From assembly GCF_000014225.1 (NCBI RefSeq), contig NC_008228.1:806001-870000 (forward strand): a DNA stretch of 64,000 bases, read 5' to 3'. The translations under genes and the position numbers were made by a program. The notes below the pieces were generated by a model that was given only the letters and a program-made list of their open reading frames with translations, was not told the origin of the DNA and ran no database searches. Of this stretch, positions 1 through 64,000 are shown one piece after another (the first letter of the stretch is position 1; every line of letters starts with the position of its first letter). The DNA is from Paraglaciecola sp. T6c (GTDB lineage Bacteria > Pseudomonadota > Gammaproteobacteria > Enterobacterales > Alteromonadaceae).

Positions 1-1892
1 AATTTAGCGCAACAAATACATTTAGCGGCCCTAGCGAAACGCCAGTAATTGGGACTATATCGATTGAAAATGTTGGTATAGCAAACGCACCTTTCGTGCC
101 TGAAAATGGTTTCGCTACGGTCAGTTTTAGTGTTTCGTATACGGGAACGCCAACGTCGCTTGAATACGCCTTATTTAATTTTGAAACCGGCAATATTGTA
201 ACCCAATTTGCAACGTTTGATTCTTCGCCAAGTAATGAATCATCAATACTTACATTCACTGTACCCACCGCGAACACGCGTTACGGTATTCGAGTTCGAT
301 TTGGTAATAACAATAGTGTTATTGCTGAACAGTCTAAATCATGGCTTGCGTCAGACTTTGTAATCATGGGCGGGCAGTCTTTATTTCATCATTTAAATAC
401 TGATGATCCGTCACTATCACCCGCTGGAGTATATAAATACACCACTTCGGGTGGTGTGCATATCTCTACAGGTGGGCGCGGTCAAGCTGAGTTAGGTAAA
501 ATTATTGTTGCTGATTCGGGTGGTAGCGTTGTAATAAGTAACACCGCTATTGGTGGCACTTGTATGACCGAAGAATGTGCAATTGACAGGGGGGACGGTT
601 CTAATTACTGGTTTAACCCTGACAGTGCATTATCAAAATCTACAACTGACGCTATTGAATTATTAGCACCCCACGGTAAAGCAACAGCATTTGCCTTTGC
701 ACAAGGCCAAACTGATGCGGTAGTTGCATCTAATCCAGACACTTACCTTGCAAACCTAACGGCTGTAGTCGCTCGCGTTCGTGCATTAGTGACCGCACCT
801 GATGGAAGCGAACTACCCGTAGTTATAGGGATTTTGGGTAGAAATACAAGCTCCGGGTCCGATGCAACCGCGCAGGCAATACGTGAAAAGCAACTTGAAT
901 ATTTGGATAGCGATTCTAACGCCCAAGGCGTTTTCATGTACCCATATAGCACTGATGACGGGACTCACCCAGATGATTCAGGGGATATACTTCTAGGCCA
1001 AGCCGTTGGTAAGGTAATTGTTGGAGCCATTCCGCCTAAATTGACAGGCATCACACTAAGTCAAACCAAGGACGTGTTAACACTGACGTATGATTCAGAT
1101 TTAGCGAATGAAACCTATTCATTGGAGGGGATCAGGGTTGAAGCTGACGGAGGGGCTAAAACCATTTCTTCATTCGCTAGAACAGGCAATAGAACTGCGG
1201 ATATAACATTAACAAGCGCAATTACCGATGCTAGTGACATCGATGTTTATGTTGGTTGGGGGACTGGTAATACTAGCAATTTACTCACATATCCTAGCAG
1301 TAGTGCTGTTTCAGGGGTGTATGCACTACCTTTTGCGTCAAAAGGTAATGATTTTACAATTCAAAACACCGCCCCCACTGTATCAATAACTGGCGAAGCA
1401 TCATTAACCGCTGGTGCACCGGGCACTTACACCGCAAATATTAACGACCCAGACGCGGGCGATTCGCACACCTATATATGGCGCATCGTCAGTGGTGACG
1501 GTTCACTAAACGAAACTAATACCGCAAGCGTAACGCTTACATCAACGGTTAAAGCGGTGAGCAATACTGTGCGTTTAGGGTGCATTGTGCATGACGGCAC
1601 AGAGCCAAGCGAAGAAGCATTTTTTGATGTTACTGTGGCCGCTTACGTGCCACCCGTTCAAACAACCCAATCAACCCTACGATTAAAAATAGCCGGTTTA
1701 GCCATTGGCCTGCGCGATTTAACGCTTTTTGATATGCAAACTAAAGAATTACTGTTTACCGGTGATGTGCTGGTAAACAAGTACCGCGTGAATGTGCCGC
1801 TAACACCACCAAAAGGCACCAAGGTATTTGGCTGGCACGCCGGTAGCAACCCGCCCTATACCAGCACGGGTGTGTATGGGGTAACAGAATAA
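1..1892 (+). CDS. SGNH-hydrolase-like phage tail protein, 5' truncated by window edge
   Basis: The frame is open from base 3, so the true start is left of the window; the GTG at 96 is only the first possible internal start. The visible protein has SGNH/sialate-esterase features: GGQS near nt 369-380, a GQTDA block near nt 705-719 and a DGTH block (Asp codon at 957, His codon at 966), consistent with the nucleophile and Asp-His parts of a GDSL/SGNH esterase. An Ig/PKD-like beta segment follows (about nt 1370-1640) and a short C-terminal domain. Its place at the head of a baseplate/fibre cluster suggests a structural protein that deacetylates surface glycans during adsorption. The enzyme call rests on motifs only. 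Confidence 0.6.
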   Translation, partial: FSATNTFSGPSETPVIGTISIENVGIANAPFVPENGFATVSFSVSYTGTPTSLEYALFNFETGNIVTQFATFDSSPSNESSILTFTVPTANTRYGIRVRFGNNNSVIAEQSKSWLASDFVIMGGQSLFHHLNTDDPSLSPAGVYKYTTSGGVHISTGGRGQAELGKIIVADSGGSVVISNTAIGGTCMTEECAIDRGDGSNYWFNPDSALSKSTTDAIELLAPHGKATAFAFAQGQTDAVVASNPDTYLANLTAVVARVRALVTAPDGSELPVVIGILGRNTSSGSDATAQAIREKQLEYLDSDSNAQGVFMYPYSTDDGTHPDDSGDILLGQAVGKVIVGAIPPKLTGITLSQTKDVLTLTYDSDLANETYSLEGIRVEADGGAKTISSFARTGNRTADITLTSAITDASDIDVYVGWGTGNTSNLLTYPSSSAVSGVYALPFASKGNDFTIQNTAPTVSITGEASLTAGAPGTYTANINDPDAGDSHTYIWRIVSGDGSLNETNTASVTLTSTVKAVSNTVRLGCIVHDGTEPSEEAFFDVTVAAYVPPVQTTQSTLRLKIAGLAIGLRDLTLFDMQTKELLFTGDVLVNKYRVNVPLTPPKGTKVFGWHAGSNPPYTSTGVYGVTE

Positions 1893-2287
1893 TGTTGAAC
1901 CATGTTGGGTCAGTTAATAGCGTTTTGCCAGAAGTAGACACCAACCCTGTGGTGGTGATTGGTGACAGTAATATTGATTTATACATTACCGATGACGATT
2001 TAACGCTGAACAGCACGGGCGAACCCTATTTAGTCAGTGGCCGGTTAGCCATTGCCCAAGATATAAAGCACATGATCCGCGAGACCGGTTACGTGGTGCG
2101 CATGATTGGTGAACGCAGTTCAGATTTGCGTCAGCACTACATGAAGTTGATAGAGATTGAAATGGAAGAAGACCGCCGCTTAACACCAGGCACGGCCAAG
2201 GTCACTGAATTGAGCATAAACACCTTAACGGTTACGGCCAACACCGTTGAATACGGCCCGTTAAACATAGGGGTAACTTATGGCTGA
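1892..2287 (+). CDS. DUF2590-like phage baseplate-region protein
   Basis: A 131-residue protein whose ATG overlaps the TAA of the upstream gene by one base (TAATG). I recognise it as resembling the DUF2590 family found in P2-like phages of marine gammaproteobacteria, located directly before the baseplate J gene. In P2 that place is taken by the gp25-like W protein, so a wedge role is plausible. It has no signal peptide or membrane segment. Family assignment is from memory of the pattern IGDSNIDLYITDDDL; function is inferred from position. Confidence 0.55.
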   Translation: MLNHVGSVNSVLPEVDTNPVVVIGDSNIDLYITDDDLTLNSTGEPYLVSGRLAIAQDIKHMIRETGYVVRMIGERSSDLRQHYMKLIEIEMEEDRRLTPGTAKVTELSINTLTVTANTVEYGPLNIGVTYG

Positions 2288-3443
2288 TGTAGATTTTAAA
2301 GCAATGTTGGCAGCTGATAATGTGCCGGTTGAAAGTGAAGAATTAAGCCTGATTTGGCAAAACGAGCTAGCCGCACAGGGTAGCCCCATTACTAACGACA
2401 GCAAATATTCACCGTTTAGAAAACTGATCGACGCGATAATGGTAGCCCCCGCAAAAACGATTGTGGATGCCATGATCAACACCACCTTACCTGCACAATT
2501 TTTAATGACTGCCAAGGGCGATGCATTATTGCTAAAAGGCGAGGCGCGTTTACTGAGCCCATTAAGCGCAACTAAGGCGCAAGGCGTAATAGACGTAAAC
2601 CGCACATTAACCGATACCGTATTAGTCATTGAAGCCGGTTTTGTTTTACAAAGCCCTGCGATAAACGGCGTTAATTACGCCGTGGTAACAACCGAACAAT
2701 TAACACTAAGTGTTGGCGTAGCGACCGGACAAGTGGCCGTTGAAGCCGTTGAAGTAGGTAGCGCCTATAACTTGGCTGCGGGTTATTACAACGTGCAAGT
2801 AGCCCCCATTGATGATGTAACCATGAGTAATGGCAATGCGTGGTTAACGCAGCCAGGCACAGACGATGAAACCGACGACGATTTTAGGCTAAGGGTTAAA
2901 AATCAATTTAATTTGGTGGGTGACTACCACATCGACGCCGTTTACAAAGGCATGTTGGCCGAGCAGTTCGGCATTCGCACCAGTGATATTTTTATACAAC
3001 ACAATGCCCCAAGGGGACCAGGCACCGCGAATTGCTATATTTTGCTGCCTATTGGCAACGCGAGCCCTGAATTTATAGCCAGCATAAACGAATACATTAC
3101 CGACGAGGGCAACCACGGCCATGGTGATGATGTGCAAGTATTTGCGATACCAGAAACCAACCACGATGTCAGTGTGAGTGTATGGCCGGTCAGTGGGTTA
3201 AGCGTGGCTGAAATTAATTTGCTGCAAAGTAATATCAGCAGTTTTATACGCGCTGCATTTAGAGAGAACGACGCCTACACAGTGACCACAACGTTGCCAG
3301 GTGCGGTATTCAGCTTTAGCAGACTAACCCAAGAGTTGCACAGCAAATTTCCTAAAATTGACCGTTTGGTATTTGCTAACGGTGATATACAAAGCGGTTT
3401 AAGTATTCCACGTTTAAGTGATTTATCGGTGCTAATGCAATGA
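2280..3443 (+). CDS. Baseplate J/gp47 family protein
   Basis: A 387-residue protein matching baseplate J of contractile phages in length and in features such as the N-terminal helical part, the central segment around PGTDDETDDDFRLRV and the late ITDEGNHGHGDDVQVFAIP segment. Baseplate J (T4 gp6-like) forms the inner wedge of the baseplate and couples tail-fibre signals to sheath contraction. It overlaps the preceding gene by 8 bp and the following tail protein I gene by 4 bp, the usual J-I order of P2-type phages. Confidence 0.85.
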   Translation: MADVDFKAMLAADNVPVESEELSLIWQNELAAQGSPITNDSKYSPFRKLIDAIMVAPAKTIVDAMINTTLPAQFLMTAKGDALLLKGEARLLSPLSATKAQGVIDVNRTLTDTVLVIEAGFVLQSPAINGVNYAVVTTEQLTLSVGVATGQVAVEAVEVGSAYNLAAGYYNVQVAPIDDVTMSNGNAWLTQPGTDDETDDDFRLRVKNQFNLVGDYHIDAVYKGMLAEQFGIRTSDIFIQHNAPRGPGTANCYILLPIGNASPEFIASINEYITDEGNHGHGDDVQVFAIPETNHDVSVSVWPVSGLSVAEINLLQSNISSFIRAAFRENDAYTVTTTLPGAVFSFSRLTQELHSKFPKIDRLVFANGDIQSGLSIPRLSDLSVLMQ

Positions 3444-3970
3444 TAAATATTCAATTACCTTTTTGGTTAAACGATGAAAACGCCGAAGCGTTAAAAGCCG
3501 CAGCCCAGCAGTTTTGGCAAAAAATAGCAGGTCATTCACAGTGGCAATTAGGCCAAGTAGACCCACTAAACTGCACTGAAGCCGTGCTTGATTTGCTGGC
3601 ATGGGAAAAAGACGTTGAACGCTTACCACTTGAAAGCCTAGAAATGTTTCGGTTGCGGGTAAATTACGCGTATGTCAACGCCCAAGACGCGGGAAGCGTG
3701 GCAGGAATGTTGGCCATATTTGAGCGTTTAAACATTGAAATTATTGACATGTACGAACGCCATTATGTTGATGATTGGGACGTGATCACTATTCAAGTGA
3801 CTGAGCAGCAATTGAGTGAAAACAACGATTTATTTAATCAAATTATTGCCCAATATGGCCGCACATGCCGCCGCTACGAATTAACTAACGACGCGGTAAC
3901 CGGCACCAATTTAGCCGTGTGGGAATTCAGCGGCAGCCAAGAATTTACAGAGGTAGAATATGTCGAATAG
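3440..3970 (+). CDS. Phage tail protein I (P2 gpI-like)
   Basis: A 176-residue protein immediately after baseplate J with an ATGA overlap. It has the gpI pattern of an N-terminal LPFWLN segment, a conserved CTEAVLDLLAWEKDVE stretch and a short beta-rich end. In P2-type phages gpI joins the baseplate wedge to the tail fibre. Synteny with J and with the fibre gene that follows (overlap 11 bp) supports the call. Confidence 0.75.
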   Translation: MINIQLPFWLNDENAEALKAAAQQFWQKIAGHSQWQLGQVDPLNCTEAVLDLLAWEKDVERLPLESLEMFRLRVNYAYVNAQDAGSVAGMLAIFERLNIEIIDMYERHYVDDWDVITIQVTEQQLSENNDLFNQIIAQYGRTCRRYELTNDAVTGTNLAVWEFSGSQEFTEVEYVE

Positions 3971-4709
3971 CGGATTATTAACCACCGATGGCCATGCATT
4001 AATAGCGGCAAAAATAGCCGCTGACGCAAAGCTGAATATCACCACATTTAAGTTTGCCAACGTGAACGGGTTAGACCCAAACACCCTGCCTGAAAACTAC
4101 AGCCAAAGTGAACCCACCGCAGATTTGGTGCACACCATGGCTGTAACCCGTGCTGGTAGCATAAATAGTGACACTGTGGTGTATAGCGCCGTACTCGATA
4201 CCACCATAGGTGATTTTAATTTCAATTGGATCGGCCTATACGACGAAAACGACACCCTTGTATTTATTAAGTACACGGCCATGCAATACAAAACGGGTGA
4301 TATCTTTGGGGGTGGCAACAACTTAACCCGCAACTTTGCATTGAAGTTTACCGGCGCAGCAGAGGTAACAAACATCACCATACCCGCTGAAAGCTGGCAG
4401 TTTGATGTAAGCGAAAAGATTTTTGAGCGCTTAGATTGGCAACCCATTTATGTAGATACCATGGCGATTGAGGGGTTTAGATACCGCTTAATGAACCCGG
4501 TCACGCTCACAATACCTGAAGCGCAAAACAAGAGTATTCACATTGTGGGCGATGTAGACAGCGGCATTAGTTTGGCGTCACCGGCGACAGTACTTGTTCA
4601 AAACAATGGGCCAATACGCACCACGCGGGGCGAGTACAGCGAATTTTTATTAACCAAGAACGAGTCAACTTGGCGAATTGATTATGTGGATGGGGTAGCA
4701 ACATTATGA
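3960..4709 (+). CDS. Tail-collar fibre protein (DUF3751-like)
   Basis: A 249-residue protein beginning with the segment NSGLLTTDGHALIAAKIAAD, typical of the N-terminal attachment domain of P2/Mu-type tail fibres (DUF3751 family). This domain docks the fibre on the baseplate. The C-terminal 100 residues have beta-rich sequence without collagen-like repeats. It is short for a complete adhesive fibre, so host contact is probably made by it together with the next gene product. The gene overlaps its neighbours by 11 bp and 4 bp. Confidence 0.75.
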   Translation: MSNSGLLTTDGHALIAAKIAADAKLNITTFKFANVNGLDPNTLPENYSQSEPTADLVHTMAVTRAGSINSDTVVYSAVLDTTIGDFNFNWIGLYDENDTLVFIKYTAMQYKTGDIFGGGNNLTRNFALKFTGAAEVTNITIPAESWQFDVSEKIFERLDWQPIYVDTMAIEGFRYRLMNPVTLTIPEAQNKSIHIVGDVDSGISLASPATVLVQNNGPIRTTRGEYSEFLLTKNESTWRIDYVDGVATL

Positions 4710-5911
4710 GTGCAATTAGAGACAGAGATTTATCGGGTGGTAGCGATACCGGTAGCATTACCCAAAGCGTAGTGAAAAGCCCGTTTGCCCTTAGAACAGG
4801 GCGTGAATATTTATTGGCTGATTATCCTGATGCCGTCGAATTTCCTTCTGGTTTGATGCCGTTGGCCATTGAGCAAAACATAACATTGATAAACCCGTAT
4901 ACAACAAAACAGGGTGTATATGTTGGCCGCAGCGGTAATTTGATAATTCAGGTAACAAAAACCGCTACTTCGACACGTTTCCAACTTAGTGTTGATGCAG
5001 GGGTGAATTGGCAACAAATACAAACACCATCAACATACAACATCGATAGCTTTTGGAAGTTCGCCCTAGCACCAGACGGCACAACAATATTTGCGTGGTG
5101 GTTTAACCAAATTAACAACCAAACACACACGGCCAATATTATAAGTTATGACAATGGCGGCACGTTTGAAAGCGGTGTGCACGATGGTTTGGTTAGTGCT
5201 GGGGTTACATATTCAGGCTCTACAGTATTGGCAGCCGCCTTTAGTGTTGACAGCCAGACTATGTATGTAGCGACTAAGTACGATGGAATATATAAAAGCG
5301 TAAGGGAGTCAGGCGAGTTTTTAACATTTACATTGCTTGCTAATTTCAGAATTTTAGACGAAAGCACGTTTGAAAAAATGTTTGTAGTGGATGACATAAA
5401 CCCAGCAGACCCAGCATACGGAAATATTGTATTTTCACACAATGAGGGCGTAGTGGTGTTTGACAGCGCAGGCAATGTGTTGGCTGATGAAATTACGGAA
5501 GATAACGACGGCCCAAGTATTTACAAAAACGGCGTATTTATTAGTAAGCGGTATTATTCGGTTGACGGTGGTTTGTCAGTAAGAAAACACAACCAAACAG
5601 TGGGTACATTTGCGGTGAATAATGCTGATGACATGCATGATTTATTACTAACCGATAACAAACTATTGGTGGGTTATTTAATAGACGAACAGGTCAGAGA
5701 TAACGGCGATTTTGGGGCCACATTTAACGGTGAGGCAACAACAGAGGTGTTACCAGCAATAGACGGCACCGCGAATATGTCGATCAGAACAACTGAAAAC
5801 AACTTTGCAGTGTTGGCCAGTGTTGAAAAAGACCCGCTTAAGTTTTACGTGCCCTATATTAGCAATACGTTAGGGCCACGGGGCGAGTCATTAAACTTGG
5901 TGAGAATTTAA
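4706..5911 (+). CDS. Asp-box (BNR-like) phage tail protein, putative receptor-binding
   Basis: A 401-residue protein of no assigned family. Three segments resemble Asp-boxes (Ser-x-Asp-x-Gly-x-x): SVDAGVNW near residue 94, SYDNGGTF near residue 149 and SVDGGLSV near residue 291. Asp-boxes mark blades of beta-propellers in sialidases and glycan-binding proteins. Set directly after the fibre gene (ATGA overlap), it may be the distal receptor-binding or glycan-degrading part of the tail. No catalytic sialidase arginine triad was identified, so a binding role is as likely as an enzymatic one. Confidence 0.5.
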   Translation: MSAIRDRDLSGGSDTGSITQSVVKSPFALRTGREYLLADYPDAVEFPSGLMPLAIEQNITLINPYTTKQGVYVGRSGNLIIQVTKTATSTRFQLSVDAGVNWQQIQTPSTYNIDSFWKFALAPDGTTIFAWWFNQINNQTHTANIISYDNGGTFESGVHDGLVSAGVTYSGSTVLAAAFSVDSQTMYVATKYDGIYKSVRESGEFLTFTLLANFRILDESTFEKMFVVDDINPADPAYGNIVFSHNEGVVVFDSAGNVLADEITEDNDGPSIYKNGVFISKRYYSVDGGLSVRKHNQTVGTFAVNNADDMHDLLLTDNKLLVGYLIDEQVRDNGDFGATFNGEATTEVLPAIDGTANMSIRTTENNFAVLASVEKDPLKFYVPYISNTLGPRGESLNLVRI

Positions 5912-5912
5912 C

Positions 5913-6518
5913 ATGCAGGGTTATTTAATTGATATTACCGGCTTGTTTATTCGTGAAGTTGAGCTTGTCAAAGGGCAAGCGATACCCCGCAGCATTGTGA
6001 CCACTGAGCCCATGGCGGCAACGGATGGTTTAACCCCCAAATGGATGGGTAACCGCTGGGAATTGGTAGACACTGAGAGCCAAACAACGACAGCACCAAC
6101 GCCGCAACCTACCGCACCACAAATACCCGTGTTGGGTATGGCAAATCTAGTGCTAAGTGACGGTGATGATAACGTGATCACGCCTTACCAAAATGCCCAG
6201 AATAAATGTATGTTCACGCCTAAAACGTTGTTGAAAGTGTCACTTGATATTGTTGATAGCATGGGCAATGTAGTAGACATAAGCATTGATAACTTAAAGT
6301 TGGTTATGCAAGAGCAGGCCGACGACCAACCCAATGGCCGTGAAGAGTATTTAACCGTAAACATTGCCAACGGCCATGTTACGGGAGAATTTCAGTTTGA
6401 TGATAGCCGCAATTATAAGATAACAGCCGAGCGGAATAACCGAGGGTTAGACCGTTATTACACACCTGAATTACCCCCGTTTTATTTGGCATTTGACACA
6501 CTTGATTGGTTGTCATGA
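5913..6518 (+). CDS. Phage tail-region protein of unknown function
   Basis: A 201-residue protein following the Asp-box protein with a 1-bp gap. Residues 1-55 (MQGYLIDITGLFIREVEL ... GNRWELVD) resemble the small accessory or chaperone proteins that often follow fibre genes. A Thr/Pro/Gln-rich linker (about residues 57-72) then leads to a beta-rich domain with an SDGDDNVITPYQN segment. No family is assigned with certainty. A fibre-assembly or decoration role is inferred only from position. Confidence 0.5.
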   Translation: MQGYLIDITGLFIREVELVKGQAIPRSIVTTEPMAATDGLTPKWMGNRWELVDTESQTTTAPTPQPTAPQIPVLGMANLVLSDGDDNVITPYQNAQNKCMFTPKTLLKVSLDIVDSMGNVVDISIDNLKLVMQEQADDQPNGREEYLTVNIANGHVTGEFQFDDSRNYKITAERNNRGLDRYYTPELPPFYLAFDTLDWLS

Positions 6519-6535
6519 TGAATTGGAATTAAGCA

Positions 6536-7276
6536 ATGAGCTGGCAAGACATTTCACTAGCAGTACCAAATAGCATTCAAAGTGCTGCAGCATTGGCAGA
6601 TTTACACGCACTGGCCACAAGCGTAAGCGCGGTATTAATACACCCATTCCAATATGGTGTAGGTGAGGGGGATTCGCCCACTGTGTTGTCGTTTACCAAC
6701 GCGGTTAATGCCTTAGCGGTAAAATTAGACGAAGGTAAACATGATGCCGTGGTGTGCGTGGCGTTTGCTGCCAGTACCCTAAGCCAATTAGGTACCGATG
6801 TACAAAGCGCAATTGATAACATGGGCTTGCTGTGGTTGCTCAGCGTTAAACAACGCGCCAGCTTATTAAATGACTTAGAAAGCGCCAAATTCACCATTGT
6901 TGAGCCAAGTTTAACCCCTGTTTTACAGCGCACTAAACACACTGTTCTGCATGCTGGAAAAGTGGCCGAGTGCTACAACGCCAAAGCCATTGAGTTGACG
7001 AACGAAGAAGCAAAAACCGCTATTGGTGACATAGCCGCAGAGCTAAGCACATTTGAAAGCAAGAAAGTGGATCACGACAGTGTGGCAACAAGCGCCCTAA
7101 GCAGTGTTGAATTTGGCAGTGTGAAAGGATTGGCGTTTAAAGCCAGTGGCAGCAATTTAGGTGCACAAGTTAAAAGCGCAGCGGGTCCAGGCAGTGAAAA
7201 AAGCCTGACCGCGATTTTATGCTTTATGGGCACTGAAAATGAATTAACTTTGCTCAGCGAATTGGTAGGCCTGTAA
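6536..7276 (+). CDS. Phage structural protein of unknown function
   Basis: A 246-residue, mostly helical and alanine-rich soluble protein with no signal peptide or recognisable domain. Its stop overlaps the ATG of the next gene (TAATG), showing translational coupling within the tail operon. By position between fibre and hub genes it is probably a tail or baseplate component. I do not recognise the family. Confidence 0.6.
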   Translation: MSWQDISLAVPNSIQSAAALADLHALATSVSAVLIHPFQYGVGEGDSPTVLSFTNAVNALAVKLDEGKHDAVVCVAFAASTLSQLGTDVQSAIDNMGLLWLLSVKQRASLLNDLESAKFTIVEPSLTPVLQRTKHTVLHAGKVAECYNAKAIELTNEEAKTAIGDIAAELSTFESKKVDHDSVATSALSSVEFGSVKGLAFKASGSNLGAQVKSAAGPGSEKSLTAILCFMGTENELTLLSELVGL

Positions 7277-7812
7277 TGACAATAAAGTTGGTGTTAGACG
7301 GTAACCAATTACCCGGCAGTGAATTGCGCTTAAGCGTGAATTACTCGATTGAGTCAGATGATTTAAGCGGCCAAGGTAGCAGCACCACGGATGCTGAAAC
7401 GGGCGACAAAGCCCAAATTGTTCGTGTGCGTGTGCTTATTCCCCACGCTAAACCAGAAGACTTAAAAACCATTAGAGACTTAGCAGGCCAACGTGATGAA
7501 GACGGCAGCCGTCATGTATTCACTATTGTGAATGACACCACAGAAGCCATGTCGATTAAACAGGTTAAGTTTAATGCTGAGTTTCTTGTAAAAGAGGACG
7601 ATGCCAAAAAAGCATGGTGGGTTAACTTCATATTGAAAGAACACCGCAGCGTGGCCGAGAAAGTACAAGAGCAACAAGACCTAAGCGAGAAAACAGAGGT
7701 TGAGCAAACCACACCCAGTGCCACTGAAGTTGATAGAGAGGAAATAAAGCAGCTAACCACATTCGAACAATGGTTACAGCAAGGCGAGTATTGGTTTACT
7801 GATGAAAATTAA
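7276..7812 (+). CDS. Putative baseplate-complex protein
   Basis: A 178-residue protein with a beta-rich N-terminal 110 residues (LVLDGNQLPGSELRLSVNYSI) that resembles small baseplate-complex proteins of marine P2-like phages. An acidic, glutamate-rich C-terminal tail follows (about residues 120-178). It overlaps the next gene by 11 bp. Its place just before the hub and spike genes supports a baseplate role; the family call is tentative. Confidence 0.5.
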   Translation: MTIKLVLDGNQLPGSELRLSVNYSIESDDLSGQGSSTTDAETGDKAQIVRVRVLIPHAKPEDLKTIRDLAGQRDEDGSRHVFTIVNDTTEAMSIKQVKFNAEFLVKEDDAKKAWWVNFILKEHRSVAEKVQEQQDLSEKTEVEQTTPSATEVDREEIKQLTTFEQWLQQGEYWFTDEN

Positions 7813-8479
7813 TAAACGCTTGATCATTGCGGATAATGAAGTACTGCTAGTCAAAGAAGACATAAACCTAGCATTGAACTGGGCAGGCAAAGCCAGCTTT
7901 ATCATTGGCAGTGACGAAGAACTAAAAGGCCTGGTTAAATATCAAATCGGCATTGGCTCATTCGACACTTTGCACAGTGCATTTATTGGCGTTGTTGATA
8001 GCTGTATTCAACTGGCCAAAGGAAAATGGCAAGTTATCGCCCGTGAACTAACGGGGGTATTAGATGAAAAGAACCCCATTAATTTACGTCATTGCACCTT
8101 GAATGACGTATTAAAAGCCATATCAAGCATTACCGGCTTAAAGTTCGTCACACCAGACAAGCCTTATTCGACAAAGAAAATACCGTACTTCTACCACACG
8201 GGCACGGCTACCCAACAAATGCAGGCCATTGGTGCAGCGTTTTCGATACTCAATTTCACCTGGTATTTGCAGAGCAACCAAACATGTTTTGTGGGCGCTT
8301 ATGAAGATAGCTTCGGCTACGACAAAGCACTTGAAGTAGCAGCACACCAAGCAATAAAGGTTGACGGTAAAACAATGAAACTGCCATTGCTGCCAGCACT
8401 GCGCCCAGGTGTAAAAATAAACGGCAATAAAATCACTGAATTAAAGATTGAAGGATCTTTCATGGTGGCGAAATGGTAA
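7802..8479 (+). CDS. gpD-like baseplate hub protein
   Basis: A 225-residue protein directly upstream of the spike gene and overlapping it by 7 bp. Its pattern (short beta-rich start, central FDTLHSAFIGVVDSC segment, and a TLNDVLKAISSITGLKF segment seen in tail-hub proteins) fits the gpD/gp27 hub family on which the spike trimer sits. It is shorter than P2 gpD (about 390 aa), so it may represent a reduced hub. Assignment rests on synteny and general pattern. Confidence 0.5.
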   Translation: MKINKRLIIADNEVLLVKEDINLALNWAGKASFIIGSDEELKGLVKYQIGIGSFDTLHSAFIGVVDSCIQLAKGKWQVIARELTGVLDEKNPINLRHCTLNDVLKAISSITGLKFVTPDKPYSTKKIPYFYHTGTATQQMQAIGAAFSILNFTWYLQSNQTCFVGAYEDSFGYDKALEVAAHQAIKVDGKTMKLPLLPALRPGVKINGNKITELKIEGSFMVAKW

Positions 8480-9438
8480 AGGTTATCGAGAGAATTCTAA
8501 AACGCTTGTTGCCCGAACTGTTCAGTGGTTACCACTTGCCTATGCTGGCCAAGGTGGTAGCAATAGCCGACGCACCAGAAGACCCAAACATTGTGGATGC
8601 ATTCAGACCACGCTTTGCGGTTGATATCGCAATACTCACCGCCAATGGTGAAGTAAACAAGAAGCTACCCGTTTACCACAGCGTACCATTACCAGTGAAT
8701 ATGGCAGGGCTAGACCAAGGCATGTGGGGTTTTCCCCAGCCGGGCACCACAGTTGAAGTAGCATTCGCATACGGCAACCCAAACAAACCATTTATTCGCA
8801 CTGTGCTAAGTTCAGAGCTAACCACCCCAGAAGTAAACAATGGTGATCTGGTATGGCAGCATTCACCAGGCATACATCAAAAAGCCGACAGTGCAGGTAA
8901 TTGGCAGCGCCACACAGACAAAAGCATTGAAGATAAAAGCATCAACCGATTAGTTGAAGCACTACAGGACGTGCAGAACTACCAGCAGTCGACAATCACC
9001 ACAGCAACAAACAGCACTGAGCAAGTAGGCGCAACAAAAACCATTGAAGCCATGGGCGCAATGAAGCTAACCGCAGGCGAAGAAGCATTATTGTTAGCGT
9101 TGAAGGATCTTAAGCTAGCAAGCAATAAAGCACTGCGTACATACTCAAAAGAAAACACAGAGATAAAAACAGACCAAGAGCTAAACGCTATTGCCAAAAC
9201 ACTGGCCCACATAGAAGTGTCCGAGGGCACATGCTGGTTTGGTAGTTCAGACGTTAATGCAATAAAAATACTGGTAGACCTAATCGGTGTGGTTAGCGCC
9301 ATGGCCGATACATTATCAAAACATACTCACCCGCACGGCACACCGAACACAGCCGCGCCAATCCAAGCCAGTGATTTTACTGGTCAGAAGTCAGACGCAG
9401 ACGCACTAAAAGCTGACCTAGAACCCATCACAGAGTAA
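8473..9438 (+). CDS. Baseplate assembly protein V / tail spike
   Basis: A 321-residue protein with an N-terminal OB-fold-like segment (about residues 17-130, including MAGLDQGMWGFPQPGTTVEVAFAYG in shortened form) typical of gpV/gp5-N spike proteins. The C-terminal repetitive part ends with an HTHPHG motif near residue 281. HxH motifs in this place bind the metal ion that sharpens the membrane-piercing tip in P2-type spikes (established for the family). It is the last gene of the tail cluster. Confidence 0.75.
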   Translation: MVKVIERILKRLLPELFSGYHLPMLAKVVAIADAPEDPNIVDAFRPRFAVDIAILTANGEVNKKLPVYHSVPLPVNMAGLDQGMWGFPQPGTTVEVAFAYGNPNKPFIRTVLSSELTTPEVNNGDLVWQHSPGIHQKADSAGNWQRHTDKSIEDKSINRLVEALQDVQNYQQSTITTATNSTEQVGATKTIEAMGAMKLTAGEEALLLALKDLKLASNKALRTYSKENTEIKTDQELNAIAKTLAHIEVSEGTCWFGSSDVNAIKILVDLIGVVSAMADTLSKHTHPHGTPNTAAPIQASDFTGQKSDADALKADLEPITE

Positions 9439-9924
9439 ACCCAAGCAGCAATACCACCCGTGTTGCAGTAACCACCCAAAAAGAAAACCAAAACCAAAAT
9501 ATTGGGCCATAAATGGCCCGATAATTTCCTGTGCGTGAAATTTACGCTGAATTTGGTGGGAGCATCCAAGACCATATAAAAAGCACTCCACCACGCCTGC
9601 GCGTTTTATGTGTTAATTATCGATTTTTGGATCAGGTCTGGAGAAATGAAAAATCCCGCAAATCTAAGTAAACAAAAGGATTAGAGTGCGGTAAACTTGT
9701 TTTTCGTATGATCAGAATAGGATCTCGAATTGTCGCCAAATTTCACAACATGGCCATAAAACGTAACTGACACTATTACTGACTCTACTAAAAAATTTAT
9801 AGCTGATTAACTTAGAGTTAATTGATTGAATTAAAACGCAATTTAATGGTTTTTATTGTTGTTATAGGAAATATGTATAAAATATGAGTCATTTATTGCA
9901 ACTTGTCTTGGTAATATTGTTTTC
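9439..9924. other. Prophage/host junction region without genes
   Basis: This 486-bp gap separates the last tail gene from mrcA. It contains the hairpin at 9504-9519, and the AT-rich stretch 9760-9920 that probably holds the mrcA promoter. No ORF with coding character was seen. The right prophage boundary should lie here, but no attachment repeat can be named without the other end. Confidence 0.6.
9504..9519 (+). terminator. Hairpin after the tail operon
   Basis: GGGCCAT-AA-ATGGCCC is a perfect 7-bp inverted repeat 65 bp after the last tail gene. It is followed by GATAATTTCC rather than a clean T-run, so it is only a possible terminator. Confidence 0.4.
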
Positions 9925-12609
9925 GTGAAGTTTTTAAAATCCGCATTTTTGATCCTTATCCTTGCTTTTGTCGTCGGTGTCGTCACGACTTTTGCCCTGT
10001 ATTTTTACATGAAGCCAGACCTACCCAGTGTGGATATGCTCAAAGATGTGCGCTTGCAAACGCCGATGCGCGTTTACACCCAAGATGGGAAGTTGATTTC
10101 ACAGTTCGGGGTGAAACGCCGTATTCCGCTTACCATTGAAGACGTGCCACAGGATTTAATTAATGCTGTTTTGGCCACAGAGGACAGCCGTTTTTATCAA
10201 CATCCAGGGGTTGACCCTATCGGTATGGCGCGAGCTGTGGTCAACCTTATTTTGACTGGAGAGAAGGGACAGGGCGGTAGTACGTTAACCATGCAGTTGG
10301 CGCGAGGTTTCTTTTTAACGAGAGATAAAACATATATACGCAAAATTAAAGAAATCTTTATCGCTTGGCACATGGAGCAATTGCTCACCAAACAAGAAAT
10401 TTTAGAACTGTATCTAAACAAAGTTGAACTAGGTCATCGTGCTTTTGGTTTTGGTGCAGCCGCCCAAGTTTACTACGGCAAAACGGTAAACCAGCTAACG
10501 CTTGCACAAATGGCAACCATCGCTGGGTTACCGCAAGCACCATCAGTCCTTAACCCTATCAGTCGTCCAGATCGCTCCAAAATTCGCCGTCGTGTGGTTC
10601 TGCTGCGTATGTTGGATGAGAAATACATTACTCAGGCTCAGTTCGATGAAGCGGTAAATGCACCGATTACGGCAAAAAAACATGGTGCCGAAATCGAATT
10701 CTCAGCACCTTATTTGGCGGATTTAATTTGGAATGAAATGGTCGAGCTGTATGGCAAAGAAGAAGCGGAAACTGGCGGTTATCAGGTTTACGCCACCGTA
10801 CCTTCTGCCACTCAGTTAGCGGCGCAAAAAGCGGTTCAGCGAAACTTACATGACTATGATGAGCGCCATGGTTATCGCGGAGTTGAACAACAACTTTGGG
10901 TTCCCGCTGAGTTACCCGTCAAGCCTGAGGACACTGCTGGGTCACAGACCGCCCCCGCTATTTCTAGTGAACCATGGGATGAAGAGAAAATGCTGAGCTT
11001 CCTTGAGGAGTATCAAACATTTGAGTCTATGCAGCCAGCAATCGTAGCCAAAGTGAATGACAAAGACATAACCATTTTCACTCGCTCAGGTCGCTACAGT
11101 GTTATTGATTGGGATGGACTAGATTGGGCGCGTAAATACATAACAGATACTAGGCAGGGCAATGAGCCTGAGAAAGCCAGTGATATAGTCTCGGAAGGTT
11201 CGCTGATTCTTATTCGCCAGCGAGAAGACGATAAACATTGGCAACTTACCCAGTATCCAGATGCCAGTAGCGCCTTTATTGCATTAAACCCTCACAACGG
11301 CGCTGCGCAGGCGGTGATCGGCGGCTACAGTTTTTACCAAAGTCAGTTTAATCGAGCGACACAAGCTAAGCGGCAAGTGGGCTCGAACATCAAACCTTTC
11401 ATTTATTCTTCGGCGTTAGCCAATGGCTTTACCTTAGCTAGCATTATTAATGATGCCCCGATTAACCAATGGGAGCGCGGAACGGGCAATGCTTGGCGTC
11501 CTGAAAACTCGCCACCAGAATATGATGGGCCAATTCGATTGCGGGTTGCCTTAGGAAAATCAAAGAACGTGGTGTCAGTGCGCTTAGTGCGTGCTGTGGG
11601 GCTTGAAAAAGTACGCCAGCACTTGTCGCGGTTTGGTTTCGATTTATCAGAAATACCCAAAGATGAAACTGTGTCTTTAGGTTCGGGTTCACATACGCCA
11701 TTGGAAGTGGCGACAGCACTGTCCGTGATTGCCAATGGTGGCTTTTTAATTCAGCCGCATTTTGTTGAGCGCATTGAAGATGATTACGGAAAAGTGCTTT
11801 GGAAATCCAATCCAGTGCAAGCTTGTGACCCCTGTGGTGATGCTGATGAAGATGCAGCCGAACCTGAGCCTGAACAGATGATGGACATTGAAGCCATGCT
11901 TGCAGCTGAATTAGGCTCAGGGCAATTTGGGCAAAGCGAGGCGATGCCAGCACAAAGTAGTGACTCCGCCGATGCACCTGCACCGATCCGCTCGGCCCCA
12001 AGGGTGCTGGACGAAGACAACGCATTCTTAGTGGCAGAAATGATGCGCACAGCCGTAAAAACCAATGGTAATTGGAATAAGAAGACCTATTGGCAAGGTA
12101 CGGGCTGGCGGGCAAGTAATTTGCTTCAAAGAGCGGATATAGCAGGAAAAACCGGTACCACTAATGATTCAAAAGATACTTGGTTTAGTGGCTTTACCAA
12201 CGATTTAGTAGCGACAGTTTGGGTGGGCTTTGATGATATGAGTCGCAGTTTAGGACGCGCCTCACGCAACCAAAACTTGGTTAACAAGAACCCACAGAAA
12301 TTTAATTTCATTGGCAACGCCATGATAGGTGGCGAAGATGGCGCTAAAGCGGCTGAGCCCGCTTGGATCCGCTTTATGCAACAAGCGTTAGACGGGGTGC
12401 CTGAAAAGAAACGTCCTATGCCGACGGATTTGGTGACTACACGAATTGACCTTGCTAGTGGTAAATTAACTCAGCGCACTGATCATACGTCAATGTTTGA
12501 GTATTTTATGCAAGGTACGGCTCCTACAAGCTATGTGAGCGACAGCGAATTTGTCGACCCAGCTGAAGAAAGCAGTGAACAAAGCAAACCACTTGAAGAC
12601 ATTTTTTAA
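9925..12609 (+). CDS. mrcA: Penicillin-binding protein 1A (bifunctional transglycosylase/transpeptidase)
   Basis: An 894-residue class A PBP that polymerises lipid II and cross-links peptidoglycan at the inner membrane's outer face. The N-terminal membrane anchor (about residues 4-28) precedes a GT51 domain with the EDSRFYQHPGVDP motif near residue 90 and GQGGSTLTMQ. The transpeptidase domain has the SxxK serine (Ser487-Asn-Ile-Lys490), an SKN motif near residue 550 and KTGT at 742-745. An insertion rich in acidic residues (about residues 630-690) lies in the transpeptidase half. The start is GTG. In related genomes mrcA usually diverges from the pilM operon; here the prophage tail end lies upstream instead. 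Confidence 0.95.
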   Translation: MKFLKSAFLILILAFVVGVVTTFALYFYMKPDLPSVDMLKDVRLQTPMRVYTQDGKLISQFGVKRRIPLTIEDVPQDLINAVLATEDSRFYQHPGVDPIGMARAVVNLILTGEKGQGGSTLTMQLARGFFLTRDKTYIRKIKEIFIAWHMEQLLTKQEILELYLNKVELGHRAFGFGAAAQVYYGKTVNQLTLAQMATIAGLPQAPSVLNPISRPDRSKIRRRVVLLRMLDEKYITQAQFDEAVNAPITAKKHGAEIEFSAPYLADLIWNEMVELYGKEEAETGGYQVYATVPSATQLAAQKAVQRNLHDYDERHGYRGVEQQLWVPAELPVKPEDTAGSQTAPAISSEPWDEEKMLSFLEEYQTFESMQPAIVAKVNDKDITIFTRSGRYSVIDWDGLDWARKYITDTRQGNEPEKASDIVSEGSLILIRQREDDKHWQLTQYPDASSAFIALNPHNGAAQAVIGGYSFYQSQFNRATQAKRQVGSNIKPFIYSSALANGFTLASIINDAPINQWERGTGNAWRPENSPPEYDGPIRLRVALGKSKNVVSVRLVRAVGLEKVRQHLSRFGFDLSEIPKDETVSLGSGSHTPLEVATALSVIANGGFLIQPHFVERIEDDYGKVLWKSNPVQACDPCGDADEDAAEPEPEQMMDIEAMLAAELGSGQFGQSEAMPAQSSDSADAPAPIRSAPRVLDEDNAFLVAEMMRTAVKTNGNWNKKTYWQGTGWRASNLLQRADIAGKTGTTNDSKDTWFSGFTNDLVATVWVGFDDMSRSLGRASRNQNLVNKNPQKFNFIGNAMIGGEDGAKAAEPAWIRFMQQALDGVPEKKRPMPTDLVTTRIDLASGKLTQRTDHTSMFEYFMQGTAPTSYVSDSEFVDPAEESSEQSKPLEDIF

Positions 12610-12798
12610 GGCATCATAGTCTCCATCAGAAAACGCAGGTAGCTACGCAAAGTGGTTGCTAAGTGTTTTCGTCAGAAATGCTGCTAAGTGAGTCGGTGTG
12701 TATTGATATTACCGCTTGCACTTATCAGCATTTTTTTAATATTTCGCGTTTAAATTTTCTGCGAAGGCTTTGTCTTCGCGCCAAACAGGACACTTTTT

Positions 12799-14493
12799 AT
12801 GAGTAGCTCAGCGCCTAAAAGTGCGTTATACATTCCTCATTCAGGCCCTTCTTTGCTTGAAACCCCCTTGCTCAATAAAGGCAGTGCGTTTACTGCCCAA
12901 GAACGCGTAGCGTTTAACCTTACAGGCTTGATCCCCCCACGTTACGAAAGTATCGAAGAGCAAGTCGAACGTGCGTATATGCAGTATTCAAGTTTCAACG
13001 AACCCATCAATAAGCATATTTATCTGCGTGCAATCCAAGATAATAACGAGACCCTGTATTATCGTCTTATCCAGCAGCATATTGATGAAATGATGCCGAT
13101 CATTTACACCCCGACGGTAGGGGACGCGTGCGAGCAGTTTTCAGATATCTATCGTAGCTCTCGAGGATTGTTTATTTCCTATTCAGAGCGTCATCAAATG
13201 GATGACATTATTCGCAACGCCACCAAGCGTAAGGTAAAAGTCATAGTCGTGACGGACGGTGAGCGTATTCTTGGTCTGGGCGATCAAGGTATCGGCGGTA
13301 TGGGCATTCCTATTGGAAAACTGTCTTTGTATACCGCCTGTGGTGGTATCAGTCCCGCTTATACGCTTCCTGTTATGCTGGATGTGGGAACTAATAACGA
13401 AAAATTACTAAACGACCCTATGTATATGGGCGCGCGTCATAAGCGTATTGGCCAAGCGGAGTACGATGAATTTGTTGATATGTTTATCAAGGCGGTCTTA
13501 AAGCGCTGGCCTGAAGTGATGCTTCAGTTCGAAGATTTCGCCCAGCCTAATGCGATGCCATTACTTGAGCGCTACCGCGATAAAGTATGTTGCTTCAATG
13601 ACGATATTCAGGGCACCGCAGCTGTAACGGTGGGGACTATTTTAGCGGCATGTAAAACTAAAAATGAAAAGCTTAGCGACCAACGCGTGGTGTTCGTTGG
13701 TGCAGGATCTGCGGGTTGCGGTATCGCTGAGCAAATCATCAAGCAAATGACGAGTGAGGGGATCACTGATGCGCAGGCCCGTAGTCAAGTCTTCATGATT
13801 GACCGGTTTGGTTTGGTCACAGACGATATGGAAGGCTTACGGGACTTCCAATTCCGACTTGCGCAGCCGTTGGCTAGTCAAGCAACATGGCAAAAAGCGG
13901 CGCAATATCCGTCATTGTTTGAAACCGTGAGCCAAGTCAAACCCAGTATTTTAATAGGGGTATCAGGGCAAGCGGGTTTATTTACCGAGCAAGTCATTAG
14001 GGAAATGAAACGCAACTGCGATTTGCCGATCATCTTTCCGTTAAGTAACCCTTCTCGTCAGGTAGAAGCCCGTCCTGAAAACGTTATTGAGTGGACTGAC
14101 GGCGAAGTGATTATCGCTACCGGTAGCCCATTTAAGCCTGTGGAATATAAGGGGAAAACCTACCCTATCGCACAATGTAACAACAGTTATATATTCCCAG
14201 GAATCGGATTAGGCGTACTGGCAGCCAAGGCTAGTTTAATCAGTGACGAGATGCTGATGGCCACCAGTGCTGCGCTCGCCAATGCGTCACCTCTGGCGAA
14301 TGGTACAGGGCAAGAATTGTTGCCACCACTGACAGGCATTGCGCAGCTAAGCAAGAAGATAGCCTTTGATGTAGGCAAAGTCGCTCAGAAACAAGGGTTA
14401 GCCCTAGAAGTGAGTGATGAAATACTCAGTGAGCGCATTGAAGGGAATTTTTGGCAGGCAGAATACCGCCCGTATAAACGCGTCAGTATCTAA
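12799..14493 (+). CDS. maeA: NAD-dependent malic enzyme
   Basis: A 564-residue protein of normal length for the large malic enzymes that oxidatively decarboxylate malate to pyruvate in the cytoplasm. Visible family features are the [13 protein letters not shown] segment (about residue 110), [15 protein letters not shown] (about residue 150), the metal-ligand block FEDFAQPNA, and the dinucleotide fold [15 protein letters not shown] (about residue 300). It stands alone, 190 bp after mrcA, followed by a terminator hairpin. NAD rather than NADP preference is inferred from similarity to the MaeA/SfcA type. Confidence 0.93.
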
Positions 14494-14530
14494 CGCGATT
14501 TATGTATTGGGTGAAACGCCGCACATATTG

Positions 14531-14566
14531 CGCCGCATTGGTCGTATAAGGTGCGGCGTTTTTGTT
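14531..14566 (+). terminator. Rho-independent terminator after maeA
   Basis: CGCCGCA and TGCGGCG form a 7-bp GC-rich stem with a loop of about 13 bases, followed by TTTTTGTTTG. It lies 38 bp after the maeA stop codon. Confidence 0.75.
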
Positions 14567-14653
14567 TGTGCTCAATCGAGCCATGAACGCCATTGAATAA
14601 TCCGTAGCAAACTAGATTGTAAGTCAGGCGTAACCTGCGTAGAATCCGCCTCC

Positions 14654-15040
<387 letters not shown>

Positions 15041-15044
15041 TTCA

Positions 15045-15071
15045 CTAACCGCTTGTATATCAAGCGGTTAG
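15045..15071. other. Perfect inverted repeat just inside the left att site
   Basis: CTAACCGCTTG-TATAT-CAAGCGGTTAG is an 11-bp perfect stem with a 5-base loop, starting 6 bp after the att copy. It is placed where rnpB transcripts would end but lacks a following T-run. It could act as the new 3' hairpin for rnpB or as a binding site for recombination proteins. Confidence 0.7.
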
Positions 15072-15097
15072 CATGAAAAGTTTCAGATTGGCACAGG

Positions 15098-15117
15098 TGT
15101 GCCAAAAACTGTGACAA
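15098..15117 (+). repeat. Subterminal direct repeat, left copy (possible integrase arm site)
   Basis: TGTGCCAAAAACTGTGACAA occurs here and again at 29870-29889 in the same orientation. Each copy lies about 60 bp inside the att repeat, and the left copy sits 44 bp before the integrase start. The position suits arm-type integrase binding sites. Confidence 0.7.
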
Positions 15118-15161
15118 ATTGCATTTAAATTCCAGTAAAAACATTACGCACTGGTGCCGTA

Positions 15162-17021
15162 ATGAAAACCGTCAAAAAGCTCAAATATTTATCCATTCGC
15201 GATAAAAACTATTACTTCAGATTTAACTTCCCTCGTAAGCTTCTAAGAGCAGATATTCGACTTTCGCTTAACACCCAGAACTTAGTGTATGCTCTTCAAC
15301 GTATCGAGCTATTGAAACCGTTCACAGATGAGTTAAAGATGTTGGCGACCGCATCAAAGGGCTTAAATCTATCTAGTCTTCAGCAACGAATCATCGGGGT
15401 TAAGGAAAACATGCGGAAAAAACTAACACTACATGATATCGATACCGTTATAGGTGAGTCCGAACGGAACGTAAGTAACCATATACACATGATGGATGTG
15501 TTGAGTGATGTTACTGTGAAAGAGCTGTCCAGTGAGACTCTTAAGCTACTTGCTGACGTAATGCTTACTGATGATTTCGAGTTAATGCAGCGAAAGGTCG
15601 TTTCGTATGCAAGCATGAGCGACTCATTTCAAAGAGGACTAAGCTTAGTAGCAAAATTCGCTGTACTACGAGCTACAGCTGGTAGCGAGCTCGAAGGTTC
15701 AGCGATCAATAGCGCAAATGGACAAGGACTTGAAGACATTTCTAGGATGATAAGATACAACGATATCCCCGAAGTAGGCTCCGTCGATACAACGGAAAAT
15801 TTGCGTGAGAAAGAAACCGAATCTTTGTTGCGAGAACTTGGCTACGAATATCAGACAGGTTCAATTGCTTTTAAAGTGCTAAATAAGAAGCTAGCTAATT
15901 CAAGATACCTCAAGAACAACATTGCCCTCGCTATTATTAATAACGACGTTATTAAGGAGCGCGAACTTGAAGAGCTTCTCAATAAAAAAACCAGACATCG
16001 ATACTCCGAGAAAACCAGAAAGGACGTAAAGCCTCACTCGCCGTTACTCTCAGAGGTTTATAAAGAATTCCTTCAGCACAAGATTAATAAAGAAAACCTT
16101 ACACTAAAAATGCAAAAGGATTACGAACGCTATTGGATCGTGTGGACTGCTATAGGTCCTGATAAAGCCATAAATGATTATTTACCCAAAGATATTGGGA
16201 TTTTCATTGATAGGTGCTTTGAATTGCCAAAAATGAACAAGTCCCCCTACAACAAAATGGGCTGGGAAGAACGGCTCAATTGCGACGTGAGTGAAGATGA
16301 TTTAGTTACCCCTAAGACCGTCCAGCATTATTATAAGTTACTCCAAGGGGTGTTTGCTTATGCTAAAAAAGACACTGTAGGATACATAGCTAGCTCTCCA
16401 TGTAACATTAAGCGAGATTTTAAGCAGAGGCGGCGGGGTATCTATTTTGATGAGGAGGTTAGGCGCTTTATTACGTTTGCAAACACTCAGAAGGTGGCAT
16501 GGAAGAAGTGGTCGATCCTTTTAGGTATATACACAGGTGCGCGGCGCTCGGAGATTTTTCAGTTAAGAACAGAAGACATCAAGAAGGACTCTGATAGTGG
16601 TAGATACTACCTGCTCATCACGGATGAACATGATACGCAAAAGCTAAAAACCGAAAATGCCAAACGTAGAATCCCTCTACACAATGACCTTATTAACTAT
16701 GGATTTTTAACATACGTTTCCGAATGCGACGAACGTGTTCTTGAGGGTATTTCTAGTCCCGAAACTATTACCCGCTGGTTCGCTAGAGTAGTAGAGCAAT
16801 TGAGTATAAAAACTATAAATGAGGTAGGTGATATGCGTTCTTTTCATAGTTTCCGCCATACCTTCATAACCAAAATTAGAACAGAGGGTGAATTTGATCT
16901 TTCGCTTCTACAACAAATTGTAGGGCATGGAATTTCCAAAGCTGGGATTACAGACAAATATACTCATGGTGGTGCTTCAATCGCTCGTTTAGGTAATGTA
17001 ATTGACACATTTAATTTGTGA
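15162..17021 (+). CDS. Tyrosine-type site-specific integrase of the island
   Basis: A 619-residue recombinase that would integrate and excise the island at rnpB. The N-terminus (YLSIRDKNYYFRFNFPRKL, residues 8-26) matches the DUF6538-type start seen in large island integrases. A long helical region follows, then a SAM-like core-binding domain (about residues 290-400). The catalytic residues are Arg461 (TGARRSE), His562 and Arg565 (HSFR), His589 (VGHG) and Tyr600 (DKYTH). It is longer than P4-type integrases (about 400 aa). It lies next to the left att site, as expected for the element's own integrase; all catalytic residues are intact, so it may be active. Confidence 0.92.
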   Translation: MKTVKKLKYLSIRDKNYYFRFNFPRKLLRADIRLSLNTQNLVYALQRIELLKPFTDELKMLATASKGLNLSSLQQRIIGVKENMRKKLTLHDIDTVIGESERNVSNHIHMMDVLSDVTVKELSSETLKLLADVMLTDDFELMQRKVVSYASMSDSFQRGLSLVAKFAVLRATAGSELEGSAINSANGQGLEDISRMIRYNDIPEVGSVDTTENLREKETESLLRELGYEYQTGSIAFKVLNKKLANSRYLKNNIALAIINNDVIKERELEELLNKKTRHRYSEKTRKDVKPHSPLLSEVYKEFLQHKINKENLTLKMQKDYERYWIVWTAIGPDKAINDYLPKDIGIFIDRCFELPKMNKSPYNKMGWEERLNCDVSEDDLVTPKTVQHYYKLLQGVFAYAKKDTVGYIASSPCNIKRDFKQRRRGIYFDEEVRRFITFANTQKVAWKKWSILLGIYTGARRSEIFQLRTEDIKKDSDSGRYYLLITDEHDTQKLKTENAKRRIPLHNDLINYGFLTYVSECDERVLEGISSPETITRWFARVVEQLSIKTINEVGDMRSFHSFRHTFITKIRTEGEFDLSLLQQIVGHGISKAGITDKYTHGGASIARLGNVIDTFNL

Positions 17022-17246
17022 TAAAACTGTAAATACACGAAATAAACAATTTCAATATATTCAAGTTGATTCCCCGCACAATTAAGATCCATATTCATCA
17101 CTAATTCCTCCGGTCAAATATCCATTTTTTTTATTAATTTGCTTTATTTTAGGTTTTTATGCGGGTATATTAACCAGAACCCCATAATTACTCCGGCCAA
17201 ATTTTGGGTTTGTTGTCGATATGGCCGCTAGAAATTGGAGTTTAAG

Positions 17247-18323
17247 ATGAATGTAACCGCTACAAATATCGCAGCAGCGATAAATTCCTTGGATAAAAAT
17301 GTCACATATGATTATCCAAACCCAAGAACCAAAACAAAGATCAATATTGTTAATGTAGTAATGCCCGAAGGACCGATTATTTTTCGGAGATGTGAGCCGA
17401 ATAAGGGAGAATCTTTTGATAACAAAGCTGATGAAAGTATTTCTGTTGCCGCAATATGGAGATTAGCCAGCTCCTTGAAGCCAAATCTTCCCGTGAATGT
17501 CGATAGAGTCTTTGGTGCGAGCTATAATTCTAGATCTGCACTTGAAGCCATGCTGGTTCACACCGAAAATTACTATATCTGCTATCCCGGTCGCCTCGAG
17601 AAAATCGGAGAAGATACTAGAGTGAGAAATGGACACAAACATATTATTTTTTGTCCAGATAAGCCACACCGGAGAGGTATCTTCGAAGTTATGGAAGTCA
17701 ATGACATGGTTGTCTCAGAAGTCGATCGAGAGGTATATTTTGACTCTCTCTTATTATCTGAAAATCCAGAAAGAGATAAGGTTCAGATTGAAATAGATAG
17801 ACGCCATGCTCAAATACAAATAATGCTAATTAAAGCAGCTGAATCAATTGGATTGAAATCTTGGGTTGCAAAGAATGATCATAGCATAAAATATGATTCG
17901 AAAAGACTGATTGAAATGGATTCTGTTATTAAGGATTTGAGTAATACTGCCGCATTGCAAGGTTACCCGAATGCAGCTAGAGCTGGTGAACTAATTGATT
18001 TAATGTGGCTCGACAGTGAAGGTAGGAAAATTCCAGCAATTATCGAGATAGAGCACAGTACAGGAGTAACATCAGGATTAACTCGAATGAAAGGTTTCAT
18101 GGAGGAGGCTCCCGATTTAGCACATATGACCTTTATTATATCTGCGCCAGATGAGATCAGAGAGCAAGTTTTGCGTAAAGCTAATGCTCCCCAATTCAAA
18201 GATATGAATATAATGTTCCTGCCATACTCAGCTGTCGAAGATTTGTTCCTGTTGAGTAGGAGAAATTTGAAAGGCATCGATAACATCAAATTTCTCCACA
18301 CCTTTCTCGAGGCTGTGACTTAA
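17247..18323 (+). CDS. Putative type II restriction endonuclease (PD-(D/E)XK-like)
   Basis: A 358-residue protein of no firmly recognised family. The start chosen is ATG 17247, because GGAG at 17237-17240 lies 6 bp before it; a longer TTG start at 17235 would overlap that site. The C-terminal part has Asp251 (in IDLMWLD), Glu267-Ile-Glu269-His270 (IIEIEHST) and a GLTRM segment at 277-281. This D...ExE arrangement with EHST and GLxRM resembles PD-(D/E)XK-like nuclease domains. It faces a cytosine methyltransferase gene with only 24 bp between the stop codons, so it is probably the cognate restriction enzyme. The functional call is inference from context and motif. Confidence 0.6.
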   Translation: MNVTATNIAAAINSLDKNVTYDYPNPRTKTKINIVNVVMPEGPIIFRRCEPNKGESFDNKADESISVAAIWRLASSLKPNLPVNVDRVFGASYNSRSALEAMLVHTENYYICYPGRLEKIGEDTRVRNGHKHIIFCPDKPHRRGIFEVMEVNDMVVSEVDREVYFDSLLLSENPERDKVQIEIDRRHAQIQIMLIKAAESIGLKSWVAKNDHSIKYDSKRLIEMDSVIKDLSNTAALQGYPNAARAGELIDLMWLDSEGRKIPAIIEIEHSTGVTSGLTRMKGFMEEAPDLAHMTFIISAPDEIREQVLRKANAPQFKDMNIMFLPYSAVEDLFLLSRRNLKGIDNIKFLHTFLEAVT

Positions 18324-18347
18324 TTTTATGAGAAAAGTAAAATCAGG

Positions 18348-19466
18348 CTAATTATCTAAGAAATCCCTTAGAATTTTTGCTATTCCTGCTGCCATTAAGA
18401 ATGGTACTCCATTGCCAATGGTCTTGAACATATTGCTAAGAGTCATTGTTGACGGGAGTTCAAATTCTTGTGGCAGAGATTGGATTGCTAATGCTTCAGC
18501 TGCGCTTATCCGCCTAGGTAAATATGGATGAATATGAACCTCGTTATTGCCGTACGCCGCTGTTGGAGAATAACGCCATCGATGGAGTCTTTTAAACGAT
18601 TTTTTAGATGCGTCTCCTTCGTCGATTGACTGAAATTTTGGCAGTGCAGCTCTTGGGATAAAATGATGATTGGCATTTGGGTGTTTAGTGACATTATTCT
18701 GTTTAAACCAGTGCTCAACGGTCAGCTCAATAGGAATGTTTTTTGGAGCTGAAACTTTTACTTTTTCTTTGAACGGACTTCTTACTGGCCAAGGATAATT
18801 TAAAGTTACATCCAGTTTGTACTTTATGTGTTTTTCCCATTTAAGCGCTTCAGTTAAGTTTTCACCAGATTTTAATTCAGTGTTTTTTAAAAGTGATTTA
18901 TGAAATCCAAATAGAATAATTCTATCTCTATCTTGTGGCGCTCCAAACTCCAAGCTGTTAGTGAGCCTGTCACTTAGAAGGTAACCAGCCTTTTCATAAT
19001 GCAATTTGATTTCTTCATAAAACTCTCTATGGCGAGCTGTACGCCAAAGCCCCTTAACGTTCTCGAATATAAAGAAATCGGGTTTGGCCTCGCAAACGAT
19101 ATCGCAATACGTTTTTGTTAGTTTACCATTCTCTCCCTCTTTCCCCTTATTCTTCCCGCCCACCGAAAAATCAGGGCAGGGCGGACCTCCGATAAATCCG
19201 GTGATATGTCCTTCTTTCTTTTGTTGCTTAACATTTCTAGCTAATTTATTTAACAAACTGCTGTTATTTGCGATATCTTCAATGCTAGTGTTGTCATAAC
19301 CATACTGAGGAGTTTCAATTTTCATTTGTTGACGTGAATATTCGTACGCATCCAAAAATGGTTGATGATATTCGTTTACGTAAACCACGTCGAAACCGTT
19401 TTTTTCGAAGCCAAGATCCAAAAATCCACTTCCAGAAAAAAACGAAAATAGCTTTTTAGGCATCAT
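18348..19466 (-). CDS. DNA (cytosine-5)-methyltransferase
   Basis: A 372-residue m5C methyltransferase transferring a methyl group from S-adenosylmethionine to cytosine in DNA. Motif I is FSGSGFLDLGF (residues 9-20), motif IV GGPPCPDFS with catalytic Cys97, motif VI ENVKG (135-139), motif VIII QDRDR (178-182) and motif X NGVPFLMAAGIAKIL near the C-terminus. The segment between motifs VIII and IX (about residues 200-300) holds the target-recognition region; the target cannot be read from sequence. AGGA lies 5 bp before the first of two adjacent Met codons, supporting the start. It is convergent with the putative restriction enzyme. Confidence 0.92.
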   Translation of the reverse strand: MMPKKLFSFFSGSGFLDLGFEKNGFDVVYVNEYHQPFLDAYEYSRQQMKIETPQYGYDNTSIEDIANNSSLLNKLARNVKQQKKEGHITGFIGGPPCPDFSVGGKNKGKEGENGKLTKTYCDIVCEAKPDFFIFENVKGLWRTARHREFYEEIKLHYEKAGYLLSDRLTNSLEFGAPQDRDRIILFGFHKSLLKNTELKSGENLTEALKWEKHIKYKLDVTLNYPWPVRSPFKEKVKVSAPKNIPIELTVEHWFKQNNVTKHPNANHHFIPRAALPKFQSIDEGDASKKSFKRLHRWRYSPTAAYGNNEVHIHPYLPRRISAAEALAIQSLPQEFELPSTMTLSNMFKTIGNGVPFLMAAGIAKILRDFLDN

Positions 19467-20173
19467 GTTGTCCTTTTATATTATTATCACCCACGCCTGA
19501 ATATAGACATGGGGGTTATTGATGGGGGCACATTTAATTACCGATACAGAGCGCTTATTAAGTAGGAAAATAAACTTCCAAAATTTGATTCATAGTTGCT
19601 GTAATTCAAATGGTAACGCACTAGCTATTAGCCTGATTGTGAAATTCTAAGCTTGCTATTTAGAATGCGAAAGATGAAAAAGCCGCTAATGTAGCAGATT
19701 TGAAAAGTCGAGTCCTATTTTTTGAACTACTCCCGTCTAGTCACGCCATCCATCTTAACGGTTGCGTCGGAATGGCGAAATTGACACGAATGTTAAGGTT
19801 GATCCTAAATTTTAAGTATTGAATATACGTATTGGATTTTACTTGAAAGTTGAGTCGATTCGATTTTTCAAACTTACCTTGTTATTTGTGGCCTGAGTGT
19901 GCGCACCATCTAGATTTACTTTTTGATGCGCGCAATCGTGGTATAGGTCAGACTGTAAACAAACGTCTTCGGCGAACAAAAGGTGCTTGGCTTTCATATA
20001 ATTGAGCGTGGCATGATTTTAACCACGTACCTAAATTATGTTCAGGCGTTCATTACCAGTGAAATACGAAGTAGAGCTTTTTGGAGAGCCTCAACGTTCC
20101 CCGCATTCAGTATCGAAGATGCTTTAGGCTATGTGATGTTGAACTGGAACATTATGCTAAGTTGATTAGATTG
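19467..20173. other. Gene-poor, probably decayed stretch in the island
   Basis: This 707-bp gap has no convincing gene. A short frame from TTG 19850 (about 52 codons, with NLPCYLWPECAHHLDLLF) ends at a stop near 20006. A + strand frame at 19983-20165 encodes 60 residues without a ribosome site. Adjacent frames continue with protein-like sequence past stops, which hints at a degenerate gene, but I could not identify it. Confidence 0.5.
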
Positions 20174-20650
20174 TTAGGTCTTGCCTGACACTTTTTGATT
20201 TGCCGTTTTGGCCGCTATGGTTTTCTTACCAATAGTGACTCTAGCTAAGATAAAATTATCCAATTCGCCTTTTTCCACAGCGTGAATGATGGTTTCAAAT
20301 GTTTTGGGTAATTCGGCTTTATCACCTATATCAATGGCAGGTTTGCCTTCTTGTATATCAATGGGTTTGTTGTTTACCTTTACCTCTAAAAAGTAATGTC
20401 CATCGCTGTCGTAATACCACGGTTTAACCGATACGGCTCGACGTTGCTTTGTACGCTCTCCAGTGACAGGATCCTTGACCATTTTTTCGCGATAGGCTTC
20501 GAAGGGTTTCCCTTCAAGCATGCAAGTTGCCATTTCTTGCTGCTGCTCTAGTTTTTCAATCAGTTTCATACGTTTGCCGATAATGGGTGGCTTTGGCTCG
20601 ATGATCGGGCGAGTAGTTACCTTGAGTGAACTCAATAATGATGTAGTCAT
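20174..20650 (-). CDS. DUF6641-like protein, last gene of recombinase/AAA operon
   Basis: A 158-residue basic protein. The N-terminal SLKVTTRP, a helical KLIEKLEQQQEMA part and a central basic segment ending in VKPWYYDSDGHYFLEVKV resemble the DUF6641 family of island-borne proteins (assignment from memory, moderate certainty). No catalytic motif, signal peptide or membrane segment is visible. It starts 17 bp after the stop of the double-AAA gene, with AAAGG about 9 bp before the ATG, so it is probably co-transcribed. Function is unknown; a DNA-binding or adaptor role would suit its charge. Confidence 0.65.
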   Translation of the reverse strand: MTTSLLSSLKVTTRPIIEPKPPIIGKRMKLIEKLEQQQEMATCMLEGKPFEAYREKMVKDPVTGERTKQRRAVSVKPWYYDSDGHYFLEVKVNNKPIDIQEGKPAIDIGDKAELPKTFETIIHAVEKGELDNFILARVTIGKKTIAAKTANQKVSGKT

Positions 20651-20667
20651 GTTGTTTACCTTTTAGG

Positions 20668-22674
20668 TTAGTGTGATTTCGAGATGAAACCGATAGGGTG
20701 GTTGGGTTGTTTGTGACGGCTCTCTTCGATAAGCAGAGACAATGCTTGCTGGCGAAAATCACCATCGGGCTGAAACCGCATGCGACGCGCTACAATAGCG
20801 AAGTCACCTGGAGTTAATTGGGTCAGTATGGATAGCTTTTGTTGTTCGTATTGGGTTAATTGTCTAAGTGATAACACTCGCTTAAACAATGTCATAGATT
20901 GCTGGGCAGTTAGGTACTGTGCTTCAAGTTTAAAGTCAAAACGCCTTAGTACTGCTTTATCCAATAACCGTGCGTAATTGGTCGCGGCAAATACTGGCTG
21001 CTCAAAACATTCAATTTGTGTTAATAACTCATTGATAAGCTGTATGTTATGTTGCTCAGTGACGCGCTCGCGAGATACTAATAAGCTATCCACTTCATCT
21101 AGTAATAACGCGTTGCCGTGCTGCTGTGCGTCATAAAATATATTGGCAATGTTGGACTCACTTTCACCAATATACTTGCTTAAAACGTCAGAGCAGCGCA
21201 CTGATACAAGGTTAAAGTCATGCTGCTTCGCCAAGTGGTGCGCAAAGGCTGTTTTACCCGTGCCAGGCTCGCCAGACAGTAATATACGAATTGGCGCATG
21301 TTGTGCGAGCGCAGCATTAATTTGCTTAATGGTTTCCTTGCCTTGCTTGATGTTCAGCAAGCTAGCATCAAACGCCATCTCTGGTTTATAGCTAAGTGGT
21401 GTGGCTAATAAATCAGAAGCTGATAAGGTACTTTGAATCACCTCAGAAACTACTTCTTGTGCTGACTGGCCTGTTAGATTGATGGTTTTAGCTACGTGTG
21501 CCGCATTCCCTATATGCGCAGGAGTGATATTGGCTGTAGTAAGTAGCTTATCGATATAGGGTTGCTTGATACGTAACCCACTAAATGCCTGTTTCGCCAG
21601 TGGCTCTATGTATTTTCCCTCTATGGCGTTCACTTCTTGTACCAGCTTAAAACGCCGAATGAAGCTATTTTCGATGTATTGAATATGGTTTGTTATCCAA
21701 ATACAGGGATTAGGATTCGTTTCCAGTAGACGATGAAGGGTATCTTTTGCAAAGTATTCATCGCTATCCATAAAGATGGATTCACATTCGTCAATCAAAA
21801 ACATCGATTGGGTGTGACTGCCTAATAGTGCCTGCATTGAAGATAAGTACTGCATACGAAGGCGACTTTGACTCCTAACGTCGTAGCGCTCTTCTAATCC
21901 TTTACCCGCGCTGTCCATTGTCTTCGTTTCATATAGGGTTATCGATAATGACTTGGCTAAGGCTCTGGCTAGTTCGGTCTTTCCTGTACCCGCATCACCG
22001 TAGATGAGGATATTGACTCCGCTTAACCGTTGCCTTACTGCGCTCTGTAAATACTGATGTAGCGTTTCGGTATCTAAGTGCGAGAAGTCTTTCAAGGTGA
22101 AAGCCGCTGATGGACTTGCCGATAACAAATGACGTAAATACACCTCTGCACTTGATAGCTTGCTACGCGTTAATAACCGCACCTGACTTTCAGGTAATAT
22201 CAGGTCACAAGAGTTCGTTAGCGTGGTCGAGCGAATAAGGCCGTTGCTGGCTAAAGCGTCTAGTTGTGAGTAACAGGTATCTTCATCAACTTTAAAATGC
22301 GCCGTTAAAGCTCGCTTTACGCTATCTATTAAGTCGCAAAACTGTAATTCATCAACCAATTCCTTTAACACACTCGATGAACTCAGCGCGATGATGTACT
22401 CAATGAGCCCAGCGCTTTCTATCGGGACTCGGTAGATCGCACAAAGCAATCTAGCATTGTGGTAAATGATATCGTTTCGTACATTCTTAGCCATACTTTG
22501 CAAAGCGGCCTGCATCTCTACAAACGATGACGGCTTTTGATTTGGACCAATCAGAATTGTTAGCTTGTCCAAAACATCCGTATCCAGAGCTTCATATTCA
22601 GGCTCAGTTAGACCATAAGTGAGAAGGGCGCTTGCATAGCGAGCAGCTAGAGCAGTGTGTTGAGGGCGACTCAT
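20668..22674 (-). CDS. Protein with tandem AAA+ ATPase domains
   Basis: A 668-residue protein with an N-terminal helical domain (1-200) and two AAA+ modules. Module 1 has Walker A GDAGTGKT (226-233) and a Walker B-like MFLIDECES. Module 2 has Walker A GEPGTGKT (468-475), Walker B ALLLDEVDS, the sensor-1 Asn in AATNYARL and the arginine-finger region VLRRFDFKLEA, like Cdc48/FtsH-type ATPases. Its ATG overlaps the stop of the upstream recombinase gene (ATGA). The domains suggest an ATP-driven remodelling machine acting on protein or nucleoprotein. The partner recombinase and the small DUF6641-like protein are the likely clients or cofactors; no experimental function is known to me. Confidence 0.85.
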   Translation of the reverse strand: MSRPQHTALAARYASALLTYGLTEPEYEALDTDVLDKLTILIGPNQKPSSFVEMQAALQSMAKNVRNDIIYHNARLLCAIYRVPIESAGLIEYIIALSSSSVLKELVDELQFCDLIDSVKRALTAHFKVDEDTCYSQLDALASNGLIRSTTLTNSCDLILPESQVRLLTRSKLSSAEVYLRHLLSASPSAAFTLKDFSHLDTETLHQYLQSAVRQRLSGVNILIYGDAGTGKTELARALAKSLSITLYETKTMDSAGKGLEERYDVRSQSRLRMQYLSSMQALLGSHTQSMFLIDECESIFMDSDEYFAKDTLHRLLETNPNPCIWITNHIQYIENSFIRRFKLVQEVNAIEGKYIEPLAKQAFSGLRIKQPYIDKLLTTANITPAHIGNAAHVAKTINLTGQSAQEVVSEVIQSTLSASDLLATPLSYKPEMAFDASLLNIKQGKETIKQINAALAQHAPIRILLSGEPGTGKTAFAHHLAKQHDFNLVSVRCSDVLSKYIGESESNIANIFYDAQQHGNALLLDEVDSLLVSRERVTEQHNIQLINELLTQIECFEQPVFAATNYARLLDKAVLRRFDFKLEAQYLTAQQSMTLFKRVLSLRQLTQYEQQKLSILTQLTPGDFAIVARRMRFQPDGDFRQQALSLLIEESRHKQPNHPIGFISKSH

Positions 22675-23588
22675 GAATTGGCCTCTCTGGTATCACCATA
22701 GCTCAGTGAAGATGCAGCTTTTTGCATCACCTTGTTATCGCGTTTGTCGTACACCACGGTGGTACTGATATCTTGGTGTCCTGCCATTAGGCGAACGGTA
22801 TTTAAATCGATGTTCTGCTCTAATAGGCGGGTGATATAGGTGCGGCGCAAGTCATGGGGGGATACGTTACCAAGTCCTACCTGCTTTGCCGTATTACGTA
22901 CCAATAAGTAAACGCTCTCGGTGGTTATGCCTCGATTAATATTGATGCGATTGGTTTTGTTCACGGGATTGAATAAGTAGCCTGCATTATCCCCTCGGAG
23001 CAACAACCATGAATAAACATGCTCGACACACCATTTAGGTAAGAAGGCCGTCCGGCGTTTATTGCCTTTTCCTTTTTGCACGACAAGTTGGCGTTCGTGT
23101 AAGATTAAATCCTTCAAGTGCAGAGCAGTTAGTTCACTTCTGCGCAGGCCTGCACCTAGTAATAGGGCGAATATAGCCTGATTACGGACATCGATGATGC
23201 TGGTGTGTTTGTTTAAGTAGCTAAACAATGTATTTACCTGCGTTGCATTGAGTGGATTACCCTGATGCTGTGAGGTCTTTTCAAGTTTAATAGCACTGAG
23301 CTGAATTAGCTGATTTTCAGGCACTAGGCCCATGATGACACCGACCTTAACCACGTTACGAATGGCCGACATGGCACGATTAACTGATTTGGAAGATGAA
23401 CCGTGTTGAATAAGCTCTACTTTGATTTGGCATGCAGTTTGATAATCAACTTGGTGGAGCATCTCGTCGCGTTTATCCGGTGGCCATTCCATTATCTCAG
23501 CAACTTTGTATAGCTGTGACTTGATTGAGCGCCGACTATTAGGCGCAAGTCTCCCTAAATACAGGGCGAGTGGACTCGCTGTAGTCAT
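22671..23588 (-). CDS. XerC/D-type tyrosine recombinase, first gene of the three-gene operon
   Basis: A 305-residue tyrosine recombinase of the short XerC/D-like type. The N-terminal core-binding domain spans about residues 1-105. Catalytic residues are Arg149 (GAGLRRSE), Lys174 in the QKGKGNKRR hairpin, His245 and Arg248 (SPHDLRRT), His271 (MAGHQ) and Tyr280 (TTVVYDKR). GGAG lies about 6 bp before the ATG. It overlaps the double-AAA gene by 4 bp. The island already has its own integrase at the left end, so this enzyme may serve a nested element or a different function of the operon. Confidence 0.9.
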   Translation of the reverse strand: MTTASPLALYLGRLAPNSRRSIKSQLYKVAEIMEWPPDKRDEMLHQVDYQTACQIKVELIQHGSSSKSVNRAMSAIRNVVKVGVIMGLVPENQLIQLSAIKLEKTSQHQGNPLNATQVNTLFSYLNKHTSIIDVRNQAIFALLLGAGLRRSELTALHLKDLILHERQLVVQKGKGNKRRTAFLPKWCVEHVYSWLLLRGDNAGYLFNPVNKTNRININRGITTESVYLLVRNTAKQVGLGNVSPHDLRRTYITRLLEQNIDLNTVRLMAGHQDISTTVVYDKRDNKVMQKAASSLSYGDTREANS

Positions 23589-23635
23589 CTGAACTCCAGT
23601 TTTGATATGTAATATGATTGGTTTTACGTTAAAAG

Positions 23636-23677
23636 AGGCGTGCTAGCAGTAACTGCTATGCATATGCTAGCAAGCCT
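23636..23677. other. Long inverted repeat upstream of the recombinase operon
   Basis: Arms of 13 bp (AGGCGTGCTAGCA and TGCTAGCAAGCCT, one mismatch) flank a 16-bp spacer. Each arm contains the self-palindromic TGCTAGCA. It lies between the recombinase start (23588) and the end of the 237-residue gene (23739). Read on the minus strand it is followed by CTTTT, so it may be a terminator for that gene; it also has the look of a recombinase core site or operator. Confidence 0.6.
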
Positions 23678-23738
23678 TTTGAGGTAGGAATAGAGATGTT
23701 TTTGACCTAGTTAATACGTCAATTAAAATCTATAAAGG

Positions 23739-24452
23739 CTATTCTTTAAAAACAATTTTTGTCACTCCGTCTAATACAGGTTCACATTGACTCTTACTTA
23801 GAACCTCACTATCTGAAATCGGGACCATACTGCCAGTAACGTAGACGGTATCTACATCATTTGCCCAATGGGTCAATTTTTCCAAACTATTCACACCACG
23901 TGATTTCAATCCCTTTTCAAGTAGCCTCAATGCCCGCGTGTCTTTTAACTTAATTTTTTGCTCAGGTAGTGACGTTGTATTAGCTTGCTTTTCGGTGTTG
24001 TCTTCAAACTGAATAAAAAATCTATAGAGAGTATCGAGTTGAGACAAGCTGGTCACTCCAAGTAACTTTAAAGCTTGATGAAGCTGTTCATATGTTTTCG
24101 CTTTGCTACTGTCTTCTATTAAACTTTCAAAATATCGCGCAGCTTCGAGGGATAGATCAGTTCTATCTCTTTTTTTATCTAATTCATCTTGGGATATTTT
24201 TTTGACCCATGCTTTCCATGCGTCACCACAGTCATTGCTCAATGTATTGAGCTCAGTAACTAATTGTTCAACCTTTTTCTGTTCGTTATTTGCTTTAGCT
24301 TGGTTAAGTTCCTTTAGAAGACGATCGATTTCATTTTTCAGTTCACTCTTGCGTTTTGCTACCTTGAGTCTGCTATTACCTACAAACTCGATGAGTGACT
24401 GACCGCACTCAAGCCATTCCTTTTCAGATCTTCCTTTTCTTAATCTTGCCAT
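23739..24452 (-). CDS. Coiled-coil protein of unknown function
   Basis: A 237-residue, strongly charged protein. Residues 30-95 (KSELKNEIDRLLKELNQAK) have a heptad-like coiled-coil pattern. A second helical part (about 100-150) and a smaller C-terminal domain ending in KIVFKE follow. It has no signal peptide, membrane segment or catalytic motif. An AAGG lies about 9 bp upstream of the ATG. It diverges from the initiator-helicase gene across a 272-bp region with direct repeats, so it could be a regulator or partner of that protein. I do not recognise the family. Confidence 0.65.
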   Translation of the reverse strand: MARLRKGRSEKEWLECGQSLIEFVGNSRLKVAKRKSELKNEIDRLLKELNQAKANNEQKKVEQLVTELNTLSNDCGDAWKAWVKKISQDELDKKRDRTDLSLEAARYFESLIEDSSKAKTYEQLHQALKLLGVTSLSQLDTLYRFFIQFEDNTEKQANTTSLPEQKIKLKDTRALRLLEKGLKSRGVNSLEKLTHWANDVDTVYVTGSMVPISDSEVLSKSQCEPVLDGVTKIVFKE

Positions 24453-24508
24453 TATTTTTTACCTTTATGCTCATGGTTTATGGTACTGGGATAGATGAGT
24501 TCATTGCT

Positions 24509-24523
24509 CTGTTCAGAATTAAT
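24509..24523 (+). repeat. Direct repeat copy 1 (iteron-like) before the initiator-helicase gene
   Basis: CTGTTCAGAATTAAT recurs as CTGTCCAGAATTAAT at 24555-24569 (14 of 15 identical, 46 bp apart), in the divergent promoter region. A partial match AGAATTAA occurs at 24690-24697. Confidence 0.5.
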
Positions 24524-24554
24524 TTTACATTTTGCTCTTAGTCTATTATATTAT

Positions 24555-24569
24555 CTGTCCAGAATTAAT
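24555..24569 (+). repeat. Direct repeat copy 2 (iteron-like) before the initiator-helicase gene
   Basis: Second copy, CTGTCCAGAATTAAT, of the repeat at 24509-24523. The pair could bind the replication-initiator-like domain of the downstream protein or a regulator of the divergent genes. Confidence 0.5.
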
Positions 24570-24724
24570 GGAAGTTGTTTTTAGCCAAGAGAATTATTGG
24601 GGAGAACTAAAATTACGAGGCATTTGTATTAGAGCTACAGAGAGAGCTTTTTTTTGATCTGTATAAGCTCAGTGGAATGTCACTTATATAGAATTAACAA
24701 TCGATATTATTTAGAGGTGTTTGT

Positions 24725-27514
24725 ATGACAAGGAATGATAAAAATTTGATGTTTTCAGATATTGAAAATAACCTGTGGAGTAACAAATTTGCACTCAAAA
24801 ATAACAGTCATGTAGATACTGACTTGAATGCTGTTTATCAATCGTTTATTAATAACGGAACACTAAGCTATAAAGATGAACCAAAATCGTTAGTGAAGTT
24901 GCTACAGGATCCAAAGCACGCAAAGTACCAATCTAAGTTGTTGAGTAGATATTTTGAAGAGCCAGAAAAATATCTAAAACTTGATTGTGATTATCTATCT
25001 ATTCAAGTGGATTGCTCTCAAGCTAAAACTGTTGAACTATTTACAAATAACGATACTGGGCTACTAAAGCCGAGATCCAATGCACTACGTGAGATTTTAA
25101 CAATCCGCCATGAGCCATGGGTTCATAAAGCGAATAACGGTCTTATGAGTAAGGAAAATAGTGAGGGTGAGCGATATCCAAAAGCTCCGATTTTTACATC
25201 TGTTTATCGAATAAAACTATTCAATGATAGACGCAAGTTTTTCTATATCTATATCGCTGATGGGACTAAGGGTCTAGAAGGTAAAAGAGTCCAGATTGAT
25301 TTTATTCCAAGTCGATTCACAGACCTTGAACTCAGTATCCTATTCGGACACATCAAGTCAGTACTGAAAAAAAGAGCCTACTCACAGTTTATTGCAAAAG
25401 CGAGATACAAGAGGGTTGATATAGCTTTTAACATGCCAGGTGTATTTCAACCGTTCGTGTTTCCTGCATACTTTGCTATCAATAGTATTTCGACGGGCTC
25501 CTGCTGGCCTTTGGAAAAGCTTGTTGAAACATGCTACATAGGTAATAGGAGAAGCAATCACTACATCGTGTACGATAAAATATTAAAGGAGATGAAGACA
25601 GACATTACCTTTTTTTTGATTGAACATGCTGAAGTACAACAGGCTATGAAAAAGCTAGCAATGGTCACTCGCATCGAAAGACGTTTCTATACAAACCGTG
25701 CAGGTCACAATAGCAAGTTGTTTCAGAAAACCATCCCGCTATCGGACCTACCTACTCAGACAATGCCACTGGATGAAATTGCAATAATAGATCCAATTGT
25801 AATGCGAAAAATTGATAGAAAGCTTCTTTTAAAAACTATTCAAGAGAAAAGTCGTTGGCAGGATGGCGGTAATAAAGAAGCAGCTACTCGCCAAATAAAT
25901 GAAGAGCTTGAAGGGACCAAGGTGTTTCGGCTAGATGAAACAGTGTTCAATACAATGAAAACAAAGCTGCTAACCGATTTATTGGAGACTATCCAAAACC
26001 CTACTATTATAAAGACAGATGAACTTATTAAATTAATAAAATTCAATCACTTAAAGAAAAGTATCGAATTACCACTACCGTTAACAAAAGTTAAAAAAAT
26101 TTCAAAAGCTTATAAATCAGAGCACCACAACATAGTAGTGAAGTCTGGTGCTGGTTGCGGTAAGACGAGAGAAATAGTAAAGCGAGTAGTTTGGCTCATA
26201 AGTGAGAAAGACGTTGATGCTAATAAAATTACTATACTGGCTTACACAAATGATGCGGTAAAAGAGCTTAAACAGCGAATAAGAAAAAAACTCGAAAAGC
26301 TAAAGCCGCTAAACGGAAAAGACCGTTTTGAACTTCCAAATATCAAGACATTTAGTGCTTGGTGTGGTCAGCAATTGAAACGACACGATAAAAAGCAATA
26401 TGGCTCAAGTACTTATATGCCGTCAGAGAAAGAAAAAGGCGCTTTAACTAAGACCAGAGAATACTATTTGCGTAACATAGTTGCTTCTAATTCGACGATT
26501 AAAGGCAAAGCAGAAGATTATGATAGATTGTTCTCATTTAGTGCTAATGATTGTAAGCCAAATCTTGGTAACCTAATTGATTCTATTAGCTCAAGACGTT
26601 CTAAAAAGTTAAAGGTTAACGCTAAAGATGCACGAACCGTTTACGTCGCCTATAAGAAATTGAAAGAAAAACATTCTCTATGGGATTTCGATGATGTTTT
26701 GACTTTTATGAACAAGCGCATGAAAGTTCCAAAATTCTCCAACAAAGTATCTGATGGTTGCGAGCATCTAATTTTAGATGAAATGCAAGACTCCAATTTG
26801 GTGCAGTGGCAGATCCTCGAGAAGCTATCAGCAGCAGGCATAAAGTTATTTTGTGTTGGAGATACAGCTCAATCGATATTTGGATTTAGAGGTGCTCGTC
26901 CGGCTAGGTTTGAAAATTATGCAGAGAACACAGAAGTTAAGCGCTTTACCTCAAGACATAGCTATAGGTCTACCAGTCGAATTCTTCGACTCACTAACTT
27001 TGTCCGACGTTACACTCAATCGTTACCAAAAAAACTAACAACCGGAAAATCAGAAGGAGATGCACCGGAACTTATCGAGCATGATGATTTGCAAGGACTT
27101 GTTAATGACTTAACAAGTAAGTTGACTCAGTTGTTAGAAAGATCGCACAAGACAGAGGCAATACTCATTTTAGCTAGGACAACTAAGGTAGTTGATACGA
27201 TAAGCGATGCAATTACTTTGGCGCTTAAAACCGAAAAGTATATGCCACTGTTGAAAAGAATTTCTGTAATGACGATGCATAAAGCGAAAGGACTAGAAGC
27301 CGATGTTTGTTTTGTGGTCGATCCTCGCTATTCTCGCTCATCATACGACACCAAAGATGAGTATCTAAGGCTTATATATGTTGCTCTGACTCGAGCGCGC
27401 ACAAAACTTATAATTTGTCGCAAAAACACCTCAGTCAATTTTTATACAGATGGTCAGGAAGGTGAACCGGATATCATTGATATTCTGAAAGAGAATACGT
27501 TTTTGTTTGCGTAA
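24725..27514 (+). CDS. Fusion of a replication-initiator-like domain and a UvrD/Rep-type helicase
   Basis: A 929-residue protein. The C-terminal half is a superfamily 1A helicase: Walker A SGAGCGKT (474-481), DEMQD (685-689), GDTAQSIFGFRGA, MTMHKAKGLEAD and YVALTRAR. The N-terminal half resembles phage/plasmid replication-initiation factors of the Rep_trans kind: RVDIAF (230-235), YIGNRRS (271-277) with YDK (283-285), and RIERRF (316-321). Typical Rep proteins recruit a separate UvrD-like helicase; here both appear in one chain. A GAGGTG ribosome site precedes the ATG. The helicase call is firm. The N-terminal call is by pattern, and the strand-nicking tyrosine is not identified with certainty. 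A role in island replication or in defence is inferred. Confidence 0.8.
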   Translation: MTRNDKNLMFSDIENNLWSNKFALKNNSHVDTDLNAVYQSFINNGTLSYKDEPKSLVKLLQDPKHAKYQSKLLSRYFEEPEKYLKLDCDYLSIQVDCSQAKTVELFTNNDTGLLKPRSNALREILTIRHEPWVHKANNGLMSKENSEGERYPKAPIFTSVYRIKLFNDRRKFFYIYIADGTKGLEGKRVQIDFIPSRFTDLELSILFGHIKSVLKKRAYSQFIAKARYKRVDIAFNMPGVFQPFVFPAYFAINSISTGSCWPLEKLVETCYIGNRRSNHYIVYDKILKEMKTDITFFLIEHAEVQQAMKKLAMVTRIERRFYTNRAGHNSKLFQKTIPLSDLPTQTMPLDEIAIIDPIVMRKIDRKLLLKTIQEKSRWQDGGNKEAATRQINEELEGTKVFRLDETVFNTMKTKLLTDLLETIQNPTIIKTDELIKLIKFNHLKKSIELPLPLTKVKKISKAYKSEHHNIVVKSGAGCGKTREIVKRVVWLISEKDVDANKITILAYTNDAVKELKQRIRKKLEKLKPLNGKDRFELPNIKTFSAWCGQQLKRHDKKQYGSSTYMPSEKEKGALTKTREYYLRNIVASNSTIKGKAEDYDRLFSFSANDCKPNLGNLIDSISSRRSKKLKVNAKDARTVYVAYKKLKEKHSLWDFDDVLTFMNKRMKVPKFSNKVSDGCEHLILDEMQDSNLVQWQILEKLSAAGIKLFCVGDTAQSIFGFRGARPARFENYAENTEVKRFTSRHSYRSTSRILRLTNFVRRYTQSLPKKLTTGKSEGDAPELIEHDDLQGLVNDLTSKLTQLLERSHKTEAILILARTTKVVDTISDAITLALKTEKYMPLLKRISVMTMHKAKGLEADVCFVVDPRYSRSSYDTKDEYLRLIYVALTRARTKLIICRKNTSVNFYTDGQEGEPDIIDILKENTFLFA

Positions 27515-27596
27515 ATAACAAGCTAGCTAATGAATAGTCAATTTATGCTGGTAGCAAGCTTTTGGCACTTTAGTTGGCCAAAATCAGAGTCAGTTT

Positions 27597-27606
27597 GTGT
27601 TAACAC
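27597..27606. promoter_or_regulatory. Palindrome upstream of the Septu-like pair
   Basis: GTGTTAACAC is a perfect 10-bp palindrome in the AT-rich region before the ATPase gene, followed by a second TTAAC. It may be an operator; no adjacent regulator gene was found. Confidence 0.25.
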
Positions 27607-27662
27607 GTATTAACAAAACTAATAATTAGTATACGCTCTACAAGATATATGGAGGGATCTCT

Positions 27663-27722
27663 ATGTTACTTGAAAGGATGGCTATCACTGGAGAACAGAA
27701 TGAATTAATAGTTCTTGAGTAA
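27663..27722 (+). CDS. Possible 19-residue leader or micro-protein
   Basis: ATG to TAA encodes 19 residues (MLLERMAITGEQ...VLE). A strong ribosome site, GGAGGG at 27651-27656, lies 6 bp before the ATG. It sits 60 bp before the Septu-like ATPase gene, which itself has no strong ribosome site. It could be a leader peptide or a chance frame. Confidence 0.2.
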   Translation: MLLERMAITGEQNELIVLE

Positions 27723-27782
27723 TGACTGATTTATTGAGAACCTTGTTTATTACTAATTGATTAGCATTAGGTTTAGGGAAGA

Positions 27783-29168
27783 ATGTTTCGAATCCTCGCA
27801 TACAAAAGTGACTCGTTCTCGGAAATTAATTTCACAAAGAGTGAATCATCAAAGAACTTCAAAACGTTATTGATTGGAGAGAATGGAACAGGGAAAACTC
27901 GCTTATTAAATGAGCTGATATCAGCCGTTAGATCTCATCACCCATCCGAGAGTTCTAGCAGGACCAAAAAATTTAATTACGAGCTAGCTTATTTGAATGA
28001 GAGCAATAAAAAAATTTTACTAAACTCAAATAAAGCACAAGAAAAAACAGCCATAATAAGTAATAAAGTTATTGCTATCTCCGCTTCTAATAATGATAAG
28101 TTACCTTTCTCTGATAGTGACAAATTTTTTGATAAGAACTATCAATATTGTGGCATAAGAGAAACAAGCAATGCATCTTGGACTAGCTCCTTAATGAGAA
28201 AGACAATCGAAAACCTACTTGATTGTGTTTCTAATAACAAGATAAAGCCTCTTTCAAAAATTTTTAGTTTTCTTTCGTTTGAAAATATTATACGTATTAG
28301 GTTCAGTCTTAAAAAAACAACAAAGCTTGATTTGTTTAACTGCAAAGCAGAAGATTTGCTAGAATTTATTGAACACTATTCACTGAATTCCAGAAGAATG
28401 CAGGTGGACTTGATTCGTGAATTTGATTTAAAAGCAGCCAGAAATATTCTAAGTTATTTTAAAGATATCATTCTACGGGTATCTGATAAAGAAGCATATT
28501 TTGAGGTAAACCTATTGGATGATAACTACGGGTTTCTCAAAGCATATCAAAATATTGATCTCTTAAGGCGAGTCGGTTTGATTAGTGATGTATCTTTAAG
28601 ATTAGCAAAAGAGGGTGATAAACAAGACTTCACTTTTATGGATGCAAGTTCAGGAGAAAGTCAACTGTTACACAGTCTTTCATCTTTTGTAAGGTATGTT
28701 GTCGATGACTCTTTAGTTGTAATTGACGAGCCTGAAATAAGCCTACATCCCAACTGGCAACTAAAATATATTTCATTAATAGATTTGCTTTTAACCGATT
28801 TGAAAGGGTGTCATGTAGTCATAGCTACACATTCTCATTTTTTAGTTACTGATTTAAAGCCTGAAGATAGTTCATTGATAGTTTTAGAAAAAGATGAAAA
28901 GGGCATTAGAGCTACTCCTATCGAAAGTTCAACTTTAGGGTGGAGTCCTGAAAGTGTTTTATACAGAGTTTTCAATGTGAGGATAATTAACAGTGTCTAT
29001 TTAGATAGTGATTTACAAAAAGCACATCAATTAATGTCAAGTGATGATATAGACTTTGTAGAATTAAAAAAGCTAATGAGTAAATTTGAGTCACTGGTTT
29101 TAGATGAAAAAGATCCATTGAAAAAGTTCATTGGTGCTATGGAGGATTTTATTGATGAGCGTGGATGA
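27783..29168 (+). CDS. Septu-like ABC/SMC-type ATPase (PtuA-like)
   Basis: A 461-residue ATPase of the AAA_15/AAA_21 (OLD/RecF-like) type. Walker A is GENGTGKT (32-39), the signature is SSGES (289-293), Walker B is VVIDEPE (Asp315-Glu316) followed by ISLHPNWQ, and the H-loop is ATHSH (His350). There is no TOPRIM domain at the C-terminus, unlike OLD nucleases. The next gene is an HNH nuclease overlapping by 14 bp. An ATPase followed by an HNH protein is the layout of the Septu anti-phage system (PtuA-PtuB), in which the ATPase controls the nuclease. The length is near the lower end for PtuA. Defence function is inferred. Confidence 0.8.
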   Translation: MFRILAYKSDSFSEINFTKSESSKNFKTLLIGENGTGKTRLLNELISAVRSHHPSESSSRTKKFNYELAYLNESNKKILLNSNKAQEKTAIISNKVIAISASNNDKLPFSDSDKFFDKNYQYCGIRETSNASWTSSLMRKTIENLLDCVSNNKIKPLSKIFSFLSFENIIRIRFSLKKTTKLDLFNCKAEDLLEFIEHYSLNSRRMQVDLIREFDLKAARNILSYFKDIILRVSDKEAYFEVNLLDDNYGFLKAYQNIDLLRRVGLISDVSLRLAKEGDKQDFTFMDASSGESQLLHSLSSFVRYVVDDSLVVIDEPEISLHPNWQLKYISLIDLLLTDLKGCHVVIATHSHFLVTDLKPEDSSLIVLEKDEKGIRATPIESSTLGWSPESVLYRVFNVRIINSVYLDSDLQKAHQLMSSDDIDFVELKKLMSKFESLVLDEKDPLKKFIGAMEDFIDERG

Positions 29169-29778
29169 CTGGTATCTTAATATAACAGTCTTACCTAATC
29201 TTTCTAAAGAATCTGTTCATTATATAGGAAGTTTGATACCTCACGATCCTAGCCAATGGAATTTACAGACCAATGCAATGAAGAAATATAAGAAAGAGTT
29301 GTTAGAAAAGCTTGTAGATATTCAAGAAAATAGATGTGTTTATTGCGGGTTAGGTTTTGATCGAAAATCAGTTGACCGAGAGCATTTTGTACACAAAGAA
29401 GCAACCCGTGGATTTAAAGAGTTCATGTTCACACCTGAGAACTTGTTTGCTTCCTGTGAATTTTGTAATAGAAGATTAAAGAAACGAACCACAGTGATAG
29501 ATAGTTATGATAAAAACTACAGCGACTGTACATTCAAAATCATTCACCCATATTTAGATACACCATCCGAATTTATTTCATTTTTCCCAAGTAATGATGT
29601 TCCTTACGTCGTCAAGCCCACAGAGAAAGATTGTGGTAAAGGTGAAAGAACAATCGAGATGTTTGAATTAGATACCATTTCAATGTGGAAATTAAGGCAA
29701 GCTCATTTAAGTTGTATGGCGATGGATGAGAGTGAGTACGCAGAGATTTTAAAATATAAAGGATCATTTTCAGAATAG
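29155..29778 (+). CDS. HNH endonuclease (PtuB-like)
   Basis: A 207-residue HNH-family nuclease. The start chosen is ATG 29155, because AGGA at 29143-29146 lies 8 bp upstream; the frame is open further back to a TTG at 29131, but that would have no ribosome site. Two zinc-knuckle pairs, CVYC (61-64) and CEFC (101-104), flank the HNH core DREHFVHK (His77) and ENLFASCEFCNRRLKKR. The start overlaps the ATPase gene by 14 bp, implying translational coupling. In Septu systems the HNH protein degrades nucleic acid when released or activated by the ATPase. No reverse transcriptase or retron RNA gene is nearby, so a retron-type Septu is unlikely. Confidence 0.85.
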   Translation: MSVDDWYLNITVLPNLSKESVHYIGSLIPHDPSQWNLQTNAMKKYKKELLEKLVDIQENRCVYCGLGFDRKSVDREHFVHKEATRGFKEFMFTPENLFASCEFCNRRLKKRTTVIDSYDKNYSDCTFKIIHPYLDTPSEFISFFPSNDVPYVVKPTEKDCGKGERTIEMFELDTISMWKLRQAHLSCMAMDESEYAEILKYKGSFSE

Positions 29779-29869
29779 GAGTCATGGGGGGTAAGTTAAA
29801 TATTTAGAAATATGAATATTTCAATCAGTTGTGTCACCTTAAATAGTATATTTAAAGTCTTGAAATGGT

Positions 29870-29889
29870 TGTGCCAAAAACTGTGACAA
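29870..29889 (+). repeat. Subterminal direct repeat, right copy
   Basis: Identical to 15098-15117, same orientation, ending 60 bp before the right att repeat. Probable integrase arm-type site. Confidence 0.7.
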
Positions 29890-29949
29890 TATATATTGGT
29901 TGGTTTTATAACATACTGTTTTTACTAGTACATTAATTTTGCTGAGGTT

Positions 29950-29971
29950 GGCTTATCGACCAACTCCACCT
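29950..29971 (+). repeat. Right attachment repeat (residual rnpB 3' end)
   Basis: Identical over 22 bp to the last bases of rnpB at 15018-15039. The rest of rnpB is absent here, so this is the leftover end of the original gene after insertion. Confidence 0.9.
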
Positions 29972-29986
29972 AATTTCAATATTACT

Positions 29987-30005
29987 CCGCCTGATCATCA
30001 GGCGG
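29987..30005 (+). terminator. Displaced native rnpB terminator hairpin
   Basis: CCGCCTGAT-C-ATCAGGCGG is a perfect 9-bp inverted repeat 15 bp after the residual rnpB end, followed by TGTCTACTTTC. It is at the distance expected for the original rnpB terminator and is now separated from rnpB by the island. Confidence 0.6.
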
Positions 30006-30097
30006 TGTCTACTTTCATTTTTTAATAGCCTGCGTTGAATAATATAACTTTTTATTTCGCTATTTCTGTCTCTTATATTCAAAGTGCTGTCAGGTTG

Positions 30098-30140
30098 TAG
30101 ACTTTAGTCTAGGTTTTCCGCATCGTAGCGCATTGCGCTA
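30098..30140. promoter_or_regulatory. Two palindromes upstream of the PAS kinase gene
   Basis: TAGACT-TT-AGTCTA (30098-30111) and TAGCGCA-T-TGCGCTA (30126-30140) are perfect inverted repeats about 75-115 bp before the kinase start. They may be regulator-binding sites; the binding protein is unknown. Confidence 0.35.
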
Positions 30141-30213
30141 GCTAATCGCGATACAAAAGTTTACTTTTCTTATTAAGAGCCCACTGCATAGACGTCATTT
30201 ATTGTAGGTTTTT

Positions 30214-31404
30214 ATGGTAAAAAAAATAATCGATATGTTCAAAGGAAGAAGATTGGCCGCTCCATTAGTTAATTTGGAGCATAAGGATATGTTTCGTCTT
30301 GCAATGGAGCATTCAGCCATAGGTATGGCGTTAATATCACCAGACGGTACCTGGCTAAAAGTCAACAAAGCCATATGCGATATCCTTGGTTACAGCGAGA
30401 AAGAACTGCTTAAAATAGATTTCCAATCTATTACTCATCCTGAGGATCTACAAACTGACCTTACTTTTCTTAAGCAAATACTTGCCGGTGACATACAAAC
30501 GTACAACATGGAAAAACGTTACTTCCATAAAAGTGGTCGATTGATTTGGGCTAAGTTGACGGTGTCTTTAGTAAGAGACAAAGCACAACACCCTCTGTAC
30601 TTCATTTCACAAATTCAAGACATTACGTTGCAGAAAAAAGCCTCTGTAGATTTGTTGCAAGACAAGCAAGAAATGGAGGAGTTTGCCTATCGACTTACTC
30701 ATGATTTACGGTCGCCATTGAGCTCTATGGGCTATCTTATGAAGATGATCACACAACAGATTAGTAACGGTGATTTACAGAGTGCCTTGAAGACAGTTCA
30801 AACCTCTCACGACGGGCTCTCTAAATTAAGTGATTTGGTCAGCGGTGTTTTGGATGTGAGCAAAGTTAAGCTGCAAGAGGAGAGCTCCCAACCTATTGAT
30901 GTGTCAGTGATCGTGTGTGAAACACTGGCCGCTCTGAGTAATATGGAAAACTTCGAACGCTTAGACATTGAGACACGTTTTGAGTACATAGGAACAATCA
31001 ACACTCAGCCCTATAAATTTACCCAAATAATTGACAACTTCATTTCCAATGCGATTAAGTACCAAGACACGGGTAAGGCCAATTCTTTTATTCGCGTCTT
31101 AACCTACAAGCTGAACCAAGAGTTCGTGTTGGAGGTACAAGATAACGGTTTGGGTATTGATGAGGTGTATCGAAAAAAACTATTTCAAATGTTTGAACGC
31201 TTCCATCCTGCGGCTTCAGTGGGTACAGGGCTTGGTCTATACATGGTTAAAAAAAGTGCAGATTTAATTGGCGCTAAACTGGTTTATGCGGTTCCTGATA
31301 ATGGTGAGGGGTCCATTTTTCGTGTGACGCTACCACTGGATAACATACCTGCTCTTACTTTACCTGATAGCGAGATAAAAACGTCGCAACAGTTTGTTCA
31401 ATAA
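30214..31404 (+). CDS. PAS-domain sensor histidine kinase
   Basis: A 396-residue cytoplasmic-looking kinase without transmembrane segments. A PAS domain with PAC tail covers about residues 27-145. The HisKA phosphoacceptor is in FAYRLTHDLRSPL (His near residue 164). The HATPase_c domain has an N box FISNAIKYQ, G1 DNGLGID, F box FQMFERFH and G2 GTGLGLYMVK. It would sense an intracellular signal and pass phosphate to a response regulator, but no such gene is next to it. Its 3' end overlaps the convergent TetR gene by 50 bp. Confidence 0.9.
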   Translation: MVKKIIDMFKGRRLAAPLVNLEHKDMFRLAMEHSAIGMALISPDGTWLKVNKAICDILGYSEKELLKIDFQSITHPEDLQTDLTFLKQILAGDIQTYNMEKRYFHKSGRLIWAKLTVSLVRDKAQHPLYFISQIQDITLQKKASVDLLQDKQEMEEFAYRLTHDLRSPLSSMGYLMKMITQQISNGDLQSALKTVQTSHDGLSKLSDLVSGVLDVSKVKLQEESSQPIDVSVIVCETLAALSNMENFERLDIETRFEYIGTINTQPYKFTQIIDNFISNAIKYQDTGKANSFIRVLTYKLNQEFVLEVQDNGLGIDEVYRKKLFQMFERFHPAASVGTGLGLYMVKKSADLIGAKLVYAVPDNGEGSIFRVTLPLDNIPALTLPDSEIKTSQQFVQ

Positions 31405-31951
31405 TCTTTTTTAGCGGCAGGGAATTAGGGGTTTCAAAGCCAAACAAAACCGGATAAAACACAAATGACTTTAGCTGATAAACGAATTGTTTAGCCGCAA
31501 ATTCTATATTTTCTATTTGCAGTTTATTGTTAGCTACCCCTTGGCGCAAGAAAGACTCAAGGTAACGCATACAACCAAATTGATTACTGGCGATATGCTC
31601 GGCTAACGTCGGCTGTTGTAACATTTGCATAAAGGCTATTTTGGCTATACGTAAAAAGTGTTCGGAGTTAAGCAGTGACACTTCTTGTTGTGCGATTTTG
31701 GTCAGTTGAATATCAATCGCTACTTTGTTGCTAAAGCTCAACTCCTCATCTTGATTAAGGTGCTCAACCATTCGGCTAATAATCGCCTCAAATAGCGCAT
31801 CTTTGGTCACAAAGTGGTTGTATACGGTACGCTTAGAAGCCTGAGCAGCTTTGGCGATTTGGTCCATAGTGGTGTGTTCTACACCATTTTCAAAGAACAA
31901 TTGTTCAGCTGCATCTAAAATGTTTAAACGTTTCTTGTCCGATAATTTCAC
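31355..31951 (-). CDS. TetR-family transcriptional regulator
   Basis: A 198-residue TetR protein. The HTH is in residues 9-52 (ILDAAEQLFFENGVEHTT ... KRTVYNHF), followed by an all-helical ligand-binding domain. It diverges from a metallo-hydrolase gene across 143 bp that contains two inverted repeats of the same design (32022-32043, 32061-32082), so it probably represses itself and that gene. Its 3' end overlaps the convergent kinase gene. The ligand is unknown. Confidence 0.9.
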   Translation of the reverse strand: MKLSDKKRLNILDAAEQLFFENGVEHTTMDQIAKAAQASKRTVYNHFVTKDALFEAIISRMVEHLNQDEELSFSNKVAIDIQLTKIAQQEVSLLNSEHFLRIAKIAFMQMLQQPTLAEHIASNQFGCMRYLESFLRQGVANNKLQIENIEFAAKQFVYQLKSFVFYPVLFGFETPNSLPLKKIIEQTVATFLSRYQVK

Positions 31952-32021
31952 CCGAACTCCTCTTTTTATGTTTCTTTGCTAAAGGTTTAAAATCCGATTC
32001 AAGGGCATGGTATCGTAACTA

Positions 32022-32043
32022 AAGTAGACTTGATAGTTTACTT
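32022..32043. promoter_or_regulatory. TetR operator candidate 1
   Basis: AAGTAGACT-TGAT-AGTTTACTT is a 9-4-9 inverted repeat with one mismatch between the arms, in the divergent TetR/metallo-hydrolase promoter region. Confidence 0.6.
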
Positions 32044-32060
32044 TTTTGCTTCTTATGATA

Positions 32061-32082
32061 AATTACACTTCGCAGTTTACTT
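32061..32082. promoter_or_regulatory. TetR operator candidate 2
   Basis: AATTACACT-TCGC-AGTTTACTT has the same 9-4-9 layout and an identical right arm to candidate 1; the left arm matches the inverted consensus at 7 of 9 bases. It ends 12 bp before the metallo-hydrolase ATG. Confidence 0.5.
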
Positions 32083-32094
32083 TTTGGAAGGTGA

Positions 32095-33189
32095 ATGAAA
32101 ACCTTTATTTTCAGCACAATCTCGATACTGATATGTAGCTTCATAGGAGCATGCGCGTTGAACAAAGAATTAGTTGCCACGATTGGTGATGAAGAGCCAA
32201 GTAGCCCTCATTACGATGGTGGAAAATTTAAAAATGCTGTGCACAGTGAGCCGCCAAGCTTGGGTAAAACACTAGGGATCTTTGCTCGCTACTTTACCGA
32301 GAAAAAGGTCGATGCAGTGCCCAATGAACATGTGCCGGTACAAGCTGTTACGCGTCAGCAATTAGATGCACTAAGTGATGATAATGTTTACTTAGTTAAG
32401 TTGGGCCACTCGTCTATTTTGTTGAAAGTGTTTGGACAGTATTGGCTTATTGACCCAGTATTTTCTGAACGAGCATCGCCTTTTTCATTTATCGGGCCAA
32501 AGCGCTTTGAGCCGACGCCCATCAGTATCGAGGAATTACCACCAATCGATAAAGTATTCATATCACATAATCATTATGATCATTTAGACCAGGCTGCGAT
32601 CAAGTTACTCAATACCAAAACGACCTTGTTTTTGGTGCCGTTAGGCGTTCAAGGAGACTTGCAAAAGTGGGGCGTAAGCAATGACAAAATAAAACAGTTT
32701 GATTGGTGGCAAGAGTGGCAGACAGAGCATGCCTTAATCGCATTTACCCCTACACAACATTTTTCCGGTCGCGGGATTGGTGATGGAAATAAAACACTGT
32801 GGGGTTCTTGGGTGGTTAAATGCGATGGAAGAAGCTTTTACTTCAGTGGGGACTCAGGCTATTTTTCGGGCTTTAAAGACATAGGTGATAAATACGGACC
32901 GTTCGATGTAACCATGATTGAAACCGGCGCATATGACAAGGATTGGGCGGATATTCATATGACACCGGAAGAGTCTGTACAGGCACATATGGACTTAGCT
33001 GGTAAGGTAATGGTGCCTATCCATAACGGCACTTTTGATTTGGCGTTTCATCCTTGGTATGAGCCGCTAAACAGGGTTAAGCAAGCTGCTGCGTTGAATA
33101 AAGTCGCGTTGAGTACCCCTGAATTTGGCCAAGTCTTTACGCTTGACCAAGCGCCTATTCAAACCCTGTGGTGGAAGGAAGCACCTTAA
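32095..33189 (+). CDS. Metallo-beta-lactamase-fold lipoprotein (NAPE-PLD/UlaG-like)
   Basis: A 364-residue MBL-fold hydrolase. The N-terminus is a lipoprotein signal with a Gly-Ala-Cys lipobox (FIGAC, Cys at about 20), so it is probably anchored in the envelope. Metal-binding residues are in SHNHYDHLD (near residue 158), FSGDSG (near residue 262) and PIHNGTF (near residue 310). The family resembles NAPE-type phospholipase D/UlaG-like hydrolases. GGAAGGTG precedes the ATG. It is probably repressed by the divergent TetR protein. The substrate is unknown. Confidence 0.85.
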   Translation: MKTFIFSTISILICSFIGACALNKELVATIGDEEPSSPHYDGGKFKNAVHSEPPSLGKTLGIFARYFTEKKVDAVPNEHVPVQAVTRQQLDALSDDNVYLVKLGHSSILLKVFGQYWLIDPVFSERASPFSFIGPKRFEPTPISIEELPPIDKVFISHNHYDHLDQAAIKLLNTKTTLFLVPLGVQGDLQKWGVSNDKIKQFDWWQEWQTEHALIAFTPTQHFSGRGIGDGNKTLWGSWVVKCDGRSFYFSGDSGYFSGFKDIGDKYGPFDVTMIETGAYDKDWADIHMTPEESVQAHMDLAGKVMVPIHNGTFDLAFHPWYEPLNRVKQAAALNKVALSTPEFGQVFTLDQAPIQTLWWKEAP

Positions 33190-33282
33190 ATTGGTGATGG
33201 TAGCCTTAAGTCGACGAAATCGCACTGGGCCTTGGAATCAACCTTTAGGGGAATAACAAGCCTATCCGCGGGACATAAAAAA

Positions 33283-33318
33283 AGCCCGCCAGAACAAGTT
33301 TAAGTATTCTGGCGGGCT
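33283..33318 (-). terminator. Terminator of the RND operon (possibly bidirectional)
   Basis: AGCCCGCCAGAA and TTCTGGCGGGCT form a perfect 12-bp stem with a 12-base loop. On the minus strand it is followed by a run of seven T, 18 bp after the RND gene end. Confidence 0.85.
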
Positions 33319-33336
33319 GATGCTATCTAGCGCTAA

Positions 33337-36300
33337 TTACTCTCTTTCAATCACCGGCACTCGGCCCATTTCATCCAATTTCTGACCTTTCACTAGCATT
33401 GATAGTTTACGCATTAAAACGTAAAACACGGGTGTGAATATCAAGCCAAAGAATGTCACACCTAACATGCCACTGAATACCGCCACGCCTAATGCTTGAC
33501 GCATCTCTGCTCCTGCTCCAGTGGCTGCTGCTAGGGGTAAAACGCCAAGAATAAAAGCGAACGAGGTCATTAAAATAGGACGTAATCGTAGTTTGGCGGC
33601 ATCGCTAGCGGCCTCATATAAGCCAGCTCCTTCATGCTCACGGTGACGGGCAAATTCTACGATAAGAATGGCATTCTTACTGGCAAGACCAACGAGCACG
33701 ATTAAGCCAACTTGCGTCAAGATATTGTTATCTAGCCCCATAAGGTGCACACCGATGATGGCGCTAAGTAAACACATGGGTACGATGAGAATAACAGATA
33801 AAGGTAGCGTCCAGCTCTCATAAAGCGCAACCAGTAGCAAGAACACGAAGACCACCGCGAAGCCAAAAGCCAATATACCGGTACTGCCTGACTGTTGTTC
33901 TTGATAGGCCAATTCAGTCCATTCGTAGGTTATTCCGTCGGGCAAAATCTCTGCCGCGAGTCGCTCCATAGTGGCGATCGCTTCCCCTGAACTAAAGCCT
34001 GGCGCAGTACTGCCGATTAAATCTGCCGCTGGGTATAAATTATATCTTGGCACTCGTGAAGGGCCTGAGCGATATTCAAACGTTGCCACTGAGCTCAGGG
34101 GAACCATTTCACCTGACGAATTACGCACACGAATTCGCCCTATGTCATCGGCTTCCATTCTGTAAGGCGCGTCAGCTTGAGCCGTTACCCGGAACGTTCT
34201 GCCTAGGTAGCTAAAATCATTGACGAAGGCACTGCCTAAATAGATTTCTAGGGCGCTAAATACGTCTGATACGGATACACCCAATCGTTCAACTCGTTCA
34301 CGATCAATATCTGCGTACAGTTGCGGTGTGCTGGTTTCAAAGAAGCTGAACACCGCAGTGGTAGCAGGTTCTTGATTTGCTGCACCAGCGAGCTGCCACA
34401 TCGCTTGTTCGAGTGCTGGCAGGCCTCGGCCACTTCTGTCCTCAAGCATCATTTTAAAGCCACCGCCATTACCAATACCGCGCACTGGTGGTGGCGGAAT
34501 AACGACGACATTGGCTGAGTCGATAGAGCTCATTTGTGCCCTTGCGTTGCCAAGGACGCTGTTAAATGTAGCGCCAATTTCAGCGCGCTCATCAAAGGAT
34601 TTCATGATGGCAAAAATTGCCGCTGAGTTGGTGGCATTGGTAAACGTCGCACCGGAGAACCCAGCAAAAGCAACGGCATTCTCAACGCCTTCAATGCTAA
34701 GTAATTTATCTACCGCTTCTTGCACAACGGCATCCGTGCGAGAAAGCGAAGCACCAGAGGGTAACTGGACGCCAACAATCAAATAACCTTGGTCTTGAGC
34801 AGGAATAAAGCCTTTGGGCACGATGCTAAACATGTAAACCGTAAAGCCCATAAGCAACACATATACAAACGACATAATTGAACCATGGCGGACAAGCTTG
34901 GCGACCATGCGTGCGTATTTATCCGAGGTTCTGTCCATACCACGGTTAAATTTGCCCGACAGGTAATGAAATACACCGCTTTTTTCTGATTCGTCTTTAT
35001 GAGGCTTAAACAGCACTGCAGAGATAGCAGGACTGAGGATCAACGACACAGACACCGAGATGATAGTGGCTACGGCGATGGTGATACCGAACTGACTATA
35101 AAATTGTCCTGAAATACCGTCCACAAAGGCTGTGGGCAAGAATACCGCGACCAGTACTAGCCCAATCGCCAGTACCGCTCCGCCGACTTCTGTCATGGTC
35201 TGACGAGCAGCTTTTAAAGGACGCATACCATCGGCCATTAAACGTTCCATGTTCTCAACCACTACGATGGCATCATCAACAACAATTCCGATGGCTAACA
35301 CCAGACCAAATAAGGTCAAGTTATTTAAAGAGAAGCCAAATGCACTTAGCACTGCGAACGTACCGACTAATGATATAGGAATAGCGATGATTGGAATGAG
35401 CGCTGCACGCCAATTCTGTAGGAACACCATAATGACTAAAACAACTAGGGCTATTGCTTCGTATATGGTGTGTTCAACGGCGGTAATTGACTCGCTGATG
35501 AAGTTAGTCGGGTTGTAGGCTATTTCATAAGTTAAATCTGGTGGGAAATTTTTCCCGACCTCAACCATGGCAGCCTTAATAGCGTCCGCCGTCTCAATGG
35601 CATTCGAGCCTGGACGTTGGAATACCGGCATCGCGACGGCTTTTTTGTCTCCTAAATAACCGCGGGTGGTATAACTTTCTGCACCAAGCTCCACACGGCC
35701 CACATCGCGCAAGCGCACGATCTTTCCGTCTTGGTTTTTAATAATGACATTTTCAAATTCTTCAGGCTCAATCAGTTGCCCTTGGGTTTGAACGTTTAGC
35801 TCAAATGCAGTTTGTCCTGCATCCACAGGCGACTGATTTAAGGTGCCGCTTGCAACCTGAATATTTTGTCCTCGTAATGCAGTTACCACTTCTGCGGCCG
35901 TCATATCAAGAGATGCAATGATGTCTGGGTCAAGCCAAACGCGCATAGAGTATTGGCTGGCGCCAAAGGTTAAGATATCGCCGACTCCATCGATACGAGA
36001 TAGCTGGTCACGAATTTGTAGCGCAGCATAGTTAGCAATGTAGGTTTGGTCGTATGTACCATTGGGTGAGTACATGTTGACCACTAACATTAAATCCGGT
36101 GAGTTCTTTTTGGTGGTAATACCTAAACGGCTAACCGTTTCAGGTAACCTAGGTTCAGCGATGGCCACGCGGTTTTGAACCTGCACTTGTGCGTTATCTA
36201 AATCCGTTCCCAGTTTGAAAGTAACCGTGATGGTGACTCGCCCATCAGCCGTTGACTGAGACGACATATACAGCATATTTTCCACGCCGTTTATTTCTTG

Positions 36301-36504
36301 CTCCAATGGCGTTGCGACGGTTTTAGCCGCTATTTCAGCGCTTGCGCCTGGGTAGGACGCCACCACCTGAACAGTTGGCGGGGCTATTTGTGGGTACTGC
36401 TCAACAGGCAAACTGAAGTACGCAAGACTGCCTATGATTAAAACAATAATTGCCAAGACCGAAGCAAACTTCGGTCGGTCAATGAAGAAATGAGATATGT
36501 TCAT
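33337..36504 (-). CDS. RND efflux pump inner-membrane transporter (HAE1 family)
   Basis: A 1055-residue AcrB/MexB-type proton-driven drug exporter. It begins MNISHFFIDRPKFASVLAI, the typical first transmembrane helix, and contains two large periplasmic loops and twelve predicted membrane helices. The proton-relay Asp-Asp pair is in GLVLAIGIVVDDAIVVVENMER (about residues 407-408). It would export drugs or other small amphiphiles together with the adaptor encoded 12 bp upstream and an outer-membrane channel that is not encoded here. The substrate cannot be read from sequence. Confidence 0.95.
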   Translation of the reverse strand: MNISHFFIDRPKFASVLAIIVLIIGSLAYFSLPVEQYPQIAPPTVQVVASYPGASAEIAAKTVATPLEQEINGVENMLYMSSQSTADGRVTITVTFKLGTDLDNAQVQVQNRVAIAEPRLPETVSRLGITTKKNSPDLMLVVNMYSPNGTYDQTYIANYAALQIRDQLSRIDGVGDILTFGASQYSMRVWLDPDIIASLDMTAAEVVTALRGQNIQVASGTLNQSPVDAGQTAFELNVQTQGQLIEPEEFENVIIKNQDGKIVRLRDVGRVELGAESYTTRGYLGDKKAVAMPVFQRPGSNAIETADAIKAAMVEVGKNFPPDLTYEIAYNPTNFISESITAVEHTIYEAIALVVLVIMVFLQNWRAALIPIIAIPISLVGTFAVLSAFGFSLNNLTLFGLVLAIGIVVDDAIVVVENMERLMADGMRPLKAARQTMTEVGGAVLAIGLVLVAVFLPTAFVDGISGQFYSQFGITIAVATIISVSVSLILSPAISAVLFKPHKDESEKSGVFHYLSGKFNRGMDRTSDKYARMVAKLVRHGSIMSFVYVLLMGFTVYMFSIVPKGFIPAQDQGYLIVGVQLPSGASLSRTDAVVQEAVDKLLSIEGVENAVAFAGFSGATFTNATNSAAIFAIMKSFDERAEIGATFNSVLGNARAQMSSIDSANVVVIPPPPVRGIGNGGGFKMMLEDRSGRGLPALEQAMWQLAGAANQEPATTAVFSFFETSTPQLYADIDRERVERLGVSVSDVFSALEIYLGSAFVNDFSYLGRTFRVTAQADAPYRMEADDIGRIRVRNSSGEMVPLSSVATFEYRSGPSRVPRYNLYPAADLIGSTAPGFSSGEAIATMERLAAEILPDGITYEWTELAYQEQQSGSTGILAFGFAVVFVFLLLVALYESWTLPLSVILIVPMCLLSAIIGVHLMGLDNNILTQVGLIVLVGLASKNAILIVEFARHREHEGAGLYEAASDAAKLRLRPILMTSFAFILGVLPLAAATGAGAEMRQALGVAVFSGMLGVTFFGLIFTPVFYVLMRKLSMLVKGQKLDEMGRVPVIERE

Positions 36505-36516
36505 TTTATGCGTCCT

Positions 36517-37632
36517 TTACAGCGAGTATTGGCTAGAAAGGTCAACATTTTCTGCCTGAACTGGCGTACCGGGACGGGCGCGCATCAAGTTATTCAAAAT
36601 AATATGGTCATCTTGGGTTAAACCAGATTCAATGACGCGTAATTCCTTAGTGTGTAATTTACCCAAAGTAACGAATTTACGATCGACTTTGCCTTCACCG
36701 TTCACCACAAAAACGAATTTACGGGATTGGTCTGTACCGATAACAGCATCAGGGATCAGGATTTTTTCTACGTTCAATTCAGACAATAAACGAATACGAC
36801 CAAACAAGCCCGGCACGATAAATCCACCCGGGTTATCTAATATAGCGCGGCCAACGATAGTGCCGGTGTTTTGGTCGATTTGGTTATCGACAAAGTCCAT
36901 AACACCCGAGTGAACAAAGTCTTCTTCATCTTGTAAGCGGACTTTGACAGGGTTGGACGCACTACGTGAGCTTTCACGTTTGTTGGATTGGCTAAGGCGA
37001 ATGTATTTTAGCAGGTCACGCTCGCCCGCATCGAAATAAAAATGGATAGGGTCTATAGATACAACATTTGTCAGTAAAGATGCACTCGTTGCGCTGCCAT
37101 TAACGAGGTTGCCTTCGTTAATTAAATCACGTGAGACCACACCATCAATCGGGGATTTAACTTCTGTGAACTCCAAATCGAGCTTAGCCGTTTCAACATT
37201 GGCTAGCGCGATATCGTATTCGTTTTGACGACGGTCTACTTCTTCCTGGGACAACGAGTTCTTCTTACGCAAGTCTTTGCCTCTAGCCAATTCTTTTTTT
37301 GCTAACGCAAACTGCGATTCTGCGCTTTGTAAGGCGATTTTAAATGGGCGTTGGTCGATAACGAAAAGCACGTCCCCTTTCTTGACCATTTGACCATCTT
37401 TAAAGTTTACTTTGTCCAAATAGCCGCTAACCCGTGCGCGAATATCCACTTGCTGAGTCGCTTCGAAGCGACCCGTGTATTCATCCCACTGTGTGATGAC
37501 TGCTTTAATCGGTGCACTCGTTTCAACCGGCAGAGCTTGCGCTGCGGATGGTTTTTGCTCAGATTGCTTTGAGCACGCGGTCACTATAGTCAAAAGAATA
37601 GTGGTCAGTAGAAAGGGCTTGAGTAAGCGCAT
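36517..37632 (-). CDS. RND efflux periplasmic adaptor lipoprotein (MFP, AcrA-like)
   Basis: A 371-residue adaptor linking the RND pump to an outer-membrane channel. The start chosen is the ATG at 37630-37632, preceded by AGGA at 9 bp; it yields a clean lipoprotein signal (MRLLKPFLLTTILLTIVTAC) with lipobox Thr-Ala-Cys. An upstream in-frame ATG at 37732-37734 would add 34 residues before the signal and lacks a ribosome site. The barrel-sandwich, hairpin (RGKDLRKKNSLSQEEVDRRQ) and beta-barrel domains of the family are seen in order. It forms an operon with the RND gene (12-bp gap). Confidence 0.9.
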   Translation of the reverse strand: MRLLKPFLLTTILLTIVTACSKQSEQKPSAAQALPVETSAPIKAVITQWDEYTGRFEATQQVDIRARVSGYLDKVNFKDGQMVKKGDVLFVIDQRPFKIALQSAESQFALAKKELARGKDLRKKNSLSQEEVDRRQNEYDIALANVETAKLDLEFTEVKSPIDGVVSRDLINEGNLVNGSATSASLLTNVVSIDPIHFYFDAGERDLLKYIRLSQSNKRESSRSASNPVKVRLQDEEDFVHSGVMDFVDNQIDQNTGTIVGRAILDNPGGFIVPGLFGRIRLLSELNVEKILIPDAVIGTDQSRKFVFVVNGEGKVDRKFVTLGKLHTKELRVIESGLTQDDHIILNNLMRARPGTPVQAENVDLSSQYSL

Positions 37633-37978
37633 TAAGTTAAATCCTCGTTTAGCGTGAGCAACACACGCCTGATGTATAGTGGTTTCGGTTTTCATAGTAT
37701 GGTTGAATTGAGATTGGTTATTGTTAGATTCCACGCAAAATACGTATTTCGATGCAATTTATCGGTGAAACGCCTAAATCCAATGTTTTCACTTAGCTTG
37801 TACGAATAAGGACAGGATAAAGACTAATAAAATCTCAATACTTTTGCCTAAAGGCTAATTGACTTAGCATCCTGTAAAGCAGGTGCCGAAATGGGGACAT
37901 TCAGTAAGCAATCAAGAGCAACAGGGTAGAATTGAGTGCTATAAACTCATCTTTTTAGTTATATCAATAAAGTAAACA

Positions 37979-39463
37979 CTATTTCTTATGTTGTAGCCAA
38001 AAGTTCTGCTGCTTTTTAAAGTGAAAATAAGCGTACGCAGACCAATGATTAGGAAGTGTGTCTTTACATTTAGGTTGATCGAGTTTTTCAGCAATATTTT
38101 GAGCAAGGCCATTCAGGTGTTCTTCCGGTAACGCGTTGAATTGGTTATAAGCGTCCTCAAAATACAAATTTTGCTGCTGGGGAATAACAGTTTGTTTGCC
38201 AGCTGGGTACTCAGCGTTTAATGAATTAATTATACGGCAATGAGGGTCATTCGCTCTTGGCGGGTTAAGCATATTGACCAAAGCGTAAGCATAGTGTTTC
38301 TCAGCCGTATCATCTATCTTCTCGTGACAAAAAACGACGCCAAACCCCATGGGGAAATGACCCACAACCTGTTGCAAGCTTTGCGCACCCGTTAAGGTCA
38401 ATGCGCCTTTTTGAGCGGAATGTAAAACGACCTTAGTGGCTTTAGGTAAGTCAGCAAAATTAAAGTTGGGCTTGGTGGAGAGTACAATGGACGTATAAAT
38501 CTGCGCGGCTTTGAGCGCGCTGCCGAGGGCTTCTTTAGGTTTAATCGCTCCATTTAGCATGCTTAGTAGTAATCGAGCTCGATTAGCTTCACTTTTCTCA
38601 AACCGCTCTTGACGTTCTTTGAACTCTACAGAGTCATCATTTTCTTCGCTAAATTGTCCCTCGCCTAATCCATTATTCGCATAATCAATGGTTTGTTCAT
38701 GGTTCATGATTAAAAGAGGCACACGTACTTCTTTTTCTAATACGCGATACGGGTCTTGCGAACCGTCTGAGCCTTTTAATAAACGCTGAATTTCAGGATG
38801 CTGCATACCAATGTCTTGCAATATGGACGCGCTAATTAACGGAATGGCGACATCTTTTTGGAACAAATTTAAATTTTGAGGTGCTTTTGCTGGTGTGGAG
38901 AATCGCGATGATTCATTGAAGCGACTAACAACATACGCGTTTTCAACCTGTTCATTCTTAAGCATTTGATCCAATAAGCGTAAGCTCAGCACGGCCTTAT
39001 AAAAAGGTTTGCAACGCTGATGCGTTTGCGCCACAGCGTTACCTTCTGGCGGGCATATCAGGAGTAAGGTAGCTAGGACTTTGGCACTTTTTTGCTGAGT
39101 TTCTTGCCAACTCGTGCCTTCACATAGTTGAATTATTTCAGTACATATTTGATTGAGAGTCTGAAGACGTGCATATCTTAAACGGGACTGTTTGCTTCTT
39201 TCGTCCTTGAGTGCTTTTTGGGCTTGAATATGAAGCTCACGAAATTGATTCTTCTGTATTTCGTTTTGAGCTGAGTCAATTGTTCTTTGCTTCTCTTCGA
39301 TATCTTGAGTGAGCTGCATGATCGTTCGCGCTTGACTCTGGGCCGATTGGAAATAGATTTCAGCCTGTTCGAACAAAGATTCTTTTGCTTGGGTTGCATC
39401 ATTAATTTTTGCCACCAACGCATTTACCGATTGAGTAAGAGCGCTATCGCTTGGTGTCGCCAT
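37979..39463 (-). CDS. Unknown protein with coiled coil and possible degenerate HD-type domain
   Basis: A 494-residue soluble protein. Residues 10-110 are a glutamine-rich coiled coil. Around residues 215-280 the segments LQDIGMQHPEIQRLL and LIMNHEQTIDYANNGLGEG resemble the HDIGK and HHE..DG.GYP.GL.G blocks of HD-GYP c-di-GMP phosphodiesterases. The first catalytic His is replaced by Gln, which would make it inactive. The C-terminal half has no recognised domain. It stands alone on the minus strand. The HD resemblance is my reading by eye and should be held loosely; otherwise function is unknown. Confidence 0.65.
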   Translation of the reverse strand: MATPSDSALTQSVNALVAKINDATQAKESLFEQAEIYFQSAQSQARTIMQLTQDIEEKQRTIDSAQNEIQKNQFRELHIQAQKALKDERSKQSRLRYARLQTLNQICTEIIQLCEGTSWQETQQKSAKVLATLLLICPPEGNAVAQTHQRCKPFYKAVLSLRLLDQMLKNEQVENAYVVSRFNESSRFSTPAKAPQNLNLFQKDVAIPLISASILQDIGMQHPEIQRLLKGSDGSQDPYRVLEKEVRVPLLIMNHEQTIDYANNGLGEGQFSEENDDSVEFKERQERFEKSEANRARLLLSMLNGAIKPKEALGSALKAAQIYTSIVLSTKPNFNFADLPKATKVVLHSAQKGALTLTGAQSLQQVVGHFPMGFGVVFCHEKIDDTAEKHYAYALVNMLNPPRANDPHCRIINSLNAEYPAGKQTVIPQQQNLYFEDAYNQFNALPEEHLNGLAQNIAEKLDQPKCKDTLPNHWSAYAYFHFKKQQNFWLQHKK

Positions 39464-39675
39464 AATCCTTGTCCTATGTATTAAATGTGCCGCATAGCTG
39501 TTATCAGTTTAGTCGAAAAAAAGGGTAGCAAGTTACTGTTTTTATTTTGATTTAACTACTCAAGACGCTTCGGTAGTAATATTACACCAAATCATAATCT
39601 CAGTAATGTGTTAACTTGAAATTTGATGACATGTGATATTGAATACCAGTGCGTTAACCGAAGGAGCCAGCCAGT

Positions 39676-40164
39676 TTGAATCGTATTAAAAAAGTGACGT
39701 TATTTATATTATTGGGTTTTGTGTTAACCGGCTGTAGTCATTCAGTGGGCAGTGAGCCTGACTTAGTGGGGGAAATCAGCGCAGAGCAATTGTTGGCCCA
39801 ATACCCGGCCTTTCAAACCGAATATAAAGCGTATCAACCAAGCAAAGAGGAACTGGCTGCGGTAGCAGAACTGCAAAAAGATACCCTTGTGGTTTTATTT
39901 GGTACCTGGTGTCACGACAGTCAACGTGAAGTGCCGCGTTTGTTAAAGACCTTTGACCTAAGCGGGTTGGAGGTGCCTAAGCTTACGTTGGTCGCCGTTG
40001 ACCGGAGAAAATCAGACCCTGAAGGCTTGGCAGAGCAGTACGGGCTTAAATACACACCCACGTTTATTCTACTGAACAATGGAAAAGAGTTAGGGCGGGT
40101 CATCGAAAGACCCAAAACCGGCTTAACTCAAGATCTTAAAGCGCTGGCAGCTGCAACGCAGTAG
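39676..40164 (+). CDS. Thioredoxin-fold lipoprotein
   Basis: A 162-residue protein starting at TTG, supported by AAGGAG 9 bp upstream (39661-39666). The signal ends in lipobox Leu-Thr-Gly-Cys (Cys20). The thioredoxin-like domain contains LVVLFGTWCHDSQREVPRL, where the usual CxxC is Cys-His-Asp-Ser, so only the first cysteine remains. The later YGLKYTPTFILL holds the cis-Pro loop. A CxxS site suits isomerase or mixed-disulfide roles rather than dithiol oxidation. It is a single gene; the partner is unknown. Confidence 0.8.
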   Translation: MNRIKKVTLFILLGFVLTGCSHSVGSEPDLVGEISAEQLLAQYPAFQTEYKAYQPSKEELAAVAELQKDTLVVLFGTWCHDSQREVPRLLKTFDLSGLEVPKLTLVAVDRRKSDPEGLAEQYGLKYTPTFILLNNGKELGRVIERPKTGLTQDLKALAAATQ

Positions 40165-40469
40165 GAAGACATGATTAATTGGTCAATCAAAGAGGGCACT
40201 AAGCGTTTTCAATTGTGCTGCGATGCCGTGTAAAAATGGCGATGCGAAGTTGCTGATTTTCAACTCAGATCTTAGCTCTTCTGATTACCCAGTTTCGTTA
40301 AACCCATTCTTTATCAAATACGGTTAATCGAATAGGGTTAATAGAGGAGGGTGGGAGAAACAAAAGCCGCAGGGTTGTTATCCCCCCGCGGCCTTACACT
40401 TGATGAGCCATCGGTATTAGGGGCTCATGCCGTTAAGGCTTTATTTACCACTGGCGTTATATAAAACGG
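40165..40469. other. Intergenic region between convergent genes
   Basis: 305 bp without a credible gene. It holds the osmC terminator at 40366-40392. A small + frame at 40427 lies inside the terminator and osmC 3' region and is dismissed. Confidence 0.6.
40366..40392 (-). terminator. Terminator downstream of osmC
   Basis: On the minus strand GCCGCGGGG and CCCTGCGGC pair with one mismatch over 9 bp, followed by TTTTGTTT. It is 78 bp after the osmC stop. Confidence 0.55.
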
Positions 40470-40901
40470 CTAGGTGGATAGATCGATTGCTAAGGTTATC
40501 TTGGTATCTAGCAGTTTTGATACGGGGCAGTTGGCTTTTGCTTCTTGTGCTATTTCTGAGAACTCGTCTTCGGATATCCCTGCTACTGTTGCGCTTAAGC
40601 TCAATGCTGACTGGCTAATTTTGTAGCCATTATCTGTCTTATCTAAACTGATTTTCGCTGTGGTTTTTAATTCACCGTCTTCGTAACCTGCATCTGCTAG
40701 GGCCAGCGAAAGAGCCATGGTGAAGCAGCTTGCATGCGCAGCACCGATGAGTTCTTCCGGGTTACTGCCTTTGCCGTCTTCAAAACGTGTATTGAAGCCA
40801 TATGGGTGATTTGATAATGCGCCAGTTTCTGTAGAAATACTGCCTTTGCCTTTCTTACCTAATGGCTTATAGGTTGCGCTGCCAGATTTAACAATACTCA
40901 T
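40470..40901 (-). CDS. osmC: OsmC-family peroxiredoxin (organic hydroperoxide reductase)
   Basis: A 143-residue protein reducing organic hydroperoxides. Both active-site cysteines are in place, in [11 protein letters not shown] (about residue 60) and ANCPVSKLL (about residue 125). The sequence is closer to OsmC than to Ohr by its [14 protein letters not shown] segment. AGGAG lies 8 bp before the ATG. It is a single gene. Confidence 0.9.
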
Positions 40902-41293
40902 ATAATGTCTCCTGCACTGATTTTATTACTAAGATGTGGTGGTAACTTAACGGTCTCAAGTAGCCTAAATGCGATCTTCAAGCCGCTAACGGATTTGCTA
41001 TCAACGATGCAAATGCTCTGCCGAGTTCTCATAAAATATTTACGGCACGCGCAGCGCGGGTTATAGAGCAATGTATTGAGTGAAAAACAAATCTACGGGG
41101 GCGCTACGGGGTGAGGTTTACAAAGGGGTATGCAAGATTTACTGAATCGAGCTTGCATGAATTGGCTTTCGAAACTGCGTATTAACCACGTTATAGTCGC
41201 GCAAAAAGCACGCAATATTAACGATGGCTTATCTGAGCGGTTATTAGAACGACTTTCAACGCCTGAAATTGCCCTTGACGTTTAACGCACTCT
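40902..41293. other. Intergenic region with a short ORF
   Basis: 392 bp without a firm gene. A + strand frame from ATG 41157 to TAA 41285 encodes 42 residues (MNWLSKLRINHVIVAQKARN...). It has no clear ribosome site and may be a gene remnant. Confidence 0.4.
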
Positions 41294-41944
41294 TTAGCGA
41301 CGAGCATAACCACCGAGGAACATATCAACTGCTGCGGTTACAAATTTTTCTTGCTCTTCAAGGGGTAAGTTGACCACTTCCCCTAACATGCATCGAATGT
41401 GATAGTTGCCTTTTAATGCGCCCATAAAGTGACTGGCGGCAATAAAGCAATCTGGAATATCCAATGTTTGTTTATCAACTTGGGTTTGCAGGTAATCCGC
41501 TAAGTTACGTATTGCGCGCTCGGTAGCAAGTGTTAAGAATATTTCACGCAGTTTGGGAGTGCGCACCGCTTCGCCTATCAGCAAGCGGTGTATCGCGCCC
41601 ACCTCCGGCGAAATCACCATACTGAAAAAACGCATGCCTATCACCTGCAATGCATCTTTTGGAGTTTTGTGCTGTAAATCACCATAGTCAATTTCGCCCA
41701 GTAGCTGGTCACTCTTACGCTCGATAACGGCATAAAATAACCCCTCTTTGTTGCCAAATAATCGGTAAAGGGTGGCTAGTGAGCCGCCAGCTAAAGCAAC
41801 GATATCTTGCAGATTCGCTGATTCAAAACCAGATTGAACGAAAACACGCGTCGCGGCTTGAATAATTTTATCACGGCGAATAAGGCCACGTTCTCGTGGT
41901 GCATACTCAGTGGTGTTGCTAGCTAGTGGTGTCTTTGGGGGCAT
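41294..41944 (-). CDS. TetR-family regulator of the adjacent EmrAB-type pump
   Basis: A 216-residue TetR protein with HTH at residues 25-70 (IIQAATRVFVQSGFE ... SLATLYRLFGNKEGLF) and a C-terminal domain of the AefR-like kind. It diverges from a HlyD/EmrA-type gene, with a perfect palindrome at 42028-42047 between them. Repression of the pump and of itself, lifted by an export substrate, is the likely role. Confidence 0.9.
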   Translation of the reverse strand: MPPKTPLASNTTEYAPRERGLIRRDKIIQAATRVFVQSGFESANLQDIVALAGGSLATLYRLFGNKEGLFYAVIERKSDQLLGEIDYGDLQHKTPKDALQVIGMRFFSMVISPEVGAIHRLLIGEAVRTPKLREIFLTLATERAIRNLADYLQTQVDKQTLDIPDCFIAASHFMGALKGNYHIRCMLGEVVNLPLEEQEKFVTAAVDMFLGGYARR

Positions 41945-42027
41945 GGCTTAACTGCATTAATGAGACGAAATAACCATAACAAAAATTTATGTTATTTGCC
42001 TGTTATCAATTGAACGATTAGAAGTGT

Positions 42028-42047
42028 AGTGTAATATACATTACACT
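42028..42047. promoter_or_regulatory. TetR operator candidate before the EmrAB-type pump
   Basis: AGTGTAAT-ATAC-ATTACACT is a perfect 8-bp inverted repeat with a 4-bp spacer, 31 bp before the adaptor gene. Partial copies (AGTGTAG, AATGTAAC) flank it. Confidence 0.7.
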
Positions 42048-42077
42048 TAATGTAACGCACACAAATTTGGACTCCCA

Positions 42078-43169
42078 ATGTGGTTAAGAAAAGGTTTTTT
42101 CCTCGTCGTTTTAGTGTTGGTCGTGGGGTGGATAGCAACTAAAGGCTACGAGTGGTACGAACATGGGCGATTTATTGAAGAAACCGATAACGCGTATATC
42201 AAATCAGACAATATCTCCATTCGAGCTGAAATATCCGGGCGTATCGAAACCTTAGCCGTGCAAGAAAATCAACATGTGCGCCAAGGGCAACTTCTGGTCA
42301 AAATTAACGCCAGTGATTACCAAGCAAAATTAGCACAGGCTAACGCTGAGCTTAGCGTTGCCGAAGCCGCCCTTGTTAATGCTCAGCAGCAAATTAGTCT
42401 GCAAGATAAAAAAATAGATGAAGCAAAAGCCAATATTGATGCGGCCAAAGCAGAAGTAAAGCGCGGCGAGCTCAATTTAGCTCGCTTCCAAGTTTTAGAT
42501 AAACAGTCTTTCGACTCCAAGCAGCAGCTGCAAAATACCGAAGCTGACGTGGCGGTTGCCAAAGCTAAGCAAGCCCAAGCTGAAGCGGCTTACGCTGCTG
42601 CACAACAGATGTTTGCTGTGCTCGATGCACAAAAGCAAAGTGCTGCAGCCAACATCAGTTCCGCTGAATCACAGATTGCTTATGCGCAAAGCCAGCTGGC
42701 TAAAACAGATATTCTGGCACCAAGCGATGGCATAGTCGGTAATTTAGGAGCTCGCACTGGGGGCTTGGTTCAACCGACCATGACACTCTTGTATTTGGTA
42801 CCGCTTCCTCAAGTGTATGTTGTGGCCAATTACAAAGAAACGCAGATAGGCCACATGACAATCGGCCAGCCTGTAAAGCTCACAGTAGATGCTCAAGATG
42901 ATGTGGAGTTTACCGGGGTGGTAGCGTCTATTTCACCAGCCACCGGCTCTGAATTTAGTTTACTGCCTAAAGATAATGCCACTGGAAATTTCAATAAAAT
43001 CGTACAACGTGTGCCTGTTCGAATTCACGTCACAGGTCCAAGCGAGTATTTGCATTTATTGCGTCCTGGTTTATCTGTGGTACCGCATGTTGATACACAA
43101 GGTTTCAATCAACAAAGTGCCTATTTGCCCAACGAAGAAGTGCTGACCACGCAACGCGATAGGCATTAA
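42078..43169 (+). CDS. EmrA/HlyD-family membrane fusion protein
   Basis: A 363-residue adaptor with one N-terminal transmembrane helix (residues 6-25). A lipoyl-like segment (IRAEISGRIETLAVQENQHV), a long alanine/glutamine-rich coiled coil (about 85-215) and a closing half (LAPSDGIVGNLGARTGGLV) follow. It connects the MFS pump of the next gene to an outer-membrane channel. The pair is separated by 104 bp, and is probably controlled by the divergent TetR. Confidence 0.9.
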   Translation: MWLRKGFFLVVLVLVVGWIATKGYEWYEHGRFIEETDNAYIKSDNISIRAEISGRIETLAVQENQHVRQGQLLVKINASDYQAKLAQANAELSVAEAALVNAQQQISLQDKKIDEAKANIDAAKAEVKRGELNLARFQVLDKQSFDSKQQLQNTEADVAVAKAKQAQAEAAYAAAQQMFAVLDAQKQSAAANISSAESQIAYAQSQLAKTDILAPSDGIVGNLGARTGGLVQPTMTLLYLVPLPQVYVVANYKETQIGHMTIGQPVKLTVDAQDDVEFTGVVASISPATGSEFSLLPKDNATGNFNKIVQRVPVRIHVTGPSEYLHLLRPGLSVVPHVDTQGFNQQSAYLPNEEVLTTQRDRH

Positions 43170-43273
43170 CTAAACTGGCAAGCACATGAATCATCTTTTA
43201 CCGGTATTGCCAAAAATACTCGCTTGCCGCGTACATCAAATCGGTACGAAATATGACAAGTCGAGTCACGTAA

Positions 43274-44827
43274 ATGAGTGATGAAAAAGTAACCGAGATG
43301 CCATCGCTGCGTCAGAAGATTGGCTTTGTTGCTGTGATGCTCGGTATGTTTATGGCGATTTTAGATATTCAGATTGTCGCCAGCTCTTTGAATGAAATTC
43401 AAGCAGGGGTGTCTGCCACACCTGATGAAATTTCTTGGGTGCAAACGGCCTATCTCATCGCCGAAATAATTATGATCCCGCTGTCAGGCATGTTAACCCG
43501 TTGGTTATCAACGCATCTTACCTTCGTGATTTCCTGTGTGGCATTTACTATCGCCAGTGTCGGCTGCGCCCTTGCGCAAACTATTGACCAATTAATTATT
43601 ATGCGCGCCATTCAAGGCTTTGTGGGCGGGGCGATGATCCCCATAGCCTATGCCATTAGCTTCAAGTTATTCCCGCTTAGGGTCATGGGAGCAGTGCAAG
43701 CGGTGATCGGCATGATAGCGACAACCGCTCCTTCAATTGGCCCTACTTTAGGCGGTTACATCACTCAGCACGCAAGCTGGCATTGGTTATTTTTAATGAA
43801 TGTGGCGCCGGGAATATTGGCCAGCGCGGGTGTGTGGTTTTACTTACGTATCGATAAACCAGATTTTTTATTGTTCAAAAAAATCGATTTTTTAGGCCTT
43901 CTTTATTTGGCGTTATTCTTAGGCCCGCTTGAATACATACTCGAAGAAGGCCCTGGGGATGAGTGGTTCGATAGCACGCTGATCTTAATGCTCAGTGCGG
44001 TATGCGCAATGGGCGCGGTAGGTTTTTTCTGGCGGGCCTTTCGCGTAACGCTACCCATCGTTGACTTGCGCGTGTTTGGCGACCGTAACTTCGCATTAGG
44101 TGCTTCATTAGGCTTTATTATCGGAATTGCTCTGTACGGCATGGTGTATCTAATGCCGTTGTTTTTAGGCACGGTGCGGGGGTTTAATAGTTTTCAAATT
44201 GGCCAGCTGATGTTTGTGACAGGGGCATCAATGTTCTTTAGTGCCCCCATTATTGGTCGGCTATCTGACAAAGTTGATGCGCGTTATATGTTAGCGGTTG
44301 GCTTAGTAATGGTGGGCACGGGCTCTGTGATGAATGCGAACCTTACGGATCAAGCAGATTTTAACCAGTTTATGTGGCCGCAAATGGTGCGCGGGGTGGG
44401 CTTATTGATGTGTTTATTAACGGCCTCTCGTATTGCCATGGGCACCTTGCCAAACAGTGAGATCAGTAACGCAGCGGGTCTATTCAACGTGTTGCGTAAT
44501 TTAGGCGGTGCAGTGGGCCTAGCCTTTATGGATACTATACGTGATATTCGCGTGGACTATCATTGGGCGCAGCTTATTCCTGCTATCGACACCAACCGCG
44601 CTGTGGTGCTCGAAGAGCTTACTAAAGCTCAGTTAGCTGTCGCTGGCGCATCGAGCGATCCTGCTGTTGCAGCGATTAAGCAAATTGCGGATAGAGTCAT
44701 GGTGCAAGCGCAAGTACTGGCCTTTAATGATCTATTTCTATGGATTGGCGCTATGTATGCCTGTGCCTTGCCGTTGATGTTTTTTATTCGTAAGGCCAAG
44801 AACGAAGATACTGGCTCAGCGCATTGA
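43274..44827 (+). CDS. EmrB-type DHA2 family MFS drug transporter
   Basis: A 517-residue, 14-helix MFS antiporter. It has the DHA2 features: motif D1-like LDIQIVASSLNEIQ in helix 1, WVQTAYLIAEIIMIPLSG, the helix-4 GFVGGAMIPIAYAI and motif C-like APSIGPTLGGYI. It would export toxic compounds using proton antiport together with the EmrA-like adaptor upstream. Substrate unknown. Confidence 0.92.
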   Translation: MSDEKVTEMPSLRQKIGFVAVMLGMFMAILDIQIVASSLNEIQAGVSATPDEISWVQTAYLIAEIIMIPLSGMLTRWLSTHLTFVISCVAFTIASVGCALAQTIDQLIIMRAIQGFVGGAMIPIAYAISFKLFPLRVMGAVQAVIGMIATTAPSIGPTLGGYITQHASWHWLFLMNVAPGILASAGVWFYLRIDKPDFLLFKKIDFLGLLYLALFLGPLEYILEEGPGDEWFDSTLILMLSAVCAMGAVGFFWRAFRVTLPIVDLRVFGDRNFALGASLGFIIGIALYGMVYLMPLFLGTVRGFNSFQIGQLMFVTGASMFFSAPIIGRLSDKVDARYMLAVGLVMVGTGSVMNANLTDQADFNQFMWPQMVRGVGLLMCLLTASRIAMGTLPNSEISNAAGLFNVLRNLGGAVGLAFMDTIRDIRVDYHWAQLIPAIDTNRAVVLEELTKAQLAVAGASSDPAVAAIKQIADRVMVQAQVLAFNDLFLWIGAMYACALPLMFFIRKAKNEDTGSAH

Positions 44828-44991
44828 TTAATTGATGAATGCGGCCTTCGCAAAGCGGCCTACGCAAGGCGCCCTTCGTAGGGCGGTTTCGATAAAGCCA
44901 CAACAGTGAAAGTTGTAGGCTGTTTATCGGTTCTACTTATCAAGAGCGTCACATTCCCGTGAGCGTGTTGTTGTAGCATTAAAGGGTGGTT

Positions 44992-45579
44992 ATGAAATCT
45001 ATTTTATCTGCGTTGATCCTCAGCGTATCGTTTATCTCTTTTCATGTAACAGCGGATGAAACCATACTGGCTGGTGGCTGTTTTTGGTGTATGGAATCCG
45101 ATTTCGAAAAATTACAGGGGGTGAGCGATGTGGTTTCTGGTTTTACTGGCGGAACTGTGCGTAACCCAACGTATAACGGAAATCACAAAGGTCATTATGA
45201 AGCGGTGAAAATTACCTATGACGCTGAGGTTGTGAGTTATCAACAAATTTTAGATCATTATTGGGTGAACATTGACCCCTTTGATGACCGCGGCCAATTT
45301 TGTGATAAAGGCCATAGTTATTTAAGTGCTATTTTCGTGGCCAATGAGCAGGAACGCGCCATTGCCCAGAGTACCAAGCAAGCAGTTGAGGCTCAATTTC
45401 CTGAGCAAACAGTGGTAACACCTATTCTCGACGCGAAGCGTTTTTACCCGATTAAAGGTAATGAAATCGGCCATCAAGACTTCTACAAAAAGAGTCCAGT
45501 ACGCTACAAACTATATCGCTGGAATTGCGGCCGTGACCAACGCCTAGAGGAAATCTGGGGCGATAAAGCGAGCCATTAA
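44992..45579 (+). CDS. msrA: Exported peptide methionine sulfoxide reductase A
   Basis: A 195-residue MsrA reducing methionine-S-sulfoxide. The start chosen is ATG 44992, because AAAGGG lies 5 bp before it, not the GTG at 44986. Residues 1-20 form a Sec signal peptide ending near VTADE, so the enzyme acts in the periplasm. The active site is GCFWCMES (Cys about 29). C-terminal cysteine in RWNCGRDQ may resolve the disulfide. It is convergent with nspC. Confidence 0.92.
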   Translation: MKSILSALILSVSFISFHVTADETILAGGCFWCMESDFEKLQGVSDVVSGFTGGTVRNPTYNGNHKGHYEAVKITYDAEVVSYQQILDHYWVNIDPFDDRGQFCDKGHSYLSAIFVANEQERAIAQSTKQAVEAQFPEQTVVTPILDAKRFYPIKGNEIGHQDFYKKSPVRYKLYRWNCGRDQRLEEIWGDKASH

Positions 45580-45602
45580 TTGCGATGAGGTGGCAATCAA
45601 AA

Positions 45603-45634
45603 AAGGCGTAACCCGAGTAGTCGGGTTACGCCTT
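45603..45634. terminator. Bidirectional terminator between msrA and nspC
   Basis: AAGGCGTAACCCGA and TCGGGTTACGCCTT form a perfect 14-bp stem with loop GTAG, flanked by A-rich and T-rich runs (AAAA before; GTTTAA after). Confidence 0.9.
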
Positions 45635-45671
45635 GTTTAATCATAGTAGCGCGACTTTGACGGTCATCGTG

Positions 45672-46811
45672 TTAAGACAATTTATTCTTAAAGTCTTCGT
45701 ACTCAAATTTACGTACCAGCTCAAATTCGCCGTTTTTACGTAAAATACCAATAGATGGGTGTTCTACTCCATTGAAAAACGTCGTTTTGACCATGGTGTA
45801 GTGGATCATGTCTTCAAAAATAATCCGTTCGCCAATTTGTAGCTCGTGATCAAAACTATATAAATCAATCGCATCACCGGTTAAACATGAGTTACCGCCA
45901 AAACGATAGGTAAAGGCTTTTTCATTTGCCTTACCTGCACCGCGTACATCTGGGCGATAGGGCATTTCAAGTACGTCTGGCATGTGCGCTGTGGCTGACA
46001 TATCGACGATCGCGATCTTGTCGCGGTTTTCAACGATATCAATGACTTCACACACCAAGGGGCCTGTTTGCCACGCTACCGCTGAGCCAGGCTCAAGTAT
46101 TACGTTCAGATGAGGGTGACGCGCTTTGAAGGCTTTTAGCGTGGCAATAAGGTGCTCCACGTCATAACCGTCTTTGGTCATCAAATGACCGCCACCAAAA
46201 TTAATCCATTTAATTTGCTCAAAGTATTGGCCAAATTTTTCTTCCACCGCGAGTATAGTGCGCTCGGTGGCGAACGAGTCACACTCGCAAAGGTTATGGA
46301 TGTGAAATCCTTCAAGACCGCTTAAATCAGCGCCTTTCAAGTCTTTAGCCAGAATACCGAAACGGGAGCCAGGCGCACTTGGATCATACAATTCTGTATC
46401 GGCTTCTCTGTGCTCCGCGTTCAAGCGAATACCGGGAGACACGTTCGACTGTAAAATTTGTGCTTTAAAGCGGTTCCATTGGCCAAAACTGTTAAATGAA
46501 ATATGGTCGACCAAATCCACTAACTGATCGATATCAGCAGGTTTAAAAGCGGGTGAAAAAGCATGCACTTGCTTGCCTATTTCTTCTTTACCTAAACGAG
46601 CTTCCCATACTGCACTGGCGGTTGAGCCTTGCAGATACTGCTTTACCAAATCAAAAGTGGACCACATCGGAAAGCCTTTTAACGCCAAAATAATCTCGAC
46701 GCCACTTTCTTGTTGTACTCGTTGCATTAACTGCAAATTGGCTTCGAGTTTGGCTTCTTCACACACATAGCAAGGTGAAGGAATATCAGGGTTTAACATT
46801 GGATCAGTCAC
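45672..46811 (-). CDS. nspC: Carboxynorspermidine decarboxylase
   Basis: A 379-residue PLP-dependent decarboxylase of the alanine-racemase fold that converts carboxynorspermidine to norspermidine (or carboxyspermidine to spermidine). The PLP lysine is in ILALKGFPMW (about residue 45); EGFHIHNLCE, FGGGH and the C-terminal NSCLTGD (catalytic Cys) are present. It follows the carboxynorspermidine synthase gene on the same strand with an 87-bp gap containing a hairpin. Confidence 0.92.
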   Translation of the reverse strand: MTDPMLNPDIPSPCYVCEEAKLEANLQLMQRVQQESGVEIILALKGFPMWSTFDLVKQYLQGSTASAVWEARLGKEEIGKQVHAFSPAFKPADIDQLVDLVDHISFNSFGQWNRFKAQILQSNVSPGIRLNAEHREADTELYDPSAPGSRFGILAKDLKGADLSGLEGFHIHNLCECDSFATERTILAVEEKFGQYFEQIKWINFGGGHLMTKDGYDVEHLIATLKAFKARHPHLNVILEPGSAVAWQTGPLVCEVIDIVENRDKIAIVDMSATAHMPDVLEMPYRPDVRGAGKANEKAFTYRFGGNSCLTGDAIDLYSFDHELQIGERIIFEDMIHYTMVKTTFFNGVEHPSIGILRKNGEFELVRKFEYEDFKNKLS

Positions 46812-46834
46812 GGGGGTCTCCGCTAAATAAGTAA

Positions 46835-46854
46835 AGGGCCAAATAAATGGCCCT
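46835..46854 (-). other. Hairpin between the two norspermidine genes
   Basis: AGGGCCA-AATAAA-TGGCCCT is a perfect 7-bp stem in the gap between the synthase and decarboxylase genes. It may be an attenuating or processing hairpin; there is no strong T-run. Confidence 0.4.
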
Positions 46855-46898
46855 AAAATGCTGATGATTGGTGCTATGACTTCTTTGCTGAATACGAC

Positions 46899-48101
46899 TT
46901 ACTTGCTAAATGGGCTTTCGTCACATTCCATTACGTGCCAAGGCAGGCCGTGCTGGTTTAGCATGTCCATGAACGGGTCTGGGTCAAACTGCTCCATGTT
47001 CCACACGCCAGGCTTCTTCCATTTACCGCTTAGCATCAAGGATGCACCGATCATGGCGGGTACGCCTGTGGTGTATGACACAGCTTGTGCCCCCACTTCT
47101 GCGAAACACGCTGCGTGATCACAGTTATTGTAAATAAAGATAGTTTTCTCTTTGCCATCCTTCATACCGGTAATGTAAGTACCGATACACGTCATGCCTG
47201 TGTAACCGTCAGCGAGTGAGCCCGGGTTCGGTAACACTGCTTTTAAGAACTCAAGGGGCACAATTTGCTGTCCTTGGAAGTCAATTGGCTCGATACTGGT
47301 CATGCCGATGCCTTCAAGCACTTTAAGGTGTGTAAGGTACGCGTCACCAAAGGTCATCCAGAAGCGGGCACGTTTCAGCGTAGGGAAGTGCTTAACGATA
47401 GACTCAAGTTCTTCATGGAACATCAAGTATGAAGCGCGCACACCAATGTTTTGATAGTCTAAATCTTCACGAACGCTTAGGGGATCCGTTTCTTTCCATT
47501 CCCCATTTTCGAAGAAACGACCGCGCTGAGTGATTTCACGAATATTGATTTCTGGATTGAAGTTCGTTGCAAACGCTTGACCGTGATCGCCACCGTTACA
47601 ATCAACGATATCTAAGTAGTGAATTTCATCAAAATAATGCTTAGCGGCATACGCCGTATAAACGTTAGTTACGCCCGGATCGAAGCCACTACCGAGTAAC
47701 GCAGTTAAGCCTGCTTTTTCGAATTTTTCTTGATACGCCCACTGCCAAGAGTATTCAAATTTAGCCACATCTTTTGGCTCATAGTTTGCAGTATCTAGGT
47801 AATGAACGCCGGTTTCTAAACACGCGTCCATGATGGCTAAATCTTGATATGGCAAGGCAAGGTTGATAACCAAGTCAGGCTTGACCTGATTAATCACTTT
47901 TACTACTTCGCTTGCGTGATCCGCGTCAACGGCAAATACACCTTTCACGCGGTCAATACCCACTTCTTGTTGTAGGGCTTCGCATTTAGAAACCGTACGA
48001 CTAGCAAGATAAATTTCATCAAATAGCTCAGGTAAACGAGCACATTTTTTAATAGTGACAGCAGCCACGCCGCCAGCGCCGATAATCAGAACACGAGACA
48101 T
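46899..48101 (-). CDS. Carboxynorspermidine synthase (saccharopine dehydrogenase family)
   Basis: A 400-residue NADPH-binding enzyme joining aspartate semialdehyde to diaminopropane or putrescine. The start chosen is the ATG at 48099-48101 (MSRVLIIGAGGVA), which has AAGGG 7 bp upstream and puts the nucleotide-binding GAGGVA at the start; a longer frame to 48131 adds residues unlike the family. The central segment LLGSGFDPGVTNVYTAYA is typical of saccharopine-dehydrogenase-like CASDH enzymes. It is the first gene of the norspermidine operon. Confidence 0.92.
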   Translation of the reverse strand: MSRVLIIGAGGVAAVTIKKCARLPELFDEIYLASRTVSKCEALQQEVGIDRVKGVFAVDADHASEVVKVINQVKPDLVINLALPYQDLAIMDACLETGVHYLDTANYEPKDVAKFEYSWQWAYQEKFEKAGLTALLGSGFDPGVTNVYTAYAAKHYFDEIHYLDIVDCNGGDHGQAFATNFNPEINIREITQRGRFFENGEWKETDPLSVREDLDYQNIGVRASYLMFHEELESIVKHFPTLKRARFWMTFGDAYLTHLKVLEGIGMTSIEPIDFQGQQIVPLEFLKAVLPNPGSLADGYTGMTCIGTYITGMKDGKEKTIFIYNNCDHAACFAEVGAQAVSYTTGVPAMIGASLMLSGKWKKPGVWNMEQFDPDPFMDMLNQHGLPWHVMECDESPFSK

Positions 48102-48374
48102 AGGGAGACCCTTATAAATAACAACATGCAATAAAACGCGAATGCTAACACCTAATCATGGGATGTAAACAAAGTGCCGTTAAAAAAAATGACTTGTCTT
48201 TATCTAAGCATATTAAGTCTGTTACAGTAAAATACAAATGAGAATTAATCGTATTAATGGATTGAAGCGATTGCTTTGTTTCATTAGCCTAAATTTTAGG
48301 CGGGGAATAATATTTGTTTATCAACTTTTTATGTTTACACCGACTAACTGAACGAATTACTGACGGGAACTTTT

Positions 48375-48626
48375 ATGAAAACAATCACCTTTGCTATTAC
48401 TCACTTTACCGTTGCGTTCAGCGTAGCGTATCTTCTTACGGGTAGTTTTATCGTAGGTGGGCTTATTGCGTTAGTAGAGCCTGCGGTTAACACGGTGGCG
48501 TATATGATCCACGAGCGTATTTGGGAGAATAAACGGCTTCGCAGTCAGCGCAGTGGGAAGATGGCAAAGAAGTCTTCTACACCAATGACTATTTCACACT
48601 TCGGGCACACACACCAATTAGGCTAG
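48375..48626 (+). CDS. DUF2061 family membrane protein
   Basis: An 83-residue protein with two membrane helices (about residues 5-22 and 26-43) and the conserved EPAVNTVAYMIHERIWE segment of DUF2061. The C-terminal 30 residues are basic and cytosolic. Function is unknown for the family. It is a single gene with GGGAAC before the ATG. Confidence 0.85.
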   Translation: MKTITFAITHFTVAFSVAYLLTGSFIVGGLIALVEPAVNTVAYMIHERIWENKRLRSQRSGKMAKKSSTPMTISHFGHTHQLG

Positions 48627-48955
48627 TATTTGCTGGGCAATTAGACAGCTTAGCGCGATGGGACGATCAAAAAAGCGCCTTACCCGGACAAGAATAAGAC
48701 GCTTTCGTTTGAAGAGCTTTACATCGCTCGGTACTGCTATTTTTATTATAGTTATTATTGTTCCCTGTATTAGATGATCTGGACATCTAATACACCTAAG
48801 CCTTTGCAACACATAGGCCAACTTTTAAAGTTCTTATAATTCATGCAGTTACAGATTTTTCAGTGGAAATCCGCGATAGAAAGGTGCCATAACAGTGGTA
48901 TACTTTAGTGCAATAAGCACCAAATTAGTGAGCAATTTCAAACGTTTACAATATA
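48627..48955. other. Intergenic region
   Basis: 329 bp. An imperfect stem (AAAGCGCCTTA with TAAGACGCTTT, 48669-48705) may terminate the DUF2061 gene. No gene was seen; the small minus-strand frame here lacks support. Confidence 0.5.
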
Positions 48956-49519
48956 TTAACAGGTCGCGGGTGTACTGAAGCTTTGCTTAATTTGACCGGT
49001 AAGCTCATCAAGTGCGATACGCACTTGGGCAACGCGAGATTCAATATCACCACTGACTTTCACGAATGGAATTGCGTGGTTGATTAAATATTGATTCAGA
49101 AACTGTTGGAACTCACTTCGGTTGGCGTCTCCAGAGCGCTCCCACGTATCATCATAGGGAATATCGTTATCACAAAGTACTACCAAGTCGTAACGTTGCC
49201 AGCTGTCTTCGGCGAGTTTGGTCAGTTCAGGCAGAGCAGTTGTGTGGTAGTGGCAGGCAAAGTGCCAGGTCGTAAACGCATTGGTGTCACAGAATAAATA
49301 GCCTTTGGCTTTTTGTTCGGCGTCATCTTCCCATTGGTTTTGCACTTGGGCGATATGCAATAATTGCTCAGGCGTAAGACGCCTATCGACCTGATGTTCA
49401 ATCCAATACTCTCGGCCATATTCCGCTACAGAAATTGAATTGAATTGTTCAGCGAGAGTTTCACTGAGCGTTGATTTACCTGTAGAAGGCGCCCCTAAAA
49501 AAACAATTTTTTTGATCAT
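48956..49519 (-). CDS. NadR-type ribosylnicotinamide kinase
   Basis: A 187-residue P-loop kinase matching the C-terminal kinase domain of NadR, with Walker A GAPSTGKST (9-17) and the VAEYGREYWIEH and FCDTNAFTTWHFACHYH segments. It phosphorylates imported nicotinamide riboside to NMN. The HTH and adenylyltransferase domains of full NadR are missing, so this is a stand-alone kinase. It is third in a leftward cluster after the NR transporter PnuC, 50 bp downstream. Confidence 0.85.
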   Translation of the reverse strand: MIKKIVFLGAPSTGKSTLSETLAEQFNSISVAEYGREYWIEHQVDRRLTPEQLLHIAQVQNQWEDDAEQKAKGYLFCDTNAFTTWHFACHYHTTALPELTKLAEDSWQRYDLVVLCDNDIPYDDTWERSGDANRSEFQQFLNQYLINHAIPFVKVSGDIESRVAQVRIALDELTGQIKQSFSTPATC

Positions 49520-49569
49520 GGAGATACTGTACTCGTCATATCACTTTGCTGTTTTCAGGGAAGCCCAAA

Positions 49570-50208
49570 TTAACTCAGTGCTTTGTCTAAATGTGTGGAA
49601 TGCTTTTCACTATTATGGCGACGGAATTCTTTTAACCAAGTGTATTGGCCAATACAGGCCATTATCAAGAAGCAGAAATACAAGGCGGACGTAGGATGCA
49701 AGCCTTTTTGCCAATATAGTGAGATGGAAACTATATCGACAATGATCCACACCACCCAGTTAAACAGTTTGCGGTGAGTCAGCAACCACTGAGCAATTAA
49801 GCTCGCGCAGGTGGTAAAAGCGTCAACATAAGGGAAGCTGGCATCGGTATAACTAGACATAGCTAAGCCTAATATTGCAGCGCTTGCTAAGGCTAATCCA
49901 CCAAACCCAGCATATTCTTTCGCACTGCCTTTGACCGGGGATATATGCCCTTGCTGATCTTGATGGTTGCTCCACATATACCAGCCATAAATCTGGAAGC
50001 CGATGTAAATAATGTGTAAACCCATATCGGAATACAGTTTTACATCGAAAAATATCCAGCTATAAATACTGACTTGAACAAAACCAAAAACAAAGCTCCA
50101 GCGACTGCGCTTTATTAACAGAAATACGCAAAGAAACCCGGCCAAGGTGGCTACCCATTCAATGATGGACGCTCCAGCAAAACCCTGTATCCATTCTAAC
50201 CAGCTCAT
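49570..50208 (-). CDS. pnuC: Nicotinamide riboside transporter
   Basis: A 212-residue integral membrane protein of the PnuC family, with about seven helices and the substrate-binding signature FGFVQVSIYSWIFF and IYIGFQIYGWYMW. PnuC facilitates uptake of nicotinamide riboside, trapped by phosphorylation. Its ATG overlaps the stop of the kelch gene by 4 bp, and the kinase gene follows, forming a salvage operon. Confidence 0.92.
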   Translation of the reverse strand: MSWLEWIQGFAGASIIEWVATLAGFLCVFLLIKRSRWSFVFGFVQVSIYSWIFFDVKLYSDMGLHIIYIGFQIYGWYMWSNHQDQQGHISPVKGSAKEYAGFGGLALASAAILGLAMSSYTDASFPYVDAFTTCASLIAQWLLTHRKLFNWVVWIIVDIVSISLYWQKGLHPTSALYFCFLIMACIGQYTWLKEFRRHNSEKHSTHLDKALS

Positions 50209-51311
50209 GGTGTTAATACCTGTATGTCACCCATAAATGAATTTCCCTTGCCGCCATTACCGCCAATAATATACAAGCTATGACCCATCGAGGTGATGCT
50301 AGTATATAGGGCGCTTTGATAATTGAATGGTGCTATTTGCCAGCGTGAGGTGTCTCGTTTTAAAAAGTAGCTGTTGTTGGTTTCATCTTCATTGCTAAAT
50401 ACCCATAGTGCGTTGTTTAGCCACGTTGCACTGTGGGCACTGACTGGATGCGGCAGGGCTGTCATGTTTTGCCATGTATTGCTCGCCACTGTGTATCGCT
50501 CGACATTGGCTAGGCTATCTGTGTTTTGTTCGCCCCCTACAACATAAATATCTTGGTTATCGGTTACCACGGCTGTAGATTTTGCGCTTGGCATATTGGC
50601 CATCTTTTGCCATTCTTGCTGCTGGATGTGATAGCGCCAAACAGACGCGCTTGGAGTGAGTTGATAACCGTTTTCTGCCTGGTAAGAAGAACCACCGAGT
50701 ACGTACAGGTAACCGTCAAGATAAACGGCTTTATTGTCTCTCAAAGGTTCAGGGATATCCCCTAAGGTACGTGTTTCAAGGGTACGGGTGTCGAACACTT
50801 CAATGCGTTGCTCTACGCGTACCTTGTCTTCTTGATGACTCACGCCACCAAGCAAATATATCGAATGCTGCCCATCGAAAACTGCCGAAAAGTAGCCCCT
50901 TGGTAGCACGCGATTTTCAAGTACAGCGACTTCGCCGGTGATAGGGTTGATAATTTCAACATCACTTAAATAGCCTTGCTTACCATACCCTGCAAACACA
51001 TAAATATATCTGCCGTCTGTTGCTGAAGCATGGGCAAAACGCGGTGTCTTCAAGTGTAACGTTGGGGCGGAGCTCTCCTTGTCAGGTGTATCAGAGTGTT
51101 CAATCATTAGCTCAGATTGCGAAGAGGTTCTAAGTACGGTCTGCATAGGGGGGGTAAGGTGACCACTGGCCTCAGCTCGTTCTACTTTTGTCTCTAGTTT
51201 GGTCTGTGCACTGGGTGATGCATCGGGGGAATGCTGAGAGGCGCACCCGGTTATAAGAACAGGCAAACTTAATAACAATAAAAATCGAATGTTAAACAAC
51301 ATACTCGCCAT
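50205..51311 (-). CDS. Kelch-repeat lipoprotein
   Basis: A 368-residue lipoprotein with a signal ending in Ile-Thr-Gly-Cys (Cys about 23). A Ser/Thr-rich linker (residues 25-80) precedes a six-blade-like kelch propeller with repeated GG pairs (YLLGGVSH, YVLGGSSY, YVVGGEQN, YIIGGNGG). It is translationally coupled to pnuC (ATGA). Kelch domains bind proteins or sugars; a role in NR uptake, such as periplasmic capture, is possible but unproven. Confidence 0.85.
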   Translation of the reverse strand: MASMLFNIRFLLLLSLPVLITGCASQHSPDASPSAQTKLETKVERAEASGHLTPPMQTVLRTSSQSELMIEHSDTPDKESSAPTLHLKTPRFAHASATDGRYIYVFAGYGKQGYLSDVEIINPITGEVAVLENRVLPRGYFSAVFDGQHSIYLLGGVSHQEDKVRVEQRIEVFDTRTLETRTLGDIPEPLRDNKAVYLDGYLYVLGGSSYQAENGYQLTPSASVWRYHIQQQEWQKMANMPSAKSTAVVTDNQDIYVVGGEQNTDSLANVERYTVASNTWQNMTALPHPVSAHSATWLNNALWVFSNEDETNNSYFLKRDTSRWQIAPFNYQSALYTSITSMGHSLYIIGGNGGKGNSFMGDIQVLTP

Positions 51312-51398
51312 ATAGTGTGGTTGGACTGATTATGGGCGGGAATATACCATCTGAAAGTGAGAATGTATCCATTCGCCAGCAGATGATGTACGCAAGTA

Positions 51399-52355
51399 TT
51401 AGCCTCTAGCGCCTTGTAGTCCACCTGTATGCAATAGCAAAATTTTGCTGCCGGGTGTAAACGCCTTTTTAGCCATGAGTTCTTTTACCGCCCAAAAAAG
51501 CTTGCCGCTATACACAGGCTCAATAGGAATGCTCAGTGTCTCATTGAACGACTGACAAAATTGATGCAGTTCAGGTGTAGCCTTCGCGTAGCCATTAAAA
51601 TGAAACTGGTGGTTAATGTGCCAATCAGCGATAGGTTCACGTGTGTTAGCTTGCGATGGCAACATAGCCCGGGATGACAGTAAGTTACTCACCAACTCTT
51701 CGAGATACCCCTCACCTCTAAGCACAGCGATTCCGATGATTTTGGTGTGTAATGGCACAGGTTGACTCATCGCACCATGAATAAGCCCGGCTAATGTCCC
51801 CCCGCTGCCAACAGGCGTTAACAAGTAGTCATAACGTTGAGTGAGCTCACGAACAATGTCCGCCACGCCAGCGAGAGCGAACTCAGAAGAGCCGCCTTCT
51901 GGGATAAACATAGCATTAGGATATTGCTGAGCTAATGAGGCCAAGTAAGTTTCGTCATTGCGCAGTTGATATGTCTTACGATCAGCAAATTGCACGTCAG
52001 CTTGCCATGCCACTAAATCTTGTAGCATAGGTGTCGGATTATTATGAAAGTGACCACGTACTATCGCTGTTAGCTTTATATTTAGGCTATTGCAAGCATA
52101 ACCCAGTGCATGTAGATGATTCGAATGCGCACCGCCGAAGCTGACGATGTGCCGAACCCCAGTGCCAACAGCTCGCTCAAGTGTGTAACGTAATTTACGC
52201 CATTTATTCCCTGATACTATGGGGTGAATTAGATCGTCGCGTTTTACCCATAATTGTACTTCATCAGCATGCTCCCAATCCGGGAATATCTGCTGCGCAG
52301 GGGAGGGGAGGGAAATGTCCTGAAGAATAGGCGTTAAGTTTAAGGTGTCGTTCAC
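51399..52355 (-). CDS. PLP-dependent D-cysteine desulfhydrase/ACC deaminase-like enzyme
   Basis: A 318-residue fold-type II PLP enzyme. The PLP lysine is in VSGNKWRKLRY (about residue 51), with GGAHSNHLHALGYA and the phosphate-binding TPVGSGGTLAGL loop. The family includes DcyD and ACC deaminases; residues alone do not settle the substrate. The start is GTG. It is a single gene. Confidence 0.85.
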   Translation of the reverse strand: MNDTLNLTPILQDISLPSPAQQIFPDWEHADEVQLWVKRDDLIHPIVSGNKWRKLRYTLERAVGTGVRHIVSFGGAHSNHLHALGYACNSLNIKLTAIVRGHFHNNPTPMLQDLVAWQADVQFADRKTYQLRNDETYLASLAQQYPNAMFIPEGGSSEFALAGVADIVRELTQRYDYLLTPVGSGGTLAGLIHGAMSQPVPLHTKIIGIAVLRGEGYLEELVSNLLSSRAMLPSQANTREPIADWHINHQFHFNGYAKATPELHQFCQSFNETLSIPIEPVYSGKLFWAVKELMAKKAFTPGSKILLLHTGGLQGARG

Positions 52356-52393
52356 GAGGGGGTCACAGCTGTTATAAATGCCACAGTGTAACC

Positions 52394-53446
52394 CTAATCG
52401 TCAGGACTGAATAATACGGCTCTGTTTCTACCTGTCGCTTTAGCGCGATATAACGCAGAGTCAGCCTGTTCAATTAATTCATTCGACTTTTGATGGGGAC
52501 TAGGAACAAGCGTCGCGATGCCAATACTCACCGTGATAGGTATTTCGCTATCTTGATAGACAAATTTATGCTGTTGAATCGACTGCATAATGGCATCAGC
52601 CATTTTTTTGCTCTGCTGTGGATTGCAACCAGACAGCAAAATAGCGAACTCTTCCCCCCCGTAGCGCACCGCAATATCAGTTGCACGGTTAATCGGTTTA
52701 TTGATTGCATGAGCGAGGTGGATCAAGCAGGCGTCTCCGCCTAAATGGCCGTAGGTATCGTTGACTGATTTAAAATGATCTGCATCGATGATCAGCAAAG
52801 CGATTTCTATTTTATGCCGTGTTGCGTGGTGCCAGAGATTTTCGAAATACTGATTGAAATACCCGCGATTATAAATACTGGTTAAGGCATCTGTTTGACT
52901 AAGGGTCTCAAGCTCTCTTCGTTGGGCTTGAAGCTCAATTTCAATCTCAAAAGAGCGTTTGTATTCCTTGTTCGACCTTATGCCAATCCCAGAAATGTAC
53001 AGCAAAAACACCAGCATCATACCCGCTAAAGGAAGAAACCCGTCGGTTAAAAATCCGGTTATCATCACTGGCATCATCAACAACGACAAATTCACAAACG
53101 CAAACCTGAGTCTTGGACTAAGGGCAAAAAGCGCGCTGACGCTAATACCTGCGGTGGCTAGCATAGAGATGTGAATAATAGGAGTGAAGCGCTCATCAAA
53201 AATTGCCAACGTAAATACATAACCAAGTATGGCGGCTTGCAGTAGCGATAAAACGGCAAAAATCGCAAACCAAAGACGGGAAGAAAATTCGTATAAGGGT
53301 TGTGAGAAGAAGTAGTGAATGAGTCTTAGGGCACTGATAAAAAACATGCAACCTGATAGCACATAAGCCAGCTTGGTTTGAGCTTCTAAAAAATGTAACG
53401 GCCAAAAAATGACCGGTAATATAAATGCGTAAACAATGACGCCCAT
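52394..53446 (-). CDS. Membrane-bound diguanylate cyclase
   Basis: A 350-residue protein with about six N-terminal membrane helices (residues 1-160), a short coiled coil and a GGDEF domain (about 180-347). The active site is RYGGEEFAILL, an intact GGEEF variant, with DADHFKSVNDTYGH upstream, so it should synthesise c-di-GMP. The RxxD inhibitory site is not evident. It is a single gene. Confidence 0.93.
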   Translation of the reverse strand: MGVIVYAFILPVIFWPLHFLEAQTKLAYVLSGCMFFISALRLIHYFFSQPLYEFSSRLWFAIFAVLSLLQAAILGYVFTLAIFDERFTPIIHISMLATAGISVSALFALSPRLRFAFVNLSLLMMPVMITGFLTDGFLPLAGMMLVFLLYISGIGIRSNKEYKRSFEIEIELQAQRRELETLSQTDALTSIYNRGYFNQYFENLWHHATRHKIEIALLIIDADHFKSVNDTYGHLGGDACLIHLAHAINKPINRATDIAVRYGGEEFAILLSGCNPQQSKKMADAIMQSIQQHKFVYQDSEIPITVSIGIATLVPSPHQKSNELIEQADSALYRAKATGRNRAVLFSPDD

Positions 53447-53542
53447 CAGAGAACGTCTTAGTAGATCGAAGTCAATACGTTTTTGAATACTTGAAGTGCG
53501 AATAACTACTCACCCTATAATGTTGCCAATATTTAACGCGTT

Positions 53543-54253
53543 TTACGTTAGCATAAAACCAATCAGCCCAAGCGCGAACCCGAACACCCCCCCCATAGGA
53601 GGAAACCAATGTTTATCGAGTTTCGCTTGTGGGGCAATATCTTGGAAAATCGAATATAAAATACCGCCTGATGCAAAAAGCATAATCGCAGACACGTAAT
53701 CAGGGTAGTCAGCCAGCCAAAAATAACCACTTAAACCCGCCGCGGGACCAAATAAAGCTAGCGCGCTAAAAATGACTAAAAGCCGATTGGCGCTGAATTT
53801 ATCCCCTTCGCGCATTTCTCTAAACGCATTGAAACCCTCTGGCAAATTTTGTAGGGCGATAAGCACAGCAAGAAGAACCGCATTGCTTTTACCCGTGGCG
53901 AAGGCTGCTCCTAGGGCAATCGACTCAGGTATGAAATCGGCCAACATAGCCGCAAGCTGACTAGCAGGGGTATCAATCTTGACCAGTAAAATATCGATAG
54001 CCATAAAGCTCAAGCTGCCAGCAATAAAAAACACCAAGCTGGTGGTAAGGCTTAAGTTAGCAATCCCTTCTGGTACGAGCACCAAAGCCACAGCAGAAAG
54101 CAGCGCGCCACCGCCAAAGGCAATCACTAAATGACGAAATTCTTCTTCAAACCACTGGGATTGAAAATGTTCGATACGCGCTACCACAGCGCCAACTGGC
54201 ATTGCTAAACCTGCGATTAACGTAAAAATAATGACTAACCAAACATTATCCAT
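53543..54253 (-). CDS. ZIP-family metal transporter
   Basis: A 236-residue membrane protein with eight helices. Helix-4 has DFIPESIALGAA and helix-5 LQNLPEGFNAF, the two ZIP metal-binding motifs (the usual first His is replaced by Asp). It would import zinc or a related divalent metal. It is a single gene. Confidence 0.85.
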   Translation of the reverse strand: MDNVWLVIIFTLIAGLAMPVGAVVARIEHFQSQWFEEEFRHLVIAFGGGALLSAVALVLVPEGIANLSLTTSLVFFIAGSLSFMAIDILLVKIDTPASQLAAMLADFIPESIALGAAFATGKSNAVLLAVLIALQNLPEGFNAFREMREGDKFSANRLLVIFSALALFGPAAGLSGYFWLADYPDYVSAIMLFASGGILYSIFQDIAPQAKLDKHWFPPMGGVFGFALGLIGFMLT

Positions 54254-54505
54254 AGATTACCTTTAGTTGCGCATAAAATGATGAAACGTTATATAACGAA
54301 AATGCGCTTTCAGAATATGCGTTATTCTATAAAAATCAAAGCATTAAGATTGCTACAAACAAGTGATGTTGGGTCACTAACGGACACACCAAACAGCGAA
54401 ATCCACTTTTTATGGGAATGTTTCCAGGTTTAAACATGGCTAGGGAAATCGGTAAATTGCGTGATAAGGTCGTTTGGTCTGATATTTAATAATAAGCAAT
54501 ACATT

Positions 54506-54895
54506 ATGACCATTATACTTCTGTGTTTACTCATCGCGGCTTTGATGCCAATTATTGCCAAAGCTCCTTTGGCGATAGCGATGAATAAAGAGCAAGACGG
54601 CTACGACAACCGCTATCCACGTGATCAGCAAAAGCAACTCAAGGGATTTGGAGCGAGGGCGGCAGCAGCGCACGCAAATTGCTTTGAAGCGCTGATTCTA
54701 TTTGTACCGGGTGCGCTGGCTGTGGTTGCAACGCAATCTGCTGGTCATTTGGCCCAATACAGTGCGATTGTGTTCATTGCAGCTCGTTTCGGCTACTTAT
54801 GTGCCTATTGGTTCGATGTGCATGTTTTGCGTAGCATTTTATGGACAATTGGCTATATTGCGTCATTGTTTCTTATTTGGTTAGCCATTCCATAA
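54506..54895 (+). CDS. MAPEG-family membrane protein
   Basis: A 129-residue protein with four helices and the MAPEG segment RAAAAHANCFEALILFVPGAL. The start chosen is ATG 54506, which begins with the first helix (MTIILLCLLIAALMP). An earlier GTG at 54461 is in frame but adds an untypical basic leader and has no ribosome site. MAPEG proteins are glutathione-linked membrane enzymes; the bacterial function is not known. It is 17 bp before the mscS-like gene. Confidence 0.8.
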   Translation: MTIILLCLLIAALMPIIAKAPLAIAMNKEQDGYDNRYPRDQQKQLKGFGARAAAAHANCFEALILFVPGALAVVATQSAGHLAQYSAIVFIAARFGYLCAYWFDVHVLRSILWTIGYIASLFLIWLAIP

Positions 54896-54912
54896 CTGGT
54901 TAGAGAATTAAC

Positions 54913-56352
54913 GTGGATACGACAGATACCAACACCTTCATCATCGCTACTTCGTCCGTCGCCGACGCTACTTTACCCGTCGCCGACGCTGTAGCAACTA
55001 AAAACACTGCAGTACTAGAAACGACGGGTCAGTCATTAGTGCAGACGGCGCAACATTACCTAGAGGTAGCCCATCAGCATCTCTTTATGGCCGATACCTA
55101 CATACAACTTGGCTTAATTGCTGGTATCTATTTATTAGCATATTGGTTTGGTAGTAAATTACGAAAGGCGTCTAAATTCGTCGATAACCAGCCTGATTCA
55201 AAAGACCACCCCATACGAAAAATTACCTATCGTATCGACAAAATGCTCTTTCCGCTGATTGCGATTATTCTTCTAAAGGTGGTTAGCGAGTTTAGTGCCA
55301 GCATTATAGGGGCTAACTGGATCTTAGATTTAGCCTTAACCATCGCCGTGCTGTTGTTTGTTAATTCAGTCATTAACGTGTGTGTGTCACACCCGATACT
55401 CGCCAACTTATTAAAGTGGATGATGCTGCCCTTATTGTTTCTGCATATGGTGGGATGGCTAGCGGGGATTATTGAGGTGCTGCAGGGCTTGAGCATTAAC
55501 CTCGGAAATATTGAAATCTCAGCCTACGGACTGGCGCGAGTGTTAATTTTTGGCACGCTGTTGTTTTGGGTAGGCCGCGCTTCGAATAACGTGGGCCAAG
55601 ACATTATACGTAAGCAAGAGTCCTTGGATATCCGCACCCGAGAAGTATTCGCTAAGCTGTTTGAAGTCGCTTTGGTGTGTGTTATTGCCTTGCTACTTCT
55701 GAATGTGATGGGCATCAACTTAACCGCACTAGCCGTGTTTGGTGGCGCAGTGGGCGTCGGTTTAGGCTTTGGTTTACAGTCTATCGCATCAAACTTCATC
55801 TCTGGCATTATCATACTCCTTGACCGCTCAGTGACCATTGGCGATTACATTGAAATGGAAGACGGACAAAAGGGCTTCGTAAGGCATTTCAAAATGCGCT
55901 ATACCACCCTTGAAACCTATGATGGCAAAGACATCATGGTGCCTAATGAAAAGTTTATCTCTAGCACATTTGTTAACTGGTCTCACAAGAACCCCAAGCA
56001 GCGATACCGCGTGGACTTCTCGGTGGCTTATCAAACCGACATTCGAGCCATGGTCGAAATAATAAAAGAGGTAGTTGCTGAGCACCCGCAAGTGTTGAGC
56101 GGTGATGAATACCCCATTGAAGAGCGACCAGATTGCGAAATTGATAGCTTCGGGGATTCAGGTGTAAACGTGTTTGTAGAATTTTGGATGGAAGGCATTG
56201 ATGACGGTAAAAATCGCGTCGGCGGTGATTTAATGCTGTCGATCTTTGAAACGCTACGTGAACACAACATCTCCATACCGTTCCCGCAGCGTGAAGTACG
56301 TGTTCTTAATACTGATTATACGGTAACTAATACCACCGAGAAGAATAACTAG
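54913..56352 (+). CDS. MscS-family mechanosensitive channel
   Basis: A 479-residue channel starting at GTG. It has an N-terminal extension, about five membrane helices, then the pore-lining helix and upper beta domain of MscS (VFGGAVGVGLGFGLQSIASNF, ISGIIILLDRSVTIGDYIEM). The C-terminal vestibule domain follows. It would release solutes upon hypo-osmotic shock. Pairing with the MAPEG gene (17-bp gap) suggests co-transcription. Confidence 0.93.
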   Translation: MDTTDTNTFIIATSSVADATLPVADAVATKNTAVLETTGQSLVQTAQHYLEVAHQHLFMADTYIQLGLIAGIYLLAYWFGSKLRKASKFVDNQPDSKDHPIRKITYRIDKMLFPLIAIILLKVVSEFSASIIGANWILDLALTIAVLLFVNSVINVCVSHPILANLLKWMMLPLLFLHMVGWLAGIIEVLQGLSINLGNIEISAYGLARVLIFGTLLFWVGRASNNVGQDIIRKQESLDIRTREVFAKLFEVALVCVIALLLLNVMGINLTALAVFGGAVGVGLGFGLQSIASNFISGIIILLDRSVTIGDYIEMEDGQKGFVRHFKMRYTTLETYDGKDIMVPNEKFISSTFVNWSHKNPKQRYRVDFSVAYQTDIRAMVEIIKEVVAEHPQVLSGDEYPIEERPDCEIDSFGDSGVNVFVEFWMEGIDDGKNRVGGDLMLSIFETLREHNISIPFPQREVRVLNTDYTVTNTTEKNN

Positions 56353-56410
56353 AAGGTGCCCTACCGTTAATAAATAATGGCGGTAGAGCATGTTGTCAGG
56401 TGTAACCTGT

Positions 56411-58144
56411 TTAGTTGACGAAACGTTTCGCTTGGTTATAGGGGATAAAATCCGGTACATCCCCTTTTAACGATTGGGCCTGCATATGTTGCCAATATTC
56501 GGCTGTCATTATTTCTCCGTGCAAAGCCTTAAGTTCTTGCTTCAAGTGCTTCTTACCCACTATAAAGTGCTCAAACTGCTCCGGAAAAACATCTGTCGGG
56601 CCCACTGAAAGCGTGTCAATTGCGTAGGGGTCGTCAGATTTGGGTAAGGTTCTAAATTCACGCTCAGTCAAGTAGCAAATTTCGTCATAATCGTAAAATA
56701 TGACGCGTCCGCCTCGGGTAATTCCAAAGTTTTTATGTAACATGTCGCCAGCAAATATATGCGCTGCGGCGATTTGTTTAATGCATAATCCCAAATCATT
56801 CAAGGCGCTGGTTATCAATGCAGGGTCGGGTTGTTGCTCTAAAAAGATGTTTAGTGGTGTCATTTTACGTTCTATGTACAAGTGCTTAATGATCACTTCT
56901 TCATCGGTAAGCTCAATGCTACTGGCGCAACAATCGAGTAATTCATCAACTAACGCTTGTTCGACTCTGTGGCGGGGTAGACGAAAATTTACGTATTCAT
57001 GAGTGTCTGCCATGCGTCCCACTCGGTCGGTCATTTTGACAAGTTTATAGCAGTCTTTCACATGTTGACGGGTAATTTTTTTACTTTCAGGAAACTCATC
57101 TTTAATGATTTTAAACACCACGCCGTAAGACGGTAAGTGAAATACTGCCATAACCAACCCGCGTATCCCTGGGGCTATGGAAAATTGGTCATTCGACTCC
57201 TCTAGATGCGCTAAAAAGTTACGATAAAATACGGTTTTTCCGTGTTTATATAACCCAAGCGCTATGTATAGCTCGAACTTCTTTTTGTGAGGGAGTAGCT
57301 CATGGAGAAAGGCCACTACTTCTGCGGGGTGTTGGGTGTCAGCCATAAAATAGGCGCGGGCGAAACTAAACACCACACTGAGATCCTGACGCTCAGTGAG
57401 CAAGGCTTCCACCACAATTTTGTGTTTTTCACCTGAGGTTTCCGCTTCAGCAATAGACAGCGGGATCACGAAGGGCAGGGTTTCATCGGGCATGCAAATC
57501 CGCCCAATTAAGTAAGCGGATTTACTACGATAAAATACCGGTTTTAACATCTCCACCGTATGCACGCTGGCCAATTGTTCTCTATTTAAACGCGCACGCA
57601 ACGCTCCATCTAGATGCTGTAAATCACGTTGCATGTCCTGAAAAGCAATATCGAAATGGTATTGACTAAAAATGTCTTCTAACATTCTGCGCACCGTGCC
57701 TGAAGTATCAAAACTGTGCACCACTAAATGGCGCTGCAACCCCGCTAAATAGCAACGTGTGGGCATAATAAACATCATCTCATCATTGATTTTTTGATGT
57801 TTGAAAATTCTGCCTAGCACCGAGTTGTAAAAGGTCTCGGCTAATTCATATTGAGGATGGTCGCTGAGTATTTTTTGATACCGTGTTTTCAGGTCAAACC
57901 AAAATTGGTTGTTTTCTTGATGGGGAAACACCTGCTGATATATTTCGCCCACTGCGTCAGCCAAAGTGCGCTCATAAATAGCAATGCGTTCTTTTACTGC
58001 CTTTTGCGTTTCTTGCCACAGGGCTTGTTCAAAACGTTGTTGGGCATCGCGTGTAATTCGTGAATGCCAGCGATAGCTTTTGTCAAAGCCGTGCAATATT
58101 AAATACGCTACTTTATTCAACACGGAAGAATGTGTGTTGTTCAC
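56411..58144 (-). CDS. aceK: Isocitrate dehydrogenase kinase/phosphatase
   Basis: A 577-residue protein of normal AceK length that switches isocitrate dehydrogenase activity and so directs carbon to the glyoxylate shunt. Family segments include IAPGIRGLVMAVFHLPSYGVVFKII (cut here: APGIRGLVMAVF), DRVGRMADTHEYVNF, IKHLYIERKMTPLN, FAGDMLHKNFGITR and VIFYDYDEICYLTER. The start is GTG with AGG upstream. aceA and aceB are not adjacent in this window. Confidence 0.95.
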   Translation of the reverse strand: MNNTHSSVLNKVAYLILHGFDKSYRWHSRITRDAQQRFEQALWQETQKAVKERIAIYERTLADAVGEIYQQVFPHQENNQFWFDLKTRYQKILSDHPQYELAETFYNSVLGRIFKHQKINDEMMFIMPTRCYLAGLQRHLVVHSFDTSGTVRRMLEDIFSQYHFDIAFQDMQRDLQHLDGALRARLNREQLASVHTVEMLKPVFYRSKSAYLIGRICMPDETLPFVIPLSIAEAETSGEKHKIVVEALLTERQDLSVVFSFARAYFMADTQHPAEVVAFLHELLPHKKKFELYIALGLYKHGKTVFYRNFLAHLEESNDQFSIAPGIRGLVMAVFHLPSYGVVFKIIKDEFPESKKITRQHVKDCYKLVKMTDRVGRMADTHEYVNFRLPRHRVEQALVDELLDCCASSIELTDEEVIIKHLYIERKMTPLNIFLEQQPDPALITSALNDLGLCIKQIAAAHIFAGDMLHKNFGITRGGRVIFYDYDEICYLTEREFRTLPKSDDPYAIDTLSVGPTDVFPEQFEHFIVGKKHLKQELKALHGEIMTAEYWQHMQAQSLKGDVPDFIPYNQAKRFVN

Positions 58145-58452
58145 CCAAAACCTACTTATGCTTTAACAATCAATGCGCTACCAATAGCAAAAAAGCCGCT
58201 AGGTTGCCATGCAAAATAGATAAAACTGCTACGACTTCACGTTTTGACGCTATTTGATTGGTGGATTTATTACCCGCCATTTAATCATTGGTTTACGCAT
58301 CTTATTGTGAGAGGCTAAAGTATTGCTGTGTAAAATAAAACCGAATACAGTGGGGCTAAGCTAAGCCGTGCAAAGCAAGTCTGTGTAGTAAAATCCAAGT
58401 TATTGAAAAGTTTGAAAAACGTCGCAACATCATTTGCAAGGGGGCACTTCCC
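58145..58452. other. Divergent promoter region of aceK and nucleotidyltransferase gene
   Basis: 308 bp without gene character. It should hold both promoters. No clear operator palindrome was seen. Confidence 0.5.
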
Positions 58453-59283
58453 ATGTTGAACAAGATTACCAGCGCATTACCACACCATTTATCGTTTCTT
58501 AAACGTATTATTCGTCTCACTCAAAACAATGAACAGTTCTGTGGTTTATCGATTTCAGGCTCTGCTTCTACTAATAACTTGGACAAATACAGCGATCTGG
58601 ATCTGGTATTGGCGGTGAAACCTCAACACTACGAAGCGCTAGTCAAACAGCGCGAAGCGTTAGCGGCGTCATATGGTGAATTGCTAGGGTGTTTTACCGG
58701 TGAGCATGTAGGTGAGCCTAAAGTACTGATTTGTTTGTATCAAGAGGGCGATGAACTACTGCATGTGGATTTGAAGCTCGTTCCATTGCCTGAAGTCGTG
58801 CAACGGGTGGACAATCCGATTGTACTGTGGGAAGAAGACAGTCAGTTAAGCGATATTTATCAAGGCTCACAGGGGCATTACCCAATGCAAAGTCTGCAAT
58901 GGTATGAAGATAGATTCTGGGTTTGGGTGCACTACGGTGCCGCCAGAATAGGGAGAGGGGAACTATTTGAAGCATTTGAGTTTGTCTCGTTTCTGCGCCA
59001 AACCGTGATAGCGCCTCTAGCGAAAAAAGCCCATGGGCTTGAACCCAACGGCGTTCGTCGTATTGAACAAAAATTGCCAGAATTGGCAAATGAGCTTAAA
59101 GGAATATTACCAAGCATGGATAAAGCGGAGCTCAAGTCCTGTTTATACGCCCTGGCTGATCTCTATGTTCATTATAGAGAGATGCTGAGCACAGACCTAG
59201 CATCTAAAGGTGTTGACTGCGAACAGGTGAACGTTAATCAAAAAGCACAGACTGCTTCGTTGGCTTATTTAGCGAATATATAA
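58453..59283 (+). CDS. Nucleotidyltransferase-domain protein
   Basis: A 276-residue protein with the Pol-beta-like nucleotidyltransferase signature GSASTNNLDKYSDLDLVL (about residues 35-53), containing the paired Asp residues that bind metal. The C-terminal half is helical. This resembles stand-alone aminoglycoside/lincosamide-type NTases, but the substrate is not known. GGGGG lies 8 bp before the ATG. Confidence 0.8.
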   Translation: MLNKITSALPHHLSFLKRIIRLTQNNEQFCGLSISGSASTNNLDKYSDLDLVLAVKPQHYEALVKQREALAASYGELLGCFTGEHVGEPKVLICLYQEGDELLHVDLKLVPLPEVVQRVDNPIVLWEEDSQLSDIYQGSQGHYPMQSLQWYEDRFWVWVHYGAARIGRGELFEAFEFVSFLRQTVIAPLAKKAHGLEPNGVRRIEQKLPELANELKGILPSMDKAELKSCLYALADLYVHYREMLSTDLASKGVDCEQVNVNQKAQTASLAYLANI

Positions 59284-59665
59284 CCCTCAACAGCAAGCAG
59301 TGCGCGCATTCCCTGAATATTGATGGGCGTACTGTTTTACACATCCATGCGTATTATTATCTACCCATCATATAAGCAAACGCCAATCAGGCATCTGTCC
59401 TTCTCATCCATTTTTCTGCGATTCTTAGGGTCTTCAAAAGAGCTATTCGTGCGGGCACACTCACATATGAAATTTAGGTAGTTTCTTTCAAAAATTGAGT
59501 ATATCTACTCTAGATTTTAGCGTTAATCCCCCTCTATATTTAGCAAACGGATTACGTTTTTTTTATGTTAAACGGGTTTGCAGCTAAAGCGCATTGACTC
59601 ATCAAGAAACGTAATGCTAAGCCAGGCCAATCACGGAATGTGGCTAATATTAAGAGGACGTCAAA
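59284..59665. other. Intergenic region before the PEP-CTERM gene
   Basis: 382 bp with no gene seen. It probably contains the promoter of the PEP-CTERM gene in the AT-rich part 59490-59570. Confidence 0.5.
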
Positions 59666-60388
59666 ATGAATAAAACCATGTTAATCGGCATTTTACTGTG
59701 CACTTTGGGTACGGTTACTTCGAATCAAAGTAACGCGAGTTTACTGGTTTCTGGGGATACTATAAATTTGTCCGGCACCACGGCTTTGCTGCAACCTGAA
59801 TTGGCTGGTTCAGTTATTTATGATGAAATTTTGTATGACAGTGTTTCCCCTAGTGGAAGCGAATTTTTTGTTGTTGGTATTCAAGTGCAAAATCGTGTGG
59901 TGCGCTCAAGCCTTGATGGCAGCTTAATATTTGCCCCAAGGATTATCTCAAGTCTTAATAATACCTCTGGAAATTTTCTAATCGACAGAACGGTAATCAA
60001 CGGCTTTTCTGACTATACACTGGATGTCGAATACCGAACCGATGGTGCAGGAGACCGAGGACCTAATAACGCCTCTCGTTCGCTTGACGCAGACCAGCTT
60101 ACTTTTGATTTTTTGTTTCCGCTGGTGGTGTCTAATTTGTTCCAAAACCCTCAAGAGGACAGCTACTTTATGTCAATAAATTCAGATGCATTTGCATTTG
60201 CCAATACAGGTACCATGAGCATCTTTGGCCGACATGTCGATTATCCAGATGAGGTTTTTGAATTAAACTACACGGGTATTGCAGTGCCTACTGAGGGCGG
60301 CGTGCAAGTGCCTGAACCCGCAATGGCCTCACTTCTATTATCGTGCTTCGCTTTCTTAGCCTTTAGAAATCAATCGAAAAAGACTTAA
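59666..60388 (+). CDS. PEP-CTERM exported protein
   Basis: A 240-residue secreted protein. Residues 1-25 are a signal peptide ending near SNAS. The body is a beta-rich domain without recognised motif. The C-terminus has the PEP-CTERM sorting signal: VPEPAMASLLLSCF, a hydrophobic helix and a basic tail (RNQSKKT). Such proteins are processed by exosortase and often belong to extracellular polysaccharide matrix. AAGAGGA lies 7 bp before the ATG. No exosortase gene is in the window. Confidence 0.85.
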   Translation: MNKTMLIGILLCTLGTVTSNQSNASLLVSGDTINLSGTTALLQPELAGSVIYDEILYDSVSPSGSEFFVVGIQVQNRVVRSSLDGSLIFAPRIISSLNNTSGNFLIDRTVINGFSDYTLDVEYRTDGAGDRGPNNASRSLDADQLTFDFLFPLVVSNLFQNPQEDSYFMSINSDAFAFANTGTMSIFGRHVDYPDEVFELNYTGIAVPTEGGVQVPEPAMASLLLSCFAFLAFRNQSKKT

Positions 60389-60409
60389 GTGTGTTTAGCC
60401 TTGGTGCTA

Positions 60410-63055
60410 TCAATTGTCGATGCTAGATAACCAAGGCTCATTTTGCACGCGAAGTATGGCTTCCATTCTATTGGCTACATTCAATTTGCTGAGAATGGAT
60501 GAGACGTGATTCTCTACTGTTCGCTGGGAGCGAGACAACAAATCTGCAATTTCTTGATTACTTGACCCCGCGCTTAGATAACCTAACACTTGTTGTTCTT
60601 TCGCCGTCAACCCAGCGGGGTGTTGACGGGTCTGCTTATACGGGCCGCGGCGAGCGGATGGTAAATCCTCGAGTACACCAAGTTGTTTTGCTTTATCTCT
60701 TACTTTTAGCAACGTCGCTTTTGCTCCGATAGCTTCAAGCATTCGAAATGCTCGAGGCAGGGCATCTTTTGCCGAGTGTTGTTCGCAGTGCAACAAGCTG
60801 AGGGCTGCGTGATACGGCATTTCCATGTTGATCCATACTTCAGCCGCGTCTGCATATTTTTCTTGCAATTCAAGTTGATAAGGCAAGGGTAAGGGGAAGG
60901 CGGTGTTGGTTTGTATGCTAAAACCGAACCTGCTTATCCATAGCGCTAATTCAGCACTACGCCAGTGATCTAAGCAACTTGCATCGAGCTCTGTAAGCCA
61001 TTGTAAATGCGTGAAAGCCACCTCTTTATTGTCATGTAGCCAAGCCGCCTCAATAGCACCGAATCTTGCGGGGATAATATATTGCAATTCGTCTGTGGCC
61101 ATTGCGTTTTCTAGCGCTTGGGAGATTCTCTGATCGCAACCCGTAGCACCTAAACGCAGTTGTGAACGTGCTAGCGCAATAAGTGCAGGTAGCTTCATGA
61201 GTAAGGTCAATTTATCTCGTCCGAGTACGCCTTGTGAAATCGTCTGGGCATCTTCTAACCGGCCTTGTTCTAAGCGTAATTGTGCTTGAATACCAATTAG
61301 GTAATAGGTCCAGGAATCGAGATCGTACGTGGTATCAAACGCGATGCCCGACGCAATGAGTTCTTCTGCCATAGCAAGTTTTTTATAACGAACGCAATAA
61401 TCTGAAAAATTGGTGTACACCCGAGCTGCGTGTTCATGAAAGCCATGCTTTATCGCCAGTGCTAAGCTTTCATGTAACATCGCTTCACCGTCTTCATCTC
61501 CCCTAAATACCCTAGCAGATCCCACATTGTTTAGGGCATGGATACGAAGCTCTGGATCAGTAAATGTTTTTTCTAACTCGAGGGCGCGATTTCCCCAGAC
61601 GATTGCCTCGTCCATACGATCGTTGAGCATATCCAGTTGGGCTCTAAAGGAGTAAGCCATAACGCGTTCGCTGCAAATGGGTATACTTTCTAACGTTTTA
61701 ATCGATTCATTTGCGAAGTGCTCTGCTTCTGCTGCCTCACCTCTATACCAATGTAACCGAGATAAAAAACGTAAGTTTTCACCGACTTTTTGTTGTCGAT
61801 TTAGTGCTCGCCATAATGTGATTGCGTGACGACGTGCTTCAATTACGCTGTCATCAATCTGCAAAGTGAGACCAGTTTCGTATGCCCAATCTTGGTAAAG
61901 CTGAGCGGCGAGTTCTGTGGGGGCGTCGTCCACGAAGCGCAGTGCAACGCGTAAATAGGCTGCAGCCTCACGGTGTGCACCATTTTTCGCTGCATTTTTA
62001 CCGGCTATGGGGGCGTACTTGAGCACACGTTTAGCGTCTAAGGCGCTAGCTGAGTGATGTATCAATAAGGCTAACGTGTCATGAGTCTGAGATGCTTCTA
62101 ACGCCAGTACTATTTTATTATGTAGCTGTTTTTGTTTGCTAATAGCAATAGAAGCGACGGTGCTTAGGCGAGCGAGCTCGTGGCGAAAACGGAAATTACC
62201 CACATCATCCACTGTTAGCAGTTTTCGAGCGACACAAGCGATAGCGTGAGTTTCCCCCTCGATACCGCATAGTGCCAAGATGAGTGACAGCGGCACACTG
62301 TTGGGGATAAGGCTAATGGTTTCGAGAAAGTGACGTATTGCTTGGGGCAATTGATTTAAACGAAAAACAATCGCTTCTTTCACTGACACAGGAATGTGAT
62401 TTTTATCAGCACTATCAACCGCTAATAGCTCTGTAATGTAGAAGGGGTTGCCTGCGGTAATGTTAAGCAAGGTTGTGCTATCGTGATGACTGTCTTTCGC
62501 CAGTTGTGCAATGCCTGTCTGTGTTAAGGGCAGAATAGGAATGCGCGATGTGTGCGAAGAGGGAAGAACATCTAATACGGTTCTAAACGGATGTGTTTCG
62601 CTGACCTCATCATCTCGATAGCTAATAACCAATAAGCATTTTACAAAAGCGATTCGCCGAACCAGAAACTTAAATAAATCAAGTGTAGCGTGATCTGCCC
62701 AGTGAACATCTTCAAAAATCAGAATGACCGGCTCACTTGACGATTCAAGTGCCTGATAGAAAGCAAAATAAATACTGGTAGTAGAAGCCCCGTTTTCTAA
62801 CAGTTTTAACAAGGATGTAGACAGTTCAGCGACTATGTCATGTACAGGACCGAACGGCCTTGGGGTGAGTAGGGGATCACATCCACTCCAATAAAATCTC
62901 GCTCTGGTTTGATAGCTACGGCGCATTTGTTCAAGAAATGTGGTTTTTCCTATTCCTGCTTCACCACTGATCAGTGCCACATGACCGGTACCGCTCGCGA
63001 GTTTTTTAACACACAAGCCAAACTGTGAAATAGCACTTTCTCGTTCAACCAGCAT
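60410..63055 (-). CDS. LuxR-family LAL-type transcriptional regulator
   Basis: An 881-residue ATP-dependent regulator. The N-terminal STAND/AAA domain has Walker A ISGEAGIGKTTFLEQ (about residues 29-43) and Walker B VILIFEDVHWAD. A long helical TPR-like sensor region follows (about 320-790). The C-terminal LuxR HTH is GLTAKEQQVLGYLSAG and SQRTVENHVSSILSKL (about 812-870). It is convergent with the PEP-CTERM gene with 21 bp between them. Ligand and targets are unknown. Confidence 0.92.
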   Translation of the reverse strand: MLVERESAISQFGLCVKKLASGTGHVALISGEAGIGKTTFLEQMRRSYQTRARFYWSGCDPLLTPRPFGPVHDIVAELSTSLLKLLENGASTTSIYFAFYQALESSSEPVILIFEDVHWADHATLDLFKFLVRRIAFVKCLLVISYRDDEVSETHPFRTVLDVLPSSHTSRIPILPLTQTGIAQLAKDSHHDSTTLLNITAGNPFYITELLAVDSADKNHIPVSVKEAIVFRLNQLPQAIRHFLETISLIPNSVPLSLILALCGIEGETHAIACVARKLLTVDDVGNFRFRHELARLSTVASIAISKQKQLHNKIVLALEASQTHDTLALLIHHSASALDAKRVLKYAPIAGKNAAKNGAHREAAAYLRVALRFVDDAPTELAAQLYQDWAYETGLTLQIDDSVIEARRHAITLWRALNRQQKVGENLRFLSRLHWYRGEAAEAEHFANESIKTLESIPICSERVMAYSFRAQLDMLNDRMDEAIVWGNRALELEKTFTDPELRIHALNNVGSARVFRGDEDGEAMLHESLALAIKHGFHEHAARVYTNFSDYCVRYKKLAMAEELIASGIAFDTTYDLDSWTYYLIGIQAQLRLEQGRLEDAQTISQGVLGRDKLTLLMKLPALIALARSQLRLGATGCDQRISQALENAMATDELQYIIPARFGAIEAAWLHDNKEVAFTHLQWLTELDASCLDHWRSAELALWISRFGFSIQTNTAFPLPLPYQLELQEKYADAAEVWINMEMPYHAALSLLHCEQHSAKDALPRAFRMLEAIGAKATLLKVRDKAKQLGVLEDLPSARRGPYKQTRQHPAGLTAKEQQVLGYLSAGSSNQEIADLLSRSQRTVENHVSSILSKLNVANRMEAILRVQNEPWLSSIDN

Positions 63056-63317
63056 TGGCTATCAACTTAAACCTATTTCTCGAAGTGACGGTTACTTCTA
63101 CCTTAATAGAGCACGGTTAGAAAATCTATTTTGCTTGAAGATGATTGCTTAGACCGTCGGGAGGTATAAGGCACGAATAGGGATGTAGTTGATAAAGTCA
63201 TCCAATTGTATGAGAGTAGACTTTATCAACTAAATGCATTTTTCGATCAGCGGGTGATGATATGGCGATAATCCGCGTGATTATCAAAACGCAGACTAAA
63301 ACAGGTTCGACTATTTA

Positions 63318-63788
63318 ATGTCAGATTGGAAACAAAATATACACAAAACCCGTTACGTAATGGGCGTGTTGCTGCTGGTAAGCTTTATGATTGTTTCAGC
63401 TCCGCAGGCGACGGGTGTACCAGGACATGAGTGGTTGAGTGTGTTGTTTGTGGTGCCCTTTGCCGTGCATGTGTTGTTGCACTGGGACTGGATAAAACAA
63501 AGTGCAAAACGCTTTACTGAGCATATATCCGCCAAAGAACGCATTAGTTTGGTGTGGAATTACCTGCTGTACCTAACGATGTTGCTTGCTACTGTCAGTG
63601 GTTTTTTGGTCTCCGTGGCGCTGTTACCAACGCTTGATATTGAATTACACATTCAAGATTTTTGGTCGAAGATCCACCACGATTCAGCAACGTTGATCAT
63701 GCCGATTATAGGTGTGCATCTGGCCCTACATTGGCGCTGGATAGTGAATTTGACTAAGCGTATGTGCCTGAAGCGGGCGAAAGCATGA
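63318..63788 (+). CDS. DUF4405/cytochrome b561-like membrane protein
   Basis: A 156-residue protein with four membrane helices and several His residues within helices (FAVHVLLHWDW, KIHHDSATLIM, GVHLALHWRW), fitting the DUF4405 group that resembles haem-binding cytochrome b. It may take part in membrane electron transfer. The next gene starts inside its stop codon (ATGA). Confidence 0.8.
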   Translation: MSDWKQNIHKTRYVMGVLLLVSFMIVSAPQATGVPGHEWLSVLFVVPFAVHVLLHWDWIKQSAKRFTEHISAKERISLVWNYLLYLTMLLATVSGFLVSVALLPTLDIELHIQDFWSKIHHDSATLIMPIIGVHLALHWRWIVNLTKRMCLKRAKA

Positions 63789-64000
63789 AGTACCTGCAAT
63801 ACCATTGGAGGTCGCGTACTTTTGTCGTTTTATTGATCTCTGTTGTGATCAGTGTGCTACTGATCTCTTTGGAGTTGTCTGATTGGGCCGCACAGATAAA
63901 CCAACAAGGGTATTCACACGGTGGGGAAGGCGGAGAAGGTAATAAAATGCCGAGCTTTTTGAGATACATTCTACCTTTTGTCAAAGAGTTGGTGTTGATT
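63785..64000 (+). CDS. Membrane protein, 3' truncated by window edge
   Basis: ATG 63785 overlaps the stop of the DUF4405-like gene. The 72 visible residues start MKYLQYHWRSRTFVVLL with one membrane helix (about 12-30), then a Gly/His-rich segment (YSHGGEGGEGNK) and the start of another helix. The family cannot be told from this fragment; coupling suggests a shared electron-transfer role. Confidence 0.6.
   Translation, partial: MKYLQYHWRSRTFVVLLISVVISVLLISLELSDWAAQINQQGYSHGGEGGEGNKMPSFLRYILPFVKELVLI

What the first reader, a model, noticed from the sequence alone, without database searches (positions are those of the whole stretch)
24725..27514. One chain combining a replication-initiator-like domain with a UvrD/Rep helicase
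The C-terminal half has all SF1A helicase motifs. The N-terminal 400 residues carry three blocks typical of phage/plasmid Rep_trans-type initiators (RVDIAF, YIGNRRS...YDK, RIERRF). Rolling-circle initiators normally recruit a separate host UvrD-like helicase; a fusion would give the island its own initiator-helicase. Alternatively the N-terminal part may be a DNA sensor for a defence function. I know of no described system with this exact layout.
Basis: partly seen in the sequence, partly recalled or inferred. Interest (0 to 1): 0.7.

Follow-up and report, generated by a model that had tools for sequence, protein, structure and literature searches.

The report
Nicking initiator fused to UvrD-type helicase
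A single protein in a marine bacterium's mobile DNA element appears to join the enzyme that starts rolling-circle copying (by nicking DNA) to the motor that unwinds it, two jobs usually done by separate proteins, one of them borrowed from the host.

Summary
ORF 24725-27514 (929 aa) is one chain. Residues 459-898 are an SF1A helicase. Residues 1-455 look like a divergent Rep_trans initiator: the only PDB fold match at E<=0.001 is RepDE (E 1.1e-7), and profile comparison with ten Rep_trans proteins puts RxD, TxYxG, YxK and RxE in register (prob 95%; controls 2% or less). The predicted nicking tyrosine Y283 is kept in 32 of 32 aligned rows. Against: no Pfam cut-off is reached, and RepDE's religation arginine is absent.

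It is not unique: 15 distinct fused proteins, plus two loci with separate overlapping initiator and helicase genes, in the window's order and near kin. Related elements pair the initiator with a DUF3987 gene. The fused helicase lacks a 2B domain (12 of 12 measurable copies).

The window copy sits in a 14.9-kb element at the 3' end of rnpB (22-bp repeats; four same-genus genomes keep the site empty) that carries a type II R-M pair and Septu (PtuAB). PtuAB was detected in none of 61 other loci, so a defence role is unlikely.

Best reading: an element-encoded rolling-circle initiator-helicase. Biochemistry is untested; no origin was found. New variant of a known kind.

The parts
24725..27514 (+). 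Rep_trans-type initiator fused to UvrD-type SF1A helicase, 929 aa (the finding)
24725..26089 (+). Initiator domain, residues 1-455
   Evidence: AlphaFold pLDDT 86.3, pTM 0.87; only PDB fold match at E<=0.001 is RepDE 4cwc; hhalign to Rep_trans set prob 95%
24989..24991 (+). Codon of D89, candidate metal ligand (RepDE D46); correspondence inferred from motif order and invariance
   Evidence: 32 of 32 rows
25412..25420 (+). R230-V-D232, RxD block (RepDE R140, D142)
   Evidence: R in 27 of 32, D in 28 of 32, H in 4
25571..25579 (+). Y283-D-K285: predicted nicking tyrosine and lysine (RepDE Y191, K193)
   Evidence: Y 32 of 32, K 29 of 32; Y283 lies in strand 279-284
25670..25678 (+). R316-I-E318, RxE block (RepDE R212, E214)
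   Evidence: R 31 of 32, E 32 of 32
26099..27418 (+). UvrD-type helicase core, residues 459-898, without a 2B domain
14654..15039 (+). rnpB (RNase P RNA); its 3' end is the insertion site
   Evidence: RF00010, 327.3 bits
15018..15039 (+). attL, 22-nt direct repeat
29950..29971 (+). attR, 22-nt direct repeat
   Evidence: empty site in 4 of 6 same-genus loci read
15162..17021 (+). Tyrosine recombinase, 619 aa, beside attL; likely integrase of the element (role inferred from position)
   Evidence: PF00589 E 7.1e-11
22671..23588 (-). Core XerC-like tyrosine recombinase, 305 aa
   Evidence: PF00589 E 5e-26; XerC model E 2.9e-39, below its cut-off
20668..22674 (-). Core protein with two AAA+ modules, IetA-like
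   Evidence: PF00004 E 2.7e-41, 2 stretches; PADLOC IetA E 8.2e-40
20174..20650 (-). Core DUF6641 protein
   Evidence: PF20346 E 1.1e-7; bait for 48 loci
23739..24452 (-). ORF of unknown function between integrase and initiator
   Evidence: no clear family
17235..18323 (+). Cargo: type II restriction enzyme-like protein
   Evidence: PADLOC REase_II E 3.4e-86
18348..19466 (-). Cargo: cytosine-C5 methyltransferase
   Evidence: PF00145 E 1.7e-49; PADLOC MTase_II E 1.8e-168
27783..29168 (+). Cargo: PtuA, Septu ATPase
   Evidence: PADLOC E 2e-164; NCBIfam retron-Ec78 PtuA model below cut-off
29131..29778 (+). Cargo: PtuB, Septu HNH nuclease
   Evidence: PADLOC E 5.6e-107; NCBIfam retron-Ec78 PtuB model below cut-off

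Best explanation
The protein is the replication initiator-helicase of an integrative element. After the element excises from rnpB as a circle (likely by the 619-aa tyrosine recombinase), the N-terminal Rep_trans domain nicks one strand at the element's origin through Y283 with a metal ion held by acidic residues. It stays attached to the 5' end, and the fused 2B-less UvrD-type motor unwinds the circle so that the host polymerase can copy it by rolling-circle replication. Shown here by computation: the open reading frame, the two-domain architecture, Rep_trans-like fold and motifs, SF1A motifs, absence of 2B, recurrence across elements, the att repeats and empty sites. Inferred: excision, nicking, covalent attachment, unwinding, an origin, replication of the circle, and the roles of the two recombinases.
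For: Fold: confident N-domain model; sole PDB match with E<=0.001 is RepDE 4cwc; the best viral match is an inovirus protein. Profiles: A5 against ten Rep_trans proteins prob 95.2%, E 2.7e-8; A1 94.6%, E 6.6e-8; controls 0.1%, 0.3% and 1.9%. Homologues give sub-threshold hits to Rep_trans E 6.8e-4 (L039) and Phage_CRI E 6.9e-4 (L035) and RepD-like_N E 3.9e-4 (L088). Active-site conservation matches residues reported for RepDE (PMC4797284, passages). Fifteen distinct fused proteins and two split adjacent gene pairs, L025 and L092. The gene lies inside a bounded element. PF02486-type filamentous-phage initiators depend on host UvrD (PMC4863604, abstract and section 11), and ICEBs1 NicK works with PcrA, which UvrD can replace (PMC3542172, passages), so the fusion joins known partners.
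Against: Pfam and NCBIfam, the libraries with curated cut-offs, are not reached by the initiator half of any member scanned; PHROGs gave at best E 0.12 to a replication initiation family, for L026. The 14-sequence profile finds no initiator in PDB sequences. The RepDE match has modest TM-scores (0.35/0.54) and an rmsd of 13.8 over 383 columns. The arginine R189 of RepDE, said to be critical for religation, is not conserved (I281 here). Four fused copies (L032, L034, L063, L066) have ExH for RxD, and K285 is P in L091, W in L092 and R in L028. No origin or conserved hairpin was found near the window gene. The relative placement of the two domains is not confidently predicted (pTM 0.55).
Confidence: 0.75

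Rival explanations
1. It is mainly a relaxase-helicase for mobilisation by a helper conjugative element, a Rep_trans analogue of TraI, rather than a vegetative replication protein.
For: MobT relaxases are Rep_trans relatives and serve both transfer and replication of excised ICEs (PMC5704250, passages; PMC3542172, passages). The helicase is in cis, as in TraI (recalled).
Against: Family scans of ten genes of the window element name no coupling protein or secretion gene; oriT was not searched for. Exchange with DUF3987-paired initiators fits a replication module better. The two roles are not exclusive.
Confidence: 0.2
2. It is part of a defence system with PtuAB; the N-domain recognises invading DNA and the helicase processes it, as the helicase GajB does in Gabija (GajB role recalled).
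For: PtuA and PtuB lie directly downstream on the same strand; GajB models match the helicase half, best E 3.1e-39.
Against: One-sequence PtuA/PtuB models scored over 30 bits in none of 61 other loci (several of these loci are cut by contig ends). There is a 268-bp gap before ptuA. GajB hits cover only the generic helicase core. The N-domain has a conserved nicking site.
Confidence: 0.06
3. The N-domain binds the origin and loads the helicase but no longer nicks; replication is not rolling-circle.
For: Loss of the RepDE R189 equivalent; ExH instead of RxD in four fused copies; K285 lost in L091 and L092.
Against: Y283, D89 and E318 are kept in 32 of 32 rows at 15-34% identity to the window copy. 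In an archaeal Rep_trans relative the tyrosine and two glutamates were reported essential and the middle aspartate minor (PMC13107129, passages).
Confidence: 0.1

Closest known systems
Rep_trans initiators (PF02486): RepDE/RepD of pT181-type plasmids, RepSTK1 of pSTK1, CTXphi/VGJphi/Pf initiators
   Same: Fold match to RepDE, order of motifs RxD, TxYxG, YxK, RxE, predicted nucleophile on a beta strand.
   Different: Those recruit a separate host helicase, PcrA or UvrD (PMC4797284; PMC4863604); here it is fused. Below Pfam cut-off; religation arginine missing.
MobT relaxase NicK of ICEBs1 with host PcrA and helper HelP
   Same: Rep_trans-type nickase plus PcrA/UvrD motor for an integrated, excising element (PMC3542172, passages; PMC5704250, passages).
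   Different: Separate proteins, Gram-positive host, conjugative element.
Rep_2 (PF01719)-helicase putative relaxases of streptococcal IMEs
   Same: An RCR-initiator domain associated with a helicase domain in an integrated element (PMC5704250, passages).
   Different: PF01719 (HUH-type, per PMC4797284) initiator rather than Rep_trans; Gram-positive hosts; type of helicase not stated in the passages seen.
TraI relaxases, Helitron RepHel, CRESS-virus Rep (all recalled)
   Same: Nickase joined to a helicase in one chain.
   Different: HUH nickases with SF1B or SF3 helicases, not Rep_trans with SF1A.
PcrA/UvrD/Rep helicases and GajB
   Same: SF1A motifs; Foldseek best matches of the full-length model are UvrD E 2.9e-21 and PcrA E 2.8e-20.
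   Different: PcrA-type 2B insertion is absent: motif IV to V spans 96-118 residues in 12 fused copies.

Membership tests
Rep_trans (PF02486) initiators | Score above the curated Pfam cut-off | tested here: not met
   No hit at E<=1 for the window protein; best homologue 19.7 bits against cut-off 29.6 (L039)
Rep_trans (PF02486) initiators | Rep_trans fold | tested here: met
   RepDE 4cwc E 1.1e-7, prob 1.00, the only match at E<=0.001; but TM 0.35/0.54 and rmsd 13.8 are poor as a superposition
Rep_trans (PF02486) initiators | Nucleophilic tyrosine with lysine two residues on (YxK), on a beta strand | tested here: met
   Y 32 of 32, K 29 of 32; strand 279-284
Rep_trans (PF02486) initiators | Three acidic metal ligands (RepDE D46, D142, E214) | tested here: inconclusive
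Rep_trans (PF02486) initiators | Religation arginine two residues before the tyrosine (RepDE R189) | tested here: not met
   I281 in the window; R in 2 of 32
Rep_trans (PF02486) initiators | Origin nicking and covalent attachment | not testable with these tools
   Needs biochemistry
UvrD/PcrA/Rep SF1A helicases | Helicase motifs I-VI | tested here: met
   (motif names recalled)
UvrD/PcrA/Rep SF1A helicases | 2B domain between motifs IV and V | tested here: not met
   63 residues unaligned in the query against 236 in PcrA; IV-V spacing 96-118 in the 12 of 15 fused copies where both motifs were found
MobT relaxase systems | Coupling protein or mating genes in the element, and an oriT | tested here: inconclusive
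   No coupling or mating gene named among the window element's genes scanned; oriT not searched; mobilisable elements may lack them
Septu | PtuA plus PtuB | tested here: met
   PADLOC E 2e-164 and 5.6e-107; neighbouring cargo, not part of the fused protein's recurring context

The most novel reading that the evidence does not exclude
A self-sufficient rolling-circle machine: a Rep_trans nickase permanently coupled to an intrinsically active, 2B-less SF1A motor, so the element need not recruit or activate host UvrD/PcrA. It is one of several exchangeable replication modules (fused UvrD, split UvrD, DUF3987-paired) in a family of defence-carrying integrative elements of Alteromonas-, Shewanella- and Rheinheimera-type bacteria that my searches found no name for.
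Probability: 0.5. Interest if true: 0.7.

Novelty: new variant of a known kind. Interest (0 to 1): 0.55.

Why it matters
How a Rep_trans initiator recruits and activates a UvrD-type helicase has been studied with two separate proteins. A natural fusion, natural split versions and relatives with another partner gene offer direct comparisons, and the missing 2B domain bears on how the motor is switched on. The elements that carry it also carry restriction and other defence genes in marine and related bacteria.

Tried and rejected
Direct family scans of the window protein (Pfam, PADLOC, PHROGs at E<=1; NCBIfam at E<=0.01) gave nothing for the N-terminal half. The A1 profile against PDB sequences gave only unrelated weak hits, best E 0.058. 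tblastn of residues 1-442 found nothing in the plasmid (72,556 records, E<=0.01) or phage (50,697 records, E<=1) collections. Viral-contig scans with the full protein and with DUF6641 found no relatives, nor did a genome-contig scan with residues 1-442. A class sample with the single sequence hit only the own genome (1 of 369); with A5 it hit 2 of 369, and a phylum sample 7 of 398, own genome counted each time; among those matches only the own genome and G411 have open frames of fused length.

Origin search: no inverted repeat (9+ nt, up to 60 nt apart) in window 24440-24760, 19440-20200 or 27500-27800; one imperfect pair at 23633-23680. In 12 fused loci, 4 had perfect stems of 8+ bp in the 450 bp upstream of the gene and 8 had none; three of the four lie 111-113 nt upstream but their sequences differ, so this was not used. 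Promoter- and terminator-like counts in 24400-30000 do not exceed shuffles.

The defence-sensor reading was rejected as main explanation because PtuAB is not shared. Whether there was a single fusion event is left open: the fused label needs 2 changes on the tree, and one origin is not ruled out. In one search my script labelled L025 as DUF3987-paired because a weak 41-bit DUF3987 match lies next to it; I moved L025 to 'split UvrD' by hand. The 47 'distinct' initiators still hold at least two repeats (L033 of L028, L036 of L074). For the tree, 14 rows under 95 bits, L078 (fragment) and L033 were dropped: 31 of 47 used. A5 rows were chosen by me among the better-scoring homologues; the weakest ones (such as L048, L050, L056) were not checked for active-site residues. 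L087 has a UvrD-type gene in the element but no initiator match.
Full report
WHAT IS THERE. Window 24725-27514 (+) is one open frame of 929 codons from ATG; it matches once in its genome, a 5.19-Mb single contig. Residues 459-898 are a UvrD-type SF1A helicase (PF00580 E 4.6e-46, PF13361 E 4.8e-19; motifs placed; best PDB sequence match PcrA E 2.5e-23). Foldseek on the full-length model gives UvrD E 2.9e-21 and PcrA E 2.8e-20. That model has mean pLDDT 82.1 but pTM 0.55, so how the two halves sit relative to each other is not known.

THE N-TERMINAL HALF. No library names it: Pfam, PADLOC and PHROGs at E<=1, NCBIfam at E<=0.01. Homologues were found in 14 of 295 genomes of the family and 15 of 394 of the order, own genome included in both. 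With 32 rows (alignment A5) AlphaFold gave pLDDT 86.3 and pTM 0.87. Foldseek against PDB returned 428 matches at E<=10 and exactly one at E<=0.001: RepDE, the Rep_trans initiator of staphylococcal plasmids (4cwc, E 1.1e-7, prob 1.00; TM only 0.35/0.54, rmsd 13.8). In the viral library 14 matches pass 0.001; the best is an inovirus protein, most of the rest are unnamed and four named ones are from large eukaryotic viruses. TATA-binding-protein matches appear lower in both lists; the Rep_trans fold is reported to be shared with TBP (PMC13107129, passages).

PROFILE TEST. I built an alignment (A7) of ten Rep_trans proteins: RepSTK1 of pSTK1, six from other plasmids and one from a Stenotrophomonas phage (L098-L105; 8 of 50 listed hits), and two PF02486 hits from the window's own genus (L094, L095). 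hhalign of A5 against A7: prob 95.2%, E 2.7e-8. The first 14-row alignment A1 gave 94.6%, E 6.6e-8. RxD, TxYxG, YxK and RxE fall in register. Controls: A4 (AAA protein) against A7 0.1%, A5 against A4 0.3%, A5 against A3 (DUF6641) 1.9%. Some divergent homologues touch known families below cut-off: L039 Rep_trans E 6.8e-4, L035 Phage_CRI E 6.9e-4 (2 of 10 proteins scanned) and L088 RepD-like_N E 3.9e-4.

ACTIVE SITE. The RepDE structure paper (PMC4797284, passages read) names Y191 as nucleophile, metal ligands D46, D142 and E214, and conserved R140, T176, Y178, G180, R189, K193 and R212. On A5 (32 rows; L036/L074 and L035/L069 are the same proteins, so 30 distinct) the matching positions are Y283 32 of 32, D89 32, E318 32, D232 28 (H in 4), R230 27, R316 31, T269 31, K285 29, G273 26, Y271 25. 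The D46-D89 match is my inference from order and invariance; the profile alignment does not reach it. Against the reading: the position of R189, which the paper calls critical for religation, is I281 here and R in only 2 of 32. L032, L034, L063 and L066, all fused, carry ExH for RxD. In an archaeal Rep_trans relative the authors report the tyrosine and two glutamates essential and the middle aspartate minor (PMC13107129, passages), which would leave room for such changes.

THE HELICASE LACKS 2B. The PcrA alignment breaks off at query residue 327 and resumes at 391, but at PcrA residues 322 and 559. In the 12 of 15 fused proteins where my patterns found both motifs IV and V they are 96-118 residues apart. 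That 2B is inhibitory and regulated by partners is recalled knowledge, not tested here.

THE ELEMENT. The window copy lies in a bounded insertion: a perfect 22-nt direct repeat at 15018-15039 and 29950-29971, 14,932 bp apart. The left copy is the 3' end of rnpB (RF00010, 14654-15039). Of 22 same-genus genomes searched with both flanks I read six loci. In four (L106-L109) rnpB runs on into the right flank without the element: blastn of the joined flanks gives one alignment across the junction (L108, L109) or two at the expected spacing (L106, L107). L110 has about 2.0 kb of other DNA there, and for L111 the right flank is on another contig, so it says nothing. GC is 38.6% inside against 45.5% and 43.9% in the flanks. 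A 619-aa tyrosine recombinase starts 123 bp inside attL.

A FAMILY OF ELEMENTS. With DUF6641 as bait, 48 loci came from a collection of 84,980 species genomes, from Alteromonas, Paraglaciecola, Shewanella, Rheinheimera, Alishewanella, Arsukibacterium, Idiomarina and others, and none from viral contigs. Across these 48, the window and 13 loci found through the initiator, the genes for XerC-like integrase, double AAA and DUF6641, often with DUF2787 and RadC, recur (several loci are cut by contig ends and several are one element fetched twice). Of the 15 fused proteins, surroundings were fetched for 13: all 13 have double-AAA and DUF6641 genes and 11 the integrase; eight of the 13 were found without the DUF6641 bait. 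Initiator genes counted on these loci and L029-L045: 60 ORFs at 45 bits or more, 47 distinct by my key. Fifteen are fused to the helicase; one of these, L024/L080, runs off its contig. Two are split: Rep and UvrD are adjacent and overlapping in L025 (9365-10516 and 8034-9368) and L092 (788-2002 and 1989-3383), confirmed by Pfam on the helicase genes. Nine are next to a DUF3987 gene, after moving L025 to 'split' and counting one short locus, L044. The remaining 21 are alone or unresolved, 7 of them on short loci. L046 and L025 also have a DUF3987-like gene (139 and 41 bits), so the partners are not strictly exclusive. On a tree of 31 rows the fused and split forms fall in one group of 20 rows or fewer together with three DUF3987-paired ones; the fused label needs 2 changes against a shuffled mean of 10.6 (0 of 500 shuffles as low), and one origin is not ruled out.

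CARGO. The window element carries a type II restriction enzyme and C5 methyltransferase and PtuA and PtuB (Septu). One-sequence models of PtuA and PtuB scored over 30 bits in none of the 61 other loci. Of ten cargo-like genes from other loci scanned against PADLOC, five had hits at 1e-5 (two with methyltransferases, a type I restriction subunit, HmaC, an SMC-like ATPase) and five had none. I did not map the borders of those elements, so some of these genes may lie outside.

MECHANISM. Filamentous-phage initiators with the PF02486 domain (CTXphi, VGJphi, Pf) need host UvrD, whereas PF05144-type ones use Rep (PMC4863604, abstract and section 11); one homologue here, L035, leans to PF05144. Staphylococcal Rep recruits PcrA (PMC4797284). 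ICEBs1 NicK acts with PcrA, and E. coli UvrD can replace it (PMC3542172, passages). The simplest reading is that these elements fused, or keep side by side, the nickase and its motor. Replication and mobilisation cannot be separated from sequence; MobT proteins do both (PMC5704250, passages).

IS IT KNOWN. Library searches: Rep_trans+UvrD+fusion, 0 papers; RepD/PcrA/Rep_trans, 35 holding two, 20 listed; rolling circle/replication initiat/helicase fusion/UvrD, 27 holding three, 20 listed; Rep_trans/superfamily 1 helicase/rolling circle, 36 holding two, 15 listed; relaxase+UvrD+fused+rolling-circle, 4; DUF3987+DUF2787, 0; family names, 550, of which 25 listed, none of those holding a DUF name; rnpB+genomic island+attachment site, 5; Alteromonas+integrative element+rolling-circle, 0. 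None of the listings described this fusion. Beyond listings I saw passages of PMC4797284, PMC5714925, PMC5704250, PMC3542172, PMC13107129 and PMC5512222 (whose UvrD case is a different giant protein), and the abstract and one section of PMC4863604. A 2017 review of rolling-circle initiators has no occurrence of 'UvrD', 'PcrA' or 'fused' (PMC5714925). The closest print is a PF01719-helicase group in streptococcal IMEs. Most subscription papers and bioRxiv preprints are not in this library.

VERDICT. It is a new variant of a known kind: a divergent Rep_trans-type initiator with its SF1A helicase in cis, in a family of elements. Function is inferred.

Noticed in passing
window 14654-15039 and 29950-29971: An integrative element uses the 3' end of rnpB (RNase P RNA) as insertion site, restoring it with a 22-bp repeat.
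   Followed up: yes
window 15098-15117 and 29870-29889: A second exact 20-nt direct repeat (TGTGCCAAAAACTGTGACAA) just inside both att sites, possibly recombinase arm sites.
   Followed up: no
window 15162-17021 and 22671-23588: Two different tyrosine recombinases in one element: the 619-aa one beside attL and a XerC-like one in the conserved core; among the loci scanned, relatives of the large one were seen only in L091 and L092.
   Followed up: partly
window 20668-22674; L016-L028, L046-L093: A conserved protein with two IetA-like AAA modules whose role in the element is unknown.
   Followed up: no
L048 5246-6882, L062 5182-6881, L075 1995-3748: Some related elements carry a pair of genes (about 230 and 310-350 aa) beside the integrase where others carry the initiator; possibly another replication module. 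The L048 and L062 pairs have no clear Pfam family; the L075 pair was not scanned.
   Followed up: partly
L087 228-2147: A 639-aa gene with a UvrD-type match (258 bits) in a related element without a detected initiator domain.
   Followed up: no
L017, L023, L085, about 111-113 nt upstream of the initiator gene: Perfect hairpins of 8-10 bp with unrelated sequences at nearly the same distance from the start codon; could be origin, operator or chance.
   Followed up: no
window 96-9438: A run of genes whose translations look like phage tail and baseplate proteins, to the left of the element (reading by eye).
   Followed up: no
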